A stretch of DNA of 64,000 bases from Marinobacter salsuginis (GTDB lineage Bacteria > Pseudomonadota > Gammaproteobacteria > Pseudomonadales > Oleiphilaceae). The stretch lies in NCBI RefSeq assembly GCF_009617755.1, contig NZ_BGZH01000006.1, positions 1 through 64,000 on the forward strand, read 5' to 3'. This document shows, piece by piece, positions 1-64,000 of this stretch (position 1 is its first letter; each line of letters begins with the position of its first letter). Under the pieces are notes generated by a model that saw only the letters and a program-made list of their open reading frames with translations, made no database searches and was not told the origin of the DNA. The translations under genes and the position numbers were made by a program.

Positions 1-82
1 CGGAGGGCGTCAGTCCCGCCAACGGCGGGATGAGCGAATAGCGAACCCGGAGAAGCCCGACCCGAAGGGCGCGCCCTCTCCG
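1..82. other. Structured, non-coding left edge with nested inverted repeats
   Basis: Bases 1-9 can pair with 72-82 (two extra bases on the right arm). Inside lies a hairpin CCCGCC-AAC-GGCGGG (about 14-28). No reading frame here looks like protein. It may be the end of a structured RNA, a terminator of a gene outside the window, or an element end. It is cut by the window edge, so I cannot say which. Confidence 0.3.
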
Positions 83-102
83 CCTCAGTTATGCATTAGA
101 TA

Positions 103-118
103 GTTTCCGCCCGGAAAC
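103..118. promoter_or_regulatory. 16-bp palindrome, copy 1 (GTTTCCGCCCGGAAAC)
   Basis: Seven-base arms GTTTCCG/CGGAAAC around a 2-base centre. First of seven copies within 10.6 kb. It lies 120 bp before the lipoprotein start at 239. It resembles in design the short GC-centred operators of KorA/KorB-type plasmid regulators; that role is inference. Confidence 0.6.
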
Positions 119-238
119 TTACGCCGACTTTCTGCCAGCTTGCCAATTCTACGAAACCATATAGGATTAAATTATCTTCAAGGTAGAAGTTTGTTGGTTA
201 CCGACCTTTTTGTAATGAACAACAAAGGGAACTTGGTT

Positions 239-721
239 ATGAAATATCTACTTTGCCTTCTTTCAGCCCTGTTGCTTTCTGCCTGTTCCTCGCAACCACG
301 AGAACCAGAGCTACCAAAAGGCGAAATCGCTTTTCACAGCGAATGCCCAGGTGTTCCATTCGCGAGGTATCGGGACCAAACAGTTAAGCTAACCTTCAAT
401 GAGATTCTGAAGAAGAATGCCGAAGTTACTGCTGCCTTAAAAGCTCGTACCAAGACAGTTGAGACGATCGACGGCAGTGTTGAAATCGGAGGTAAGGCCG
501 GTTCGAGTACCGATAACAGCATCACAGGATCCGCTACCTACAAATCCCTGATAAGTGCGGATGAAGCCGAAGTGAGAAGCGCATACCAAGACTCGATTTG
601 CGTTACTCGCGATGTCCTGGATAACGTTGAACTAAGCGAAGAACAACGAGCCGAGTTTGTAGAATCCTTGCTGAGCACCATCGAAGCCCGAAAGGCTTGG
701 ATCGCAAACCCAAAGAAATGA
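239..721 (+). CDS. Small putative lipoprotein, unknown function
   Basis: About 160 residues. It begins MKYLLCLLSALLLSACSS, a signal peptide ending in a lipobox (LSAC), so the mature protein should be lipid-anchored at the Cys. I chose the ATG at 239 because AAGGGA lies 8 bases upstream and the lipobox then sits at the normal distance; an open frame continues upstream to 140 but gives a poor N-terminus. The rest is hydrophilic with two further cysteines (near SECPG and DSICV) and a Gly/Ser/Thr-rich middle. The stop overlaps the next start (ATGA), so the two genes are probably translationally coupled. Family not recognised. Confidence 0.65.
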   Translation: MKYLLCLLSALLLSACSSQPREPELPKGEIAFHSECPGVPFARYRDQTVKLTFNEILKKNAEVTAALKARTKTVETIDGSVEIGGKAGSSTDNSITGSATYKSLISADEAEVRSAYQDSICVTRDVLDNVELSEEQRAEFVESLLSTIEARKAWIANPKK

Positions 722-1356
722 GCGGTTGGGTTGAGCCAAAAGTGACCTTTCGGAAAAGGGTTACCGACTCAACCGCCCTTCTCGTTGTCGAAATCACCAA
801 TCGAAATCCATACCAAATGGATATTCGTTGGGTTGATATAAACGTATCAGGCTCTCACCCAACCGGTGAATCCTTCGATGCAGGAGGCATCACTTTTTCG
901 ACCGGAACAACCACAACGGGCGCGCGCTTGCCATTCGGTGAAATCTGGGTCGAACCTGGAAACATGCTTAAAATCAACACCAATGGTTCCAACGGCCCTT
1001 TTCACATCTCGCCCTATTCAACCGGCCATTTTGACATCAAGCTCTGCCGCAACCCGATTCCTGAAGTCTCTAAATCGCGTTCTGAACCGAGTGTCGCATT
1101 CTCGGCTTCAGCTGTGACGCAAACAAGCATGAGCAAAACGGCGGCCATCCAATCATACAGCCTCAATCCTTTGGTATCAGTGGAAATAGAAATCGTAAAT
1201 CCTGACATAGATGGGAAAGACTTCGTTGCGAAGCAAGAAGTCCGCATTAGTGATCCGGATGTTCTTCCAAACTGCCCAACCCGCAGCCCTGACAAAAACA
1301 CTGAACTTGAAGAGACCTACGAACTCATGTGCTTAGGGGACGCTGCATGCCCGTAG
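718..1356 (+). CDS. Hypothetical protein coupled to the upstream lipoprotein
   Basis: 212 residues from the ATG at 718, which overlaps the preceding stop as ATGA. No signal peptide is evident from this start. The sequence is rich in beta-strand-like alternation (TALLVVEITNRNPYQMDIRWV, then GGITFSTGTTTTGARL) and ends with a Cys-containing tail (LPNCP, LMCLGDAACP). The pair may form one accessory unit bounded by the palindromes at 103 and 1411. I do not recognise the family. An alternative TTG start at 697 is less likely. Confidence 0.6.
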   Translation: MSGWVEPKVTFRKRVTDSTALLVVEITNRNPYQMDIRWVDINVSGSHPTGESFDAGGITFSTGTTTTGARLPFGEIWVEPGNMLKINTNGSNGPFHISPYSTGHFDIKLCRNPIPEVSKSRSEPSVAFSASAVTQTSMSKTAAIQSYSLNPLVSVEIEIVNPDIDGKDFVAKQEVRISDPDVLPNCPTRSPDKNTELEETYELMCLGDAACP

Positions 1357-1410
1357 GCTTTCAATTCTAGTCTACGCCATTCCTGGTGGAGCAGCTCCCA
1401 TTCCTCATTT

Positions 1411-1426
1411 GTTTCCGGCCGGAAAC
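1411..1426. promoter_or_regulatory. 16-bp palindrome, copy 2 (GTTTCCGGCCGGAAAC)
   Basis: Perfect dyad between two convergent genes: 55 bp after the stop at 1356 (+) and 34 bp after the stop at 1460 (-). Confidence 0.65.
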
Positions 1427-1459
1427 ACTATCGAACCACCGCTCACCCTCTGACCGATC

Positions 1460-1741
1460 TCAGCCAAACCAGTCCATAAAGGTTTTGTGAGTCTCACATT
1501 CAAGCGAAGGCTGAATCTCCACTGAGCCAAAGCCTCCATCAGGTGTAATCGCATATGCCGCCACTCGAAAGGCCTCCAGTCCGTTTGGGAGAATTGCAAT
1601 CGTTTCAAACGACGATTGAGAGAGGACGGCACAACTTCCCGAGTAATTGGGTGGCAAGTAACTGGTAGCAGCGGTGCCGCCTATTTCATCAGCGACCTGG
1701 GCGATTACGGCGCCGCAGAATTCGGGGCATTCCACTTTCAC
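1460..1741 (-). CDS. Small hypothetical protein
   Basis: 93 residues from a GTG start at 1741, chosen because AGAGGG stands 6 bases upstream; a TTG further upstream (1774) has no such site. It begins with a Cys pair (VECPEFCGAV) and ends near ECETHKTFMDWFG. It is a soluble-looking small protein with no family that I recognise. It lies alone between palindromes 1411 and 1900, so it looks like a single-gene module. Confidence 0.5.
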   Translation of the reverse strand: MKVECPEFCGAVIAQVADEIGGTAATSYLPPNYSGSCAVLSQSSFETIAILPNGLEAFRVAAYAITPDGGFGSVEIQPSLECETHKTFMDWFG

Positions 1742-1899
1742 GATTGACCCTCTCGAAAACCATAGCCCTGGCAATGGGCCTCTTGATTAATCATGCTTTT
1801 CTTCCCTCAAAGGTCGCTTAACATCCCTATATGATATTATATACTCATCGGAGAAAGTAGAACCTGGATGGAAGGCCTTCTACGACGTGACGCCGCTGA

Positions 1900-1915
1900 G
1901 TTTCCGGCCGGAAAC
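1900..1915. promoter_or_regulatory. 16-bp palindrome, copy 3
   Basis: GTTTCCGGCCGGAAAC, starting 10 bp beyond the stop codon of the minus-strand gene at 1925. Confidence 0.65.
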
Positions 1916-1924
1916 TTATATCTA

Positions 1925-3487
1925 TTAGATCCGGAATCGATTCCGAAATCCGAGACCTATAAGAAAGATAAGCGCGATTGCAATCAAGCCCTGGGCTGCC
2001 ATCAAGGCATACAGTGCGGGTTCCGCATCCTCGAAAATATTCCGAAACCCAATGAGGCGCAAAACACCCGCAGCAGGAAGAAACGGGAAGGTCCATGCAA
2101 ACGAGAACAACAACGGTGACTCGATGCTATCGAACACATAACGATAGATAAGGCCAAAACCCGCCCAAGTAAAAATGAGCCAAAGCATCGGTAGAGCTAT
2201 CGATTGCCCATAGTTGGAAGTGCACTCATAAATTAGGTCGAGCGTATCCGCGAGAAACCTGCCAACTCCTTTCCTGCGAAAACGGTTAAATCGCATTTCC
2301 TCGGCGTGACACGTCAACGCCAGGCCATGATCCTTGTTAGCCTCTGCAAGCTCTTTGATTCGCTGCAGTTTGGCGCCCCTGTTGGGCTCCTGCCGCTTTT
2401 GCTTGCTGGTCATCTGGGAGCCAAACTCCACATCAGTAAGACTGAGGTGTTTTTGAAATTCAGTACCCACTAGATTTGGAACAGGTCCAAACTTCAGACC
2501 ATTAATAAATAACGGGCCCTTAAAGGTGGATCCTCGAAAAGAGAGCTCGCTTGTAAACACCTCTCCGTCTTTTTGACTAAATTCCAGTATTCCAGGAAAG
2601 TGGGCCTGTTTGAATACCACCTCACCAGGGCCAAGATCACTGAAGTTTAGTTCTGTTATTGCGCGCTCAGGGAATCTGGTAAACGCAAAGATCATATGCC
2701 CGCTTACCATGCCGAGCCCATCGAAGCGCAGCCGCCTGACTTCTTCGAAATTGGCATCGGTGAAGCGCAAATGGTTCTTCGTCCCTTCATGATCCGGGAA
2801 TCCGAGTCGCAGGCCATTCACGCATACGTTCCCGCTTCGCCATTCCGTCTTTGTGAAGTCGACCTGAGACAGATTTGAAGCGCCCGCGAAGTCCAGCAGC
2901 AGGTCGCCTACATTCAGAATGGCTTCACGGAATGAAATACTTGTGCCCGTCGAAGCTTTGATTTGGAAGTGGAATTTTGGACCCTGCATCACACAGCAGG
3001 AGTCAGCTTGCCCAGGTTTCTTAAATGGCCCAAAGCTCAAACGCTTCTCGCCTAAGTCTTGAATCTGAATCTCGGCATTGTTGTAAAACCTCGCACCGTT
3101 AAACAGAACCTTGCCTTGGCCACTGAAGGAGCCCCCCTTGAACTTAAATACATCAAACGAGGATCCAGCAAAGGATAAGGTTCCGCTTCCAAAATGAGCG
3201 TCCTGGAACACGACAGCGCCTTGGAACGTCCCTGCAAACGTAATATCGCCATCGCCGAAGTCACACTTACCGAAATGCAGAGTCCTGGTGCCCCAGCCAA
3301 TAAAAGGAAATTTCAAATCTCTTTGGCCAATGTCGCTCCGCAACTGCTTCCAATCCACCGCATCGAAGCAAATCTCAGCGCCATCTTTCGCTTCGCGCTT
3401 AAGAAATTGGCTTGCTTCATCAGGGGTTCGACACTGCAAAATCGTCTGCAGGAGGGTTTGAAGCCTTTCGCCGCTGATACTTTCCAT
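1925..3487 (-). CDS. Pentapeptide-repeat-like protein with C-terminal membrane segments
   Basis: 520 residues. Roughly residues 60-350 carry irregular repeats of the form F-x-x-A/G-x-F (for example GDGDITFAGTFQGAVVFQDAHF, SLSFAGSSFDVFKF-type strands), typical of pentapeptide or right-handed beta-helix proteins. Residues about 425-520 hold two to three hydrophobic segments (ALPMLWLIFTWAGFGLIYRY, then ALMAAQGLIAIALIFLIGLG), so a cytoplasmic beta-helix is probably tethered to the membrane. The start is preceded by AAGGA. The gene is flanked on both sides by copies of the 16-bp palindrome. The function of such proteins is generally unknown. Confidence 0.7.
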   Translation of the reverse strand: MESISGERLQTLLQTILQCRTPDEASQFLKREAKDGAEICFDAVDWKQLRSDIGQRDLKFPFIGWGTRTLHFGKCDFGDGDITFAGTFQGAVVFQDAHFGSGTLSFAGSSFDVFKFKGGSFSGQGKVLFNGARFYNNAEIQIQDLGEKRLSFGPFKKPGQADSCCVMQGPKFHFQIKASTGTSISFREAILNVGDLLLDFAGASNLSQVDFTKTEWRSGNVCVNGLRLGFPDHEGTKNHLRFTDANFEEVRRLRFDGLGMVSGHMIFAFTRFPERAITELNFSDLGPGEVVFKQAHFPGILEFSQKDGEVFTSELSFRGSTFKGPLFINGLKFGPVPNLVGTEFQKHLSLTDVEFGSQMTSKQKRQEPNRGAKLQRIKELAEANKDHGLALTCHAEEMRFNRFRRKGVGRFLADTLDLIYECTSNYGQSIALPMLWLIFTWAGFGLIYRYVFDSIESPLLFSFAWTFPFLPAAGVLRLIGFRNIFEDAEPALYALMAAQGLIAIALIFLIGLGFRNRFRI

Positions 3488-3525
3488 TTACTGTCCTTGT
3501 TCAAGTGGCGTGTATTTTAAGGTGA

Positions 3526-3541
3526 GTTTCCGGCCGGAAAC
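3526..3541. promoter_or_regulatory. 16-bp palindrome, copy 4
   Basis: GTTTCCGGCCGGAAAC, 38 bp upstream of the start at 3487, where it could act as an operator for that gene. Confidence 0.65.
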
Positions 3542-3544
3542 TAA

Positions 3545-3568
3545 AAGGCCCGCGATCGCGCGAGCCTT
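3545..3568 (-). terminator. Candidate terminator of the DUF4942 gene
   Basis: The outer arms AAGGC/GCCTT enclose the palindrome GCGATCGC. On the minus strand the hairpin is followed by TTTT. It separates the methyltransferase gene from the pentapeptide-like gene and lies between palindromes 4 and 5. Confidence 0.45.
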
Positions 3569-3620
3569 CGTCTTTAGTCGCCTTTAGCCTAGCAGGACCA
3601 ATCCCTGCTGCATCCAATTT

Positions 3621-3636
3621 GTTTCCGGGCGGAAAC
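3621..3636. promoter_or_regulatory. 16-bp palindrome, copy 5 (GTTTCCGGGCGGAAAC)
   Basis: Ends 3 bp before the stop codon complement of the minus-strand gene that terminates at 3640, that is, immediately 3' of that gene. Confidence 0.65.
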
Positions 3637-3639
3637 TTT

Positions 3640-5319
3640 TTACGGAAGCGGTGCTGCCAAAGCCAGCAATGCATCATTACCCAGCCGCAAGTTCGAATGA
3701 AAGGCCGCTTGCGCTTGCGTCGCAGAAATATTCATTTCGTCAGCGGCCTCCTGGGCATTTCGCACCCATCCTTTCAAGCGCCCAAATTCCACGTTCAACC
3801 GGCACATCAAACGCTGATTTACCTTCAGATGTAGCGTTCCCTTCTTGTGAGCCTTTGCCTCGAAAGCGACAGCTCTTTGCCCGGTCTTTCGGTCGGTAAA
3901 ATGAAAAAGCACTTTCTGGCCGGCCTCCCATTCCCGCCGGCCCGCTGGCGCCTCATGCCTGGTCTCAAATCCCAGATTATTAGCAACGGTCATTAGATCG
4001 TTCAAAAGGTCTGCCACGGTAGAATCGAGGGTAGGGGACTGATCTCCAAAATACCCATAATCCAGCGCTTTCCAACACTCCAGGATAATCCGATGATCGA
4101 GTTTGTACCTTTCGATCTCGGGCGTGCGCCCGTAACGCCAGCCTTCCTCGGCAAACGTCTTGACGTTGGATTTGTAATTTATGACGTTGGCTTTCTTGGT
4201 CATTCGCTCCACGAGCTCAATCAGCTGGTCATCAAAGTATTGATTGCAGTTTTTAATGAGCCAGGCACAGAGCGCATGCACATTATCCGGCGTGAAATCG
4301 ATGCTCATCGAGGCCTGTAATTTGTCCATAACCCTTTGCCTTGTCTTCGTAGCCAGCCGAGAGGTAACCGGCCGGAAATTCTCGAACAGCTCACGCCAAT
4401 AAACGTGCTTCAGGCCCTCAATCTTGAGCTTCAGCCCTTTGGCCAAGGCTTCGGTGCTTACCCCGAGCTCCCCAAGCAACACCGGATCGAGGCCGCAGAT
4501 CCGCTCATAATCCCCGACCAAATCCGATAGATCGTTTTGGTAAAAATCAGACAACGCCTGCACCAGACCGCGACTAGTGATTAACTCCCGGCCGGTACTG
4601 ATACGCTTCTTGGCTCTGGCCTCAATGGTTGCCTTTGGATCAAGATTGGAACAATCCGCGACCGTAGATTGAGGGGCAAAGTGTTGCTCAAACCAAAGAT
4701 CAAACGGATCTACCCGCAACTCGTTAGACCGATAGCTCCGGCCACGATTGTGGCTGTGTTTATCTAAGCGGATTCGGACCACATCAACGACAGTGCGCGC
4801 GCGACGGTCGGCATCGGGGGTATCAAAAGAAAACTGAGCCAAAACTTCGGTTTCGGCCTTTCGACTTTCAATGGCAGACTGCAGAGATTTATCGTTCTGC
4901 CAACGTACCGGAATGATCAGGTAGATAAGCTTTGCGTTAGCTTCGCGAACGATCTTTTCTGACCAGGCTCCAAAGTGAGAGTAGGGCGGGTTCGAAAAGA
5001 TCACATCGCATCGCAGATCTAAAAGCACCTGGGCGAATAGGTCAGTTCCAACAGTGACAATGCTTCGGTCCTGGCGCTCAACCAACATCAGACTCTTTTC
5101 AATGGCATATCGATCGCCGTCAGTCAGACGCATTAGGGCGCGCCCGTCCCCAGCACCGACATCAAGCGCCGAAAAGATAGGGTATTTGTCGCTGAACGGA
5201 TCCGAAAGAATTGCCTGTATGTCCTTTCGGACAGCACTCAACATCTCATCGGTAGTGGGATAAAACTCGAAATCTTCGGAATGGTCTTTCAGTGCGGAAA
5301 CAAGCGCAAGTGTACTCAT
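3640..5319 (-). CDS. DUF4942-type class I SAM-dependent methyltransferase
   Basis: 559 residues. The N-terminal Rossmann domain shows SAM motif I (SALDVGAGDGRAL, about residue 50) and the adenine-methylase catalytic motif SNPPYSHFG (about residue 112). The C-terminal half includes the plasmid-borne DUF4942 region, with a carboxy block resembling FHFTDRKTGQRAVAFEAKAHKKG. The family is common on large plasmids and ICEs and is thought to modify DNA or help evade restriction; its substrate is not known to me. No partner nuclease is adjacent, so it may be an orphan, anti-restriction enzyme. Its promoter shares a 24-bp element with the operon at 10.4 kb. Confidence 0.75.
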   Translation of the reverse strand: MSTLALVSALKDHSEDFEFYPTTDEMLSAVRKDIQAILSDPFSDKYPIFSALDVGAGDGRALMRLTDGDRYAIEKSLMLVERQDRSIVTVGTDLFAQVLLDLRCDVIFSNPPYSHFGAWSEKIVREANAKLIYLIIPVRWQNDKSLQSAIESRKAETEVLAQFSFDTPDADRRARTVVDVVRIRLDKHSHNRGRSYRSNELRVDPFDLWFEQHFAPQSTVADCSNLDPKATIEARAKKRISTGRELITSRGLVQALSDFYQNDLSDLVGDYERICGLDPVLLGELGVSTEALAKGLKLKIEGLKHVYWRELFENFRPVTSRLATKTRQRVMDKLQASMSIDFTPDNVHALCAWLIKNCNQYFDDQLIELVERMTKKANVINYKSNVKTFAEEGWRYGRTPEIERYKLDHRIILECWKALDYGYFGDQSPTLDSTVADLLNDLMTVANNLGFETRHEAPAGRREWEAGQKVLFHFTDRKTGQRAVAFEAKAHKKGTLHLKVNQRLMCRLNVEFGRLKGWVRNAQEAADEMNISATQAQAAFHSNLRLGNDALLALAAPLP

Positions 5320-5409
5320 GATGGGATTCTCCTAACTCGCCTCGACGCCGGCGAACGCGCTGCCAGCTAACTACTGGCACCCTCAAATACTCACATTTTG
5401 TCCGCATTT

Positions 5410-5433
5410 TGTCAATCTTTGGGTATATCTTTA
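5410..5433 (-). promoter_or_regulatory. Promoter element of the DUF4942 gene, shared with 10471-10494
   Basis: On the minus strand this holds a -35 TTGACA; a -10 GAGTAT follows after a 17-base spacer, about 75 bp upstream of the start at 5319. The 24 bases match those at 10471-10494 at 22 positions. The element contains the direct repeat AAAGAT, once on each side of the two mismatched bases. Confidence 0.5.
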
Positions 5434-5496
5434 GTATCGCCCATAACGTCCGCTGCTATCCTGAGTCAGAAGGGTGAACGCATAGAGAGCGGCGAT

Positions 5497-5820
5497 ATGA
5501 TTTCCAGGGAAGAGATGGGGCAGATTGAGCGGAGTTGTAGGCCTTACAGGGTGAAGATCAACGCATGGTCTGCTTCTTTAAATTCAGAACCTCGCTACTA
5601 CATAAACCTCTATAGCATGCCGGCAGGGGTAGGGCCCTGTCGAACGAAGCTCTGGTTTACGGACGATAACCCAAAAGTGCAGATCGATGACCGGTATTCG
5701 GCGCTTGATCATCGATTGAGCTCCCAGATCCAATATGTCCAGCAGGCGATCAATCGGTTTTTTGAAGAAAACAAACAATCGCTCTTGCAGAGAAAAAGAA
5801 GCAACCCGAACCCTTTCTAG
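5497..5820 (+). CDS. Small hypothetical protein
   Basis: 107 residues from the ATG at 5497 (GAGAG upstream); the frame is open from a TTG at 5398 but that part overlaps the divergent promoter. Highly polar, with a predicted C-terminal helix (SSQIQYVQQAINRFFEENKQSLLQRKR). Family not recognised. It is followed within 15 bp by palindrome copy 6. Confidence 0.5.
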   Translation: MISREEMGQIERSCRPYRVKINAWSASLNSEPRYYINLYSMPAGVGPCRTKLWFTDDNPKVQIDDRYSALDHRLSSQIQYVQQAINRFFEENKQSLLQRKRSNPNPF

Positions 5821-5834
5821 TTTCCGGGGGATCC

Positions 5835-5850
5835 GTTTCCGCCCGGAAAC
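5835..5850. promoter_or_regulatory. 16-bp palindrome, copy 6 (GTTTCCGCCCGGAAAC)
   Basis: Lies 15 bp after the stop at 5820. A decayed neighbour, GTTTCCGGGGGATCC, starts at 5819 and abuts it, so this may once have been a tandem pair. Confidence 0.65.
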
Positions 5851-5970
5851 ATGAACCGTTTGGCATGATCAAAACGTACTACTGGCAATAAACTCGACTC
5901 CAGGTACACTCTGGCTATCTCGTTGGGTCGAGATGAGGCAAGGATGCCCGTTCACCGCAGTATGGTCTCT

Positions 5971-6021
5971 CGGGTGCGTCACCTGCTCAGTGGTGAGCCT
6001 GGCCGGGGGCACCCGGCACCA
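5971..6021. repeat. Dispersed repeat of about 50 bp, copy A (inverted relative to 61624-61675)
   Basis: Nearly identical to the reverse complement of 61624-61675. It contains the small hairpin GCTCA-GTGG-TGAGC. Read as protein both copies give HLLSGEPGRGH, but neither frame looks like a functional gene. The surrounding 5851-6228 stretch shows no other supportable gene. Confidence 0.55.
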
Positions 6022-6228
6022 CCTGTCCTTCACTTAAGGTCGTTAGGCAGATTCAATGGAATAAATTCAATACGAATTGCTAATTGTTCTTGAAGCGTCA
6101 GGTTTCTTTCCAACTTCCATCGATTCCAGCTCACCTCGCCGCCTAACCTCCCGATATCCTAAGCTTGGAGCCCATCAGGCACAGCAATTGCCTTTACAGA
6201 CCAAACCCGTTTTTCTGAGGGAAGAATC

Positions 6229-7107
6229 ATGAGATGGATTGCCTCGATAATACTGGCCTCAGCCACTTTCCCCGCCTCAGCTTTGCTATGTACAGAGGGC
6301 AGTAATTGGGATCCAGCCCTCTCCTTTACCGTCGCAAAACACGAAGCAAAGGTCGTTTCCGGACGGTTTATCGAGTATCAAAGCTGCGATGCGTATTGGG
6401 CTGAGCAAGATAGTTTTTATCCTGGTAAAGACTCGGGGCAGCGCTTTTTCGATTTAGGTGAGAGCGGGCCCGACTTTACATTGGATCTAGCGCCCATTGC
6501 CCCCTCACAAATTGGTGAAGTTGAAACAAATCCATCAGAAAACGTTAACCCACTTCTTCAACTTCTGAGAGAACGGGAGGAGAACGGACAACCACGCACT
6601 GTGATAACTCCGGAAGGCCCAAATGAAGATGGGATTAGACGTATCCCCAACACGGAGTTTCGAGGAAATGGCGGAATAAGGGGCAAGCTTGAAGTATCCG
6701 GAATTGGGCTAGAAGAGGCATCCCCTGATTACTTGATGCTCTCGATTTTTGGACTGGATTTTTCATCCGCTTCGGGTGATTTTTATGTACCGTTTTTATG
6801 GACCGATATAGGTGACGGAGATTGGTTGAGCATCTATCTTGATGGCGAAACCATCTGGGAATCATCAAACGACCAATTCAATGAGAACGAACTATATTTC
6901 GCTCAGTTTAGTGCTGAACTCTTCCAAGGATCCCACTCATTTCTGACCTTTTCTCTCAATAGTGTCGGCGATTCAAATGCCTCTCTAATTCTGGCTGAGG
7001 AATATCGCTATTTGAATGATGCTGTTCCAGTCTCCGAACCTGGAGGCCTCGCTCTTTTTGGAATTGGGTTAACTGGCGTGTTCTTTATGAGGAAAAAAAA
7101 CCTTTAA
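6229..7107 (+). CDS. PEP-CTERM sorting-domain protein, secreted
   Basis: 292 residues. It has an N-terminal signal peptide (MRWIASIILASATFPASA) and a C-terminal PEP-CTERM-type tail: the short motif SEPGG, a hydrophobic helix (LALFGIGLTGVFFM) and a basic end (RKKN). In this family the tail directs export and processing by an exosortase (EpsH/XrtA) with anchoring or release at the cell surface, often in exopolysaccharide-making bacteria. The motif here is SEP rather than PEP. The central region has lectin-like beta features (YVPFLWTDIGDGDWLSIYLDGE). No exosortase is encoded in the window, so it must rely on one elsewhere. Confidence 0.7.
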   Translation: MRWIASIILASATFPASALLCTEGSNWDPALSFTVAKHEAKVVSGRFIEYQSCDAYWAEQDSFYPGKDSGQRFFDLGESGPDFTLDLAPIAPSQIGEVETNPSENVNPLLQLLREREENGQPRTVITPEGPNEDGIRRIPNTEFRGNGGIRGKLEVSGIGLEEASPDYLMLSIFGLDFSSASGDFYVPFLWTDIGDGDWLSIYLDGETIWESSNDQFNENELYFAQFSAELFQGSHSFLTFSLNSVGDSNASLILAEEYRYLNDAVPVSEPGGLALFGIGLTGVFFMRKKNL

Positions 7108-7152
7108 AGCAAGCTAACAACAAAGAGAGGTAAAAGTTCTATCTATTCGCAA

Positions 7153-7171
7153 GGGCAGGGCAGGGCAGGGC
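7153..7171. repeat. Short tandem repeat (GGGCA)3-GGGC
   Basis: Three perfect 5-bp units plus a partial one, between the PEP-CTERM gene and the minus-strand gene that ends at 7174. Confidence 0.5.
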
Positions 7172-7173
7172 GG

Positions 7174-7512
7174 CTACCCCGATCTGTCCAGCCGGTCATT
7201 TTTGTTCCGAACCATCCGAACCATTGGCCGCCCCTTGTCCATTACGCCGATCACGCCTGTATCGATCGCCGCACCCACCATATATATTCCTGGTCCCAGC
7301 CTTTGATAAGGCTCCAGAATCATCCGCCGCCACGATGTTATATCCAGGAGCACAGCTGAAAACGATGGGAGTCTGCGGATGACATCCCGATCGGCAATGC
7401 CGAGCCATGATCTCACTTCAATCTCGTGGGCTGTGACCACACCAATTGGCTGGTGAGAGGCGTAAGCATTGAGGGTGGCAAAATAGGTATTATGTCGTCG
7501 GCGGAATTCCAC
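7174..7512 (-). CDS. Hypothetical protein behind a LexA-like operator
   Basis: 112 residues from a GTG start at 7512. No family recognised; the sequence is basic at both ends and contains no clear membrane segment or known motif. A long AT-rich dyad containing a LexA-type box begins 13 bp upstream of its start, so it may be damage-inducible (inference). Its ribosome binding site is weak, and coding status is less certain than for its neighbours. Confidence 0.4.
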   Translation of the reverse strand: MEFRRRHNTYFATLNAYASHQPIGVVTAHEIEVRSWLGIADRDVIRRLPSFSAVLLDITSWRRMILEPYQRLGPGIYMVGAAIDTGVIGVMDKGRPMVRMVRNKNDRLDRSG

Positions 7513-7524
7513 AATGTCACTCGC

Positions 7525-7554
7525 TGATAAACTGTATAAATATACAGTTTATCA
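7525..7554. promoter_or_regulatory. Perfect 30-bp dyad containing a LexA (SOS) box
   Basis: Fourteen-base arms around a 2-base centre. The core CTGTATAAATATACAG (7532-7547) fits the gammaproteobacterial LexA consensus CTGT-N8-ACAG. It separates the minus-strand gene starting at 7512 from a short plus-strand frame with a strong ribosome binding site at 7555-7560. Confidence 0.6.
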
Positions 7555-7568
7555 GGAGGGCTTTCGAG

Positions 7569-7607
7569 ATGAAAAAGCAGGACGAAACGAGGAGCCAAGA
7601 ACCGTAG
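7569..7607 (+). CDS. 12-codon open frame after a strong ribosome binding site
   Basis: AGGAGGG lies 8 bases before an ATG that encodes MKKQDETRSQEP and then two near-consecutive stops. It directly follows the LexA-like dyad. It may be a leader peptide or the truncated start of a lost SOS gene. Coding is uncertain. Confidence 0.2.
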   Translation: MKKQDETRSQEP

Positions 7608-7656
7608 TAAGTGCTTACTATTACTTAACTCGCTGTCCTGGCATGCGGGAACTGGA

Positions 7657-8820
7657 TCAGGCGGAGCAAGAATACTGAGAAGGGGCTCGACCTTCCACGA
7701 CTTGTCCCGTCTTGTAATCCACCTTCTGTGTCTCTTCCAAGTCGGTTTCGTAACGCCACCCGGGACCGTAGTTCGTCATTAGATAAAAGCGCCTGAAACA
7801 GTCATATCCACCCTCGTTCACCAGGCTCCCGGCAGCCCTGCAACTGGCTTTATTCGCAGCTTCAGATAAGTAACAATTTACTGAAGTACCCCGAATTCTG
7901 CCCACCAAAGCCTTCGCCTGTAGCTCTTTCTCGAATCTATCCCCAGCAACACCCCGCACCTTTGCACCCTCAACCGTCCTGAGGTTGCCTTTCAGCTCCG
8001 ACAACACGGGATGAGCCTCATGGATCTGGTCGATTTCCAGCTCGTTCGCCACTTCCCAGCCATTCTGGCCCATGATGAACTGAAGCTTGACCAACCTTCG
8101 CTCGTCATTACCGTCCAGGGCCTCTAAACCAACAAATGCGGTCGCCGGGTTAGCGGAACCGTTGGTATAGAGTGTCGTACCGAAGTCATTCAATACTGTG
8201 AGACGTTCATAATTCCGCCGGGTGTATCGTTTTGCCAGCAGCTTCAACGTGTCCAGACTTTGGTAGGTAGTATCTAACTTCCCCTGGATGACCTTGATAT
8301 CGCCATACGTGGCGAAACCACTTCCTCGCAGCTCTGTCCCATGTTGTTCGGCGGTCAACACGATGGAGAAGGGTACTCCGAGTGGCTGAGAATCTCCGAA
8401 CACCAGGTCCAGCTGATAGCTTCCCATCAGCGATTGGGTGTCAGGCACGCCTTGATCTTCAAGCTTTTGCTTCAAGCGCAGGTGCGGCACTAGGCCTGGC
8501 CCGTCCGATGGGACTTTGAACCCGTCGCCCGCCGGATTATCGTCAAACAATACGATTTCTGCAGAAAGATCAGCAAAAAAGTCTGAGCCCTGCCGCAACT
8601 CCAACGTACCTGATTTCAGGATGGCCTGTTCCACGGAGAATTGAACATCCCGAATTTTCCCAGATACGGGATCCCCAGTGCGCGTGGATGCCTGGGGTTT
8701 CTTTTCGTCGGGGGTTCGGTCAGACGCAGCCTGAGAAACCTGATCTGGCTCAGATTCACTAGTACATCCGAAGACTGCCAAAGCCACAAGGGCAATAATG
8801 ATAGGTTTGAAGTTCTTCAT
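7657..8820 (-). CDS. Putative lipoprotein, unknown function
   Basis: 387 residues beginning MKNFKPIIIALVALAVFGCTS, a lipoprotein signal with lipobox VFGC. A Ser/Pro/Lys-rich linker follows (residues 22-50), then a long soluble domain with several strands and C-terminal cysteines (VNCYLS, KASCRAAG, GYDCFRR, QYSCSA) that could form disulfides in the periplasm. AAGGA precedes the start. Monocistronic by spacing. The family is not recognised. Confidence 0.65.
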   Translation of the reverse strand: MKNFKPIIIALVALAVFGCTSESEPDQVSQAASDRTPDEKKPQASTRTGDPVSGKIRDVQFSVEQAILKSGTLELRQGSDFFADLSAEIVLFDDNPAGDGFKVPSDGPGLVPHLRLKQKLEDQGVPDTQSLMGSYQLDLVFGDSQPLGVPFSIVLTAEQHGTELRGSGFATYGDIKVIQGKLDTTYQSLDTLKLLAKRYTRRNYERLTVLNDFGTTLYTNGSANPATAFVGLEALDGNDERRLVKLQFIMGQNGWEVANELEIDQIHEAHPVLSELKGNLRTVEGAKVRGVAGDRFEKELQAKALVGRIRGTSVNCYLSEAANKASCRAAGSLVNEGGYDCFRRFYLMTNYGPGWRYETDLEETQKVDYKTGQVVEGRAPSQYSCSA

Positions 8821-8989
8821 TCAATTCCATCCTTAGACTTGATCAATTTTTGACTGCCGTTTTATCAGCAATAAAAACAGCTCTTTAGGTCCCATTTCCA
8901 CCGATTTATCCACGAAAATGGCGAATAACTTTGCCCAGTAACAGCAAGAAAGCGGGGAGGGTAGGTGCTCTGAAGACGAAGCCCGAAGA

Positions 8990-9352
8990 TCAGATCAGGG
9001 ATCTTCCAACGCGCTCCTGGAGCCTTCGGTACCGCAGGCTTCTAAACTTTGGCAGCTCATTCACGAGCTGCTGAAATCGGCCAACCGTCCGCTCGCTCAT
9101 GATCAGCCACTGATAGTCGAAGACGCCATGTTGGGTTTCGAGGAAAAGCTTTACGTCTGCTCTGGTCTCCTCAACCACTTTCACGAGTTCGAACTGTTCC
9201 ACTGCGCCAAACGCCTCGGCCATCCCGTCCCCATGGGATTCAATCAACCGCACAGCATCACTCAGCGAAATAGCGCCCTCTTCATGATTGGACAGAGTTA
9301 GCGCAGCGAACCTTAAAAATCGGTCTCGGGCGAGTCGCTTCATCGTGTGCAT
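8990..9352 (-). CDS. Small hypothetical protein
   Basis: 120 residues from the ATG at 9352, chosen because GGAAGGGGG stands 7 bases upstream; the frame is open to 9427 but that part overlaps the terminator hairpin. Mostly helical, basic C-terminus (FRSLRYRRLQERVGRSLI). Separated from the upstream operon by a strong terminator, so it has its own promoter. Family not recognised. Confidence 0.5.
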   Translation of the reverse strand: MHTMKRLARDRFLRFAALTLSNHEEGAISLSDAVRLIESHGDGMAEAFGAVEQFELVKVVEETRADVKLFLETQHGVFDYQWLIMSERTVGRFQQLVNELPKFRSLRYRRLQERVGRSLI

Positions 9353-9406
9353 TGTGTAACCCCCTTCCTTTGGTTTCTGACGCCCTGATTCCATCGGGAA
9401 CAGGTG

Positions 9407-9438
9407 TAAAAAAATGCGGGTCAACACGGACCCGCATT
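9407..9438 (-). terminator. Rho-independent terminator of the 10.4-9.45 kb operon
   Basis: A perfect 10-bp stem AATGCGGGTC/GACCCGCATT with a 6-base loop, followed on the minus strand by a run of seven T. Confidence 0.85.
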
Positions 9439-9451
9439 ACTAAGTTCCTTT

Positions 9452-9862
9452 TCAGCCCTGTGAGCGCTTCAACGCTGCCTTTACAACACTCAGTGGAGCA
9501 ACACGATTCCCGCTGCCATCGAGACTGGCCAACAGGATGTTATTTTTGGGCGCTTTAGTCCGAATGCCGGCTATACGGAGCCGAAGCCCTGACAAAGTGA
9601 TCTCGGCGTCCAGTGCACTCTCGGGCAGACCATAAAGCTCATGGAGGTCCAGGAAAGCCTGTCGCTCTTGCGTCATTACGACGCCGTCTTCACAGATGGT
9701 CGCAAGATTCAGCTTAAAACTGCCCGTGGTATCACCGTAGGTGGCACTTCCCGAAGTAATTTGCAGCCCAAGCTCTTTTGAAAGCTCGGCCAATTTCGCG
9801 TCCAGTGCCGGACGAATGACGTTTTTCAGGGTAGGGCGGTCGATAACATTTACTTGTGGCAT
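9452..9862 (-). CDS. Hypothetical plasmid protein
   Basis: 136 residues; GAGGAAAA precedes the ATG. It contains a predicted N-terminal helix (IRPALDAKLAELSKELGLQI), a strand-rich centre (GSATYGDTTGSFKLNLATI) and a C-terminal region around KNNILLASLDGSGNRVAPLSVVKAAL. It reads like the small conserved proteins of phage or plasmid operons, but I cannot name the family. It is the last gene of a three-gene minus-strand operon that ends at the terminator at 9407-9438. Confidence 0.55.
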   Translation of the reverse strand: MPQVNVIDRPTLKNVIRPALDAKLAELSKELGLQITSGSATYGDTTGSFKLNLATICEDGVVMTQERQAFLDLHELYGLPESALDAEITLSGLRLRIAGIRTKAPKNNILLASLDGSGNRVAPLSVVKAALKRSQG

Positions 9863-9888
9863 AGGGTTTTCCTCGAATCAGAAGGGTA

Positions 9889-10248
9889 TTAAAGATCGTT
9901 CGCGCAGTTGGCGGCTTGCAGGGACTGCTGATACAAGTAGTCGAAGTCTTCTTTCTCAAGATGTCTTCGAGCGAGCTCAACAAACACTTGCGAAACGGAG
10001 ACATCGGCGCCTCCGCGATGCTTCACCGCTTTACTGGCTTTGATGGCCTGATTTATCTCTGCCAGCTCTAGCCGTGCTGCTTCGCGCTGTTGCTGAAGCT
10101 CTTCGATCTCATTCCCAATTCGCCGCTTTACTTCGTCTGTTGCGCTCGACATCCGCGCTTTCAGGCGGCGCTTTTCTTCATCGAGGTTGCCCATCGTCTC
10201 TATAAGCACGAGCCGACGCTGGTGTAGATTTACGAATTTCTCGGCCAT
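9889..10248 (-). CDS. Coiled-coil hypothetical protein
   Basis: About 119 residues from the ATG at 10248 (MAEKF), preceded by a run of G that can act as a ribosome binding site; a possible earlier ATG is at 10266. Residues 10-70 form a heptad-rich helix (EEKRRLKARMSSATDEVKRR, EIEELQQQREAARLELAEI). Middle gene of the operon. Family not recognised. Confidence 0.55.
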   Translation of the reverse strand: MAEKFVNLHQRRLVLIETMGNLDEEKRRLKARMSSATDEVKRRIGNEIEELQQQREAARLELAEINQAIKASKAVKHRGGADVSVSQVFVELARRHLEKEDFDYLYQQSLQAANCANDL

Positions 10249-10253
10249 CACTT

Positions 10254-10403
10254 TCACGCCCCCCATGCCATATCGACATCTTCCCTGGCCACTCTCAGAC
10301 GACCGCCTCGTGTCTCAATAACCAGGGTGTTTTTATAGACCCGCTTAACCTTGGCCAGCACTCGACCCAACCGGACCGTCTGACCCCTTTTTACCTTTTC
10401 CAT
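10254..10403 (-). CDS. 49-residue basic protein, first gene of the operon
   Basis: A short frame, MEKVKRGQTVRLGRVLAKV then KRVYKNTLVIETRGGRLRVA, ending DMAWGA. It is preceded by GAGG with 8-base spacing, and its stop lies directly before the next gene (6 bp). The alternating basic and hydrophobic pattern suggests a small SH3- or KOW-like beta-barrel that might bind nucleic acid; this is inference. Its promoter element matches that of the DUF4942 gene. Confidence 0.5.
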   Translation of the reverse strand: MEKVKRGQTVRLGRVLAKVKRVYKNTLVIETRGGRLRVAREDVDMAWGA

Positions 10404-10470
10404 CTAACTTACCTCGCTTTGCGGTAAACCAATTTGAATGCCATTTAAGCGTAACTTTATCGCCTTTCTA

Positions 10471-10520
10471 TGTCAATCTTTTTGTATATCTTTAAAGCCT
10501 AAAAAGATTAGATTATCTTT
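10471..10520 (-). promoter_or_regulatory. Promoter and dyad for the 10.4 kb operon
   Basis: Bases 10471-10494 repeat the element at 5410-5433 (22 of 24 identical), including the -35 TTGACA on the minus strand; TACGCT lies 17 bases further and can be the -10. Just upstream, 10503-10520 reads AAAGATTAGATTATCTTT, with AAAGAT arms that recur inside the shared element. A common regulator is likely. Confidence 0.5.
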
Positions 10521-10537
10521 CAGAACAACAATAGCCG

Positions 10538-10762
10538 TCACCTGGAGTTTCCGGCCGGAAACAGATGATCCATGCTCAAAGAATCTTTATGTCTTTCCAG
10601 ATGCTCAAGCGCCTGGCTCCTTGGAACAGAGGACTCAATGGGCAGGGGAACCACGTTGGAGCCAAAAGTCTTCTGGAACTGTTCGCCCAAATCGCCTTCG
10701 AATACAACACACCACAATCCGTTTCGCGTCACCAGATTCATCTCGAAACTCTCCAATTTCAT
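10538..10762 (-). CDS. Small hypothetical protein whose end contains palindrome copy 7
   Basis: 74 residues, or 67 from the second Met at 10741, which has GGAGAG in front. No family recognised. The final codons FPAGN are spelled by the 16-bp palindrome itself, so the operator-like site lies within the coding end. It is divergent from parA and may be a regulator of it (inference from position only). Confidence 0.4.
   Translation of the reverse strand: MKLESFEMNLVTRNGLWCVVFEGDLGEQFQKTFGSNVVPLPIESSVPRSQALEHLERHKDSLSMDHLFPAGNSR
10547..10562. promoter_or_regulatory. 16-bp palindrome, copy 7
   Basis: GTTTCCGGCCGGAAAC, the copy nearest to the partition operon and the last one in the window. Confidence 0.65.
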
Positions 10763-10811
10763 ATAGTTCTATATTAGATGGCACTATTTGATTCGAGTCA
10801 AAGTATTTTTG

Positions 10812-10841
10812 TTGAAAGTTTGACAAAAAAACCGGTAGGAT
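10812..10841 (+). promoter_or_regulatory. Candidate parA promoter
   Basis: TTGAAA (10812-10817), 18-base spacer, TAGGAT (10836-10841). An overlapping TTGACA at 10820 is an alternative -35. AGAAGGA follows just before the parA start. Confidence 0.45.
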
Positions 10842-10897
10842 GAGCCATTACTCACGTTCGCCGGTACTCGTGGCGACCTAACAGAAGGACCTACCCA

Positions 10898-11614
10898 ATG
10901 GCGAAGCCCTTTGCCCCTAAGCTCAAACGCCCCATCAAAATTGCAGTAATCAACCGAAAAGGTGGCGTCGGCAAGACCAACACCACTATTAACCTGGCCT
11001 GTGAATTCGTGAATCGCGGGTACTCCACGGTGATCGCTGACACCGAGAAAGAAGGTGGTTGTGTCCACTGGCAAAGTTTGGCGGGTGATAACGCCAAAGT
11101 ACCGGTGGTTGGAATGTATGACCCGATGATCAAGGTCAACATCAAAGCCTATGAAGGTTCCAACGACATCATCTTGATTGACACCGCAGGCATCATTGTT
11201 GATATGGACGATGAGGAAGACGGAAAAGCCAGCAAGATCAATAGCGCTGTTATGGCTATGGCAGACTACGTCATTGTTCCTCTGCAGCCCGCACCCGCAG
11301 ACTTCCGCGCAACAGAGATCTGCGTGGAATCACTCAGCAAGATTCAAGAGTTTCGCGATGGAGCTCCGTTTTTCCGGGTTTTGTTGACCAGTACCCGCGC
11401 CAATGAAGATTTAACCAGGATGGCCTTGGAGTTATTCGGGGAGGACTACCCCTACCCAGTTTTCAAGACAACCATTCGTCGCTCTGAAGAGTTCAAGAAA
11501 GCCCACGCCTACGGCCAGGGCATCGTTGACTATGCCAAGCGATCGGAGTCTGCAAACGACATCCGAGACTTGGCCGACGAAATTCTGAAGGACCTGGATG
11601 AGGGCAAGGCATGA
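10898..11614 (+). CDS. parA: ParA-family partition ATPase
   Basis: 238 residues. It has the deviant Walker A motif KGGVGKTN (residues 21-28, signature lysine included), switch I-like TEKEGG, and Walker B IILIDTAG. The short form without an N-terminal DNA-binding domain resembles IncC2/ParF-sized ParA proteins. It moves plasmid copies by ATP-dependent nucleoid binding with its ParB partner. The stop overlaps the parB start (ATGA), so the two are co-translated. The first gene of the parA-parB-X-trfB-like operon. Confidence 0.92.
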   Translation: MAKPFAPKLKRPIKIAVINRKGGVGKTNTTINLACEFVNRGYSTVIADTEKEGGCVHWQSLAGDNAKVPVVGMYDPMIKVNIKAYEGSNDIILIDTAGIIVDMDDEEDGKASKINSAVMAMADYVIVPLQPAPADFRATEICVESLSKIQEFRDGAPFFRVLLTSTRANEDLTRMALELFGEDYPYPVFKTTIRRSEEFKKAHAYGQGIVDYAKRSESANDIRDLADEILKDLDEGKA

Positions 11615-12564
11615 GCAAAAAGGCAGGCCTCAAAGCCGCTTTGGGTGGCGGCAGAAAAGAATCCACTGAGACCAGGGAAACTAGCAAACCCGTCGTTATT
11701 GCCGCGACTGGGGAACTTTGTCGTGTATTGATCTCATCGATCACCCCGGATCCTAACCAACCGCGCGAAACGTTCGATCCTAATTTCATTGATTCTCTAG
11801 CGCGCAAGCTCCAAAAGGACGGGCAGCATCAACCCATTACCGTGGTGATGACCGGACCTAATCAATACAAGATCCGCAACGGCGAAAACCGCTGGAAAGC
11901 TGCCCAAAAAGCCGGTTGGGAATATATCGACGCCATTGTTTATGAGTATGAGCCGGCGGAGCTTACCGCCCCAGAGCAGGCAGAAATTCTTCGGAAGCAG
12001 AAGTCTGACAACGATGATCGACGCCCTCTGACACCCTGGGAAGACATCAAAGCCTGTGCACGGTATGTGGAACTGTCCGGGAAAAAGCAGGGCGAGGCCG
12101 CAGAAGACTTGGATCTCTCGAAAACCGATCTCAGCAAACGCCTGAAGATTTTCAACGGTCCCGAAGAAATCCAGATGCTGGTTCGCGCTGAAGCGCTGAC
12201 CAACCTGAACACCCTTGGCAGCCTGGTTGAATTATGGAAACTCGATCAGGAATACGCCGCGGCCGAAGCCCAGAAAATCCTTGAAGCTGGCCAAATTTCA
12301 TCCGGGGCTGAACAGAAGTACGCCGCCAGGGTAAAAGCGCTTAAAGAGGGCAGGGAAGTACCAGGGTCCAAACCTGCAAAGAAAGAGCAAGAACCCCAGA
12401 CGCCGAAACCAATGACGTTCTCGGCCAAGAAAGTGAATGTGGCCGAAAAGGGCGTGTTGGAAATTGAAGATGGGAAAGGCAACGCCATGCGCTTCAAAGT
12501 CCCAAGAAGCTGGAAGAAAGACTGGGAGAAAATCGGCGAAGCGCTGTTTGGCGGTAAATTATGA
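11611..12564 (+). CDS. parB: ParB/KorB-like centromere-binding protein
   Basis: 317 residues. The N-terminal ParB/Srx domain is plain: ITPDPNQPRETFD, GQHQPITVV and IRNGENRWKAAQKAGW (the family's GERR/GENR box, about residues 88-100). A central helix-turn-helix follows (GEAAEDLDLSKTDLSKRLKIFNG-type, about residues 155-180), then a Lys-rich linker and a small C-terminal domain of strand character (about 270-317), as in KorB. The palindromes at 0.1-10.6 kb are candidate binding sites; that link is inference. No separate centromere repeat is seen beside the gene. Confidence 0.9.
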   Translation: MSKKAGLKAALGGGRKESTETRETSKPVVIAATGELCRVLISSITPDPNQPRETFDPNFIDSLARKLQKDGQHQPITVVMTGPNQYKIRNGENRWKAAQKAGWEYIDAIVYEYEPAELTAPEQAEILRKQKSDNDDRRPLTPWEDIKACARYVELSGKKQGEAAEDLDLSKTDLSKRLKIFNGPEEIQMLVRAEALTNLNTLGSLVELWKLDQEYAAAEAQKILEAGQISSGAEQKYAARVKALKEGREVPGSKPAKKEQEPQTPKPMTFSAKKVNVAEKGVLEIEDGKGNAMRFKVPRSWKKDWEKIGEALFGGKL

Positions 12565-12974
12565 GCGATGAAACCAAAAAACAGAGAGTAGGGGATGGCC
12601 GCGTGTTCTTTGCGCACGTTTTGGCGGTTTTCGGGCCACAGGAAAGCCACGATGTCACCGCTCAACGCATTCTCGATATCGGCAGAGTCCGTTACGGTGC
12701 TGAGAGGGACAGTTTGAGAGGCAAACACCTCCGATCCTGGGCTGACGGCACCCGGATCGTTCCGAAATGGGCATACGCGGCCGCACTCGATTTGGCACTG
12801 GATAACGGATTCGAGCCAACCGATGACGACCAGGCCATCGCAACTTGGAAGACCTGGCGTTCCGAACGGCAGGCATTATCCGATGAGCAAGCCTTCACGG
12901 AGTTTCTGAGCTCTATCCCCTTATCCGACACACAACGGGCAGCTGTTCAGACATACGCGGGGTTAGGTCAATGA
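12561..12974 (+). CDS. Hypothetical protein in the partition operon
   Basis: 137 residues, overlapping parB and the next gene by ATGA-type junctions, so it belongs to the same operon. It is soluble, Trp-rich (SWADGTRIVPKWAY, ATWKTWRSERQ) and mostly helical. I do not recognise a family. Position suggests a role in partition or copy control. Confidence 0.6.
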   Translation: MSDETKKQRVGDGRVFFAHVLAVFGPQESHDVTAQRILDIGRVRYGAERDSLRGKHLRSWADGTRIVPKWAYAAALDLALDNGFEPTDDDQAIATWKTWRSERQALSDEQAFTEFLSSIPLSDTQRAAVQTYAGLGQ

Positions 12975-13576
12975 ATATTCATCCTCAATCCTTCGCCAAG
13001 GCAGTAAGGGCTGTAAAGCCTTCTCCGGAACTGAAAGATCGCGCTTACCGCGTTCTAGTTGAAGGCGTACCAACTCTGGAAGTGTTTGAGCGAGACGCTC
13101 CAAATGCAGAGAGGGATTATCAGGTCCTTGTGGATCTGTTCAAGCACGCTGTGGCACCGACCGAACAACCGATGTTCACTCAATTGCAGCTTGTGTCGAT
13201 CACCACAGAGTTTCGATACATCAAGTATTGGGTTTTCATGGCGTTGTCGCTTGTCCTGGTTGACGGCTATGGCATGTCCCAAGTCGGCCGTTTACTTGGA
13301 ATGTCACGGCAACAAGTGAACATCGGGGTGACCAAAGCTAAGGAAAAGGCTTTGTTTCTTGGCATCCTGGATGACGCGCCGGATCTGGAGACGATCACTG
13401 TGCAAATCCCGAAAACTGTCGCAAAGCAGGTGAAAGATTACGAGCACGAATTTGCAAGCGCCACCGTGAAAGAGGGGGCCCAGAAGCGTCCTGTTTTCGC
13501 GATTCTCAACAATGAGGATGCAGATCGGGTAGAGCAATTCATTTCTGAATTAAAAGCAGTGAAAGCCAGTGCATAA
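12971..13576 (+). CDS. TrfB/KorA-like DNA-binding regulator
   Basis: 201 residues. Residues about 90-125 read LVLVDGYGMSQVGRLLGMSRQQVNIGVTKAKEKA, a helix-turn-helix whose arrangement (VDG before the helix, then G-hydrophobic-S/T-R) resembles KorA/TrfB of IncP plasmids. KorA-type proteins repress replication, partition and transfer promoters at short palindromes. The N-terminal 85 residues are extra relative to KorA, so this is a distant relative at best. It is the last gene before the terminator at 13581. A regulator of the GTTTCCG palindromes is a reasonable guess. Confidence 0.5.
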   Translation: MNIHPQSFAKAVRAVKPSPELKDRAYRVLVEGVPTLEVFERDAPNAERDYQVLVDLFKHAVAPTEQPMFTQLQLVSITTEFRYIKYWVFMALSLVLVDGYGMSQVGRLLGMSRQQVNIGVTKAKEKALFLGILDDAPDLETITVQIPKTVAKQVKDYEHEFASATVKEGAQKRPVFAILNNEDADRVEQFISELKAVKASA

Positions 13577-13580
13577 ATAG

Positions 13581-13605
13581 GGGGTCGACATTGATTGTCG
13601 ACCCC
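13581..13605. terminator. Terminator-like hairpin between convergent operons
   Basis: Stem GGGGTCGACA/TGTCGACCCC with a 5-base loop, placed between the stops at 13576 (+) and 13610 (-). There is no long T run on either strand. Confidence 0.6.
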
Positions 13606-13609
13606 ATTG

Positions 13610-14320
13610 CTACCCTCGACACTGTTCCAAGATTTCTTTAATTCTGGCGCTCTCATCAGGCTTTGGCTGTAGTCGATATTTCAATACGATCCTCGTGAAT
13701 CTCGCCGTATAGCCACACCGGCCCTCTGGCGGCAACCACTCGTCCGGCCCCTTATCGGACTTTGATCGATTGAGGGAGGATTCTACGATAAGCACATTAG
13801 ACGGATCGTTGGCAAAAGCCTCTCGTTTTTCAACGGACCATTCCGAGGCACCTCTTTGCCAACTCCATGAAAGCGGGACCAGGTGATCGGCATCTAGCTG
13901 GCGCGCATCCTGAATGACCTGATTGGTGAACGGGCTTATCCAACGCCCAAACACGACAGTGCATTTGGATTCGTCCTTAAATCGAACTGGCGCGGTAGAG
14001 CGCTCTACCAAGAGTTCGTGGCGGGTATTTTGGCAATCACCATCGTCATCCGCCCACCCGTTTCCATAGTGAGCACGACTGTAAACCTGGGCTTTGATTT
14101 CTTCCTGAGTAGCACTGGCTCCCTTGGGCAGGCGACCACCAGACTGCGTACACGCCTTGAGGGTCCGGAATCCCTGGTAGTTTTTAACAACCTCGTACCA
14201 AGGGCTCTGTGGATCATGGCAAATACCCGACCCGGACTTTTTGATCACATCGGCTGCCCCAACCAAGGGCAGAGCCGATAAAACTAAGATCAGTAGCCAT
14301 GCAGGTCGGCACCCAATCAC
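13610..14320 (-). CDS. Secreted HNH-type nuclease (DUF1524-like)
   Basis: 236 residues with a signal peptide (LLILVLSALPLVGAA) and an HNH core: the motif DADHLVPLSW (about residue 142), DPSNVLIVESSLNRSKSDKGPDEWLPP (Asn, Asn and catalytic-loop region, about 170-200). Cysteines at ICHD, KACTQS, GDCQN and GRCGY fit a disulfide-stabilised periplasmic or secreted enzyme. Relatives degrade extracellular DNA; the periplasmic nuclease Nuc of IncN plasmids is a functional analogue. Its start overlaps the end of kfrA, so both are one transcription unit. Confidence 0.8.
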   Translation of the reverse strand: MIGCRPAWLLILVLSALPLVGAADVIKKSGSGICHDPQSPWYEVVKNYQGFRTLKACTQSGGRLPKGASATQEEIKAQVYSRAHYGNGWADDDGDCQNTRHELLVERSTAPVRFKDESKCTVVFGRWISPFTNQVIQDARQLDADHLVPLSWSWQRGASEWSVEKREAFANDPSNVLIVESSLNRSKSDKGPDEWLPPEGRCGYTARFTRIVLKYRLQPKPDESARIKEILEQCRG

Positions 14321-15282
14321 GATTTACCTCCCTTCTTTCTTGGATCCGAGGCCTTTTCTGGTGACCGAGATTCATTTCCTGGCTTTTGAGACTCGTGCAC
14401 TTCCTCTTTGGTCTCTTTGTTCTGGGTTTCGTTGGCTGCCAGCCGGGTTTCCAGTTGGGTGACTAGTCTCTCGGCCTCCTTCTGGGCGGAGCGGGCTTCG
14501 TCACGCTCCTTCTTTCGTTCTTCCGATTGTGCGGCGATCGCTTTCTTTTCAGCCTCAAGCTCACGCAGCATCCCTTGAGCCTCCGACAACTGATGACTCA
14601 GCTTTGCTGCCTCTTCCTCACGGCTTTCTACTATCGTCGCCCAACCATCCCGCTGTTTTCGAAGATCAGCTTTGTCGCTCTCCAGGCTCTCATTAGCTTT
14701 TTTGAGACCTGCAACCTCACCCTTCAAATCACTGGCCTTTTCTTGCTCTTTGCTTAACTTCTGTTCCGAAACAGCAAGATCCTTTTCCAGCTTTACCAGT
14801 TTGTTGCCGAGCTCTTTCCGGTCATCATTGACTGACTGAAGCTCCTTTCTCGTGCCTTCAAGCGCTTCCTGAAGGCTTTGCACTTGCCCTTCTAGCTCGT
14901 CAAAGGCCGCTGTGGCATCAATCAGCTCTGCTTCCGCGCTTTGTTGTTGCTCCTTGGCCGACTTCATGACATCGGCTACCCGTCGCTCTGCGGTTTTAAC
15001 AGCACGGTTGTTAAGATTGATCGCAAGTGTTCTGACCTGATCCAGGAATGAGCTGGTCATTTCATTCAGTGCTTCTTCAACCTCAACAGGCAGATCCTGG
15101 ACGGGCTCGCTTTCAACAACCTCCTGGCTCTGGCGGTAGTCCTCCCAAACCCTCACCAATCGCGACGGGTTGCCGCCCCCGATTTCCTTTCTCAAGGCAA
15201 AACCGGTTACTCGCCGACCGGCGCCTAACAACCGCTTGGCCGCTTCGATGATTTGCTCGTCTTCAAATTCCGCAGGGCGCAT
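14317..15282 (-). CDS. kfrA: KfrA-like plasmid coiled-coil DNA-binding protein
   Basis: 321 residues. The N-terminal 55 residues (IIEAAKRLLGAGRRVTGFALRKEIGGGNPSRLVRVWEDY) match the KfrA DNA-binding domain. Residues 90-300 form one long alpha-helical coiled coil rich in Glu, Lys and Gln, and the tail is basic. KfrA of IncP plasmids binds its own promoter and builds filaments that help stable inheritance. The upstream region holds an AAAT/AAAC tract that may be its operator zone. It is co-transcribed with the HNH nuclease. Confidence 0.85.
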   Translation of the reverse strand: MRPAEFEDEQIIEAAKRLLGAGRRVTGFALRKEIGGGNPSRLVRVWEDYRQSQEVVESEPVQDLPVEVEEALNEMTSSFLDQVRTLAINLNNRAVKTAERRVADVMKSAKEQQQSAEAELIDATAAFDELEGQVQSLQEALEGTRKELQSVNDDRKELGNKLVKLEKDLAVSEQKLSKEQEKASDLKGEVAGLKKANESLESDKADLRKQRDGWATIVESREEEAAKLSHQLSEAQGMLRELEAEKKAIAAQSEERKKERDEARSAQKEAERLVTQLETRLAANETQNKETKEEVHESQKPGNESRSPEKASDPRKKGGKS

Positions 15283-15331
15283 ATGAACCTCGAACTAGTA
15301 GGGATATGCATCAAGTATAGCGTTTTATAAG

Positions 15332-15379
15332 AAATAAACAAACAAACAAATAAACAAATAAACAAATAAAGAAATAAAT
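15332..15379. repeat. AAAC/AAAT tetranucleotide tract upstream of kfrA
   Basis: About twelve 4-bp units of AAAC, AAAT or AAAG type, 50 bp upstream of the kfrA start. Possible KfrA-binding or DNA-bending region, or slippage-prone. The rest of 15283-15639 shows no gene. Confidence 0.6.
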
Positions 15380-15639
15380 TAAAGACAAAGAAGCCACGAT
15401 GTTTTCGATGGAGCGCATCTTGGGCGCACAGATCAATCCGCAGCAATCAAATTGAACGCAGCGCACTGCTTGTGTGCCTAAACGTCACACAGATTGATTT
15501 TTGAGCAAGGGCAGAGTAGAGTAATGATGCTGGCAACAGTTAGAGGAAACAGGTTGTATTTCGTCGCACGCACTTGCCAAACCCGGGCTTTAAAACAGGG
15601 TCGCCTGAGCCAGCCAACGATAAATACTAGGAGCCAATC

Positions 15640-15963
15640 ATGACCAAGCTGGGAAACGGATCTGCTGATCCGCGCCTTGTTGCGCGAGTCAGTCCGGAGA
15701 TCCAAAAACACATAGCGCAAGCGGCTGAGCTCAGTGGAGTGACCTTGTCACAATTTGTGATTGAGTCATCCATGGACAGGGCAGATAAGGTTATTGAACA
15801 GATGACACGCATCAAGGTGACCGTTGAGACCGGTAACCGAATGCTGAGTCTGATGGATCAAAGACTTCGGAAACCTAAGTCAAGCAAGCTCATTCAGGAC
15901 GCGCTCGATTACAGGGAAACGATAGATGCGAGCGAAACTTACACCGATTCAGAAGAGGCATAA
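15640..15963 (+). CDS. tacA: DUF1778 ribbon-helix-helix antitoxin
   Basis: 107 residues. The N-terminal part (RLVARVSPEIQKHIAQAAELSGVTLSQFVIESS) is a TacA-type ribbon-helix-helix DNA-binding and toxin-neutralising domain. AGGAG precedes the ATG. The C-terminal extension is polar and probably wraps the toxin. The gene overlaps the GNAT toxin gene by 38 bp, the classic type II arrangement, and should autoregulate the pair. Confidence 0.85.
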   Translation: MTKLGNGSADPRLVARVSPEIQKHIAQAAELSGVTLSQFVIESSMDRADKVIEQMTRIKVTVETGNRMLSLMDQRLRKPKSSKLIQDALDYRETIDASETYTDSEEA

Positions 15964-16438
15964 CCGCAGAGATTTTGACTGCGGTAATGAACAACTGAAT
16001 AACTATTTAGCTAACAGCGCGCGGTCATCCGACTCCAAAAGGATGACAAGGACATTTGTCCTGGAGGATCCAAGAGACTCAAATAGGGTCATGGGTTTTG
16101 TAACGCTGACTCCCACCACAATCGACATTCCAGATGAGTGCTTTGCCGGCCGTAAACTTAAGAGTCCGGTACCCGCTCTGTTGCTCGCCAAAATGGCGGT
16201 GGATATCCGGTACAAGGGGCAGGGGTGCGGTAAACGTCTTTTTACCTACTCGATCATTACCGCAGCTGAGATTTCAGATGCCGTAGGTGGCGTAGGCTTG
16301 GTTATTGATGCCAAGGACCAGGATGCCAAAGCGTTTTACCTTGATAGGGCAGGTGACGACCTTGAGATCATCGATGAGACCGGCCTGAAGCTGTGGCTCC
16401 CGATAGGCGTATGCAACTTCATTGCAGGCATGGCGTAG
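15926..16438 (+). CDS. tacT: GNAT-family acetyltransferase toxin
   Basis: 170 residues. It has the acetyl-CoA binding loop RYKGQGCGKRL (about residues 92-102) and the family-typical start FDCGNEQLNNYL. TacT-type toxins acetylate the amino group of aminoacyl-tRNA and stop translation until the antitoxin returns. The ATG at 15926 lies inside the end of the antitoxin gene. It stabilises the plasmid as an addiction module. Confidence 0.85.
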   Translation: MRAKLTPIQKRHNRRDFDCGNEQLNNYLANSARSSDSKRMTRTFVLEDPRDSNRVMGFVTLTPTTIDIPDECFAGRKLKSPVPALLLAKMAVDIRYKGQGCGKRLFTYSIITAAEISDAVGGVGLVIDAKDQDAKAFYLDRAGDDLEIIDETGLKLWLPIGVCNFIAGMA

Positions 16439-16740
16439 ATCGCTCGTCGCTTATCACTGGTCTGCAGACCGTATTGCTTTTAGAGAGAATCCATCTTTGA
16501 AAGGCAATGCGCTCCAGCTAACGGGGTCCTGGAGACCGGGGCAGCAGTTACAACGGCATCATCCAGGTTGCCGGTCGCTGGTGTGCCTGTATCAGAGATA
16601 GAAGTCCATAAGCCATGTTTGCACTATTTCCTATTTATGTAGTTATGTTTGTTTCTTCTCGAAAAAATCCAGAAGAAACATGATGCTAGAAAAAGAAAGG
16701 CAACCTGAATGAAGATTCAGTACCTTCGAGACGGTCTGAA

Positions 16741-17417
16741 GCAACTCAATGACGGGGAAATTGCCGTTCACTGACGTTTGGCGGCAACTTAATGACGGCG
16801 ATAAACAACCAAATGATGCCGGCAAGGGAATTTCCCTGGAGGCGGGTTCTTGGCAGTCATAGACTGGGAGGGGCAACCAAATGACGGCGTTTCAGAGGGG
16901 TGCAGAGCGCTTTCAGAGTCAGCTTCACAGAGCCCTATAGGCTGCTTAACCCTGATTTCATTAGTTTTCAGGGTAATAATCGGCAACCGGATGACGTTTT
17001 GGGTCGACTAAAGCAACCTGATGACGGTCAAATCAGAGAGCGCAGGCAGATTTAAAAGCAACTCGATGACGGTCGAACGCACTTTTCCTGAACCATACGC
17101 CGCAAAAGGCAACCTGATGACGGCATGGAAACGACACAAGCCCTCGAAAAGCAACTCAATGACGGTAATCACGCCGGTTTGGGCAACTCAAAGACGGTCT
17201 TTCCAGGCTGAACCTCGGAAATTACAGAGTCACTCAACGTGGCGAGACACTTCAGGCAACCTGATGACGGCCTGAGGTGGAAGATAGGTGCAATAAACAT
17301 CGATAACATGACCATATTGCACGAAAATCAGCCAGCTTTCCTCTGATCAACTATTCACGGCGTCATTTGGTTGCCTCAAAACCGTCATCAGGTTGCCTTT
17401 GACCATCCTTTGGTTGC
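16741..17417. repeat. Iteron array, probable origin of replication (oriV)
   Basis: Direct copies of about 15 bp (consensus GCAACCTGATGACGG) at 16741, 16784, 16873, 16983, 17013, 17058, 17109, 17151, 17183 and 17256, plus a degenerate copy at 16804. Inverted copies stand at 17361 and 17382, with a weaker one at 17403, immediately before rep; such inverted iterons are usual autoregulatory operators of Rep_3 genes. Spacing is irregular (about 30-90 bp). The stretch 16439-16740 before it shows no gene. Confidence 0.85.
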
Positions 17418-17484
17418 TTCTGGCTTTGTGCCCTTGAAGCGAAATCAGTTGGGTGATATTTGTTCAAACCATCATTTCATCTAT

Positions 17485-18684
17485 ATGGGGCTCACCGTGG
17501 GTCAAGCAGCTGAAGCCAGTCACCAGCTGGATTTAATTCCACTGAACGAAAACACCCCAAAACTGCGAGTTGCCAAGGCCAACGCACTCGTTGAGGCGCA
17601 ATTCGAGCTCACCAGCCAAGAGCACAAACTTCTTTTGGTTGCCATGGCACAGATCCGCAAGGATCAGACCCAGTTCCATGAACAGGTTTTTCAGGTACAA
17701 GATCTGGTCGAGCACCTGGAGCTGAATCCGAAAAACGCATACCGAGATCTGCGCCGGATTTCCAAAGGGATTATGAGTAAGCAAGTCACCATCCGGAACG
17801 ACGATACCGGGGAGTGGCGCATGTACCAGTGGGTTTCCAAAGCCTACTGCGAGCGAGGGACATTCGGCATCAAATTCAGTGAAGAGCTCAAGCCCTTCCT
17901 TATTGGCTTGGTCGGACGCTTCACTCTGTATGAGCTTGGTCGAATTCTTCGGATGAAATCGAATTACGCGATCCGACTCTATGAGCTCTTCCAGCAATAT
18001 CGCAAGTTCGGCAACCGGGTGGTGGGCCTCGATCCCAAATTGGCTGCACGCAACGGCTGGGACAACTTTTCCAAGTTGATGGGTTACAACCACGAGACAT
18101 ACGAGCGGTTCGCCAATCTCAACCAGAAAGTACTTCAACCGGCGATTGCCCAGATTGAGCAGTTCACCGAGTTCAAAAAGGTCTACGTAAAGAAAATTAA
18201 GCACGGCCGTAAAACGGTTGCCTTAGAGTTCGAGTGGAAAACCATCGACACTCTGGAAGATCTGCCTAATCACCCTCTTTATTCGGATCTGAGAGCACTC
18301 GGCGTCACCGACGCAACTTGCAGAGAAATCTTCTCTAAGTTCGATGAGGACCGAATCGTAAGAAACTTGGCCCTGGCCAAAGCTCACCATCGGTCTCAAA
18401 CCCTGAGCAATCCTGCAGGGTGGTTCGTCACTGCAGTAAGAGAAAATTACGCGGATCCGGAATTGCCCCTGGACGCCATTGCTCAGGACCAAGATCCAAA
18501 GACCGAGTCTACAAAATCGAAGCCTGAGCATCCGCTGTTTCACGATTGCGCAACTCCTGCAGAATTCCGTAATTTGGTTGCCGCTGAAAAGGAGAGGGGA
18601 GAGAGGTTCTCCAGCTACTCCGAATTTTTGAACTACTCGGTCAATCAACAGGTGGAGAGATACCAAGGCTCCAGTACTGATTGA
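17485..18684 (+). CDS. Rep_3-family plasmid replication initiator
   Basis: 399 residues from the ATG at 17485. The frame is open back to 17371, but that part is made of inverted iterons, so I reject the longer start. It contains the two winged-helix domains of iteron initiators: residues about 20-130 (KANALVEAQFELTSQEHKLLLVAMAQI, the classic first block) and about 140-245 (SYAIRLYELFQQY-type, here SNYAIRLYELFQQYRKFG). The C-terminal 130 residues are an extension. It binds the upstream iterons, melts the origin and represses its own promoter. Confidence 0.88.
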   Translation: MGLTVGQAAEASHQLDLIPLNENTPKLRVAKANALVEAQFELTSQEHKLLLVAMAQIRKDQTQFHEQVFQVQDLVEHLELNPKNAYRDLRRISKGIMSKQVTIRNDDTGEWRMYQWVSKAYCERGTFGIKFSEELKPFLIGLVGRFTLYELGRILRMKSNYAIRLYELFQQYRKFGNRVVGLDPKLAARNGWDNFSKLMGYNHETYERFANLNQKVLQPAIAQIEQFTEFKKVYVKKIKHGRKTVALEFEWKTIDTLEDLPNHPLYSDLRALGVTDATCREIFSKFDEDRIVRNLALAKAHHRSQTLSNPAGWFVTAVRENYADPELPLDAIAQDQDPKTESTKSKPEHPLFHDCATPAEFRNLVAAEKERGERFSSYSEFLNYSVNQQVERYQGSSTD

Positions 18685-18776
18685 TCGTCGTGCAACAAGG
18701 CCAGAGGGATAACTAGGGCCAACTTACATTCAGTGCAGATCCAGGGCCGTGCCGCAAAGACTAAGGATTGAAAGAA

Positions 18777-19061
18777 ATGACTGACGAACTCAACTGGAAA
18801 AAATTCCAGTTCATTACCGAAGTGCAAACGGCACTGATTAACAATGCAATTAACCTCAGCCTGGAAAGTAGTGCGAAAGAGCGCCGACACATATTCTCTG
18901 CGACGGGCACACTCATTAATATGGATGACGCCTTTTACGCTGCCGAGCGAATTCCACATAACATGACTGCTCATGAGGCGGCGAGCGAATTCGTTGGATT
19001 CGTTTGCGAGAACTTACGCGAGCAAGGGGACACCGTACCCAGCTGGTTCGCTCGTGACTGA
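18777..19061 (+). CDS. Small hypothetical protein between rep and the R-M gene
   Basis: 94 residues from the ATG at 18777 (AAGGA upstream). Helical, acidic, no motif recognised (TEVQTALINNAINLSLESSAKERR). After it, 19154-19197 contains an inverted repeat CTGGAGAG/CTCTCCAG with a long loop. Confidence 0.45.
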   Translation: MTDELNWKKFQFITEVQTALINNAINLSLESSAKERRHIFSATGTLINMDDAFYAAERIPHNMTAHEAASEFVGFVCENLREQGDTVPSWFARD

Positions 19062-19242
19062 CCGAAGTGGTTCATGACATAGCTGTGAACCGACCCATCT
19101 TGCAATCCAACTGTTTCTCATCAATATTCGCGATTTCAAATTGAGTTTGACACGCTGGAGAGTGGAATGACTCTGGCGCTTCGCGTAACCCTCTCCAGAA
19201 AGGGTAATATCTTCTGAACCTGTGTCTTAAGGAGTAGTAAGC

Positions 19243-22200
19243 TTGGATGCGATCGCAACCTCTTCCGCTGTAAGCAGTTTTCTCGAACGCTGGAAAGGCA
19301 ACTCGGGGAGTGAACGCTCAAACTTCCAATCGTTTATGCGCGATCTTTGCACGCTCCTAGATCTTCCACTCCCTGACCCGGGGGAGGGCGACACCAGTCA
19401 GAACTCCTACGTTTTTGAGCGGTTTATCGCCTCTCCGCGAGTCGACGGCAACACTGAAAGCAGATACATCGATTTGTACCGTCGAGATTGTTTCGTATTG
19501 GAAGGGAAGCAGACAGGCAAACAACTAGCCTCTCGCAGCCACCAGAATGCCATCAACGCTGCGGTAGCCCAGGCCGAACGATACATCAGGGGGCTGCCCT
19601 TCGAGGAAGTGGAGCATGGCCGTCCTCCATTCATCGTTATTGTCGACGTCGGAAATGCCATCTACACCTATTCGGAGTTCACCCGGACGGGCGGAAACTA
19701 TGTGCCATTTCCAGACCCCAGACATTTTGAGATCCGTCTGGACGACCTGCACAAACCAGAGATCCAACATCGTCTTCGCCAGCTCTGGCTCGATCCCGAC
19801 AAGCTTGACCCAAGCAAACACGCAGCCAAGGTCACTCGGGAAGTCAGTACCAAACTAGCAGAGTTGGCAAGATCCCTGGAGCGCAGCGGGTATGACGTTG
19901 AAAGGGTGGCCAGCTTCCTCAAACGATGTCTGTTCACGATGTTCGCAGAGGATGTCGAGCTACTGCCGAGAGAATCGTTTCAGAACTTGCTCGTAGACAT
20001 TAAAGACCGGAATCCGGAGGCATTCCCCCATGCGGTTAAAGCCCTGTGGGATACCATGAATGCCGGCGGCTACAGCGAACGTCTAATGCAGACCGTAAAA
20101 CGCTTCAACGGTGGTCTGTTCAAAAACATCGATCCCATTCCGCTGAACGCCAGCCAGATCCAGCTACTCATTGACGCATCGAGAGCGGACTGGCGCTTTG
20201 TGGAACCAGCCATTTTTGGGACGCTGCTGGAACGAGCCCTAGATCCCCGAGAGCGCCACAAACTCGGCGCCCATTACACGCCCAGAGCCTATGTTGAGCG
20301 TCTGGTAATGCCGACCTTGATTGAACCGCTTCGCGAGCAGTGGGGTGACATTCGAGGAGCTGCGGAAACACTTTTGCGTCAGGGGAAAGACGCTAAGGCG
20401 CTACAGCAGGTCCAGGCCTTCCATTATCAACTTTGCCAAACCCATGTCTTAGATCCTGCCTGCGGCAGCGCCAACTTTCTCTACGTTGCCCTGGAGCACA
20501 TGAAGAGACTCGAAGGCGAGGTCCTGGGCTTTATTTCCGAGCTAACACAAGGGCAGGGTGTCTTGGAGAGCGAGGGGCTGACCGTCGATCCCCACCAATT
20601 CCTCGGATTGGAGCTAAATCCCCGGGCGGCCCAGATCGCTGAACTCGTGCTTTGGATTGGCTACCTGCAATGGCACTACCGGCTGAATGACCGCCTGGAT
20701 CTCCCCGAGCCAATTCTGAAGGACTTTAAAAACATTGAGTGCCGGGACGCTCTGATCGAGTATGACAGCCGGGAACCGGAGCTGGATGATAACGGGCGAC
20801 CAGTAACCATCTGGGATGGTATTAGCATGAAGGTCAGCCCAACGACGGGTGAGCTTATTCCCGATGAAACAGGCCGCGCCACTGTGTACCGGTACCACAA
20901 TCCACGCCGAGCCGAGTGGCCGAAGGCTGACTATATCATCGGCAACCCGCCGTTCATTGGCGCTTCAACGATGCGACGCTCTTTAGGTGATGGATACGTT
21001 GACGCTGTGCGCCAGGTCTTCAAAGGCGTGGTTCCGGATTCAGCCGACTTTGTAATGTACTGGTGGCATACAGCGGCCGAGAACGTAAGAAAGGGTAACG
21101 CTCAACGATTTGGGTTCATTACCACCAACAGTTTGAAGCAGACCTTTAACCGACGCGTATTAGAGCCGCACTTAAATGATTCAAAGATGCCATTATCGCT
21201 GGCTTTTGCGGTGCCGGATCATCCATGGGTAGATGGGAATGATGGTGCTGCCGTTCGGATTGCAATGACGGTTGGCGTTCAAGGAACACAACCAGGTTCC
21301 TTGAATCGAATTGTTAGTGAGATGAAATCTGAGAGTGAAACACGAAAAGTAGATATAGCGTCAGTTACCGGAAAGATCTTCTCAGATCTCACAATTGGCG
21401 CTGATGTGGCTTCAGCGCTACCACTAACTGCAAATTTAGGATTAACATTCCCCGGAATTGAGCCACACGGGAAAGCTTTTGTAGTTTCCCCCGATGAAGC
21501 TCGAGAGTTAGGCCTTGGAAAACGTTCTGGATTGGAAAGCCATATTCGCCCCTATCTGAATGGTAGAGATCTAACTGGTAAGCCTCGAAATGCTCTAGTG
21601 ATCGACTTATTTGGTTTAGAAATCGATGACGTAAAGTTGCGATTTCCAGAAGTCTATCAATGGGTAAAGGAAAGAATAAAACCGGAACGCGATCACAACC
21701 CTCGACCTAGTCGCCGTGACAAATGGTGGATCTTTGGCGAACCTTGCCCAAAATTTAGGGCCGCTCTTCCGCCGCTGAGCAAATACATTGCAACGGTGAA
21801 GACTGCAAAGCACCGAACTTTTCAGTATGTGAGCTCTGACACGCTACCCGACAGCAAACTAATTGCCTGCACTTTAGATCAGCCAGAAATATTGGGGGTT
21901 CTCTCCTCCCGGGTTCATACCTGCTGGGCCACTGCTGCAGGAAGTGCGCTTGGAGTCGGCAATGATCCAACGTATGTAAAAACAAAAAGCTTCGAAGCTT
22001 TTTCCTTTCCTGCTCTGGACGAAGCAGCAGTGGCTCAAATTGGCAAGCTTGCAACTCGTGTTGATGCGCACCGAAAAGACCAACTAACTGAGCATCCTTC
22101 ACTGACACTAACAGGCATGTACAACGTGCTGGAAAAACTACGCGCGAGCGAAAAACTCACCGACAAAGAAAAAACCATTCACCAACAGGGCTTAGTTTCC

Positions 22201-22716
22201 GTACTCCAAGAACTGCATGATGAATTAGACCATGCTGTTTTTCGGGCCTACGGTTGGTCGGACCTGGCCGAAAAGTTGGTAGGTCGCCCAGGCGCCACAA
22301 CGCCGCTTCCAGATAAGCCGGGTGGCCAAGCGGAAGCAGAAGAAGACCTGTTAATGCGCTTGGTCGACCTTAACAAGCAGCGGGCCGAGGAAGAATCACG
22401 AGGCATCATTCGTTGGCTCCGTCCAGAGTACCAAGCTCCCGATGCCGTTCAAACGGCAGTAGATATTGCGCCGAAGACAGCCGCAGCCAAAGCGGAAGCC
22501 ATCACCAGCAAAGGCAAAGCAACATTCCCGAAAGCCATTCCCGATCAGCTTAGAATGCTCCGTGAGGCTTTAGCCGAACGCTCGTACACCACCGAAAGTC
22601 TTGCCGAGCTGTTCAAACGGAAACCTGTAAAATCGGTTGAGGAAGGTCTCCAATCTCTGGTGGCTGTTGGTGTAGCAGAGTATGAAACGTCAACTGGCAC
22701 ATGGCACACCGTATAA
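19243..22716 (+). CDS. MmeI-type fused restriction endonuclease-methyltransferase
   Basis: 1157 residues from a TTG start (AAGGAG 8-9 bases upstream). The N-terminus shows a PD-(D/E)XK nuclease core, D77 ... E87-G-K89 (YIDLYRRDCFVLEGKQ). A helical linker follows, then an N6-adenine methylase with motif I DPACGSANF (about 404-412) and motif IV NPPF (568-571), and a C-terminal target-recognition region. This is the single-chain type IIG/IIL plan of MmeI: one protein both modifies one strand of an asymmetric site and cuts about 20 bp away. No DISARM or BREX partner genes are adjacent. It converges on the SMC operon. Confidence 0.82.
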   Translation: MDAIATSSAVSSFLERWKGNSGSERSNFQSFMRDLCTLLDLPLPDPGEGDTSQNSYVFERFIASPRVDGNTESRYIDLYRRDCFVLEGKQTGKQLASRSHQNAINAAVAQAERYIRGLPFEEVEHGRPPFIVIVDVGNAIYTYSEFTRTGGNYVPFPDPRHFEIRLDDLHKPEIQHRLRQLWLDPDKLDPSKHAAKVTREVSTKLAELARSLERSGYDVERVASFLKRCLFTMFAEDVELLPRESFQNLLVDIKDRNPEAFPHAVKALWDTMNAGGYSERLMQTVKRFNGGLFKNIDPIPLNASQIQLLIDASRADWRFVEPAIFGTLLERALDPRERHKLGAHYTPRAYVERLVMPTLIEPLREQWGDIRGAAETLLRQGKDAKALQQVQAFHYQLCQTHVLDPACGSANFLYVALEHMKRLEGEVLGFISELTQGQGVLESEGLTVDPHQFLGLELNPRAAQIAELVLWIGYLQWHYRLNDRLDLPEPILKDFKNIECRDALIEYDSREPELDDNGRPVTIWDGISMKVSPTTGELIPDETGRATVYRYHNPRRAEWPKADYIIGNPPFIGASTMRRSLGDGYVDAVRQVFKGVVPDSADFVMYWWHTAAENVRKGNAQRFGFITTNSLKQTFNRRVLEPHLNDSKMPLSLAFAVPDHPWVDGNDGAAVRIAMTVGVQGTQPGSLNRIVSEMKSESETRKVDIASVTGKIFSDLTIGADVASALPLTANLGLTFPGIEPHGKAFVVSPDEARELGLGKRSGLESHIRPYLNGRDLTGKPRNALVIDLFGLEIDDVKLRFPEVYQWVKERIKPERDHNPRPSRRDKWWIFGEPCPKFRAALPPLSKYIATVKTAKHRTFQYVSSDTLPDSKLIACTLDQPEILGVLSSRVHTCWATAAGSALGVGNDPTYVKTKSFEAFSFPALDEAAVAQIGKLATRVDAHRKDQLTEHPSLTLTGMYNVLEKLRASEKLTDKEKTIHQQGLVSVLQELHDELDHAVFRAYGWSDLAEKLVGRPGATTPLPDKPGGQAEAEEDLLMRLVDLNKQRAEEESRGIIRWLRPEYQAPDAVQTAVDIAPKTAAAKAEAITSKGKATFPKAIPDQLRMLREALAERSYTTESLAELFKRKPVKSVEEGLQSLVAVGVAEYETSTGTWHTV

Positions 22717-22767
22717 AGCAGCACCCTGAGTTAGAGGTGAAAGCTGAAGTCAGACCATGCTTATTAA

Positions 22768-23625
22768 CTAAAACAACACACTCGCCACAATATCAAGGTT
22801 GGCACACACTAGAGGCTGTTGCCGCGGGTTTTCTGGAATGTCTCCATTGGGGGAGACGTGATAGCTCGTCAGAACGTACTGCGCCATAGCGCGACGCGAT
22901 CTGACGGTCAAACAACCCCGGTCCATACTGTAATCTGCGCGAACGAGCTGTTGTTCTTGTTCACTAAGCTCCGGGTTCGGTATCAGGAGTAAATCAACCT
23001 GTTGATGCCAGTCATGATCAGCTTCTCCCGTGATCGCATCGCCGGCTTTACCCACCAAAGCAATCGACTCGAACCTTCCCAGATGGAAATCTCGGTAGCT
23101 CTGAGTTTCTTCATCAAAGGCCCTGCAATGCCATCTCAGGCCAGAATAGGCGAGGGCATGCGGGTGTACCTTTCGGTCCCGGCCGCTCGGATGGTTCCAT
23201 GAACGGTACCGGACCGCGATGATCTGGCATTCCTTGATCGCCTGAACGATTGTCCGGAACACACTCGGTTCGGGCTCAATGTGGGGCCGTGGACCGCAAT
23301 CGAGCCAGTTTCCTCCGTTAAAAGATCCACTGTGCTCAGCAGGGAACCGCCGGGCGAAGTCGATATACTCACTGATAATGCCCCGAGTGCACTTCGGCGT
23401 AAACGTAGTAGTCGGTTTGAAGATCTTGCAGACCGAGTCGTACCACATTTGTCCCGGATAGGTTTCCCGGTAATCCTGAATGTATCGGGTGACATTTTCA
23501 CGCCTGACGTTGAACAAGCGCCCGAGCCGTGAGGCGTTGCATCCCCCTTCCCAGTTCAGAAGTACTTCCATTGCCCGGTACCGATCCTGTCTTGAAAACT
23601 CCCGGAAATCGCTTTTATTTGCCAT
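22768..23625 (-). CDS. WYL-domain transcriptional regulator (BrxR/CapW-like)
   Basis: 285 residues. N-terminal winged helix (RYRAMEVLLNWEGGCNASRLGRLFNVRRENVTRYIQDY), a central WYL domain (IIAVRYRSWNHPSGRDRKVHPHALAYSGLRWHCRAFDEE, about 135-175) and a C-terminal WCX part. BrxR and CapW proteins are dimeric repressors that control BREX, CBASS and related defence operons and probably respond to a nucleic-acid or nucleotide ligand. The gene is fifth in the SMC operon and overlaps the toprim gene by 11 bp. A candidate operator lies upstream of the first gene at 30196. Confidence 0.85.
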   Translation of the reverse strand: MANKSDFREFSRQDRYRAMEVLLNWEGGCNASRLGRLFNVRRENVTRYIQDYRETYPGQMWYDSVCKIFKPTTTFTPKCTRGIISEYIDFARRFPAEHSGSFNGGNWLDCGPRPHIEPEPSVFRTIVQAIKECQIIAVRYRSWNHPSGRDRKVHPHALAYSGLRWHCRAFDEETQSYRDFHLGRFESIALVGKAGDAITGEADHDWHQQVDLLLIPNPELSEQEQQLVRADYSMDRGCLTVRSRRAMAQYVLTSYHVSPNGDIPENPRQQPLVCANLDIVASVLF

Positions 23626-24478
23626 GCGCTGTCCCCGGGAAGATAGGAAACCACTGGTGAACTATACCTAGAGCCAGCATCCGCTCCTGCGTAAACCCTC
23701 TTTTGCGAGCTCCGAGGTAATCGCAATGAAATGAAAGTTGGCCTGGCATCCCCATCCGGCGCAACTGTTCCCATTGAATGTGCTGATTGGTGAAATCGGT
23801 TTGACTACCATTTACATTTTCCAAATCCGATACACGGGGAAGGATAATGGTCTGGGCACCAGACCCGATCGCGATGACAAGTCCAGCAGGGTCGTAATCC
23901 ATATAGGCTGCCAGGGGGATATCCATCTCCTCAGACATATGTTTTGCCCATGTCTGGCCCATAGGCCGTGTCGGATCGCCTCTATACACGGCAAGAACGC
24001 TTTGGCCCTGGAAATCGAGCAATAACCGGTACAGGGAGTTAAAGGCAGGCAGGTTCTCCACAACCAACAGGTGGTCGCACTCGATGGTGCGGACGAATTC
24101 GGTCACCAGTGAAACATGAGAACCCTCTAGCTCGGGGAGGGTGGTACTGTTTACCCTCACAGTGGGCCCAATGGCACTGACTAGGACCCGCTCCCGATTA
24201 TCGGTAGACGCGGACAGCTTCTCATCGGTAGCGACCTCGGCCGTCTCCAACCGGTCACCTTCAAAAGCGGACCATGGGGTGGTCCAATCAATCGACTGGT
24301 GAGAGAGCCAGCCTTTCAAGTCCTGCTTTTGCTGCCGGGAAATCGAATAAGCCTTACCGTTAACGAAACCCAGGCCTCGAGCCGCGAGGCTTTCCAGTGT
24401 CTTGTTTCGCGTGAATGTCGTTTCCGGGGATTGAGCAACCTTCAGCGCCTGTTTGATTTCACGGCGTGTCGGTTTCAT
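23615..24478 (-). CDS. jetD: JetD/MksG-like protein with C-terminal Toprim domain
   Basis: 287 residues, shorter than the roughly 400 of usual JetD. The N-terminal 90 residues look like winged helices (RREIKQALKVAQ; RNKTLESLAARGLG). The C-terminal half contains Toprim-type acidic motifs: VVENLPAF with Glu141, and YMDYDPAGL with Asp194 and Asp196, arranged as in DUF2220. In Wadjet, JetD is the metal-dependent nuclease that cuts plasmid DNA after the SMC motor extrudes it. ATGA overlap with the gene before it. Confidence 0.75.
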   Translation of the reverse strand: MKPTRREIKQALKVAQSPETTFTRNKTLESLAARGLGFVNGKAYSISRQQKQDLKGWLSHQSIDWTTPWSAFEGDRLETAEVATDEKLSASTDNRERVLVSAIGPTVRVNSTTLPELEGSHVSLVTEFVRTIECDHLLVVENLPAFNSLYRLLLDFQGQSVLAVYRGDPTRPMGQTWAKHMSEEMDIPLAAYMDYDPAGLVIAIGSGAQTIILPRVSDLENVNGSQTDFTNQHIQWEQLRRMGMPGQLSFHCDYLGARKRGFTQERMLALGIVHQWFPIFPGTAHGK

Positions 24479-25782
24479 GAGAAAACCTCAGGGCTTGGAG
24501 CCTCGTGCACCTTCTTTTTCACATCTTCAAGGGAAATGCCGACCGGGTACACATACAGGTCAACTAGATCACAAGAACCAGCCAGTGGGTGAGCGGAGGT
24601 CGCATGGGTGTATAGGCCTACAAAATGAGAGGTATCCTGGCCGCCGGGCAATACCGGATCGCCATCCATATACAGTGCAATCGCATAAAGCCATTCACTT
24701 TCGTCCAGATCGGCAATCTCGTTGTCTCGCCCTTCAGAGTTCCAGAATTCAAGTGCGGAAATAGGCGCGTTGTTCTCAATGCACTGTGCCAGCATCCGTT
24801 TAACCATCTTGTCGAGCGGGGACACTTCAGCAACATGCTCTGCCTGAGTTTTCTCACGCAGCGTAGAATCTTCTCGCGTCACCTTCGGGGCTTCGTACTT
24901 AAGCGTTTCGCTGAGCCGTCCAACCAGCTCAGTGCAGGCTTCCTCTACCCCGACATCGTTGAGGTTGGGTATGGCCACCGCCGGCAAGGGATTGATGGTC
25001 CTGAAATACGGGTGCTTATCCAGCGCATCCTGTGTCCTCAAGGCTTCGAATCCCGGATTGTGCCGCATATGATCGGCAACCGCTCGGATCTTCCGAGCTC
25101 GTGCCTCAAGCTCTCGCACCTTGAACAGGTTGTCCCGGATGGTGTTCTGAGTCCGGCGTATCCGGTCCACCACTTCCATACACCGGATATCGAGATTAGC
25201 GATAAACCCACTTATCTCCGGATCCAGCGAGAACGGCTCGTCATTGAGGCTTGAACGCATCTGGTTGTAGCTTTCCACCAGGTTCGCAAGCTGCCGGCTG
25301 TAAAGTTCATTTTCACGGCGCCGAATATCCGGATTGCTCCGGATCCCGTAACTGCTGGTGACCCGGTTGAAGATAGTCGTACTGCTGTCATCCAGAATGT
25401 CGTAAATGGACAACAGGTGCTGTTCTACCTCGTCCCGAGCAGCCAGCATTTCATCGAACATGCCCTGATACTTCACATCCTGGAGCTGACGCATAGCCAG
25501 TTCCGCTGCCTGCAGTTCTGAATTGAGGTCAGTATTGATCGCCGCTATCCGATCTTTGCGTAGCGCCGCATCAAACACCTTCTGCAGTTTCTGATTCAGC
25601 CGTATGCCTGAGGACCCTTCCTTGCGCAGGAGGTGAGTTTTCATCAGGGGTTCTATCTGACTTAGCGCTTTGTCGTCCAGATCCACGCCAGAGCGCTCAT
25701 ACGCATCTACAACCAGTTCCCGGGCATTGTAAAGCTGCTGAATAAGATCGAGCAGTGGATGATGGCCGTTCGGTCCCCTCAT
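24475..25782 (-). CDS. jetA: MukF/JetA-like kleisin subunit
   Basis: 435 residues, overlapping its neighbours by 4 bp on both sides. Residues 20-75 resemble a winged helix (LSQIEPLMKTHLLRKEGSSGIRL). The middle (80-260) is long and helical (SELQAAELAMRQLQDVKYQG, SYNQMRSSLNDEPF). The C-terminal region is compact with an acidic surface (NSEGRDNEIADLDESEW). Assignment as kleisin rests on size, helical layout and gene context rather than on a diagnostic motif. Confidence 0.6.
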   Translation of the reverse strand: MRGPNGHHPLLDLIQQLYNARELVVDAYERSGVDLDDKALSQIEPLMKTHLLRKEGSSGIRLNQKLQKVFDAALRKDRIAAINTDLNSELQAAELAMRQLQDVKYQGMFDEMLAARDEVEQHLLSIYDILDDSSTTIFNRVTSSYGIRSNPDIRRRENELYSRQLANLVESYNQMRSSLNDEPFSLDPEISGFIANLDIRCMEVVDRIRRTQNTIRDNLFKVRELEARARKIRAVADHMRHNPGFEALRTQDALDKHPYFRTINPLPAVAIPNLNDVGVEEACTELVGRLSETLKYEAPKVTREDSTLREKTQAEHVAEVSPLDKMVKRMLAQCIENNAPISALEFWNSEGRDNEIADLDESEWLYAIALYMDGDPVLPGGQDTSHFVGLYTHATSAHPLAGSCDLVDLYVYPVGISLEDVKKKVHEAPSPEVFS

Positions 25783-26441
25783 GCCAGTTGCCCTTGCCGA
25801 CCACTTGCAGTATCCACCTCCGGCTCTGGAAGGTGTTCGTTATCCTGGATGAAAATGATCAGGTCCTGAACCAGTTCAATTCGGGAGGTTACCTGATAGA
25901 TCGAGTGCTTGGCGTTGGCCTCGACCAGCAAACCTTCTTTGATCAGTTGTGAGAACAGGCCTTCCAGCTGTTCCTTGTAAGCCGTGTACTTCCTGGAAGA
26001 AGGCAGGTTGCTCAGTTGGGTTTGCAGACTCGGGCTTTGGCTGACCTGGCTGAGCAGATCGTGAAAGCGCAGCTCTTCTCCTGGCAGCAGGGAGGACTCC
26101 GGATGCAGCGCGTTCATCAGCATTTCCAGCGTCTGAACGTAAAAGCGCAGGTTCTTCATCAATTTGGTGAAAGTCTCGCGGGCCACGGCTTTCACGGTGT
26201 TGTCGAAGCCTTGGTATACCAGATACCGACCGTTTCGAGAGCTAGTTTCAGCCAGCTCCATTCCCAGTTCGCTGCTCCATCGGTTAACCCGGTTCTGAAT
26301 GTCCTCGCGCTCTATCAACCTCGCCAGCGAAGGCGCTGACCACTGGCAGACAACGTTCCCGGCCAGAAGGCGGGTAAGCAGGGTGCGATAGGTTTCCGAG
26401 TTGCCAACGCTCTCGTTGGCCGGGGTGACTTGATCGACCAT
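25779..26441 (-). CDS. jetB: MukE/JetB-like winged-helix subunit
   Basis: 220 residues of mixed helical type with two probable winged-helix units: residues about 20-85 (LLTRLLAGNVVCQWSAPSLARLIER ... GRYLVYQGFDNTV) and about 150-205 (KEQLEGLFSQLIKEGLLVEANAKHSIYQVTSRI). The size fits MukE/MksE/JetB, which bridges kleisin and SMC heads. Its ATG overlaps the stop of the SMC gene (TGATG). Confidence 0.6.
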   Translation of the reverse strand: MVDQVTPANESVGNSETYRTLLTRLLAGNVVCQWSAPSLARLIEREDIQNRVNRWSSELGMELAETSSRNGRYLVYQGFDNTVKAVARETFTKLMKNLRFYVQTLEMLMNALHPESSLLPGEELRFHDLLSQVSQSPSLQTQLSNLPSSRKYTAYKEQLEGLFSQLIKEGLLVEANAKHSIYQVTSRIELVQDLIIFIQDNEHLPEPEVDTASGRQGQLA

Positions 26442-29400
26442 CAGACTTCTCCCTGGCTGATATCTTTGAACGGGTTGTTCGCTGCGGTGGTGCCGGGCTC
26501 GGGCATGCGCCAGCGGACAAAGCGTTTTCCGCCATCACAACGCTCCATCCGGTAAACCTGATTGAACATACCCAGCTGACGATCGCCCATGTCCGGACAC
26601 GCGGTTATCAGACTAATGTGGTGTTCAGCAAGCAGTGCCAGCAGCGTCCGTTTATTGTCGTTGTCGAAGGCACTCAGCTCATCCAGGGACCAAGTGAGGT
26701 GAACAGGCTGGCCCTTGCGCAGCATGTTGACGAAGCCAAGGAAGAGCACAATCATGACGATGTACGAGAGTCCATTGGAAGACAGGCCTTCATCTCCAGA
26801 AAGATCTTTCGAGCTAGAACCGGTCTTTGGTTTGCCATTTTCGATGATGAAGAATCGGAACCGGATCAATCGCCAAAGCTCTTTAACGGTCACGTTCGCC
26901 CGAGACTCTTCAAAGGTGTCTAGGTAGTTCCGCAGACTCAGAATCAGGTCTTCATCCGGCAGGCTGTTCAGGGTAGTGTTTTCTCGCCAGGTTCGAACGC
27001 TATCGGCCAGAGATTTAATGTCCTTCCAGTAGTCCAGTTCCTCAAGCTCAAAGGTAACCGTTGGCTCCACCCGCTCAATCGCTTTGAAGTTCAGGTTTTG
27101 CTCTATGCTGCTCGAAAGCTCCTTGTTGAAGCGTTTGATGCGTTTATCGAAGCCCTCCATGGCGCGACGGTAGATATCGATCTGGTCTAGATTACTGAAT
27201 CCAGAGGCCAGCGTGTCCCGCACCAGGTCATGCTTCCCGCCCCGGAAGTATTCAAGAATCGCCCGGGCCCGGATAATGACCTGGGCCGCTGTGCCGTCCC
27301 AATCCAGCTCGGCCTCCTGCCAATACTGGGTGCTTGGCGTCCCGGTGAACCGCTCAAAGATAGTCGCGAACCGGGTACCCACCTTCTTGAGCTCGTTGAT
27401 TTTGCTGCTTTCCCGCTGGAGCAGCATCTGGTACTCATGGGTTAGACTGTTGGCGTTCATTTCCCGGAACAGAGCAAGACTTTCATTGTGCTCTGAAACG
27501 AGCAGTTCCCGGTCTTCGGCCGTTTGCAGAATGCTAACCTGCAGGGTTGTCATATCTGTGTTGGCCTGGGTCTTGGCCTTGTTATTCTTCTCTATGCGCC
27601 CCTCAAGCTCCCTGCGCCGTGCGTTCCAGTTTCTGACCGCCTCGGCTCGCTCATCCCGGAGAAAACTCAGCTCCTTGTCCAGGGAGGAAACATCTTCTTT
27701 CAGGCCCGACAGTAGCGCGTATTCTTCCTCCATGAATCGCTTGTAGCTTTTCACGAGGATTTCTTTGGCGCGTATCGTTTCGATCTCTTCGGCCAGTTGC
27801 TTTACCGAACGGCTTAGCCTTTCCATCTCTTCTGGGTCGATGTCATGTCCAGCAAGGGCCTGATCCAATTGCTCCTGAAGGCGCTTAATGTCGGCATCCC
27901 GGGTATCTCTGGTCTGGGTCTTACTGGCCTCAATTTCTGCCAGGGCGTCTTTATAAGCCGTATCGAAAGCCTCAATCTCTTCTTCATGACGGGCCTCCAG
28001 TTGCTCGGCTTCCGAATCCTGAGAACTTTCAAGCGCCTCCATCTGCTTGTCCAGCTGACCCTTTTCAGCGACAAGCTTGCTCAGCTCACGCTCGGTTTCG
28101 GCCTTGTTATTCAGCTCGGATTGCGCTTTCTTCTGCCGGATAGTCGACAACGTGTCCTTTGCGCTCTCGAGTTCGGTATGGGCACGTTGAAAGGCGGCTT
28201 TCTTTTTGTTCAGATGTTCCTTGGCGTCGTTCCGATCGTTATTGGCCCGTGCCAGGGCCTTCTCGGCAGCCGCTTCCTCAGATTCGGCCTTGCCTAAATC
28301 CTCGGCAGCTTCTTCCATCTGGGAGCGTAGGGCAGCCGGAGTGAGTTCCTGCTCAGGGAGCCTCGAAAAATCAATGGACACACCACACAGGCTCTGACTG
28401 TCCGGGTAGTCCCGGTCCAAAGAAGGTGACAGGTTCTCATTGCGCAAAATTTCAGGCTCAAGAACGCGGCCCAAGGTGTTCTGCCATCCGGGCTTGTTTT
28501 TATTGAGGAAGTAGATCAGCGAAGATTCTTTGCCGTTGACGAGACTCAGAGCATTGGCATGTGCTTCTTCAAGCTTTTCGCACCACTCCCGGGCGTCGGT
28601 GAACCGTTGGTCCGCTGCCCGGTAATAATTGTCCGCTGTCTCGAATCGCTGACTCGCATTTAAGTTGTCGGTCTGAGCCGTGTCGAATGCTTCCTGAGCC
28701 TTGTCTCTGGCCGACTCGGCAATCGTGAACTGACGAACCAGTTCCTCTGACGCCTGTGGGTTATCTCGGCGCTCCTCAAGTCGACTGATCTTGCTGGTCA
28801 GGTCAGATAGACTTCCCTGCAGGGTGCTGGCTGACTGCTGCTGTTTCTTCGCCTGTTCGCGGATTTCACGGCTCTGGCGATCCGAAATGACTTTGCGCTC
28901 GCTCTGATGCTGACCAGTCAGTTCCTTGTAGCGGCCTTCCAGTCGGTCGAGTTCCTGCTGGGCCCGCTCCCGAGTAGTACTGATTTCCGCCTCAATAGGC
29001 CGGCGTACCTCTTCCGACTTATCAGCGAGGATCTTCAGTTGGTTGGCGTAACTCTCATGACGGCCGACCAGTTCCCAGATACCGGCAAGCTTTTGCTCCC
29101 ATTTGGGTAGTTCCTGTTCATCGTAGGAGGTCTTGTTGCGCTGGATGTTGTCGATTCGCGTGGCTATGGGGCCGCGTTGCTCTTCATGGGCTTTCTTCTG
29201 CTTATCAAGCTCCTCGAGGGCCTTGGAGTGAGCCTTGTCTTCATCAGATAGTTTCTGGCCAATCTCCTGGTTCTCTTCGTCGTAGGCGCGAACCTGGAGC
29301 TCCAGCGCCGTCTGACGATCACGGGAGGCCACCACCACGGCGGATAGTTTTGTGTTCGTGAGGGTGTAATCATCAAGCAAAATGCTGAGCTGGTCGCTTT

Positions 29401-30130
29401 CCGGGCGAGCCTTCTCCAGTGCCTGATAAGCGTCGTACTGGGTGAGAGTAGCAGTCAGGTGATCCCGGTGGACTGAAAAATTCTCCAGAATCTGCCGGGC
29501 ATCATCATCCAGCTTGTCCATGGCATACTCTTGAATAACCTTGGACAGATCCGCGAACTGAACCGAACGTTTGAACATGCCGGTAAACAGGGGCGTCAGC
29601 TTGGACATCCGGCCATTCCTGGGGCAAAGACTGAAGTGATACGCCTTTGATACCGTCCCATCGAGCAGGATTTGCCTATACTGCTGCGTCGTATCCACAC
29701 TCATGTGACCAATGCCTTCGGCATTCAGGCGAGACAGCAAGGTGTGGGCAGGGTAGATCTCTTCATTTGAGACATCTATAAAAAGGTCTTCCCGGTATGG
29801 GGAGTCAATAAAGACGTGCCGGTGCCTGGCCTCATTTCGCCGGTTACAGAATACCGCCATCTTGGGCTGCCCATGACTCAGATACTCAAACACCAGATAG
29901 GATCCGTTCCGCTTCAGGTAGAAAGAGTTGAAACTCTCATTCCCGTTGGCGCTCTCAACCGTAAGGCGCCGGGGACTTTCCCCGTAAAAGATCGGAATCA
30001 GTTTCAAGAAGCTGGTTTTACCAATGCCGTTAGCACCACTGATGTTGGTGTGACCAGAAACATCAAGCTCTGAGGCTCTGCCTTCAACATAGCTGTCAAT
30101 AAGGACGATTTTCCTTAGTCCGAACTCCAT
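26441..30130 (-). CDS. jetC: Divergent SMC/MukB-like ATPase (JetC-like)
   Basis: About 1229 residues from the ATG at 30130 (a GTG lies one codon earlier). Walker A GANGIGKTS near residues 32-40. About residues 230-1010 are coiled coil interrupted near 530-600 by a small globular (hinge-like) region (LINGKE-type: SLVNGKESSLIYFLNKNKPGW). The C-terminal head has a signature-like LSGDEGLSSNGLSYIV and Walker B with catalytic Glu in LTWSLDELSAFDND. Such ATPases extrude DNA loops. It is the first gene of the operon, which reverses the usual F-E-B (A-B-C) order. Confidence 0.8.
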   Translation of the reverse strand: MEFGLRKIVLIDSYVEGRASELDVSGHTNISGANGIGKTSFLKLIPIFYGESPRRLTVESANGNESFNSFYLKRNGSYLVFEYLSHGQPKMAVFCNRRNEARHRHVFIDSPYREDLFIDVSNEEIYPAHTLLSRLNAEGIGHMSVDTTQQYRQILLDGTVSKAYHFSLCPRNGRMSKLTPLFTGMFKRSVQFADLSKVIQEYAMDKLDDDARQILENFSVHRDHLTATLTQYDAYQALEKARPESDQLSILLDDYTLTNTKLSAVVVASRDRQTALELQVRAYDEENQEIGQKLSDEDKAHSKALEELDKQKKAHEEQRGPIATRIDNIQRNKTSYDEQELPKWEQKLAGIWELVGRHESYANQLKILADKSEEVRRPIEAEISTTRERAQQELDRLEGRYKELTGQHQSERKVISDRQSREIREQAKKQQQSASTLQGSLSDLTSKISRLEERRDNPQASEELVRQFTIAESARDKAQEAFDTAQTDNLNASQRFETADNYYRAADQRFTDAREWCEKLEEAHANALSLVNGKESSLIYFLNKNKPGWQNTLGRVLEPEILRNENLSPSLDRDYPDSQSLCGVSIDFSRLPEQELTPAALRSQMEEAAEDLGKAESEEAAAEKALARANNDRNDAKEHLNKKKAAFQRAHTELESAKDTLSTIRQKKAQSELNNKAETERELSKLVAEKGQLDKQMEALESSQDSEAEQLEARHEEEIEAFDTAYKDALAEIEASKTQTRDTRDADIKRLQEQLDQALAGHDIDPEEMERLSRSVKQLAEEIETIRAKEILVKSYKRFMEEEYALLSGLKEDVSSLDKELSFLRDERAEAVRNWNARRRELEGRIEKNNKAKTQANTDMTTLQVSILQTAEDRELLVSEHNESLALFREMNANSLTHEYQMLLQRESSKINELKKVGTRFATIFERFTGTPSTQYWQEAELDWDGTAAQVIIRARAILEYFRGGKHDLVRDTLASGFSNLDQIDIYRRAMEGFDKRIKRFNKELSSSIEQNLNFKAIERVEPTVTFELEELDYWKDIKSLADSVRTWRENTTLNSLPDEDLILSLRNYLDTFEESRANVTVKELWRLIRFRFFIIENGKPKTGSSSKDLSGDEGLSSNGLSYIVMIVLFLGFVNMLRKGQPVHLTWSLDELSAFDNDNKRTLLALLAEHHISLITACPDMGDRQLGMFNQVYRMERCDGGKRFVRWRMPEPGTTAANNPFKDISQGEV

Positions 30131-30195
30131 CACGCTGCCCCAATTTTTTCGTTTGAAGTTAAAGAGCTCTGATCACAAACTCCACCTCACTATAT

Positions 30196-30220
30196 ACATG
30201 TGACGAAACGTCTCATATGT
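30196..30220. promoter_or_regulatory. Candidate operator upstream of the SMC operon
   Basis: An imperfect inverted repeat, ACATGTGACG, AAA, then CGTCTCATATGT, 65-90 bp upstream of the first gene. It is a plausible binding site for the WYL protein. The AT-rich stretch that follows (30221-30260) may contain the promoter on the minus strand (TATAAT at about 30236-30241). Confidence 0.4.
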
Positions 30221-30462
30221 GTTTTTTTATACAGTATTATAAAGTCTATTTGCGGATTATGAAGCGCTTGCTATATGATAGGTTGCTACGCATAATAAAC
30301 ATTATGTTAAACCAGGTGCGGTGTTCATTTTAGTTCACCAGATTTTCTCGGTTTTGTCTCCAGCCCTTTGTTGTGGCCTTTTGTCTCAAAACAGCCAAAA
30401 TCCGGTGCCCTTTTCTTACGCGCGGTTTTAAAGTTCGTTCATGACACCCAGAGCGCGTGGAA

Positions 30463-31002
30463 ATGGATGCCACGGACCGGTTTCATCTCACAAGATTTTC
30501 TTACCACAATCATCTGACAGCAGTCGTTCTAGATCGCGACACGGAGCTGCCCGCTCTGTTGCTTCTGATTTATCTGCAGTCCTGGGGTTTGTCTCGAGCC
30601 ATCAATACAGTTCAACAGTACATGGTGTCGATTTGCCAGTGGTACAACTATTGGCAAACCAAACACAATGGTTCTTTTGACGAAATGGTGTTTGAGCGTG
30701 ACACCCACGGAGCGCTACTACTAGCTCCACTCAATGCATTAGATGCGGCTATCGTTGATTACAACGGTTTCAGCGGGTATCTCAATTCCGGCCAGCGGCA
30801 TGCAGAAGTTGGAACAGAAGCCGGACTTCAGTTCGTTATCTCGTCAGCAACGCTCGATGTTCGATTGGGCTCCTTAACCCAGTTTTTCCTCTTTCTTGTA
30901 AAACGGTACGTTTCTAGTCGTTACACAGGGCTTATTTTCATGCCGAAGTACGAAACAGACCCTGAGGGCATGGAGGTTGATGTTCGTCAGGCGCTGCGGT
31001 AA
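30463..31002 (+). pseudogene. N-terminal fragment resembling a tyrosine recombinase
   Basis: About 179 residues from the ATG at 30463. The segment LLLLIYLQSWGLSRAINTVQQYMVSICQWYNYW resembles the SAM-like core-binding domain of integrases. No catalytic R-H-R-Y residues follow; the frame stops where hsdR-like coding begins (about 31003). I read it as an integrase cut off by recombination with the restriction locus. The integrase assignment is tentative. Confidence 0.4.
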
Positions 31003-31003
31003 G

Positions 31004-31819
31004 ACTTCTACGAAGCGGTGACTGATTTCGGCATGTGCTTGAAGGCTGACCTATCAACCCAGAGCTTCTTTGACGACAAGGCCTTCACGAGGCGGATATC
31101 CGGCGCTACAAGCAGGATCTGAAATGGTTCTCGGAGTTACGGAAAACGGTTCGGCTGGATGCGAAGGAGACCGTCGATTATTCGGCTTATGAGGGACAAA
31201 TCCGAGACCTGATCGACCGGCACGTGACCGGTATTGACGTCAAAAAAGGCGATCAGCCGGTGGTCATCGAATCCATCGGCGAAACCAATCGTGATTATTG
31301 GTCCTATGACAAAGCCCGGAACGAAACCGACAAAATCGAAACGCGCACCAAAAAGACCATTGAGGAGCGCCTAGGCGATGACCCTTTCGCCCAGAAAGTC
31401 TTCTCTGCCCTGCTGAGGCCATCGAGAAAGCAGAGGCCATGTTCGACTACAAAGCCCAGTTCCGCATGTTCAGCGACCTGGAGAAGATGGTCGAAGAGCG
31501 GGATGTGCCGGATCTTCCTGTCAGCGCCTTTGATGGAAACAAGCACGCCCAAGCCTACTACGGTGCCTTCAAGCTGGTATTGGGTAAGGAGTTCTATGCT
31601 CTGGAGACGGAAAAAGGTGACCAGTTGATTGAGGAGGCGTTCGAGATCGACAGAGTCGTGAATCGTGCTGTAGCCGAAAACTCCCTGAACCCGGTCGGTA
31701 TCGAACAAGACGTTCGCAAGAACCTCCTGCCCCGCCTGTTCTCCCTGGTGGGCCTCGACAAGGCCAAAGCAGTGCTCGATGAAGTGGTGCAGATTCTACG
31801 CATTGGAGTGGTCAAGTGA
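31004..31819 (+). pseudogene. hsdR: Remnant of a type I restriction HsdR C-terminus, frameshifted
   Basis: Three consecutive frames carry one protein: DFYEAVTDFGMCLKADLSTQ (from 31004), EADIRRYKQDLKWFSELR then ETVDYSAYEGQIRDLIDRHV (from about 31090), and MFDYKAQFRMFSDLEKMVEE (from about 31439 to 31819). Frameshifts lie near 31085 and 31405. These are C-terminal HsdR sequences, after the helicase domains. The nuclease and motor parts are absent. Non-functional. Confidence 0.75.
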
Positions 31820-32651
31820 CGACGTCTGTTGAGTCAGTCCAACAGGAGCAGCCAACGGAGCACCGCGCCCGCTACGGCGATCGGGAGTTTCGTTACCACC
31901 TCTGCTAACTACCGACATATCAGCGGCGATCCATACAGGTCCACGTTCATCCAAATGGGAAAGTTCAGGTGGATGCCCCTGGGGACTCTCCCCTTTCCGA
32001 AATCAAAGCTGCCGTTCAGCGCCGGGCCCGCTGGGTTCTGAAGCACCTGGATGACATCGAGCAGAGCCATCGTGACGTGCTGCCGCGGCAGTGGGTCAGT
32101 GGGTCAGTGGGTCAGTGGGTCAGTGGGTCAGTGGGTCAGTGGGTCAGTGGGTCAGTGGAGAAAGTGTGCTGTATCTAGGGCGCCGTTACGTGCTCAAAAC
32201 GATCCAGGACCCTGAGCAACGCAAAGTAACCTGCCAACTCATCGGTGGAAAGTTGCGGGTGCGAGGCAAGGATCTCATCCCAGAACGTACACATGCGGCC
32301 GTACAGCAATGGTATCGGGATCGGGCCTCGGATGTGTTCCAGCGCAGGTTAGATCTTCTAGTAGACTCCCTACCCTGGCTTAAAACGCCGCCTGAGTGGC
32401 GCATGGTAGCAATGCAGACACAATGGGGAAGCTGTGCGGCCAGCGGCGCCGTTCTGCTGAACCCGCATCCGGTCAAAGCGCCGACCCGGGCTATTGATTA
32501 CGTTTTGCTCCACGAGCTTTGCCACCTGGTAGAGCACAATCACAGCCCCCGGTTTTACAACCTGCTGGACCGGTTTATGCCGGATTGGCGTTCGGTTAAG
32601 GAGCGGTTGGATGGGCAGGCTGAAGTGATCCTCAGGGGATCAGTAGCCTAA
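31816..32651 (+). pseudogene. YgjP/DUF45-type M48 metallopeptidase, broken by a stop and a repeat
   Basis: GTG at 31816 overlaps the hsdR remnant stop. An in-frame TAA occurs at 31906. The frame resumes (RRSIQVHVHPNGKVQVDAP) to the CAGTGGGT array at 32089, beyond which the rest of the protein continues in another frame to 32651. The C-terminal part contains the zinc site HELCHLVEHNHSPRF (HExxH plus a downstream His). Such peptidase genes commonly sit next to hsdR. The protein is off in this sequence. Confidence 0.75.
32089..32160 (+). repeat. Eight CAGTGGGT units plus a partial ninth, inside a peptidase gene
   Basis: Perfect 8-bp tandem repeats at 32089-32152, then CAGTGG. One unit plus the partial restores the plain reading QWVSGESVLYLG, so the extra units are an expansion. 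Because 8 is not a multiple of 3, changing copy number shifts the frame: 1, 4 or 7 copies are in frame, 8 are not. Confidence 0.9.
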
Positions 32652-32686
32652 GTCATTTTCTGCCGTTACGTCAGGGTCTTGGCGGC

Positions 32687-32968
32687 TCACGACGATTTAG
32701 CTTTTTCGACTCTCCGGCGCTCATTCGCTTTCTTTAAGTCGCTGTTCGGGGGCCCCGGCTGTTCACAATCGGCGATGAACGCGTCGAAAGATTCACTGTC
32801 CAGGGTGATGGTTTCGGCAGACTCCAGAATTCGCGAGGCTCTCTCCAACGTTACTTGCAGGACAAATTCGGACAATGATTCAAAGCCAGCCATTGCAGAG
32901 GCTCGTCGAAGGAGTTGCGCGTTTTTAGGGGACAATTTTAATGACAGTTCGGTGTCTCTCGGTGGCAT
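32687..32968 (-). CDS. DUF1778-type ribbon-helix-helix protein, orphan antitoxin
   Basis: 93 residues. ELSLKLSPKNAQLLRRASAMAGFESLSEFVLQVTLERA is a TacA-like ribbon-helix-helix region. No GNAT toxin follows within the expected distance: the gene ends at 32687 and decayed peptidase sequence comes next. It is therefore a solitary antitoxin, possibly kept as a regulator or an anti-toxin of the tacAT system at 15.6 kb. Confidence 0.7.
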   Translation of the reverse strand: MPPRDTELSLKLSPKNAQLLRRASAMAGFESLSEFVLQVTLERASRILESAETITLDSESFDAFIADCEQPGPPNSDLKKANERRRVEKAKSS

Positions 32969-33052
32969 GAATCATCCTCCGGTCGAAATATCCTCATAGC
33001 TAAACACACCGCACGTGGCAGCGGTACCTATCTTTCGCAATCCTGTTAAAAA

Positions 33053-33201
33053 GCAACCAAATAGCGGTCGAGCAACATCGTCGTAATGATGAACGGAAAA
33101 CCGCAGATGTCGGGAATAATCACGCTCTCAGTGCGCACACAATCGCCACATTAATTGATCGGCCCCGGTTTAAGTGAATGCCAGCGGCAACCAGATGACG
33201 G
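33053..33201. repeat. Two stray iteron-like copies far from the origin
   Basis: GCAACCAAATAGCGG at 33053-33067 and GCAACCAGATGACGG at 33187-33201 fit the oriV iteron consensus (the second is a full match to its variable pattern). They lie 16 kb from the array, in a 250-bp gap without a gene (32969-33219). Confidence 0.6.
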
Positions 33202-33219
33202 TTATATCGCACGACTAAT

Positions 33220-33630
33220 TCAGCCGAACCAGCGTTTGAGCCACTGCCAGATTTTTTGCACGACTGTTACAGGTGCATTATTGATGCCTCTGTTAAAGTA
33301 GCTTCTTCTCCTTAACTGTTCAGACTTTCGACCTTCCTCAATCTCGGCGCGAGTCCACTCTCTGGCCCAGATAATGTTGCCATTGGCTATCCAGTAATGG
33401 GACTTACAGCGTAGCTGCCAATTACCGATTGAAGGTTTCAGAGATGGCCCTTTCTCAGTATTAGAAAGCCGCCATTCAGTGGGAGTTAAAGGCGTTCTTA
33501 CCTTCTCACCGCATCCGCACGCGCACAGATGCGCTGCCGTGTTGAATTCCTGCGATACGTATAACACTCCATTCTGTAGGACTTTGGGCATGTAATGCAC
33601 AAATTCAGTCTTCATTTTCATTGAATGCAT
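33220..33630 (-). CDS. DUF6527-like zinc-binding protein of a ubiquitin-like locus
   Basis: 136 residues. Motifs LCACGCGEK (Cys cluster, about residue 36), GPSLKPSIGNWQLRCKSHYWI (about 62-82) and a Trp-rich tail fit DUF6527, whose members sit next to ThiF/E1 genes. The Cys and His residues suggest a metal site. Its exact part in conjugation or processing is not known to me. The gene overlaps the E1 gene by 26 bp. Confidence 0.7.
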   Translation of the reverse strand: MHSMKMKTEFVHYMPKVLQNGVLYVSQEFNTAAHLCACGCGEKVRTPLTPTEWRLSNTEKGPSLKPSIGNWQLRCKSHYWIANGNIIWAREWTRAEIEEGRKSEQLRRRSYFNRGINNAPVTVVQKIWQWLKRWFG

Positions 33631-34810
33631 TTTCCCTCACCATCAAGAACGAACTCACATTGAAACGAGTATCAAAAGTGCGGTTTTCTCCCTCATAAAA
33701 CCCTTTGATTTGCTTGTATTGCAGTATCGCCATACAAGCGTTCAAAGCGTTTAGCTCACTAATCTGGATGTTTGATTTGTAAAGATTATTGGGATCCTCA
33801 GATTCATTTGCGCACTTCTTCTCCCTTACCCTATCAGCGTCTTCGGTAGAAAAGTACGTTGCCCTGAGCATTCCACTGAGATCGCCAGCTGAGCTTCGCT
33901 TAACTCCCAACCCAGTGTCGATGAACGGTATCCTCATTCGAATCAAGATATCAAAAATTTCTTTACGCGAATCACCATTGTCGACGCATACGAAGGCAAA
34001 GGTGACATTCTCGAGCAAATGGCTTGATTCCTCATCGAGACATTGGTTTTTTAGGGATAGACCGTGGCGAAAATTTTGGTACCGGCGCTCGTAAACCTTA
34101 GCTTTTGGAAGGCCTAACTCTTCTTCATCCAGGCGTCCAGGAGAGCGATACGTGTTGTGCACGTGAAAGTAATCGTGATCGAATCCTATTATTTCTTTTA
34201 CCGGGGTTTTGGATAGGAAGTCCAATAGATAGGCACCTGTTCCACCCAGGCCTATTATTGCAACCACTTCGTTCGAGAGCCTCTCTGAAAGATCTCCTAG
34301 ATCAGACCGACTGGTAAGCGTATCTCGAAATTTGAACACGGGATCTTCCAAAACCTCTTCTCGTAAGCGAAAAGTGTAGGGGTTGGCGTTGTGCTTATTG
34401 ATTGCTGGGCCAGAGATCATGCCAACATACGTTTCCAACTTATGAAAATGATCCTTGTATTTTCCAGCCCCTTTGGGCTTTACCGAGAAGGACCGCTGGA
34501 CGACGACGTCGTTAAATGTTGGGCTGAGATTAATTGTGCAGGCTCCCCCTCCCAGCCCTCGAACCGGGTTTCCGTCCGCAGCGTGCGGCGTATCTCCGGC
34601 AAAATAGATTTGGTGGTCGTTTTGTTCGAAGCGAAATTTGTCAAGAAATTTCAACTTGCACACAATCGCGCCTATCCTCAACTGTCCCGTGCTGTCCAAG
34701 TAAGGAATATCATGCACGATTAGGTGGTTAGTGGTGTCGACTGATAGCGCGTAACCTTTATCGACCAACTGCTGCAAATCACTATTAAGATTGACCAGTT
34801 TCTGAAACAT
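33605..34810 (-). CDS. ThiF/E1-like adenylyltransferase
   Basis: 401 residues. The C-terminal half is an E1 Rossmann domain: IIGLGGTGAYLLDFL (nucleotide loop, GLGGTG about 187-192), IIGFDHDYFHVHNTYRSPG (about 208-226) and AFVCVDNGDSR. The N-terminal 150 residues form a separate domain (YALSVDTTNHLIVHDIPYLDSTG) found with this subfamily (DUF6791-like). Such enzymes adenylate the C-terminus of a ubiquitin-like protein. It overlaps both neighbours by 26 bp, so the three genes are one unit. Several Cys residues (KKCANESE, NACMAIL) could carry the thioester. Confidence 0.82.
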   Translation of the reverse strand: MFQKLVNLNSDLQQLVDKGYALSVDTTNHLIVHDIPYLDSTGQLRIGAIVCKLKFLDKFRFEQNDHQIYFAGDTPHAADGNPVRGLGGGACTINLSPTFNDVVVQRSFSVKPKGAGKYKDHFHKLETYVGMISGPAINKHNANPYTFRLREEVLEDPVFKFRDTLTSRSDLGDLSERLSNEVVAIIGLGGTGAYLLDFLSKTPVKEIIGFDHDYFHVHNTYRSPGRLDEEELGLPKAKVYERRYQNFRHGLSLKNQCLDEESSHLLENVTFAFVCVDNGDSRKEIFDILIRMRIPFIDTGLGVKRSSAGDLSGMLRATYFSTEDADRVREKKCANESEDPNNLYKSNIQISELNALNACMAILQYKQIKGFYEGENRTFDTRFNVSSFLMVRENAFNENED

Positions 34811-35036
34811 GGAACACCATACCTTCTTTCACTTTTACAGACGCGCCAGGATACAGCGAGCCAGCAGGCTTATTACCCAGGCCCCGCTCATACATAACTG
34901 AATAGGTGGTTTGAGATTCAGGGCTGTGACCGGGCACTTCTAGTGCCACCACCTCGTCGTACGAAATCTCACCTTTGGGCCACTCGTGAGGAGTTGCTTC
35001 GACAACGATAGTGACCAACTTTTTGTCTGGGTTCAT
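34785..35036 (-). CDS. Single-domain ubiquitin-like (multiubiquitin-family) protein
   Basis: 83 residues with a beta-grasp pattern: LVTIVVEATPHEWPKGEISYDEVVALEV, then TTYSVMYERG ... PGASVKVKEGMVFHVSETGQS. This is the unit of the bacterial multiubiquitin family, here present once. The C-terminus ends in T-G-Q-S, so trimming of two residues would expose a Gly; that is inference. The first gene of the E1/DUF6527 operon and divergent from the XRE gene. Confidence 0.75.
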   Translation of the reverse strand: MNPDKKLVTIVVEATPHEWPKGEISYDEVVALEVPGHSPESQTTYSVMYERGLGNKPAGSLYPGASVKVKEGMVFHVSETGQS

Positions 35037-35164
35037 GATCAGAATTCCTCTATTACGATCTTGGATTTTCTATTTCATCTATGCAAATTAGTTGCTAAAC
35101 TGAAACTCGCAAAACAATAATTTCATATGTCGAATAATGTTGCAACTATAAAACTGGAAAAATT

Positions 35165-35521
35165 ATGCCCAAAGGTCAATTTGATGCTGACGCATTTTTT
35201 GAAGCCTTAGATAAAACCCGTAATAACAAGAAGATAACTTGGAGGAAGGTGGCAGAAGAGGCTGGTGTTAGTGCTTCCACTCTCACTCGTATGGCACAAG
35301 GAAAGCGGCCTGACGTGGACACGTTGGCGGCACTGGCAGCATGGTCTCAGTTGAAAGTGGACAATTTTATTCAGCGGGATACACATGATTCGAAGCCCGC
35401 AGAGAACTCAATAGAGGACGTTGCTGCTCTGTTCAGAGCTGACCCAACCCTATCTTCGGATGCTAAAGTTGCAATAGAGGCGATTGTTCGGACAGCTCAC
35501 GAAAAGTTGAGAAATCATTAA
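35165..35521 (+). CDS. XRE-family helix-turn-helix regulator
   Basis: 118 residues. Helix-turn-helix ITWRKVAEEAGVSASTLTRMAQGKRPDVDTLAALAAWS (about 20-58), then a helical tail. It faces the ubiquitin-like operon and precedes an ImmA/IrrE peptidase gene by 16 bp. In such pairs the peptidase usually cleaves the repressor to switch on neighbouring genes. Confidence 0.82.
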   Translation: MPKGQFDADAFFEALDKTRNNKKITWRKVAEEAGVSASTLTRMAQGKRPDVDTLAALAAWSQLKVDNFIQRDTHDSKPAENSIEDVAALFRADPTLSSDAKVAIEAIVRTAHEKLRNH

Positions 35522-35537
35522 CATGGAACCGTAGTTC

Positions 35538-36110
35538 ATGGCATTAATGCGTGGATTTAAAAGTGAAGCCAATAAGTACGCCAAAGAGATGCGAGAAGAG
35601 CTCGGGAGACAACCCCACGAGCCACTCTGCCCGTGGGAATTGGCAACTTTGTTGGAAATCCCAATTCTTCCATTGAGTGAATTCTCTGCTAGCGATCCGC
35701 AGGCAGTTTCCGTTTTGTCCAACGGTGCTCAAGATAACTTCTCGGCAGTCTCCGTTTTTGAGGGCAGGAAACGATTGATCGTTCATAACGATGCTCATCA
35801 TCCCTACCGGCAAGCCGCCAACATTGCCCACGAGTTAAGCCACGCAATTTTGTTACACCCCCCTACTCCTCCATTTACAGGCGATGGGGAGCGCAACTTC
35901 AATGCCGAAGTAAGGTCCATGGAGGAGGAGGCAAACTGGCTCGGACCTGCTCTGCTAGTTTCGGAGGAAGCAGCCCTTCAGATTGTACGTAACAAGATGT
36001 CCATGAGCGATGCGAGTAAGCTCTACTCGGCCAGCGAACAACTGATCACGATGAGAATAAACGTCACCGGCGCCCGCAAGCGGACGAGCCGCTTCAGAAG
36101 ACCAAAATAA
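35538..36110 (+). CDS. ImmA/IrrE-family zinc metallopeptidase
   Basis: 190 residues. The site AANIAHELSHAILLHPP (HExxH about residue 96) and a downstream acidic block EANWLGPALLVSEEAAL fit ImmA/IrrE. It probably processes the adjacent XRE repressor, making the ubiquitin-like operon inducible (inference from family behaviour). The C-terminus is basic (ARKRTSRFRRPK). Confidence 0.85.
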   Translation: MALMRGFKSEANKYAKEMREELGRQPHEPLCPWELATLLEIPILPLSEFSASDPQAVSVLSNGAQDNFSAVSVFEGRKRLIVHNDAHHPYRQAANIAHELSHAILLHPPTPPFTGDGERNFNAEVRSMEEEANWLGPALLVSEEAALQIVRNKMSMSDASKLYSASEQLITMRINVTGARKRTSRFRRPK

Positions 36111-36195
36111 AAGGCAGTTAGACACTTCGTTTAAAAGGGCGATCTTAGCAACCCAGAGGTGCCCGAATTCATCAAACTACTGCGGTCAGCGTCCG

Positions 36196-37242
36196 CTAGG
36201 TCGATTTCGGTTCGATATCTTCTCCCAGGGTCTTCGGCCCGTTTATTTGATCGCTAATTTCCTTGAGCTTCTGCATCATGTCAGCAAATGACCATGGGAG
36301 ATCACCGGGAAACATAACACCCATTTTCTCCCAATCCGCTTCCAGCGCTTCGGCGATCTCTCCTTCGGGTACAATCTTGATGGAGCCCGGCACCGCTTCA
36401 TTCCATTTTGCCGCCGCTCGTTTGAAGTATTTCTGTTTGTGGTCCACGACCTTGGCTAGCAATTCCTGGTTATCAATGAAGCCGGGGTTTTGCTCATGAA
36501 TCGCGATAACGTCATAGATATGCCGCGACTGACGTTCACCCAGACCTGCCACTCCCCGGTGATTGATTTCATGAAGGGCGGTGAGTTTTTCAAAGAACGT
36601 GCGATCACATCCCAACACATCGACGATGCAACTGTCATCGTGCTGAACTCTCAGACCTTCCAGCACCATTGGAGTTACCGTGTGGGTATCTGACGGCTCC
36701 AGCCCGGCTTTCCCACCACATTCAAGCAGCACCCTCGGCCTTATGTATCCGCCAACTGGCGCCTGGAAAAGCTGAGGGTAGAAAATCTCGATGTCCAGAC
36801 CGTTCGGCGCCACTTTAACGGTGAACTCAGAGTGGATTTGCTTCAGTTCATCAACCAAGAAGGGAGCCAAAACGTTGGATACGGTATCGGCAGCCGCCGA
36901 ATTCAGCTTCTCGACTCTCTTTTTTCGAGGAGTGTTCTTTTCCCCACCCTCAGGCTCGGGGTGCCCAAGGAATTTCATGTCAAGCGAAAGGTCGATGTCT
37001 TCAGACATGCGGTCGATGCAGTGAAAGACCTTGCTGAGCGTAGTACCACCTTTAAACATGAACGGGGTGGAACTCTTGCCGGTATGCTTTGGCTTAAGTT
37101 TCTCGAACAAAAGCTTCAAGACCAGAGTCACATAATAGTCTTTCTCCAATACATAGCTGGGCAATCCCGTTCTCGATGCACCCGCCGCGAACAGGTCCTT
37201 CTTCTCGGCCTCGGCCAGTGTAAACAGGTACGGTTTATCCAT
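36196..37242 (-). CDS. AbiEii/AbiGii-type nucleotidyltransferase toxin
   Basis: 348 residues. The nucleotidyltransferase motif FMFKGGTTLSKVF (about 63-75) and DIDLSLD (about 82-88) match AbiEii proteins, which transfer nucleotides (to tRNA in characterised cases) and arrest growth on phage infection. The gene starts 4 bp after the upstream antitoxin-like gene. Longer than average, with a basic helical C-terminal part. Confidence 0.85.
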   Translation of the reverse strand: MDKPYLFTLAEAEKKDLFAAGASRTGLPSYVLEKDYYVTLVLKLLFEKLKPKHTGKSSTPFMFKGGTTLSKVFHCIDRMSEDIDLSLDMKFLGHPEPEGGEKNTPRKKRVEKLNSAAADTVSNVLAPFLVDELKQIHSEFTVKVAPNGLDIEIFYPQLFQAPVGGYIRPRVLLECGGKAGLEPSDTHTVTPMVLEGLRVQHDDSCIVDVLGCDRTFFEKLTALHEINHRGVAGLGERQSRHIYDVIAIHEQNPGFIDNQELLAKVVDHKQKYFKRAAAKWNEAVPGSIKIVPEGEIAEALEADWEKMGVMFPGDLPWSFADMMQKLKEISDQINGPKTLGEDIEPKST

Positions 37243-37246
37243 TGGC

Positions 37247-37864
37247 TTACTCCAGAATCGGTTGCGCCCACTTCAGCTTGCCCTCAAGCGCTGAGATTAG
37301 TTTTTTTTGACCCTTCTCTGACAGCGAGAGATAAACCTTCTTGAATACATTTCCCTCCCGCTCTGCATGCTCCTTGCCGGCATACTCAAGTGCTACCCAC
37401 AAGCGTGCGGCCGTTTCCTTTTCATCCTTTGACAGTCCTCTCAGATGTTTCACCGCGTGTTCAAAGGCCTGGCTGTACTTGAACTCTATCTGGGCCTTTC
37501 CCAGCTTGATCGGCTGGATACGTTTCGTCGAGATAAATACAGGCTTCATTGGCATTTGGGTCGATGCCCCGAATTCATTTAGGGCCTTGGCGCCTGAAGG
37601 CACGACAAAAGCTTTCCGTTCCTTTGCGAGAACAGAAACAATCTTCTCCGGAGTAGCAAAGGCAGGCCCGAACCGGGTCGGCTTGGGCCGTTGCCACAGG
37701 CCTCGTTCGAGGGGTGCAATAAGCTCCGCCTCCTTCAATTTCTTCAAGCTCTGAGAAATGAGGGGACCATGGCCTCCGAAGCGCTTCACTAGCTGCTTAT
37801 GCGTAAAAACGCCCCCGTAAGGCTGTCTCTTTACATACTCCGCAATTTTTTCGCTAATGGTCAT
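37247..37864 (-). CDS. AbiEi-like (DUF6088) antitoxin
   Basis: 205 residues. The N-terminal winged helix (TISEKIAEYVKRQPYGGVFTHKQLVKRFGGHGPLISQSLKKLKEAELI) is typical of AbiEi and DUF6088 antitoxins, which repress the operon. The C-terminal half is the neutralising domain. It is the first gene of the type IV-like pair with the gene ending at 36196. Confidence 0.82.
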   Translation of the reverse strand: MTISEKIAEYVKRQPYGGVFTHKQLVKRFGGHGPLISQSLKKLKEAELIAPLERGLWQRPKPTRFGPAFATPEKIVSVLAKERKAFVVPSGAKALNEFGASTQMPMKPVFISTKRIQPIKLGKAQIEFKYSQAFEHAVKHLRGLSKDEKETAARLWVALEYAGKEHAEREGNVFKKVYLSLSEKGQKKLISALEGKLKWAQPILE

Positions 37865-38715
37865 CAGCTTAACTCTCTAAAAATACTCGAATAACTAGCC
37901 AAATCACTAAACAGATTGTATACCATGCTGACGAATTTTTCACCAACCATCAGCGAGTGCAGAAAAGCTACGGATTTGAGGAACTACGAATGTTCGTTTT
38001 TTGTTTGAAAGCAGACAACAGCAAACAGCGCTCAGTCGGGCGAATAAGTTCATGAAAAGCACGAATTTCACGTTGTATGAAGTAACTTGCGTACCAGATC
38101 AAGGCGCCGACCGGGTAGGCCATTGTGTCAGCTGCATTTATTGGAGGCTGGCTAGTTCGATGAACAACAACACCGCGCATAAGTTAAACGTCACGCACCG
38201 TATCTTTTAGTTCATGAGTTTTTGTTGGATTGGTCTTTAGCTCAGTAACTATGAAGTTTCCTGCGAATATCGCCGAGACTCGACTTTTTTACACGCAGTG
38301 CAGTAATTGATTTATGGCCCGTCGAGCAACGCGCAGATGTGATCTGCAAGGTGAAGTCTGGTAGCAAAGCGAATATTAAGATTTGGGGATAACGTTCGGC
38401 TCACGCGCCGGAGTTCCCCCGATACGCATGACACTCCCCAGCCTCTTTTTGGGAATGTCCGCTGTAACGGGGTAGAACCCGTCTGAACCGCCCCGGCTAT
38501 CGCGGAGGCCCGTTTATTCGAAGACCGAATAGAACTTGCTTCTAAACTTAATGAAGCTAAACTCTTATTCGGCATGCATTTTTTTAATGGCTGACGAGAC
38601 TATAGAACTATGGCGCCCTTTCAAGGGATCGAAATCCTCGGAACAAGCTTAGAAGAGTCAGCCGCTGAACAATTTGTTTCGTCTAGTTGGTCGTTTTAAG
38701 CGTTGAGATGTTGAT
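37865..38715. other. 850-bp stretch without a supported gene
   Basis: Both strands carry stop codons throughout and no ribosome binding site with a credible frame was found. 38312-38575 is open on the minus strand but does not look like protein. No tRNA, riboswitch or attC structure could be recognised. It marks the boundary between the defence island and the metabolic and signalling part. Confidence 0.5.
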
Positions 38716-40842
38716 ATGCGTCAATCGATTTTGTCTTGTAGACGAGTTCGATCAAGGCTCTTTTCTATCCAGTTGTCTTCTGGCGTGTTTTGTCTTGCAA
38801 TCTTCAGTGCGGCTACAGCTGATGATTCGCTTTGGGATATTCCTCTAGAGGAACTCGGCCAAATACGGGTTGTCTCTATTGCTTCAGGTATGGAGACCCC
38901 CCTTGATAAGGCTGCGGCGGTCACCTCTGTCATCAGTGCTGACGACATTGCTGCGATTGGAGCAACGGATCTTGATCAGGTGCTCGAGACAGTGCCTGGC
39001 CTTCACGTCAACCATTCAGATCAGGGGTTTTCTCCCAAATACGTTTTTCGAGGAATAACCACAAGTAATAATGCTCAGGCGCTCCTGCTTATCAACGGCA
39101 TTCCCACTACCACAATGATGTATGGAAATCGGGGCAATGCTTGGGGCGGTATGCCGGTTAAGGCAATCGAGCGCATTGAGGTTATCAGGGGGCCTGGTTC
39201 TGCGCTCTATGGTGCAGACGCGTACTCCGGTGTCATAAACATTATTACAAAGGGCCCAGGATCGATCGATGGTCAGACAGTTGGTGTGCGACTCGCCAGT
39301 AATAAAACCCACGGCGGTTGGCTGGAATCAGGCCAAGAATTGGCCGGACTGGGAGTGAATTTAATATTGGAGTACCAAACTACAGAAGGCTGGGACGACA
39401 TTATAGAGCGCGACGCACAGACCAAATTTGACGAGACATTTGGTACTTCAGCCTCTTTGGCACCTGGCCCTGTAAACACGGGCGTGGACCAATTGGATGC
39501 CCGCTTCGAAATGGGTAAAAACCATTGGACGCTGCGCGCAGGTATTCAAGACCGCGGTAACTTGGGCACTGGCCCGGGCCTAGCCCAAGCTCTGGATCCG
39601 GAGGGGCAGTATTCTTCTCGTCGTCTCAATATGGATTACAGTTACCGCTGGCCCAACATCGCGCATGATCTGGACGTCGAGGCTCGGGTGTCATATTTCA
39701 ATATAACCCAAGAGCCTGAAAACAATATTATCCTTTACCCACCAGGGGCGTTTGACGGTGAGTTCCCAAATGGATTGATTGGTAACCCGGGCTACAAGGA
39801 GCATCAGATTCGTATAGATCTGAGTTCAGTTTATCGAGGCTTTCTGAACCACCGGCTTCACACAGGTGTCGGAACGTTTTGGGCAGACCTCTACGAAGTC
39901 ACCGAACAAAAGAACTTTAACCCGGATTTCAGCCCCAGAGACTCTGTAGTTGACGTCTCCGATGATCCAACCGAGATCTGGATGCCCGAGGCAGACCGCA
40001 CTAACTATTACATGTTTGTTCAGAATGAGTGGAAATTCGCGCAAAATTGGCAACTCGTAAGTGGTGTTCGTTTTGACGAATATACCGATTTCGGAAGCAC
40101 CGTTAATCCCCGGGCCGCCTTGATATGGGCTACGACGGACGCTATTACCACAAAGGTTTTATATGGGCGCGCCTTTCGTGCCCCTTCTTTAAACGAGCTT
40201 TACGTGTCCAACAATCCTGTCTTCATTGGAAATGACCAACTGGATGCGGAAACTATCGATACCTTTGAAGTTGGCATGTCTCATCAGCTGACTCCACGCG
40301 TACTTTACGCTCTTAACCTGTTTTATTACGAGATTGACGATCTCATTACCGCTGTGCCGATTTCCGGGACAATCGCTACTCAATACCGAAACGCAGGTCA
40401 GAGAAGTGGGCATGGGGGCGAGTTCGAACTTTCCTTTAACGTTTCGGATGATCTTTCGTTAAAGGTGAATTACGCGTATCAAACAGCCAAAGATGAACGT
40501 ACGGGACAATCCGTGGGCGAGGCTCCCAATCATCAGGTTTATGGACGCACTGATTGGTCTCTCTCGCCCCGCTGGGCTCTGAGCTCACAAGTGAACTGGG
40601 TGGGAGAGCAGAAAAGAACGGAAGCCGATCAGAGAGAACCTGTGCGCGACTCCACAACTGTGGATATGACTCTTCGAACAAAGGGCTTATGGCGCGGGCT
40701 GGATCTTTCGCTATCCGTGACAAATATCTTCGATGAAGATGTTAGAGATCCGAGCCCCTTTTCAGAGCCAACCCCTGCCATTCCAAACGACTTCCCGATG
40801 CCAGGGCGTCGCTTGGTGGGCGAGCTCCATTACACGTTCTGA
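38716..40842 (+). CDS. TonB-dependent outer-membrane receptor
   Basis: 708 residues. Signal peptide (about 1-36), a plug domain (AAAVTSVISADDIAAIGATDLDQVLETVPGLHV, ALLLINGIP, IERIEVIRGPGSALYGADAYSGVINIITK) and a 22-strand barrel ending in LVGELHYTF with terminal Phe. The plug motifs are those of siderophore or vitamin receptors; the substrate is not predictable. No Fur box was found by eye. It converges on the citrate-synthase-like genes with a 19-bp gap. Confidence 0.88.
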   Translation: MRQSILSCRRVRSRLFSIQLSSGVFCLAIFSAATADDSLWDIPLEELGQIRVVSIASGMETPLDKAAAVTSVISADDIAAIGATDLDQVLETVPGLHVNHSDQGFSPKYVFRGITTSNNAQALLLINGIPTTTMMYGNRGNAWGGMPVKAIERIEVIRGPGSALYGADAYSGVINIITKGPGSIDGQTVGVRLASNKTHGGWLESGQELAGLGVNLILEYQTTEGWDDIIERDAQTKFDETFGTSASLAPGPVNTGVDQLDARFEMGKNHWTLRAGIQDRGNLGTGPGLAQALDPEGQYSSRRLNMDYSYRWPNIAHDLDVEARVSYFNITQEPENNIILYPPGAFDGEFPNGLIGNPGYKEHQIRIDLSSVYRGFLNHRLHTGVGTFWADLYEVTEQKNFNPDFSPRDSVVDVSDDPTEIWMPEADRTNYYMFVQNEWKFAQNWQLVSGVRFDEYTDFGSTVNPRAALIWATTDAITTKVLYGRAFRAPSLNELYVSNNPVFIGNDQLDAETIDTFEVGMSHQLTPRVLYALNLFYYEIDDLITAVPISGTIATQYRNAGQRSGHGGEFELSFNVSDDLSLKVNYAYQTAKDERTGQSVGEAPNHQVYGRTDWSLSPRWALSSQVNWVGEQKRTEADQREPVRDSTTVDMTLRTKGLWRGLDLSLSVTNIFDEDVRDPSPFSEPTPAIPNDFPMPGRRLVGELHYTF

Positions 40843-40861
40843 AGATGATGATATCCCTAGC

Positions 40862-41659
40862 TCAATCGTCCCAATTTCGCTTCCCAACACCGTGATAAAC
40901 AATGCTTTCACACCGAATGGGGAAAAAGCTTCCCTCGGGTCGTTTTTTCGCGTCTTTGTAGCACGGTGCCATGCCAGTTACAAAGCCGGGTGACAGTAGA
41001 AGTTGGTACTCTTCGCAACTGAAGCCCATGTCTGCCGCGAGGGCAGCGTGAACAGCAGCAACATTCATTGAATATCCGTGCTCCCTGTTCACATGCTCGT
41101 ATACCGCAAATGCCATTTTCAAATGGCGCCCCTCAGAAAACCCGTATTCCTTTGCCTTATCCAATGTAAAGGCGATGCGCTCATCCGTTTTCGCGAGTGG
41201 ACGTCCGTAGCCATATAGAATACGACCCAAAGATTTCTCTCGGTCAGCAAACTCCTCCAGCTTTCCGCCCTCATCGCACCACTGGGCTGCCCTGTAAAAG
41301 AAGTCAAGCGCGCGAACTTCCGGCCGGCGACCATAGATGGATGCCTCGGAAATACTTAATCCAGCCATCATTCCGAGTGATGGAGTGGTACGAACCGAAC
41401 CCGCCAAAGCCGCAACATGGTTTGGCCAGATGGACGGATCCGGGTAGCTGCTACCGACCCAATAACAATTCAGCATGTTAGCGACGTTCTTACCGGGATC
41501 TCTACCAAGAATTGCATACAGATACAAATGCAACCATTCGAGGTGATCCAATTCGTGATGTAGATCTTTGCCATGCATGACCACGCGCTCAGTAAGAAAG
41601 GCCTTTCCAATACGCGTCACCAAGCGGCTTTCAGTCTCATACAGTCGTTCATGGTTCAT
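40862..41659 (-). CDS. Citrate-synthase-like protein B, catalytic His replaced
   Basis: 265 residues from the ATG at 41659, preceded by GAGGAGGG and overlapping the previous stop as ATGA. The fold cues of citrate synthase or citryl-CoA lyase are present (VRTTPSLGMMAGLSISEASIYGRRPE; LYGYGRPLAKTDERI; SMNVAAVHAALAADMGF). The loop equivalent to GYGHP reads GYGRP and the NVD loop reads NVA, so the His and Asp of citrate synthase are absent. It probably pairs with the gene upstream as a heteromer. Confidence 0.6.
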   Translation of the reverse strand: MNHERLYETESRLVTRIGKAFLTERVVMHGKDLHHELDHLEWLHLYLYAILGRDPGKNVANMLNCYWVGSSYPDPSIWPNHVAALAGSVRTTPSLGMMAGLSISEASIYGRRPEVRALDFFYRAAQWCDEGGKLEEFADREKSLGRILYGYGRPLAKTDERIAFTLDKAKEYGFSEGRHLKMAFAVYEHVNREHGYSMNVAAVHAALAADMGFSCEEYQLLLSPGFVTGMAPCYKDAKKRPEGSFFPIRCESIVYHGVGKRNWDD

Positions 41660-42486
41660 TGGCCGCCCTCCTCGGCAGTTTTCTGACAAGGCCCCGGATC
41701 ATCCTCCAGTTGGATGGCAGGACTGTAGAAGGGAAACTTTTTCCAGCCCATTTCACGTTGCTCCAATGCATGCACGGCCGCCCCGGGTAGCCTGAGCATA
41801 AGGTAAAGCATGCTGCCCTGATCCTGATCCAGGCCAAGGTCCACGAAGGTTGCAGCGGCGATAGCAGTGATCGATATGGGGCAACCAAAGAATCCCTCGA
41901 GGTTACAACGATGATCTCGGAGCCAGACCAAGGCGCCATCGTCCGGTGCGAATCGGACCAAAAGCTCCAGCGATTGGAGAAGCGTTGTCGGTATCTGGTC
42001 ACCATTCGGGTCAAAGCCCGGTGGATGCTCGATTGCTGGCCAGATGTCGGCCCTTTCGTCTTCCTGAGGAGCCTGAAGGCGGGCTTTCCAGCGCTCAATA
42101 TCTTGTTCGCACTCCAGCCATAAGCGCATACAAATTTCAAGCTCCTGAGCGCCACCATAAAGTCCTGAGCCAACCGCAAGTGCGCACATAAGGGCTGAGC
42201 TATGATTGGTGCCGGCCACACCACCATTCATGGCGGCACGAATACTGGCCTCTTTGGGACCTTGGTTAGCAAGAACTAGGGCGAGTTTTTCAAGCAATAC
42301 GGCTTCGTGTGGTTGCGGTCGATTTCCTTTAAACATCAATAACAGGTATTCGAACCAACCTGCTTTTTCTATGACCTGGCTATACACATCGTAGCCGTGA
42401 CAGTAACAAGCCTTGGCAGCGAATGGATTGGATTCTTCCGGCTCTTCAAACCAGAAATTGGAGTGATACGCATAGTCTGATGACAC
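41656..42486 (-). CDS. Citrate-synthase-like protein A, catalytic His replaced
   Basis: 276 residues. NQGPKEASIRAAMNGGVAGTNHSSALMCALAVGSGLYGGAQELE aligns with the citryl-CoA lyase/citrate synthase core, where LHGGA would be expected; here it is LYGGA, so His is Tyr. The block MLYLMLRLPGAAVHALEQREMGWKKFPFY matches the family's helical region. It lies 26 bp after the TPP-enzyme gene and overlaps protein B. Confidence 0.65.
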   Translation of the reverse strand: MSSDYAYHSNFWFEEPEESNPFAAKACYCHGYDVYSQVIEKAGWFEYLLLMFKGNRPQPHEAVLLEKLALVLANQGPKEASIRAAMNGGVAGTNHSSALMCALAVGSGLYGGAQELEICMRLWLECEQDIERWKARLQAPQEDERADIWPAIEHPPGFDPNGDQIPTTLLQSLELLVRFAPDDGALVWLRDHRCNLEGFFGCPISITAIAAATFVDLGLDQDQGSMLYLMLRLPGAAVHALEQREMGWKKFPFYSPAIQLEDDPGPCQKTAEEGGQ

Positions 42487-42512
42487 GTCGATGCCCTACT
42501 CTATTTGTGAGT

Positions 42513-44237
42513 TTAAATCGAACCTGTTAAAACCTTTATCCTGGAGCCAAAAGGGGGCACCTGGTCACCGTCAACTACGACATCAACCAGGCACGGGCCC
42601 GGCCGAGCCAAGATCCCGGTTATATCAAGATCTTTTAGCTGTTCCATGGATTCAACCCGGTAGGATTCAACGCCCAGTGCCCGGGCGATCATTGAAAAAT
42701 CAACGCTTGGCACCTGGGTTGCTACCTGTTCACCGCCACTCAACTTCTGCCCATGGCGGACCATGCCGAGGGAGGCATCATTGAGCACCAACATAAGAAT
42801 ATTCAGGTTTTCCTGAAGAGCTACTGTCAATTCCTGTCCTGACATTAGATAACTACCATCGCCGGTGAAGCAAACCACCGGTTTATTGCGGTTAGCAACG
42901 GCCATGCCTACAGAGGTCCCTATGGCCCAGCCCATCGCCGCAAATCCCAACCCAATTTGAAAGTAATTGGTCGCCGGCAATATATTGGTCGGACGGCGAA
43001 CGTTCCAATAATGAATTCCCCAAAGAAAACTGTTCCCGGTATCCATCAGTATACGAGTATCCTGAGGACAGATTTGACTCATAAAGGTCATCAACGCCTG
43101 CCCCTTTATACTTCCGGATCTGTCGACGCAATTGTCTGGGTCATCAAAGCGGGTATTCGCTGGCAAGGACTGATCGCTGAAAATCAGACTTCTTCTAAGT
43201 TTCTTTGAGTCGATGCCAAAGGCATTTGCTACCGATTCAAAAAGGGATTGTGGCGCACCCAAAATAACTAATCGAGCCATAGTTGAGCGACTTAGGTGTT
43301 CCGGATTTTTTGATACGTGAATGAGTCGATCAGACATTATAGTCGTAGGATCCCAGCCACAGGTCGAGACCTCATCCAACGCAGTACCAATAGCCACCAC
43401 CAGGTCAGCATTTACCTCCTTAAGCGCGTCGCTGGCGCTATCATGCCCAGCGAAGCCGAAGACCCCGCGGTAAAGCGGATGGAAACTGTCGATCAATCCC
43501 TTTCCTCTCGGCGTCGTGACAATAAGCCAGTTTCGGGACTCGGCTATACGTACCAACAGGTCGCTGGCCTCTGCGGCGCCCTCGCCTAGGACCAGCGTTA
43601 CTTTGCTGGCAGCATCCAGCTCAGTTAACGCAGTCTGGACTGCGTATTCGCTTGGCGCGACATCGTGATTGGTAAAGGCGTTGAATGGTCTATCTATGGC
43701 GTTATCAGGAATATTGTGGCGCATCACATCCAGGGGTATTGAAAGGTGGGCTGGCCCCGACTGGTTCCCCATTGCGTGACTTATTGCCTGCAGCAACTTG
43801 GTTTCCAGCTGTGCTGGATGCGATACCAGGGTGTTATACCGAGTACACCTGGCAAACATTTCCAGTGTGTGAATCCCAGTACAGGACGTCTCTTGCAGGG
43901 AGCCCTGACCAAATCTGTCGAGCCCGGTTTGTGCTGTAATGACCAGCATGGGAATGCCGTCGGCATACGCAGAGGCAACACCGGTGAGAAGATTGGTGGC
44001 CCCGGGGCCGGCCGTGGAGCAACATACGCCTATTTTCCCCGTTTCCCTCGCGTAGCCCTCAGCCATAAATGCCGCGCCGGATTCGTGGCGGGCCGTGATG
44101 GGTCGTATTCCCCCCCGGCGTTCGCTTCGGGCCAGCGCATCGTAGAAAGGTTCGATGCTTCCTCCTGGAACGCCGAACACGTATTCGACGCCAAGGTGCT
44201 CCAGGCAACTTAGTATCAGGTCACCGTTTTCGAACAT
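42513..44237 (-). CDS. Thiamine-diphosphate enzyme, acetolactate-synthase superfamily
   Basis: 574 residues. N-terminal Pyr domain with catalytic Glu (RHESGAAFMAEGYARETG, about residue 51), a central domain, and a C-terminal PP domain with the TPP motif GDGSYLMSGQELTVALQENLNILMLVLND (about 455-483). These enzymes make or break C-C bonds next to a carbonyl. No small regulatory subunit is encoded nearby, so it is not the standard branched-chain enzyme. With the two citrate-synthase-like genes it forms an operon of unknown product. Confidence 0.82.
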   Translation of the reverse strand: MFENGDLILSCLEHLGVEYVFGVPGGSIEPFYDALARSERRGGIRPITARHESGAAFMAEGYARETGKIGVCCSTAGPGATNLLTGVASAYADGIPMLVITAQTGLDRFGQGSLQETSCTGIHTLEMFARCTRYNTLVSHPAQLETKLLQAISHAMGNQSGPAHLSIPLDVMRHNIPDNAIDRPFNAFTNHDVAPSEYAVQTALTELDAASKVTLVLGEGAAEASDLLVRIAESRNWLIVTTPRGKGLIDSFHPLYRGVFGFAGHDSASDALKEVNADLVVAIGTALDEVSTCGWDPTTIMSDRLIHVSKNPEHLSRSTMARLVILGAPQSLFESVANAFGIDSKKLRRSLIFSDQSLPANTRFDDPDNCVDRSGSIKGQALMTFMSQICPQDTRILMDTGNSFLWGIHYWNVRRPTNILPATNYFQIGLGFAAMGWAIGTSVGMAVANRNKPVVCFTGDGSYLMSGQELTVALQENLNILMLVLNDASLGMVRHGQKLSGGEQVATQVPSVDFSMIARALGVESYRVESMEQLKDLDITGILARPGPCLVDVVVDGDQVPPFGSRIKVLTGSI

Positions 44238-44293
44238 GAACCATCCTTACTGGGTATTACAGAGGAATGATGGACCTAAGCCAGGTCGCTTTG

Positions 44294-46030
44294 TTAGTTG
44301 AGCGGTTTCGGCCTAGATATGCCATACCCTTGTGCGTAATCGAGACCGAGCTCTACAAGTCGGTCTCTGATCTCGTCGGTTTCAACAAATTCAGCCACCG
44401 TTTTGAGTCCGGCAGCATGGCCAATGCGATTGCAGGCGTCGACAATTCCTAGATCGATTGGGTCAGTTAGAAGGTTGCGCACGAACCCTCCGTCAACCTT
44501 CAAATAGTCCACCTGGAGAGCCTTAAGGTAAGAGAAGGAACTCATGCCTGCCCCGAAATCGTCTAACGCAAACTTGAAGCCCCTTGTCTTGGAAAAGCTG
44601 ATGAACTGCTGTGTCACATCCAGGTTCGCAATAGCAGACGTTTCAGTGATCTCAAAACACACTCTCTCGGGATTCAGGTCATGTCTATCGGCGAGCTCGG
44701 AGATGTACAGAAAAAGCTCTGGGTCATTAAACGAGCTGCCGGACAGGTTGACAAAAAAAGTGCCTGTCCGCTCTCTGCCAAGGCCAGTTCGGTCGAGGTA
44801 TCGAAAGGCCATCTCAATGACCTTCCGGTCTATTTTTGTCATCAGACCGAAGCGCTCGGCTGCCGGAATAAACGCGCCCGGAGGGATGATCTCATTCTCC
44901 TCCTGCAATCGGACCAAAAATTCCGTTCTGTAGCCGTCAGCAGCCTCTGGCTGCAACGCGACAATATCCTGCTTCCAGAGGCAGAAGTTGTCATTTTCGA
45001 GGGCCTGCTGAATGCGGCTGGTCCAATGCATATCGTTACGCCGCTGCTGCATGTCCTGATCGCTGGACTGATAAAGTTGAACGTTGTCTCGGCCGCGATC
45101 TTTGGCGGCGTAACACGCTAGATCTGCATGGGAAAGCAGCTCGCTGGCTTTGGCTTTGGCGTATTCGTTGCTGATCAGTACCATGCCAATGCTTAAAGTT
45201 ATGGCAAAAGGCTTTTTCTGCCACACAAACCGAAATTCTCGGACCTCCTCACAGAGTTTTTTCGCAACCTTTCGCGCATAGAACCCGTCACAGCCATGTA
45301 ATAATATTCCGAACTCATCGCCACCCAGTCGCGCCAGGGTGTCGTTCGATCGAATATGCTTTGATAAAACCGTGGCGAGTTGCTTCAGCAGGTGATCTCC
45401 AGCAATGTGGCCACAGGTATCGTTGACAATTTTGAACTGATCAAGGTCAAGATAAAGCAAGACATGTTGCCCACCTCGATGATGGGTATCGTCCAGCGCC
45501 ATCTTCAACCGTCGTTCAAATTCCCGGCGATTCACTAGACCCGTCAAACTGTCATGGAACGCCATGTACTCCAAAGTAGTTTCCGCAACACGCTTGGCCT
45601 TGCGGACGGTGCCTTCTCTCACCTCACGGTTAATGGCAGGGATCAGACGAGAAAGGTTGTCCTTCATTATATAGTCTTGGGCGCCGGCCTTCATTGCCGT
45701 TACCGCAACGCCCTCGCCTATCGTGCCGGAAACGATAATGACTGGCAGGTCTGCAGAGTATTGTTTCGCTAATTCGAGAACCCTGAACGATGAGAAACCA
45801 GGCATATTGTGGTCGGTTATCAGAATGTCCCATTTGCCTTCGCGTAGTGACCGGCGCAGTCGATCTTCGCTATCCACCATCTCGCTATAGGGGTCAATGC
45901 CCCCTTTGCGCAGTTCTCGCAAAAGAAGCATTGCGTCGTCTTCAGAATCTTCAACGATCAACATTCTCAGCGGGCTGTCTGTCTCTGTCACTGACATCAC
46001 CTTGTCAAATTGTTCGAACTGCACTGGCAT
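44294..46030 (-). CDS. Response regulator with GGDEF and EAL domains
   Basis: 578 residues: receiver (LRMLIVEDSEDDAMLLLREL; phosphoacceptor in ILITDHNMPG), GGDEF (LARLGGDEFGILLHG intact, about 255-268) and EAL (TEFLVRL where EAL is usual, then ETSAIANLD, DDFGAGMSSFSYLKAL, KVDGGF). Either activity could be retained; the EFL variant keeps the Glu. It ends the yfiR-kinase-receiver operon and overlaps the receiver gene by 26 bp. Confidence 0.85.
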   Translation of the reverse strand: MPVQFEQFDKVMSVTETDSPLRMLIVEDSEDDAMLLLRELRKGGIDPYSEMVDSEDRLRRSLREGKWDILITDHNMPGFSSFRVLELAKQYSADLPVIIVSGTIGEGVAVTAMKAGAQDYIMKDNLSRLIPAINREVREGTVRKAKRVAETTLEYMAFHDSLTGLVNRREFERRLKMALDDTHHRGGQHVLLYLDLDQFKIVNDTCGHIAGDHLLKQLATVLSKHIRSNDTLARLGGDEFGILLHGCDGFYARKVAKKLCEEVREFRFVWQKKPFAITLSIGMVLISNEYAKAKASELLSHADLACYAAKDRGRDNVQLYQSSDQDMQQRRNDMHWTSRIQQALENDNFCLWKQDIVALQPEAADGYRTEFLVRLQEENEIIPPGAFIPAAERFGLMTKIDRKVIEMAFRYLDRTGLGRERTGTFFVNLSGSSFNDPELFLYISELADRHDLNPERVCFEITETSAIANLDVTQQFISFSKTRGFKFALDDFGAGMSSFSYLKALQVDYLKVDGGFVRNLLTDPIDLGIVDACNRIGHAAGLKTVAEFVETDEIRDRLVELGLDYAQGYGISRPKPLN

Positions 46031-46457
46031 TAGGCACTCTATTTACCTGTAACCAATATCGAGCAAGTACGGCCATTTGATCGACGAACTCCCGATAGTT
46101 AATAGGCTTGGTTATAAAGCTGTTAGCTCCCAAGCGATAGGCTTCTAGCAAATCCGCAGGTTCATCTGAAGAAGTAACCATGATGACGGGAAGCCACTGG
46201 GTCTGCGGGGACGATCGAATATGCTTTAATATCTCCAAGCCGCTAACCTTAGGAAGCTTGACGTCCAGCATCACGGCTCCGAGCGAGTCCACATTTTTGG
46301 TGGGTTGGCCGGTAGGTCCAAAAAGAAAATGAAGGGCTTTTTCACCGTCTTCCAAAATGATGACAGGACCCTCTACACGGGCACTTTTTAGGGCACGGAC
46401 AGTGAGTATCTGGTCATCTGGATTGTCTTCAACCACAAGGATTGAATGGCCGTCCAT
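46005..46457 (-). CDS. Single-domain response regulator
   Basis: 150 residues, a CheY/Rcp1-like receiver: ILVVEDNPDDQ (acidic pocket), GAVMLDVKLPKVSGLEIL (Asp in LDVKLP), VTSS and FITKPI. It likely relays phosphate from the histidine kinase upstream to the GGDEF/EAL output protein. Confidence 0.88.
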   Translation of the reverse strand: MDGHSILVVEDNPDDQILTVRALKSARVEGPVIILEDGEKALHFLFGPTGQPTKNVDSLGAVMLDVKLPKVSGLEILKHIRSSPQTQWLPVIMVTSSDEPADLLEAYRLGANSFITKPINYREFVDQMAVLARYWLQVNRVPNASAVRTI

Positions 46458-46514
46458 ATTATCATTTGCCCTTTGATTAGTTGCGCACGAGAACGCGTCA
46501 ACTCAAGTCTAGCG

Positions 46515-47963
46515 TTAATTGCGGGAAACAGGCAATCTAACTCTAAAGCGCGCCCCTTTACCAACTTCAGAGACGGCTGAGATATCGCCTTTATGCCGGC
46601 GAATGACTCTGTAAGCGGTAGCGAGGCCGATTCCCGTGCCACCAAATTCTGCTGGTGTGTGGAGACGATTGAACGCCACGAACAGTTTGTCGACGTAACG
46701 CATATCGAATCCCACGCCGTTGTCCTGCACCTCGACGATGATGAAGCGGCCTGCTCTCGTTGCAGATATATTAATCAGTCGCTTCTCGCCCTTGGCGCTG
46801 TACTTCCAGGCGTTCTCCAATAGATTCTGGAATGCCACTCTGAGCAACCTGCTATCGCCGGTCACTCTAATGCCCTGTTGAATATTTACTTCCGTTGGCA
46901 CGGTGTCATCGATATTTAGCAGTTCGTCAGTGATTTCGCGCGCAAGACCAGTCAAATCAACGACTTCGCTCTCCATTGGCTGCCGGCTGACCCTCGAAAG
47001 CACAAGCAGGCCGTCAATGAGGCTTGCCATACGAACACTTGCAGCGCGAATTCGACGTAAGTAATCCTTTCCTGCTTCGTTAAGCTGATCGCCGTAATCT
47101 TCCTCAAGTGCCTGTCCGAAGCCTTCAATAGCTCTGAGTGGTTGCCTGAGATCATGAGAGACGGAATAGCTGAATGCCTCAAGCTCGCGATTGGCCATGC
47201 TCAATTCTGATGTCCGTGCTTCGACAGTTCGCTCAAGGCTGTCTCGGCTCTCGAGAATGCGCCGGTTCTGTTGTTCTATGGTTCCGATCATTTCGTTAAA
47301 GGTGTTGCCCAGGCGGCCCAGCTCATCGGTTCCTGACACCGGAGCGCGAACCGTGTAATCGTGGTCTCTCGCAATCCGCCATGCGGTGTCAGAGAGCGTC
47401 AGGATGGGTTCGGAGACAATTCGCTGAAGTTTCAGGGCCAGAAAACTGAGGACCAGAAGAATCACAGCACCCACGACAGTTGTGATCAGCACAAAGGTTC
47501 GGATGTGATTGCGCAAGGAGTCCAAGTGAGACGTCAGAAACAACTGGCCTACGGTTTCGTTATCCAGCGTGACCGGTATCAGTAAACGGTAAGCATTATC
47601 CACAAACCCTTCCTTAACTGGCTTCACAATATTGGGGCAAGGTCGCTTGACTGGGCTTTCAAGCGCAGACATTACAACGCCCTGGGCATTGAAGATGCAG
47701 GCCTGCCGGATGGTGCCGATGCGTCTGAGGCTCGATATAATGCTGGTTAGTTGCTCTTTGTCTGCAAAAACCAGAGCCGCCGCAGACTGCTCAGCGAGTA
47801 TACCGGCAATAACATGGAGCTCTGATTCCAGCTGCCTTCGGTAGTTCTGGTTTTCAACAAAGATGAGGCTGATGCATACAAGCGAAATACCGAGAGCGCT
47901 GGTGAAAAGGGTCAAAAACAGCAGCTTGGTTTTTAATCGCCAGTATCGATAGTGACCAATCAT
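46515..47963 (-). CDS. Membrane sensor histidine kinase with CHASE8-like domain
   Basis: 482 residues. Two membrane helices (about 14-35 and 155-180) flank a periplasmic domain (ILAEQSAAALVFADKEQLTSIISSLR, CHASE8-like). HAMP follows, then HisKA with SYSVSHDLRQPLRA (His270) and HATPase (NLLENAWKYSAKGEK, DNGVGFDMRYVDKLF, GGTGIGLATAYRV). It starts where the yfiR-like gene ends (4-bp overlap). Confidence 0.88.
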   Translation of the reverse strand: MIGHYRYWRLKTKLLFLTLFTSALGISLVCISLIFVENQNYRRQLESELHVIAGILAEQSAAALVFADKEQLTSIISSLRRIGTIRQACIFNAQGVVMSALESPVKRPCPNIVKPVKEGFVDNAYRLLIPVTLDNETVGQLFLTSHLDSLRNHIRTFVLITTVVGAVILLVLSFLALKLQRIVSEPILTLSDTAWRIARDHDYTVRAPVSGTDELGRLGNTFNEMIGTIEQQNRRILESRDSLERTVEARTSELSMANRELEAFSYSVSHDLRQPLRAIEGFGQALEEDYGDQLNEAGKDYLRRIRAASVRMASLIDGLLVLSRVSRQPMESEVVDLTGLAREITDELLNIDDTVPTEVNIQQGIRVTGDSRLLRVAFQNLLENAWKYSAKGEKRLINISATRAGRFIIVEVQDNGVGFDMRYVDKLFVAFNRLHTPAEFGGTGIGLATAYRVIRRHKGDISAVSEVGKGARFRVRLPVSRN

Positions 47964-48490
47964 CGCAGCACCTTCACCGCTAGTTCCAGGAGTCTGGAGT
48001 TGATCGTCAGTCCAGCGCTGGAGGCTGCTTTCAGGTTGATCTCGAAGCGGATGACATTCCCCTGCTTAACATAGCCGATCATGCCGCCCTTTCGGGCAAA
48101 ATCCGGCAAATCGCTGACGGTAAGAATACCCTCTTCCCGGGCCAGATCGAAAAGGCTTGGCAAGCTCCGGGATTGTGACTCACTAATGTAAAGTACGTCA
48201 CATTCGGACAGCTCTGAGGGGTCGTCGGAATATCTGAGCTTAAGCTCTCTGCCCTGAGATTTTCGGCCACGAATCGCGTTTAGTAAATCTCCGAACGGGT
48301 CATTCCCCAGAACGCAGATTTCAAGCGCTTTTGCACCGTCTACTGTATGCGACCATGTAATAAAACGGGTGAAATTGTAGAGAAAGGCGGCCTTAACCTC
48401 ATTTTCCGACCGAATCGACCCTGATGCATAGGCTGCGCTAAGGCAAAGGGAAATCAGCAATACAAACCAAAATTTAAGGTGATTCCTCAC
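47960..48490 (-). CDS. yfiR: YfiR-family periplasmic protein
   Basis: 176 residues. Signal peptide (FWFVLLISLCLSAAYA) and YfiR/DUF4154 motifs: NEVKAAFLYNFTRFITW, RYSDDPSELSECDVLYIS, GGMIGYVKQGNVIRFEINLKAA. YfiR proteins repress a membrane diguanylate cyclase in the periplasm; here the partner is a kinase-led phosphorelay. First gene of the operon. Confidence 0.88.
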   Translation of the reverse strand: MRNHLKFWFVLLISLCLSAAYASGSIRSENEVKAAFLYNFTRFITWSHTVDGAKALEICVLGNDPFGDLLNAIRGRKSQGRELKLRYSDDPSELSECDVLYISESQSRSLPSLFDLAREEGILTVSDLPDFARKGGMIGYVKQGNVIRFEINLKAASSAGLTINSRLLELAVKVLR

Positions 48491-48715
48491 ACGTCGTCCA
48501 CGATGCAGGAAATTGATCTAGAAGAAAGCCACTGCTGCAGCCCGACATTACTGAAGGTAAGCATTCGAAAGGCTGCCGTCAACTTTCACGTGAGTCGGTG
48601 CAAGTAATTGACATGGAGAGATTAACGGCATAGACCCATTAATTCTTAGTCATCTGGTAAACACCGTACTAGCTTAAAGTTAAAGGCACAACGCGTATTA
48701 AATGGCGATGCACCT

Positions 48716-49360
48716 ATGCTTTTTCGATTACTGCTAGTTTTAATCGGGATTTCGTTACCAGCTCTTAGTGAAGAGCTGGTGCTAAGAGTAGCTATTCCAG
48801 CCGATGAGGAAGAGGTTGGTGCTTTTCTAGATTTCCAGCGCATTTCAGATTTGTTGAAGAAAGTACCCGTACAAGTCAAGCCACTGAAGGTTCCAATTCG
48901 ACGCGCTCATTTAATGTTTTTTCATGGGCAAGTAGACTGCATTTTAGACTTCCCTGAAAATTCAGGTCGAGAATCAATTTCTGAGAACTACTTGAGCAGT
49001 CCTCCGCTAAGCAGCTACCTGTTTTTTTTCTTCGTACCGGAGGACGCGTCTCCGCTCAAATCAGTCGATGAGGTACAAAAATTGGTTATCGGCGCCCCTA
49101 AACGCCACGAATATTTCCTGGGTCCTTTCATAAAAGACGTCCACGTGGAATGGGCACGATCCGAAGCGCAACTGGTAAAAATGTTGGAAATGAATCGAAT
49201 TGACGCTATATTAGCCGCCTTACCATACATGGAGTCTTACCAAAGTCGCCTCAGATTTGCTCCAGCCCATCCCTTGGCGTCTGCCAACAATCATCTAATA
49301 TGCCGGAACACGGAAACCAACCTGAGATTGTTAAACGGCATCGTAGTCAAAGAACCTTAA
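48716..49360 (+). CDS. Periplasmic solute-binding-like protein
   Basis: 214 residues with a signal peptide (MLFRLLLVLIGISLPALS). Features of extracellular binding domain 3: VDCILDFPENSG, SSYLFFFFVPEDASPLKSVDEVQKLVIGAP, VKMLEMNRIDAILAALP. Shorter than usual transport receptors. It may be a stand-alone sensor for the nearby signalling genes. Divergent from the yfiR-like operon with a gap of 225 bp that holds no other gene. Confidence 0.6.
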   Translation: MLFRLLLVLIGISLPALSEELVLRVAIPADEEEVGAFLDFQRISDLLKKVPVQVKPLKVPIRRAHLMFFHGQVDCILDFPENSGRESISENYLSSPPLSSYLFFFFVPEDASPLKSVDEVQKLVIGAPKRHEYFLGPFIKDVHVEWARSEAQLVKMLEMNRIDAILAALPYMESYQSRLRFAPAHPLASANNHLICRNTETNLRLLNGIVVKEP

Positions 49361-49514
49361 TCAAGGCGTTGTTATCCAATGCATTTCACTTCAGGCGATG
49401 AGTATACAGTGGCCTGAGAACTGCCACAGGAAATTTGTCGGCCACTGTGACCTGCCCCCAATCTCTGAACCGCTCACTGCTTAGTAATGTCATTTAGTTG
49501 ACCCTGACCCCGTA

Positions 49515-50366
49515 TTAGGTCCACCCAGAGTTGGAAAAATCCGGCTCCAATTGTTCCTGTTTTCTTCGTGAAACCGCATGTTTTCTGGCGTAGTCAGAGG
49601 GCGTGCACCACTCCAATGCGGAATGGGGTCGGACTTGGTTATAGAACGCTCGCCACGCTTCGATTTTCTCCCTGGCGTCGGCCAGTGACAAGAACCAGTT
49701 TTCGTTCAGACATTCCTGCCGGAGTCGTCCATTGAACGATTCTACCGTTGCGTTGTCGGTAGGTTTTCCAGGCCGCGAGAAGTCGATTTCGATGTTCCGC
49801 TCATAGGCCCAGCGATCCATGACCTTGCCGGCGAACTCCGAACCGTTGTCGGTCTTAAGCACCTCCGGGTTGCCTCGGAAGCGGGCAATCGCCGTCAAGG
49901 CTTCCTGAACATCATGGCCCTTCAGGCTCTGTCCAACCACGATGCCGAGGCACTCCCTGGTGAACAGATCAATGATGGTCAGCAAGCGCAGTCGCCGACC
50001 ATCAAACAGCGCATCTGAGACAAAGTCCATGCCCCAGATGTGATTGGGATGGGTGGCTCGTTGAAGTGGCTGACGGTTCTTGGCCGCCTTGTTGCGTTTA
50101 GGACGCTTTAGACGAAGTGACAATCCCTGGTCCCGATACAGCCGGTAAACCCGTTTGTGATTGTCACGCCAGCCCTCTCGTTGCAGTTGGACATGCACGC
50201 GTCGGTAACCGTAGTGAAGCCGTGTGAGAGTGATCTCACGGATCCTCATCGATAATGCCGACGAATCTCTTGCCACCGATTGGTATCGACAAGACGCCCG
50301 GGAAAACTGCAAGACCGCACACGCCTGGCGCTCGCTGACCCTGTATCGCTTTTGCAGGTCAGCCAC
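49515..50366 (-). CDS. IS3 transposase orfB (DDE integrase)
   Basis: 283 residues. HTH_21 region (TLTRLHYGYRRVHVQLQREG), then the DDE core: IWGMDFVSDALFDGRRLRLL, VLKTDNGSEFAGK and TDNATVESFNGRLRQEC. Usually made as an OrfAB fusion by -1 frameshifting. Confidence 0.9.
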   Translation of the reverse strand: MADLQKRYRVSERQACAVLQFSRASCRYQSVARDSSALSMRIREITLTRLHYGYRRVHVQLQREGWRDNHKRVYRLYRDQGLSLRLKRPKRNKAAKNRQPLQRATHPNHIWGMDFVSDALFDGRRLRLLTIIDLFTRECLGIVVGQSLKGHDVQEALTAIARFRGNPEVLKTDNGSEFAGKVMDRWAYERNIEIDFSRPGKPTDNATVESFNGRLRQECLNENWFLSLADAREKIEAWRAFYNQVRPHSALEWCTPSDYARKHAVSRRKQEQLEPDFSNSGWT

Positions 50367-50389
50367 CAGTTGGCGTTTACGAGGCGGTC

Positions 50390-50656
50390 TCAGAGCTTTT
50401 TTGCCACCACATCCTGAAGCATGGCCTTGTCCAGACTCAGGTCGGCCACCAGCTTTTTGAGGCGCTGATTCTCCTCTTCCAGCTGTTTCAGACGTTTCAG
50501 CTCGGATGGCCCCAGACCACCGTACTTCTTGCGCCAGGTGTAGAAAGTGGCATCGGAGATGCCCATCTTGCGACAGACCTCCGGGACCGGTGTCCCCAAT
50601 TCGGCTTGCTTCAGGGCGAAGGCAATCTGCTCTTCGGTGTAACGGGACCGCTTCAT
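50390..50656 (-). CDS. IS3 transposase orfA
   Basis: 88 residues. HTH (RYTEEQIAFALKQAELGTPVPEVCRKMGISDATFYTWRKKYGG) and a leucine zipper (LKQLEEENQRLKKLVADL). Confidence 0.9.
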   Translation of the reverse strand: MKRSRYTEEQIAFALKQAELGTPVPEVCRKMGISDATFYTWRKKYGGLGPSELKRLKQLEEENQRLKKLVADLSLDKAMLQDVVAKKL

Positions 50657-50947
50657 GGCATGATCTCCTGCTCAGGGCTCTATCATGCCGGATTTTCCAG
50701 TTTTAAATGGACCTAAATTCTGGGGTAGGGTCATAGTCACAATTAATACAGTCACGCAAGTTGTCAATTCCAAAGTGAGAGGACACTTTTCTGACGGCGG
50801 CAGTGCAGTGCTGAAGATCGACTAGCTTGGCATTCAGCTGGAATTAAGGAACTGTCAATCTTTTGTCTAACCTTAGTAGGCGTAACCGCAAGTGCACCGG
50901 TCGGATTATTTTGGGTCTGGCCTAACTGTATAATAAAAGGCGCAAAA

Positions 50948-51310
50948 ATGGACAAACCAACATTTGATGAATTGATAGCACTTTATACAAACGACCCAGA
51001 GGCATTTGAGCATTTGCGCCATGCATTAATTGAAATGGAAATCAGTGATGCTCCACCTCAGTTTCAGCGTCGGTTGCGTGGCCTTCAATTCCAAGTCGAA
51101 TGCGCCAAGGAAACCTCAAAAACACCGCTGGCCAGCTGTATCAAGTTACAAAGCATGATGCTTGCCAGTGCCAAAGAGCTCAGGGGCGTTGTTCAATACC
51201 ACTATGGTCCAGATACCCAACCTCACAAACAAAAGAGCCTGACCGTTGCTGAATCAGCCACTGAAACGAACAATATTATCGAGTTCATAAAGCGCACTCC
51301 CAATTCCTAA
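50948..51310 (+). CDS. DUF3135-like small protein
   Basis: 120 residues. The start TFDELIALYTNDPEAFEHLRHALIE and a helical middle with RLRGLQFQVECAKE are those of DUF3135. Function unknown. It is 215 bp beyond the IS3 element. The interval 51311-51690 shows no supported gene. Confidence 0.7.
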   Translation: MDKPTFDELIALYTNDPEAFEHLRHALIEMEISDAPPQFQRRLRGLQFQVECAKETSKTPLASCIKLQSMMLASAKELRGVVQYHYGPDTQPHKQKSLTVAESATETNNIIEFIKRTPNS

Positions 51311-51701
51311 GGCAGTTTTAAATTTTACGCGAAATTACGAAGGGTCCTAAGGCTGATGGCTGGTCTAGCGGCCTATGTAGACATTTCATCAGGTGCCATT
51401 GTTCTCGGTGTCCCGGAAGCGAGTATTCTACTTCAAGTAGAAATTCAGGGGCCCTTCCCCAACCAAGCCACACGACAGCTAGCCTTGCCGACTCAGACGC
51501 ACCGAGAAAACCGATCAGAGTAATAAAAGGATAAAACACCTTTTTAGTGACGCCAATATATACACACTGTTATTGTGAAATTGCAACTCGCCCGATTGCC
51601 TGTCACTCGTATTCCCTGGCAATTTACAAAGAGCGTGTTGCTTTTACCAGATACTCTGACCGGATCAGCGCATCGCTTATCCGTTCGCCTTGGGAGAAGT
51701 G

Positions 51702-53102
51702 GTGCAATTCGTGCCGAAGTACAGTGGGGAACCGGTCAGCCTTGACCGCACAGTGGCGTCTACCAACCAGGGTGAAACGCATAGACGCAAAGCCCGGCTG
51801 CTGATTGCGGACGATGAGCCGCGGCTGTTGATGAGCCTGTGCTCGATACTGCAACATAGAGGTTTTGAAGTCGATGCGGCTAAAGATGGTCACACCGCTT
51901 GCCGGCAAGCAGAGTCATTCGTTTACGATCTGATCATATTGAATCTGCGAATGCCGGGCAAAAGCGGTTTTGAGGTCATGTCCTGGCTGCGAGACAAGGG
52001 GCTTAACCCGTCTATAATTATCATCAGTGGATTCTCGGACTTCCACACCGTCCGACGCGCTTTCCGACTAGGAGCCTCGGATTTTCTGCGTAAACCCTAT
52101 GACGTCGATGAGCTGATTCAAAGCGTTAACAGCCAACTTCAACCAGAGCCAAGTTTGATTCCGTCCGATCAGAAGTTAGAGCAGTTGTTTCAACTCGCCT
52201 TTGACCAACTTCCGGATCCTATCTTTGCACTGGATAAACGCATGCGTATGAGCTTTTTGAATCACCGCGCAGAACAACTTCTAGGATCACATCGGGCGGA
52301 CCTGGTTGGTCGGCCTTTTACCTATCTGGTTCACGACGATGATCTTCCAAAGGCATCACGCTTATTCGATGATACGAAAACATTAGGCTCAGCCAGACAA
52401 GAATTAAAGCTTCGCTTCCGGGGTGTAGGCAAAGGCTATAAAGAGTGTGAAATTAACATTGTTTTTCCTTTCGAACGAAGTGAAATAGCGCAGTCAACCG
52501 AACTCGCACACGTTCCAACTTCCGCGCGCGTTTTCGGCTCGATACGGGATGTCACTGAGCGCAAGCAAACGCTGGCTTTAATGGAGTTTCGAGCGTCACA
52601 CGATGCACTAACGGGGCTTCCAAATCGAACTTTATTCCTCGATAGGCTCGCTTTGGCTGTCAGCCAAGCGGCACGAAGTGAACAACAATTGGCGGTTCTA
52701 TTTATCGACTTGAATGATTTCAAGCACGTCAATGACACCTTTGGGCATAACGTTGGCGATGAGCTACTAAGAAATGTAGCCGCTCGCCTAAAAATGTCCT
52801 TGAGAGAGGGAGATACTCTTTCACGATACGGAGGAGACGAATTTACCGTATTATTGCCTTCTATTGAGGGTCCTCAGGACGCAAGTGTGGTTGCCGATAA
52901 ACTTCTTCAATCGCTGAGCACTCCAATGAAGCTCGAAAATGACAGTGTAAGAATCCTTGTAAAGGTGTGTATCGGAATTGCCCTGTACCCAGAAGACGGT
53001 GCTGACACAAAAGAGCTTCTGAATAGCGCTGACAAGGCGATGTACCGAATCAAAGAGCATAGACTGTCAACGTATAGTTTTTTCAATCGAAAACACAAGT
53101 AG
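51702..53102 (+). CDS. REC-PAS-GGDEF protein with Asn in place of the phospho-Asp
   Basis: About 466 residues from a GTG at 51702 (GGGAGAAG upstream); a TTG at 51690 is possible. Numbered from that TTG: receiver 35-150 with DD at 41-42 but IILNLRMPGKSG, so Asn85 replaces the acceptor Asp; PAS about 165-290; GGDEF about 305-465 with SRYGGDEFTVLLPS. The Lys in RKPYD is kept. It should not be phosphorylated; output may be fixed or signal through PAS. It is a paralogue of 54276-55667, whose Asp is intact. Confidence 0.85.
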   Translation: MQFVPKYSGEPVSLDRTVASTNQGETHRRKARLLIADDEPRLLMSLCSILQHRGFEVDAAKDGHTACRQAESFVYDLIILNLRMPGKSGFEVMSWLRDKGLNPSIIIISGFSDFHTVRRAFRLGASDFLRKPYDVDELIQSVNSQLQPEPSLIPSDQKLEQLFQLAFDQLPDPIFALDKRMRMSFLNHRAEQLLGSHRADLVGRPFTYLVHDDDLPKASRLFDDTKTLGSARQELKLRFRGVGKGYKECEINIVFPFERSEIAQSTELAHVPTSARVFGSIRDVTERKQTLALMEFRASHDALTGLPNRTLFLDRLALAVSQAARSEQQLAVLFIDLNDFKHVNDTFGHNVGDELLRNVAARLKMSLREGDTLSRYGGDEFTVLLPSIEGPQDASVVADKLLQSLSTPMKLENDSVRILVKVCIGIALYPEDGADTKELLNSADKAMYRIKEHRLSTYSFFNRKHK

Positions 53103-53213
53103 GTTCGTAAATCATAAACACCTATTTTTTGGTCCATACTACTTTATAGGTAAACCAATTTTCACGAACAATACAGTTCAGAAGTACTAACAGTTTTAAC
53201 GAGGGAATCATTC

Positions 53214-54050
53214 GTGTTGGCTGTGAAATCGGAAGGAAACGTTGACGCATTTGACGAAGAGTTTGCCGTCTCGGTCTCAAAGCTACTTCGAATGCTCAGG
53301 CAAAGCTTTAATATGGACTTGGCATTCATTGGGAAGTTCGAGAATGATTCCCGGAGGATGGTGTACGTGGATTCGGACGATCCGCGCAGCACGGCTTCGA
53401 AAAACTTCTGTCTTACCCATCCCCAAAGACAGACATATTGTCGAAAAATTGCGGACGGAGAACTTCCATCGATTATTCCGGATACTAAAGCCAACGACAT
53501 TACTCGAAATATGAAGGTTACCGAAGATCTTTCGATCGGCGCTTATCTGGGCGTGCCAATCTTTCTATCCGACGGAGAGATTTACGGGACCTTGTGCTGT
53601 ATCAAGTACTCCAAGGATCGAACATTGGAGAGACGTGACCCAGCTCTTTTAACTTTCGTCGCCAAAGTAATCGCCGATCGTATTGAGGTTCAACGCCGCA
53701 AAGAAGAACATCAGAACAATATTCGCGATCAGATTTATAGAGTTAGTGCGAACAACGATCTCGCAATGCATTTTCAGCCGATTTGGTCGATCGCTGACTC
53801 ATCGGTCGTCGGATACGAGGCGCTTGCCCGATTCAATACACATCCTTACCGGACGCCTGACGTTTGGTTTGAGGAAGCCCATCAGGCGGGTCTAGGTGAT
53901 TACCTAGAATCGCAGGCAATAGCTAAGGCATTGAGTTACCGAGATAAAATTCCTAACAATTGTTTTCTGAGTATTAACGCCTCTCCAGAAGCGGTTTTAT
54001 CGGGAACTGTCTCCAGACTTTTCACACGCCAGAATGCTACTAAAATGTAA
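53214..54050 (+). pseudogene. 5' part of a GAF-EAL gene, interrupted by the IS66 unit
   Basis: 278 residues from a GTG with GAGGGA upstream. GAF domain about 15-170 (LIGVPIFLSDGEIYGTLCCI-type: SIGAYLGVPIFLSDGEIYG) and the first part of EAL (HFQPIWSIADSSVVGYEALARFN). It ends SRLFTRQNATKM at the insertion. Joining 54046 to 61029 restores RQNATKIILEVTEHS in frame. Confidence 0.92.
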
Positions 54051-54275
54051 GCGACCGGTAATCCCATCTTGAGTCAGACGTTGCCTTCGTGAAGATAGTG
54101 TCCAGTGGACAAATGGCTTGAAAAATCGCCCAGAGCTTGTCTTTTTGTTCTAGAAATATGGGCGGCGGTTTATTTGCGCCTCTTGTGTCGTTACCCTTCT
54201 CAAGATAAGCGCAAATTCTATACCTATCAGCAATCGCCGTGTTAGAGCTGATTTCAAGACGTTTTCAGATTTGCA

Positions 54276-55667
54276 CTAGCTGTAAAAGCGAAAGCCGTTC
54301 TTTTTCTCCCGTTTCACGGCATACATGGCCATGTCTGCCCGCTCTACCAGCGTTTCCGCCTCATCACCGTTTTCAGGGTACAGTGCAATCCCGATGCTGG
54401 TTCCGATAGAAACGCGAAGGTCGCAGCCCGCAAAACGAAAAGGGGTTTCGAGCGAGGTCAAAAGTTTGCGTGCGACCGTTGCGGCATCCTTTTTTTCATC
54501 AAGCGAGGGCAACAGAGCCATAAATTCATCACCACCATAGCGAGCAAGCGTATCCCCTTCTCGCAAACAATTTTTCAGACCGGATGCGACTTTCTGCAAT
54601 AGTTGATCACCAATCCCATGCCCGTATGCGTCGTTTACCGCTTTAAAATTGTCGAGGTCGATAAAAAGCACAGCAAACTTTTGCCCATTACGTCTCGCCT
54701 GACTGACAGCCAGCCTAAGTCGGTCCATAAACAGGTTTCTATTAGGCAAATCGGTCAATGAATCGTGAGAAGCACGAAACTCCATTAATTCCAGTGTCTG
54801 TTTGCGCTCAGTTATGTCCCGGGCAATGCCCAAAAAAGGAGGATCCTCTGGAGAGAAGTTCGCTTGAGCTAGCGCGGGATTCACCCCAAGCGTAGAGGTA
54901 AGGATAATTTCAAAGTCCTTGTGACCAACTCCTCCACTGTGGGTCTTAAGCTTGATCTCTTGGGTAATTGGCTCGCCAGCCTCGGCTCTCTCAAAGAACA
55001 GTGGAAGCTTCGCAATGTCATCTTCATGAACGAGCCGGGAAAGCGGTTGACCAATTAACTCCTCTGCGGGCAATCCTGTAAGGCTCTCTACTTTATGGTT
55101 CAGATATTCAAAGCACTTTCGCTCGTCCAGTAAAAAAACCAGCTCGGGAAGATGGTCAAGTGTGCGCCTGAAAAGCTCGCCTTTTAGCGGGTTAGACCAG
55201 TCCGTAGTCGCCCTCGAACGGCTTTGTCTTCGTTCCAAAACTTTGTCACCAACAGCCTGAATTAAATCATCGACATCGTAGGGTTTTTTTAGATAATCGC
55301 AGGCACCTAGTTTGAATGCTTGCCTTACGATGCGATAGTCGGAATGGCCGCTCATAATGATGACCTGAGAATCAATGCCGGTCTCTTTCAACCAAGCCAT
55401 AATCTCTAAACCGCTCTTCCCCGGCATCCGGATATCCAACAAAATCAGATCATAGGCATTATCTTGCAGCTGCTGGCAGACGGCGTCGCCATCCATGGCC
55501 TCGTCCACCTCAAATCCTTTGTCACGCAGTATCGAGCATAAGCTTTCGAGCAAGCGCGGCTCATCGTCAGCAACAAGCAGCCGCCCCAAACGCTCTGACG
55601 CTCCGCTTGCGTCGGCGGAAAAAAGACGACCGTCATCACTGACGTTGTTTTTACTATGGGTCTGCAA
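54276..55667 (-). CDS. Passenger REC-PAS-GGDEF diguanylate cyclase
   Basis: 463 residues. Receiver (LLVADDEPRLLESL; LILLDIRMPGKSGLE with intact Asp), PAS (LFRRTLDHLPELVFLLDERKCFEYLNH), GGDEF (LARYGGDEFMALLPS) with upstream inhibitory-site-like RxxD not evident. It should make c-di-GMP when phosphorylated. Closely similar in order and wording to the protein of 51702-53102 outside the unit. No sensor kinase is in the unit. Confidence 0.88.
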   Translation of the reverse strand: MQTHSKNNVSDDGRLFSADASGASERLGRLLVADDEPRLLESLCSILRDKGFEVDEAMDGDAVCQQLQDNAYDLILLDIRMPGKSGLEIMAWLKETGIDSQVIIMSGHSDYRIVRQAFKLGACDYLKKPYDVDDLIQAVGDKVLERRQSRSRATTDWSNPLKGELFRRTLDHLPELVFLLDERKCFEYLNHKVESLTGLPAEELIGQPLSRLVHEDDIAKLPLFFERAEAGEPITQEIKLKTHSGGVGHKDFEIILTSTLGVNPALAQANFSPEDPPFLGIARDITERKQTLELMEFRASHDSLTDLPNRNLFMDRLRLAVSQARRNGQKFAVLFIDLDNFKAVNDAYGHGIGDQLLQKVASGLKNCLREGDTLARYGGDEFMALLPSLDEKKDAATVARKLLTSLETPFRFAGCDLRVSIGTSIGIALYPENGDEAETLVERADMAMYAVKREKKNGFRFYS

Positions 55668-55894
55668 GGTTCACACCAGTAATATCGAGCAAGCGATTTG
55701 ATTCATCGAACCTAAGAATTATACCAACATGTACATTTTTACGTCAGTAAAAGCGACTAATGTTTTCCTCTCTCACTTTTGGCCGTAGACATAAGCGACA
55801 AGCGTTCATAAATTGTGTGTTGTAGATTGCTGGGCACATCCATTCTGTTAATCCCCCAACGTAAGCGATTCGCCACAATTTCTGTATTTGCTTG

Positions 55895-57034
55895 CTACCG
55901 TTGCTCACAGCTATATTCATCCAACCCGAGTCGACTCAGAAGACGCAAACATTCTTCGCTTTTTCCCTCGCCAGCTGCTTTGAGCGCTGCTGTGCGCATC
56001 ACGATCAGCGACTCGCGGGTGGCGGCCCGAGGAAGAATATGCACAGCCCCGATGAGTTCCCTGAGCGGGATTGGTAGATGCCATTGCACCTTCAGACGAT
56101 TTCCAAAGGTAGGAGCCCAGGTCCCCAACCCACCTTCAATATGCTCTTCCGAAATGGAGCAGTTTTGGTCAATTGCCTCTTGCATCACCTTGAGCACTGC
56201 CAACTCACCAATGCGACTGAGCAGTGCAGCTACATGAATCTCCGCCGCGTTGATTTCAAGCCTCGCTGCAACCAGTTCGGCCTCGCGGGCCGTTTTTTCG
56301 GCGAGTTCAATAAACGCCTCGGCCCTCTCCGCAAGACGCGGGTCGCGCATGTGTCCGGATATATTCAACGACAATGCCATTGCTTGCCGGAGTGCCATAT
56401 CGATCCCCAAGGTTGCAATGGCATCACGCAAATTACGGACGGGTTCACCGGTCTTTTTGAAAGATGCAGTGTTCGCGACATCCAGCAGACGAGATGTCAG
56501 CGCCATTTCGTCATTCCAGCGCTCGGCAAGCTGGGATGGATAGAGATCCTGACGACGTTCCATCAGTTTGATGACATCAGCCGTATTAATCTCGCAAGGA
56601 AGCTGGATGACCGTATCGACCGAGGATCGTAATCGTTGCTCCAGATCGATGGGTGACTGCTGCTCAAAAGCTTCCTGGTCAACCAGTGATTTCAGCCTTT
56701 CGTGAAGGAGCGACACATCGAAAGGTTTTACGATGTAGCTATTGATGCCGTGGTGTGCTGCCTGGCGCACAGATTTGCGATCCGAACGACTGGAAATCAA
56801 GACAACCGGTGTTTGTTTGTCATTTTCGCGAACGGCTCTTGCACAGGCCAGGCCCGACCCATCCGGTAGGCTCCAGCCAGTAATTATCAAGTCAGCACCG
56901 TTTTCCCTCCAATACGCCAGAGCGCTCTCCATGGTCCCCGTTACAAAAACAGTGCCACCCGGATAGAGACCGCCAACAACTGTCTCCAAAAGGTCGGCCA
57001 TCATTACGTCGTGCTCCAGAATTAACGTCCTCAA
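55895..57034 (-). CDS. Passenger REC-HDOD protein with a degenerate receiver
   Basis: 379 residues. The receiver (1-118) has LILEHDVMMAD and the Lys in IVKPFD, but LIITGWSLPDGSG puts Gly53 where Asp is expected. The rest (about 135-370) is HDOD-like (LPCEINTADVIKLMERRQD; SRLLDVANTASFKKTG). HDOD proteins bind partners in signalling and lack phosphodiesterase activity. It is translated separately from the gene before it (122 bp gap). Confidence 0.75.
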   Translation of the reverse strand: MRTLILEHDVMMADLLETVVGGLYPGGTVFVTGTMESALAYWRENGADLIITGWSLPDGSGLACARAVRENDKQTPVVLISSRSDRKSVRQAAHHGINSYIVKPFDVSLLHERLKSLVDQEAFEQQSPIDLEQRLRSSVDTVIQLPCEINTADVIKLMERRQDLYPSQLAERWNDEMALTSRLLDVANTASFKKTGEPVRNLRDAIATLGIDMALRQAMALSLNISGHMRDPRLAERAEAFIELAEKTAREAELVAARLEINAAEIHVAALLSRIGELAVLKVMQEAIDQNCSISEEHIEGGLGTWAPTFGNRLKVQWHLPIPLRELIGAVHILPRAATRESLIVMRTAALKAAGEGKSEECLRLLSRLGLDEYSCEQR

Positions 57035-57156
57035 TGGGGGGTTCCTTCAAGCCTGATAGAGAAAAAGGGACAGCCAATCAGATCGGTTTTTGCATACCGT
57101 GCAGCTGCCTGTCAGCAGTGTGGGACGTGGTGGCCGAAGAAAAATCGTAGAGGTTA

Positions 57157-58197
57157 TCAAGCCGGGCTCGCCTCTTTTTCAAGCATCCCCGCAATCGCGC
57201 CACGTATCCTGTCGAACTGCGGCTCTTCCAGCAGCAGAACTTGACGAAGTTCCTCTTCGGTCAGAGTGGGGTGATTGACGTGACGCAATACCTCGCGGGT
57301 ACCCAGCATAATTCCATCGCAGAGCGGGGTAGAATACTGCATCGGCGTTGGACGCGTCGTTGCAGGCAAACTGGCTTGGAAGCTAGAGGGTAAGCTCCAC
57401 TTCTGGGCCACCAGTCGGGCGATTGCCCAATCGAACTGGCTGAAAACCGCACGAAACAGACTGGGGGGTACCTCCTCTCGGTTGCAGCGGTCTTTGTAAA
57501 GCCTTTCCACTTCACGTCGAAGGGTGATGTAAGAGAGCGCCGGCAGTAAGCCCAATAGAAAGTGAGCACCGCTGTCCACACCTTTCGAGATGGCAACTGC
57601 TTCCGCTGATCTGGCGCATGTCATGCCCCACTGCCAGACTCGCTCACTGAACAGCGCTTCGGCATTGTCCCGCGCGGCCAGCATGGGTTGCATGATGGAA
57701 GCCGACACGACATTCCGAATGCCTCTGTGCCCTAACAGAAAGACCGCCTGGTCTACCGACTCAATATGTTGATCTCCGGATCGGAAGAAGGGGCTGTTCG
57801 CGACCTGAAGAACCCGGTTGGTCAGTGCAGGGTCCTTCAAGATAATGCTAACCAGCTCCCGTCTGTCCGAGTTCTCCTTGGACAGGGCGTGCAACAGCTT
57901 GGGGAGAATCAGCGGCTGACGTGGCAACTCTTCCAGTTTGCCAGAGCTTATTCTGCTTTCCAGTTGGGCGACAATGGCGCTTGTGCGCTCGTCGGTTTTC
58001 TCCAGTTGGTGTGGCTCCACGTTCAAGAGCCAGGAGAGCAAGCCTTCTTGCAGACTTCCCGAGACCTCGTCTACGGCCAAGAAAACTGGATCGCTCGTCT
58101 CCTTATCGGCATGGCCCGGTTGGGAGGTAGTCGCGAGCTGCGATTTTGTCGTCGAGGTTCCGAAGAATTCCCTAACCCATTGAAGAGTGCGTCGCAC
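57157..58197 (-). CDS. Passenger HDOD-domain protein
   Basis: 346 residues. HDOD core LPRQPLILPKLLHALSKENSDRRELVSIILKDPALTNRVLQVANSPFF (about 93-140), then QAVFLLGHRGIRNVV. N-terminal 90 residues are low-complexity and probably a partner-binding region. First gene of the passenger set behind the promoter at 58399-58427. Confidence 0.82.
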   Translation of the reverse strand: MRRTLQWVREFFGTSTTKSQLATTSQPGHADKETSDPVFLAVDEVSGSLQEGLLSWLLNVEPHQLEKTDERTSAIVAQLESRISSGKLEELPRQPLILPKLLHALSKENSDRRELVSIILKDPALTNRVLQVANSPFFRSGDQHIESVDQAVFLLGHRGIRNVVSASIMQPMLAARDNAEALFSERVWQWGMTCARSAEAVAISKGVDSGAHFLLGLLPALSYITLRREVERLYKDRCNREEVPPSLFRAVFSQFDWAIARLVAQKWSLPSSFQASLPATTRPTPMQYSTPLCDGIMLGTREVLRHVNHPTLTEEELRQVLLLEEPQFDRIRGAIAGMLEKEASPA

Positions 58198-58398
58198 CCA
58201 TTTCCCCTTTTACTACGATAAAAAAGACTGTCTTCAGGAAGCATGACGATCGGACAGATCCTGACGCTGGAGTGTCCCTGACAGTTTTTAACACTCTCGA
58301 GACGCCCTCTCGCTTCGCTGTTATGAGCATCAACGAAGTGCAATGGCACTGCTGAAAAACTAACACTTAACAGTTAGTTACAATTAATCTAAGAGAGA

Positions 58399-58427
58399 GT
58401 TTTATAAACAGTTTAATGTTTTGTCAA
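58399..58427 (-). promoter_or_regulatory. Candidate promoter of the passenger genes
   Basis: On the minus strand: TTGACA (58427-58422) and TAAAAC after 17 bases, or TATAAA after 15. It lies about 200 bp upstream of the first passenger gene and 180 bp beyond the end of tnpC. The 58198-58608 gap holds no gene. Confidence 0.45.
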
Positions 58428-58608
58428 GAATATGAGACAGCGTTCACTCTTTATTGTCTTCTACTTGATCTGGAGGGTGAGTTAGACCGTGGTTTGTCTT
58501 GTGGGATTATCCGAAATTACGCTCAATCAAAAACGGCCAATTCCGCATGATAGAGCCTTTAGAGAGGAATCAAACAATCCAACATAAGGGGCCGGCCATT
58601 GCGACTTA

Positions 58609-60165
58609 TCAGGGTATGCAAGGCTTCCAGTTGTGGGGCAATAGCTCGTTGATGGCGTTGTTTTTCTGCGTCGGCAGCCGAGTCAGAACATCCTTTAGAT
58701 AGGCATAGGGATCGTGCCCGTTCAGCTTCGCGGACTGGATCAGCGTCATGACCGCAGCTGCCCGTTGACCACTGCGCAGTGATCCCGCGAACAGCCAGTT
58801 GGAACGACCCAGCGCCCAGGGTCGGATCTGGTTTTCCACCCAGTTGTTGTCGATGGGCACAGCGCCATCGTCCAGGTAGCGCGTCAGCGCTGCCCAACGT
58901 TTGAGGCTGTAATCCAACGCTTTGGCCGTGCCGGAGCCATCTGGCACCTTCTGGCGATGCGCCAGCATCCACTGATGCAGTGCGTCAGCCAGTGGTTTGG
59001 CTCTGGTTTGCCGGATTTCCCGTCGCTTATCCGGCGGCAGGTCTTTGGATTCTCGCTCGATCTCGTAAAGCCCGCCGATGTATTCCAGGGCCTTGGCTGC
59101 CAACTCGCTCTTGTTGGCTTCGTGCAGGTCGTAGAACTTGCGCCGGGCGTGGGCCATACAACCGATTTCGGTGATGCCATTACCGAACCCGGCTTTGTAG
59201 CCAGCGTAGTCGTCACAGACCAGCTTGCCCTGCCAGTCACCCAGGAAGTTCCGGGCGTATTCGCCCGCACGGCTGGGCGCGAAGTCATAAACAGTGGCTT
59301 TGAGATCCGAGAACGGCGTGGTGCAGTAGGCCCAGACGTAGGCTTTGTGAGTCTTTTTCTTGCCCGGAGCCAGCATGCTGACCGGCGTTTCATCGGCATG
59401 CAGAACGCTGTGCTCCAACAGGGCATTTCTCAGTGCATCCACCAGGGGCTGCAACTGCACACCGCAGGCACCCACCCATTCGGCCAGGGTGGAGCGCGGG
59501 ATTTCTAATCCGGCACGGCCGAAGATGCGTTCCTGGCGGTACAGCGGCAGATGGTCGGCGTACTTGGCCACCAGCACCTGGGCCAGCAGACCGGCGGTGG
59601 GGATGCCCTTGTCGATCACCTGCGCTGGAACCGGTGCCTGGATCAAGGTCTCGCATTCTTTGCAGGCCCACTTTCCCCGGATGTGGCGCTCCACCGTAAA
59701 CTCACCCGGGACATAATCCAGCTTTTCACTGATGTCTTCACCGATGCGCTTGAGCTGGCAGCCACAACGGCACTGGGTATTTTCAGGCTCGTGGTGGATC
59801 AGGGTGCGGGGCAGTTCCGGTGGCAGCGGGGTGCGCTTGGGCTGCTGCTTTGGCCGAGCGGCTTTCTGCTCCTCGGTCATCGCCTGGTCCAGCTCGGCTT
59901 CGATGGCGGCCAGGTCGCTGTCGATCAGTTCGTCCAGCAGTTTCCCCTGAACCGCATCGAGTTGTTCACTACGACGGGCGTACTTGTGACGCTTGAGGAT
60001 GGCTACTTCGTGGGTCAGCTTCTCGATGATGGCATTGCTGCGTACCAGCTCCCGCTCCTTCCGGCCCAAGGTTTGATCCTTGGCATCCAGAGAGTCCATC
60101 AGTTCCGTCGCCAGGGCACGGAGCTGATCGGCAGAGAGATGGTTGATATCGGGGCGCTGAGTCAT
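58609..60165 (-). CDS. tnpC: IS66 transposase TnpC
   Basis: 518 residues: leucine-zipper region (ELVRSNAIIEKLTHEVAILKRHKYARRSEQL), zinc-finger-like CRCGCQLKRIG, and DDE core (LHADETPVSML; LVCDDYAGYKAGFG; NWVENQIRPWALGRSNWLFAGS). Complete. Confidence 0.93.
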   Translation of the reverse strand: MTQRPDINHLSADQLRALATELMDSLDAKDQTLGRKERELVRSNAIIEKLTHEVAILKRHKYARRSEQLDAVQGKLLDELIDSDLAAIEAELDQAMTEEQKAARPKQQPKRTPLPPELPRTLIHHEPENTQCRCGCQLKRIGEDISEKLDYVPGEFTVERHIRGKWACKECETLIQAPVPAQVIDKGIPTAGLLAQVLVAKYADHLPLYRQERIFGRAGLEIPRSTLAEWVGACGVQLQPLVDALRNALLEHSVLHADETPVSMLAPGKKKTHKAYVWAYCTTPFSDLKATVYDFAPSRAGEYARNFLGDWQGKLVCDDYAGYKAGFGNGITEIGCMAHARRKFYDLHEANKSELAAKALEYIGGLYEIERESKDLPPDKRREIRQTRAKPLADALHQWMLAHRQKVPDGSGTAKALDYSLKRWAALTRYLDDGAVPIDNNWVENQIRPWALGRSNWLFAGSLRSGQRAAAVMTLIQSAKLNGHDPYAYLKDVLTRLPTQKNNAINELLPHNWKPCIP

Positions 60166-60240
60166 GTCCCATAGTATGCCAAGCCCTTGTGCTGCAAGCG
60201 ATTCGCAGTTCTGGCTATGGCGAAATTACTGCACTTGTGG

Positions 60241-60576
60241 TTACAGGATGGAGATGACGCCGCCGGCCCCTAGGCGCTGCCAGGGCAGGCCCTCAACCAG
60301 GGCGAATAACTGTTCCTCGGTCAGGCGCAGTTGGTCACCGCGCCAGGCTTCGCCCCAATGGAACTTGCCGCGGTTCAGCCGGCGGGCACACAGCCAGATG
60401 CCCAGGCCATCGTGGATCAGAACCTTCATCCGGTTGCCCCGTTTGTTGGCGAACAGGTAGGCGCAATGGGGCCTGGCAGAACCGAACACCTGAATAACCC
60501 GGGCCAGGGCCTTGTCGGGCCCGGCCCGCATATCCAGCGGTTCGGTAGCCAGCCAGATCTCGTCAATGCGGATCAT
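60241..60576 (-). CDS. tnpB: IS66 accessory protein TnpB
   Basis: 111 residues from MIRIDEIWLATEPLDMRAGPD; the typical block YLFANKRGNRMKVLIHDGLGIWL is present. It overlaps the end of tnpA by 4 bp. Confidence 0.92.
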   Translation of the reverse strand: MIRIDEIWLATEPLDMRAGPDKALARVIQVFGSARPHCAYLFANKRGNRMKVLIHDGLGIWLCARRLNRGKFHWGEAWRGDQLRLTEEQLFALVEGLPWQRLGAGGVISIL

Positions 60577-60938
60577 CCCAGCAGGTCCCGTAACAGCGCA
60601 GCACACTGGTGCGCCTGCTCCGCAGGCCACTCCACCACGACCGAGCCACCGGCGCGGGGAATCTTGATGCGGATGGTGCTACGCTTGTCTGGAACTGATT
60701 GGTTGCTCGGTGCAGAGGTTGCCGCTGGGAGAGCGACCGACACAAATCCCGATCTTTTCGGCGCTCGTCGCGCTTCATTAATCCAGCGCCGAACCATGTT
60801 GGTGTTGAGCCCATTCTCCAAAGAAATCCGGGAAACAGAAGCTCCGGGTTCTAGGCACTCAGCAACGATGTCGGCTTTAAACTCAGGAGAAAAGCGGCGA
60901 CGCTTCTGATAGGGCTTGGTTGCGCTTACGTTGTTCAT
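60573..60938 (-). CDS. tnpA: IS66 accessory protein TnpA
   Basis: 121 residues with the HTH block FSPEFKADIVAECLEPGASVSRISLENGLNTNMVRRWINEARR. Upstream, at 60949-60973, a perfect repeat GTGTCCACT/AGTGGACAC lies just inside the right terminal repeat. Confidence 0.9.
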   Translation of the reverse strand: MNNVSATKPYQKRRRFSPEFKADIVAECLEPGASVSRISLENGLNTNMVRRWINEARRAPKRSGFVSVALPAATSAPSNQSVPDKRSTIRIKIPRAGGSVVVEWPAEQAHQCAALLRDLLG

Positions 60939-61020
60939 GTTAAGTGTCCACTAGAAAATAAGTGGACACTATCCTGACGGCAGCAGCGCCAGGATCAAGA
61001 TGGGATCACCAGACGGTTAC

Positions 61021-61404
61021 ACTAAAATTATTTTGGAAGTTACCGAGCATTCAAGAATTCTTGACTACCCTGAATTTCGAAATGCAGTACAGGTGATTCG
61101 AAAAATGGGGGCGCGGCTTGCGATTGATGATGCAGGCTCCGGATACGCGTCTCTGCAGCACGTGATAGAGCTTGACGCCGATATTATCAAGTTAGATCTG
61201 AATTTGATTCGTAACATTCATTGTGATTATAAGAAACAAGCACTTGCGGCAGCTCTAGTCTCTTACGCACATCGAGTTAAAGCTCAAGTTGTCGCAGAGG
61301 GAGTGGAGTCCCAAGAAGAATTTAGCGTGCTAAAGGACCTCAAAATTGATAAAGTGCAAGGCTACCTAATTGGCAAACCTGAACCTTGGCCGTCCGTATC
61401 ATAA
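61021..61404 (+). pseudogene. 3' part of the interrupted GAF-EAL gene
   Basis: Continues the EAL domain after the 8-bp duplication: KIILEVTEHSRILDYPEF, LAIDDAGSGYASLQHVIELDADIIKLD, VVAEGVESQEEF, VQGYLIGKP. Open from an ATG at 61000 that lies inside the terminal repeat, but this fragment alone lacks the EAL motif. Confidence 0.92.
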
Positions 61405-61623
61405 TGTAGCAATCGCTCCCATTTTTAACAAGAACTACTCACACGCTTATAAATCGGGATCGTAAAATTCGACTCCTTATCACAAGATAGATTTTTCAAG
61501 TACACATCTTTGGAGGGTTTTTCAAGTTAGGGAGGATAGCTGCGGGGCGCAAAAATAATCGGAAGATTTTACCTCGCCATTCCACCAACAGTCACGTGCT
61601 AACACATATGTGTTGAAAAAGAA

Positions 61624-61675
61624 TGGTGCCAGGTGCCCCCGGCCAGGCTCACCACTGAGCAGGTGACGCAACCCG
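61624..61675. repeat. Dispersed repeat of about 50 bp, copy B
   Basis: Inverted copy of 5971-6021. The rest of 61405-62019 is AT-rich and shows no supported gene. Confidence 0.55.
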
Positions 61676-62019
61676 TATGCCGCTAAGGCTTCCACGGGCA
61701 TTGCTGCAGGCAATAATCATAACCCAAACTATCCTAAAAAAATAGATTCCATACGAAGTAAGATCTAAAACTCTTGAAAGTATTTGCTACCACATTTTAT
61801 AGGTATTTTTTACACATCGAAAAACCGCTAAGTAAACCGGATAATTTTACAGACCTTTGCAGTCATCCAATGGCGAACTCCCGATTCAGTACACATCGGG
61901 TGGCGTTCCACCAAACGTCTATTTAAAAGTGTTGGTAATGATCGGGCAGCGATATGCGACGGTGCCCCACCATCGAGAAAATTCAACCCCCCTTTTTCAA
62001 TGAGCCGCCATACAACACT

Positions 62020-62487
62020 TCAGAAATCAGAGCGCAGCCGATCATCAAATAGGAATGTTATTTCAACGGCCGCTTCGATAACTGCTTCTGCGTCCGGGTG
62101 TTCCGGATTCAATAGGAGGTTATATTCTTGTGGAACGACACACGAACGGACCGCCAATGCCAGCGCTTCGCCTTCGATAAGGAAATCAGTCCCGATCTCT
62201 TGTGTGCCTGCCGACACTCTTGTTCCGTTCCAGTCTTTTGGGTAAACGTCATCGGCCAGGACCATAATTTGGCTGTCTGGTACTTCGATTTGAAACAGTA
62301 GATAGTTCTGAAGACTGTCCTCTTCACCCAAATTAACCAGGATTTCTAGTTGAGCAAGTGCAATGCTCTCCGACAGATATACCGCCGAGTGATTGGGCAG
62401 ATTCCAGCGCCCCCCATATTGGCGCGCACCAAACCCGGAAAACGCGGTATCCTTGTGTTTTCGTTTTGTAATACGGTACGCCTTCAT
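62020..62487 (-). CDS. RES-domain toxin
   Basis: 155 residues. RES motifs: YRITKRKHKDTAFSGFGARQYGGRWN (Arg and the GGRWN block, 4-29), AVYLSESIALAQLEILVNL (Tyr and Glu). RES toxins are NAD-dependent (NAD hydrolysis or ADP-ribosyl transfer). The gene overlaps its antitoxin by 4 bp. Confidence 0.9.
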   Translation of the reverse strand: MKAYRITKRKHKDTAFSGFGARQYGGRWNLPNHSAVYLSESIALAQLEILVNLGEEDSLQNYLLFQIEVPDSQIMVLADDVYPKDWNGTRVSAGTQEIGTDFLIEGEALALAVRSCVVPQEYNLLLNPEHPDAEAVIEAAVEITFLFDDRLRSDF

Positions 62488-62990
62488 GCGTACACGCCGT
62501 GCTCAAGCTGACCAATCAGATCCCGTACCATGCGAATACCAGCCTCGGTATCCAGAAGATCTATTGGGCACTGGTGCTCAAGGGCTCGCACCGGACGCTT
62601 CAGCCAACGTTGTGCCTTATCTCTATCACCTTCAAACAATTCCACGGCATCACGCATCACCAGGTGCAAAGTCGCTACCCGATCCAGTTCTGCCTTGTTC
62701 ACGGTGCCGTCTTCACGTCTGCGCAGCAAGGTGCGCGGGGAAATATCCAACAATGTGCATAAAACAGTGTCGTCGATGTCGTAAAGGGCCTTCAGGGCAT
62801 CCAGCTCCTTAGCCTTACCGCCGCGTCGGATTTTTTTTACGCCCTGAACGCCCGAGAATACGTACTTTCCGGTGATAGTTGAGCGATGGGCTTTCACAGC
62901 ACCACGCCCCCCATATACACCGCTAACATTCGCCTTCTCAGGCCCAAAATGCCCTTTAGAGCTCTGTTTTTTCTCAGTAATCGCTGACAT
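62484..62990 (-). CDS. Xre/MbcA/ParS-type antitoxin
   Basis: 168 residues from the ATG at 62990 (GGGAGG, 5 bases). N-terminal Gly- and Lys-rich leader, HTH LKALYDIDDTVLCTLLDISPRTLLRRREDG, C-terminal DUF2384 AVELFEGDRDKAQRWLKRPVRALEHQCPIDLLDTEAGIRMVRDLI. Neutralises the RES toxin and represses the operon. The 33 codons upstream of 62990 are open but unlikely to be used. Confidence 0.88.
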   Translation of the reverse strand: MSAITEKKQSSKGHFGPEKANVSGVYGGRGAVKAHRSTITGKYVFSGVQGVKKIRRGGKAKELDALKALYDIDDTVLCTLLDISPRTLLRRREDGTVNKAELDRVATLHLVMRDAVELFEGDRDKAQRWLKRPVRALEHQCPIDLLDTEAGIRMVRDLIGQLEHGVYA

Positions 62991-63108
62991 ATGAACCTCC
63001 CGCCATTTGGCAAAAATAGTATACCACAATGGCGCCGGCATTTCTTTTAAATCGATCCTACCCTTTTTAAGCCAACAGCGAAGAATCAAGAAAACACGTA
63101 AACACGAC

Positions 63109-63999
63109 TTAGCTGGTATCCAGTCTCACACTCTCACAATTCCCAGACACACTACCTGAATCGGACAGCATTCTAATCGTCCGCGCCGGCACTAGAGAGC
63201 AACCACGATCAAACAACAAAGGAACCAAAAGCGAAGCAGCTATCTGATAGGTAGCATTTTTAACATTTGATTTGCCGGCGTTGAGCCGCTGCTTTGCCGT
63301 GGGAAAATCGACAACATTGCGGCCGGTCGGCGCGAGTAAGTGTTTGTGTTTTGCAACGGTTTGGCGGGAAAGTCCTGAAGCTTCTGCAACTGCCTTCTGT
63401 GTCAGTGGAATTCCCTGAGACTCGAGATTGGTGACCGCTGTACGAATCTTCTTCTCGGTTTTCTTAACGCGCTCTTTGTGCGTGTACTTGGCTGCTAATC
63501 GTTGCTTTTCTGGAAGTGGCATTGCGCGGTCTAACAGCATGGTGCCACGCGCGCAATCGGCGGCGCCGTAATACTTTGACCAGGTCCAGCGGGTGATTGA
63601 CTTTACCGTCGCACGAACCTGGCTCTGACGAAGCTTGCTCGATTTGTAGTGACGCCCGGAAAATCGATTCTTGCTCCGTGCGTACTGCTCTACCCTCCTT
63701 ATAAAAGAGCGTTCAGAGCCCTGTTCACGTTCCTGCCGCACGATCGCGTAGGCAAAAAATCGAACCTGTTCGAACAACGTGCAATGTCGAGAATGGCTGA
63801 CGGTTTCCAGGTCTGGAACACCGCGCCAGGGCGGCGCATATTCAAGCTCGCTCGCTGGCTGCAGCTCGCCGAGCGAATATTCGAAATTATGAAGCTCAGT
63901 AGTCTCCCACCAGGGGTGGCCTGGCGTCTTTGCCACAGGACCGCTATAAGCGAGATCCGCCCGTAATTTATGTGCCAACGAGCGATACACCGCTTTCAT
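63109..63999 (-). CDS. ColE2-type plasmid replicase, partial at the window edge
   Basis: 296 residues visible; the ATG at 63999 is the window end, and family size (about 400) suggests the true start lies outside. Motifs: LEYAPPWRGVPDLETVSHSRHCTLFEQVRFFAYAIVRQ (the RNCTLF-type block), RATVKSITRWTWSKYYG (PriCT), then HTH KAVAEASGLSRQTVAKHKHLL. These proteins prime plasmid replication at a small origin. It is unrelated to the Rep_3 protein at 17.5 kb, so the molecule carries two replicons. Confidence 0.8.
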   Translation of the reverse strand: MKAVYRSLAHKLRADLAYSGPVAKTPGHPWWETTELHNFEYSLGELQPASELEYAPPWRGVPDLETVSHSRHCTLFEQVRFFAYAIVRQEREQGSERSFIRRVEQYARSKNRFSGRHYKSSKLRQSQVRATVKSITRWTWSKYYGAADCARGTMLLDRAMPLPEKQRLAAKYTHKERVKKTEKKIRTAVTNLESQGIPLTQKAVAEASGLSRQTVAKHKHLLAPTGRNVVDFPTAKQRLNAGKSNVKNATYQIAASLLVPLLFDRGCSLVPARTIRMLSDSGSVSGNCESVRLDTS

Positions 64000-64000
64000 G

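Follow-up and report, generated by a model that had tools for sequence, protein, structure and literature searches.

A plasmid-borne C-B-A-D operon of Marinobacter salsuginis belongs to a distinct branch of the MukBEF/Mks/Wadjet superfamily

A five-gene operon beside a plasmid origin

Why would a plasmid carry, close to its own origin, an operon resembling the plasmid-cutting Wadjet systems? This question is raised by a locus in a 64,000-nucleotide stretch of Marinobacter salsuginis DNA (the window), which is part of a 112-kb contig carrying conjugation, ParAB, iteron and Rep3 genes. These genes support the plasmid location proposed in a preliminary description of the sequence, and the origin does lie about 4 kb away, as that description had it, with the Rep3 gene 4.1 kb from the end of the WYL gene and iterons at about 16.7–17.4 kb. 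Open reading frames confirmed a chain of five overlapping genes on the minus strand, in the order SMC (C), KITE/MksE-like (B), kleisin (A), short Top6A/JetD-like Toprim (D) and WYL, with overlaps between successive genes of 1, 4, 4 and 11 nt. The chain is thus real, and the earlier four-subunit call (SMC, MukE-like, kleisin, Toprim) is supported by Pfam, fold and family matches. The WYL gene had been called 'fused', which holds for the chain of overlaps and not for the protein, WYL being a separate polypeptide. The features are as follows.

16696..17400, no strand: iteron array of the plasmid origin; direct-repeat families around GGCAACCTGATGACGG
17371..18684, plus strand: Rep3 replication initiator, 437 aa (PF01051, 1.5e-36)
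19243..22716, plus strand: MmeI-like type IIG restriction-methylation enzyme, convergent neighbour (PADLOC REase_MTase_IIG, E=0, 1551.7 bits)
22768..23625, minus strand: WYL regulator, BrxR/CapW type, 285 aa (PDB 7t8k, 7tb6; Pfam WYL 3.7e-14)
23615..24478, minus strand: D, predicted short Top6A/JetD/MksG-like Toprim nuclease, 287 aa (DUF7281, Top6A Toprim)
24475..25782, minus strand: A, predicted kleisin, MukF/JetA-like, 435 aa (AlphaFold model and Foldseek)
25779..26441, minus strand: B, probable KITE subunit, MksE/MukE-like, 220 aa (MksE PF21980 across family members)
26441..30133, minus strand: C, SMC ATPase of the DUF3584 family (MukB/MksB/JetC-like), 1230 aa (Pfam PF12128, 6e-150)
30236..30263, minus strand: possible sigma-70-like promoter of the operon, TTCATA-16-TATAAT (10/12 matches, weak)

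The promoter candidate is weak because such sites are just as numerous as expected from shuffled sequence. A candidate WYL operator in the promoter was rejected: the best inverted repeat scored at about the median of shuffled sequences and was not found in locus L013. The type IIG enzyme also adjoins the operon in L011 and L013, where the operon DNA is ~95–97% identical to that of the window and C, B, A and D are likewise full-length frames; in L007, the operon is adjoined by Tn7-like genes. A DNA search of plasmids with 25 kb from the centre of the window found no match.

Subunits of the predicted complex

For comparison we used two reference sets, Mks-type loci (named here from their MksE and DUF7281 neighbours) and JetD_C-type Wadjet loci. 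The window SMC covers positions 1–1190 of the 1191 in DUF3584. Its head wording, earlier described as unusual, is normal inside the family: among the matches listed, the Walker A, signature and Walker B motifs are intact in 39 of 39 SMC rows, with G33, N35, G38, K39, T40, S1119, G1121, D1151 and E1152 invariant. Profile comparison of C with the SMCs of Mks-type loci gave 99.6% over 867 columns (hhalign). PADLOC rows for JetC in the window, L117 and L005 were 9.5e-5 or weaker and covered part of the model; similarities to LmuB (1.5e-4 for the window; weak, in three of five members) and AriA (weak, in two of five) were comparable in strength. A search of PDB sequences with the SMC family profile returned no SMC-complex row, and an SMC alignment scan of genome and viral contigs found no relatives.

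B appears to be a KITE subunit of the JetB/MukE/MksE kind, as judged from family profiles. MksE (PF21980) was matched in six of six B members at E<=1 and in 20 of 24 B proteins at E<=0.01, and DUF4194 in 7 of the 24. The window protein, taken alone, matches MksE no better than 0.018 and is therefore outside the 20. Against the Mks-type B set the family gave 80% over 171 columns (hhalign). Foldseek placed JetB first (8as8_C, E 0.16), but the model behind this row was poor (pLDDT 50); MukE, MksE and JetB were absent among the VIA-align rows, the model being too poor for this to be evidence of absence. Searching PDB sequences with the B profile, also with 22–24 sequences, returned no SMC-complex row.

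The fold model of A (AlphaFold, pLDDT 71.7) predicts a kleisin of the JetA/MukF fold. Its best seven Foldseek PDB rows were all MukF or JetA, with a best E of 1.9e-4 and three rows below 0.001; the matches include MukF 9gm7_C, 7nz2 and 3euh and JetA 8q72_E. In the VIA-align list, SMC-unrelated helical bundles (syntaxin, STAT) tied with MukF, so it is the Foldseek ranking and the order of domains that carry the kleisin argument. Sequence and profile searches, including those of the PDB with 22–24 sequences, gave no sequence-level match for A, JetA included. The hhalign score of A against the Mks-type A set (4.1%) did not exceed that of a mismatched control in which A was set against Mks-type B (4.6%), though between the two A sets of the reference loci it was likewise low, at 0.7%. 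A kleisin alignment scan found three loci in genome contigs and no relatives in viral contigs. Folds unrelated to MukE and MukF, which would have spoken against the assignment of the middle two proteins, were not what we found: A matches MukF/JetA by fold and B matches MksE by family.

D of the window matched DUF7281 (6.7e-22) and, below the cut-off (22.7 bits against 24.1), the Top6A/Spo11 Toprim domain (1.1e-4), and the D family profile matched PDB Top6A 2zbk at 4.6e-4. The putative metal residues E141, D194 and D196 were kept in 45 of 45 rows and E265 in 43 of 45. E265 lies 71 residues after D194; in MksG, E349 lies 70 residues after D279 (PMC10123090; papers are cited here by PMC number). 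None of the D columns with 90% conservation or more is a tyrosine, which makes Top6-like religation unlikely. The shortness of the protein against about 400 aa, remarked on earlier, is true against the JetD_C-type set: 12 of its 13 rows (11 distinct loci) span 389–493 aa, and the thirteenth, at 682 aa, is an extended version of a locus that the set also contains at 493 aa. In JetD, of about 400 aa, the Toprim domain is accompanied by an N-terminal CAP and an arm. D is about 110 aa shorter, so it may lack a docking element that JetD has. The short Toprim may be near the lower size limit for a nuclease driven by an SMC motor. JetD_C was matched at E<=1 in two of six D members, the window protein not among them, and window D had no row for DUF3322/DUF2220 (JetD_C type) at E<=1; against JetD_C-type D the family gave 89.7% over 72 columns (hhalign).

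The WYL protein is, from near full-length similarity, a BrxR/CapW-type regulator, matching BrxR (PDB 7t8k) at 1.1e-36 over residues 15–279 of 285 and Stenotrophomonas maltophilia CapW (7tb6) at 1.2e-28. Here its gene stands at the 3' end and overlaps D, whereas in L007 it is divergent and upstream. Such regulators accompany phage defence (PMC9122601, PMC9122588), which, together with the weak LmuB and AriA similarities of the SMC, would fit a Lamassu-like anti-phage system in which the SMC complex senses phage DNA, circularised or with ends, and D is the nuclease effector. However, a kleisin with a KITE subunit is Muk/Mks/Wadjet architecture, unlike Lamassu as its composition is given in PMC10586767, and the long profile match of the SMC is Mks-type (in a comparison with the Mks-type and JetD_C-type sets only); we regard this explanation as decidedly unlikely.

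Gene order and relation to known systems

We found C-B-A-D order in 45 of 45 four-gene loci, 44 of them distinct, and at about 50 distinct proteobacterial loci overall. The order had been noted as departing from A-B-C-D; it does differ from Wadjet, but as a family trait rather than an oddity of this plasmid. In the neighbourhoods, a survey of which was suggested earlier, WYL was seen downstream in one subclade only. Recurrence of four genes in one order at about 50 loci is not chance, and their retention as a unit indicates that the parts work together.

C-B-A-D is a distinct branch of the MukBEF/Mks/Wadjet superfamily, and in profile comparisons with the two reference sets it lies closer to the Mks-type loci, with their short SMC, than to the Wadjet loci of JetD_C type. 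Mks-type loci (SMC ~920 aa, DUF7281-like Toprim 287–303 aa) gave the best profile matches for C, B and D, whereas JetD_C-type loci gave none for A and a weak one for B. With MukBEF, whose order is mukF-E-B and which is not known to have a nuclease, the link is the match of the kleisin model to MukF. With Mks the family shares an SMC, an MksE-type KITE and a kleisin, and by profile C is related to MksB and B to the MksE-type KITE of MksBEFG; the SMC, however, is about 1230 rather than about 920 aa, the order corresponds to B-E-F-G rather than the published mksF-E-B-G, and D carries DUF7281, whereas MksG is described by DUF3322 and DUF2220 (PMC10123090). Wadjet (JetABCD) shares all four parts, SMC, kleisin, KITE and Top6A-like Toprim. 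In PADLOC-DB 2.0.0, neither the JetA nor the JetD models of types I–III matched the window, L117 or L005, and among these three a JetB-type row (JetB1, 0.0084) came up for L117 only, none for window B; no such type is listed in this database. Plasmid carriage as such is not new, since plasmid-borne Wadjet is already known (PMC10586767) and PDB 8q72 is titled 'E. coli plasmid-borne JetABCD'. C and D are members of Pfam DUF3584 and DUF7281, for which Pfam gives neither system nor function. A literature search by name found DUF3584 in five papers and DUF7281 in none, and the titles and abstract beginnings covered named no such system type and no 'type IV Wadjet', though an earlier mention is possible. 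With this family the SMC-nuclease systems gain a widespread branch, one that surveys using models such as PADLOC-DB 2.0.0, which does not recognise it as Wadjet, would miss.

One C-B-A-D copy is syntenic in 13–14 Marinobacter genomes, as expected of a housekeeping gene. This synteny, the neighbouring rep gene, the parAB genes of the contig, and the contribution of Pseudomonas aeruginosa MksBEF to chromosome organisation (PMC10586767) would suit a condensin serving the replicon itself: a C-B-A complex for organising or segregating the plasmid (or the chromosome), with D decatenating DNA or relieving its topology instead of acting as a weapon. Yet DUF7281 is patchy (13 of 369 genomes class-wide and 43 of 124 in the genus, not all of them C-B-A-D), 9 of the 22 plasmid records examined below are broken, the BrxR/CapW-type regulator, restriction-modification and Tn7-like contexts point to defence, and D has no conserved catalytic tyrosine; a condensin role is thus rather unlikely.

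Carrier size and intact or broken copies

We compared carrier size between intact and broken copies in 22 plasmid records, chosen from 43 with an SMC match together with records found by D alone. Thirteen enterobacterial records (H31–H43) share one short SMC match and six Acinetobacter records (143–179 kb) share one D fragment, each group being represented by one record; the count excludes two Bacteroidota records (L169, L174). Thirteen copies were intact (median carrier 257 kb) and nine broken (median 143 kb), the broken class including L050, in which faulty sequencing could account for both split genes. The difference was not significant (Mann-Whitney p 0.11), nor was the division at 60 kb, with one intact and three broken copies below and 12 and six above (Fisher p 0.26), and size dependence was rejected as proof on these 22 records.

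The frequency of broken copies might suggest a decaying or silent module hitch-hiking beside the replicon. We consider this very improbable, as the window copy is intact and its four C-B-A-D genes are full-length in L011 and L013 too.

Within one Acinetobacter allele, the sole carrier above 60 kb is also the sole undisturbed copy, which hints at self-sparing by size. The window's contig, at 112 kb, exceeds the ~100 kb at which Wadjet is escaped (PMC10586767). C-B-A-D systems could conceivably be an undescribed plasmid-against-plasmid weapon gated by carrier size. Small carriers would pay for the active system and lose it, and large conjugative ones would retain it and use it to remove smaller competitors; the WYL subtype would hold back expression in a newly entered cell until the plasmid is established. 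A 40-kb plasmid keeping all four genes speaks partly against such size-spared competition, and we hold this version to be doubtful.

Possible function

We consider it probable, by analogy with JetABCD and MksBEFG, that the operon works in a Wadjet-like manner. C, A and B would form a complete SMC-kleisin-KITE loop-extruding motor, with D as a dedicated Top6A-like Toprim endonuclease. The motor would load on circular DNA and extrude it, triggering D to cleave those circles whose small size lets them be reeled in to the end. In this way the operon would guard the host cell, and the place of the resident conjugative plasmid in it, against circular phage DNA or competing plasmids of smaller size, while the chromosome and the system's own 112-kb replicon would be spared by their size; the overlapping WYL gene would most likely provide BrxR/CapW-like feedback repression of the operon. 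A defence role is supported by the type IIG restriction-modification neighbour, the BrxR/CapW-type regulator and the Tn7-like genes beside the L007 operon. The interpretation first put forward is, as a whole, partly supported.

In Cupriavidus necator H16, deletion of Wadjet III left plasmids unaffected under the conditions tested (PMC12645576), a result that counts against a plasmid-clearing explanation.

A natural series of alleles, carried by plasmids between 20 and 142 kb in size, makes possible a cheap and direct test of how plasmids carry a plasmid-killing system.

Operon anatomy and replicon

ORF calls on the minus strand, from 30133 to 22768, placed five overlapping genes in a single chain (C, B, A, D and WYL), with overlaps of 1, 4, 4 and 11 nt along it. 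The replication elements of the same window lie at lower coordinates.

Genes of the chain and replication elements
C, minus strand: SMC protein, Pfam DUF3584 along the entire protein (6e-150)
B, minus strand: ORF of 220 aa
A, minus strand: ORF of 435 aa
D, minus strand: 287 aa, Pfam DUF7281 and a Top6A/Spo11 Toprim
WYL, minus strand: 285 aa, Pfam WYL
~16.7-17.4 kb of the window: iterons
17371-18684: Rep3 (Pfam)

The make-up of the chain speaks for a Wadjet/MksBEFG-like system, a motor with a nuclease. The C-B-A motor would extrude loops of DNA, D would cut small circles, the carrier plasmid would spare itself and WYL would repress the operon. The window represents bases 1-64000 of contig C6 of the genome (G000), which is 112,360 bases long and whose two ends share no overlap. 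Pfam searches of ten chosen ORFs on this contig found a ParA-type ATPase, ParB, KfrA, a TacA antitoxin with a GNAT partner, a relaxase of the TrwC type, a TrwB/TraD coupling protein, and F-type TraC and TraG, a gene set that marks the replicon carrying the operon as a conjugative plasmid.

DNA alignment showed that parts of this block are common to two Marinobacter records and one gammaproteobacterial MAG. The MAG contig (L013) aligned without a break to 16612-30346 at 95%, and the alignment of the M. flavimaris record (L012) was confined to 23709-25404, at the end of its contig. The M. maroccanus record (L011) aligned to 16612-21068 (89%) and 22208-30324 (97%); both flanks of 21068-22208, within the neighbouring type IIG restriction-methylation gene, thus aligned, and this interval itself had no alignment to L011. 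The interval, perhaps encoding target recognition, likely reflects a specificity swap relative to L011.

Subunit identities

Among the matches listed for C, the Walker A, signature and Walker B residues were invariant in 39/39 rows. An AlphaFold model of A, built from 26 sequences (pLDDT 71.7), starts with a winged-helix-like N-terminal part, continues in long helices and closes with a helix-strand domain at the C-terminus. MukF and JetA took all of its top seven Foldseek rows against 350,542 PDB chains (1.9e-4 at best, with three rows under 0.001), a likeness invisible to sequence methods. The window's B alone matched Pfam MksE at 0.018; in its family, 6/6 members matched at E<=1 (best 1e-12), and MksE was found in 20/24 at E<=0.01, with the window's B outside those 20, and JetB's DUF4194 in 7/24. 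The fold model of B was poor (pLDDT 50), and its top Foldseek row was JetB, at E 0.16.

D resembles the Top6A Toprim in profile searches of the PDB (2zbk, 4.6e-4; 0.002 using 23 sequences). Across 45 rows, not all taken from four-gene loci, E141, N142, D194 and D196 were present in every row and E265 in 43, and no tyrosine was conserved at the 90% level. Passages of PMC10123090 describe E236 and D279 as metal residues of MksG and E349/E351 as conserved. Because the spacing from D194 to E265 (71) agrees with that from D279 to E349 (70), these two pairs may be equivalent.

Relation to Mks and Wadjet

Both reference sets were drawn from our own locus survey: an Mks-type set of 7-9 sequences per subunit (MksE by Pfam in 3/9 B rows, the others by position), and a JetD_C-type set, made of loci with JetD_C proteins, in which A, B and C had three sequences apiece and D had 10. 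Using hhalign, C matched the Mks-type SMC at 99.6% over 867 columns, compared with 94.6% over 416 columns for the JetD_C-type SMC. B matched at 80% (171 columns) against 3.5%, and D at 95.7% (257 columns) against 89.7% (72 columns). A matched the Mks-type A at 4.1%, which is not above the control because mismatched pairs reached up to 4.6% (A with Mks-type B), and the JetD_C-type A at 0.15%; the two reference A sets also failed to find each other (0.7%), so hhalign is blind to kleisins at such depth.

Wadjet comprises types I-III, and plasmid-encoded Wadjet exists, as passages of PMC10586767 describe. For proteins of the window and of two compared loci, L117 and L005, PADLOC-DB 2.0.0 returned no JetA or JetD row, at most JetB1 for B (0.0084, in L117), and weak, partial JetC, LmuB, AriA or PtuA rows for C. 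The C-B-A-D branch is absent from that database as a type.

Six other Marinobacter loci (L128, L127, L129, L143, L144 and L148) are Mks-type, with SMCs of ~920-1000 aa, a short DUF7281-like Toprim, and A-B-C-D or other orders, A and B being assigned in most cases from size and position; they are a candidate further Mks-nuclease group. Elsewhere in the window's own genome (L147, C3:125000-144000), a 979-aa protein weakly matching a P-loop (0.015) is encoded next to an MksE match (1.7e-22), and an Mks-like system of the host's own may coexist with the plasmid-borne operon.

Gene order and distribution

All 45 loci in which family profiles (score >100) found the four genes had C-B-A-D on a single strand; these are 44 distinct loci, because L011 and L125 are one record, and kin with other orders could escape, since loci were collected through similarity to D, C or A. 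C or A was in two pieces in three of the 45 (L007, L050 and L113). Six further loci (L167, L168, L173, L175, L176 and L177) had the same order, for a total of ~50. Speaking against a strict rule, two Bacteroidota plasmids (L169 and L174) carried B-C-D at low scores, with A not found by profile. The usual order was seen in Mks-type loci with ~920-aa SMCs and weak DUF7281-like Toprims, where size and position served to name A and B in most cases; L148 had a different order again, on weak rows. Gene order thus varies in the wider superfamily but does not change within the sampled part of the proteobacterial branch.

The branch, with its DUF3584 SMC and short DUF7281 Toprim, recurs in Gammaproteobacteria as GTDB defines them. 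DUF7281 was found in 13/369 class-wide genomes and in 43/124 genomes of the genus (38 over the cut-off, the weaker matches including Mks-type loci); the window's genome has a single match, on the plasmid. Downstream neighbours are common to 13-14 of the 44 four-gene loci, one of which (L114) is on a 4.4-Mb contig; this site is vertically kept and presumably chromosomal. In a rapid tree built from 47 SMC rows, in which several branches are long and false joins may occur, the window joined L013 and then L177 (support 100), within a group of ten members, eight of them labelled plasmid including the MAG contig L013. This group stands apart from the Marinobacter chromosomal group, and the plasmid copy therefore seems unlikely to have been captured from the chromosomal system of the genus.

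The WYL regulator

WYL is of the BrxR/CapW type (PDB 7t8k, 1.1e-36), a class of proteins described as defence-associated regulators (PMC9122601, PMC9122589, PMC9122588). The gene follows the core genes with an overlap in the window, L011 and L013, and also lies downstream in L177, from another family. M. flavimaris (G387) probably has the same arrangement, because an identical WYL begins one contig and A and D end the L012 contig. In L007, the IncC plasmid pVIM-Exn692, a BrxR-like WYL lies upstream and divergent, and Tn7-like genes adjoin; the operon there is apparent cargo of a Tn7-like element, its SMC interrupted by ISSod4. The only further WYL match among the loci surveyed was L043, a different system. 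WYL is thus a recurrent regulator of one subclade and lies outside the core. Relatives at ~30% occur in 625 plasmid records and in 145/163 genomes of the family, so the presence of a WYL gene does not by itself mark the system. A search for an operator of WYL yielded none that held up.

Carrier size and possible self-sparing

Passages of PMC10586767 put the size at which circles escape Wadjet at ~100 kb; the window's contig is 112 kb. Among 22 classed plasmid records, intact carriers were larger, not significantly (p 0.11 and 0.26). More telling is a series from one Acinetobacter allele: coverage of its operon query exceeds 2% in five PLSDB records (among the best 30 of 250 matching, in falling order).

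Carriers of the Acinetobacter allele
141.8 kb: intact
54.7, 50.5 and 19.7 kb: C or more gone, breakpoints differ
40.2 kb: all genes kept, 104 nt between C and the end of an IS5-family gene upstream

On the 40.2-kb carrier, similarity to relatives ends 52 nt upstream of C, and the allele's only undisturbed copy is on its only carrier above 60 kb. A fair rival explanation of these broken copies is general decay by IS elements, because the first 119 bases of the query also hit many other records, in several cases at ISNCY transposase genes, marking the region upstream of C as rich in mobile elements. Broken copies are found on large plasmids too (110, 143, 187, 196, 266 and 427 kb), and two other Acinetobacter alleles are intact, one on a 129-kb plasmid and one on plasmids of 275 and 395 kb.

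Neighbouring loci

Three further loci were noted in the window.

33605-34810, minus strand: DUF6791 and ThiF (E1-like) protein, with small neighbours at 33220-33630 and 34785-35036
36196-37864, minus strand: pair resembling, by eye, a nucleotidyltransferase toxin of the AbiEii type with its partner
32091-32651, plus strand: YgjP-like zinc peptidase ORF, by eye

The first gave weak PADLOC E1-E2 rows and is possibly a ubiquitin-like conjugation defence module. The N-terminus of the peptidase ORF opens with GQWVSGSV repeats, and its start is perhaps called wrongly long, across a short tandem repeat.
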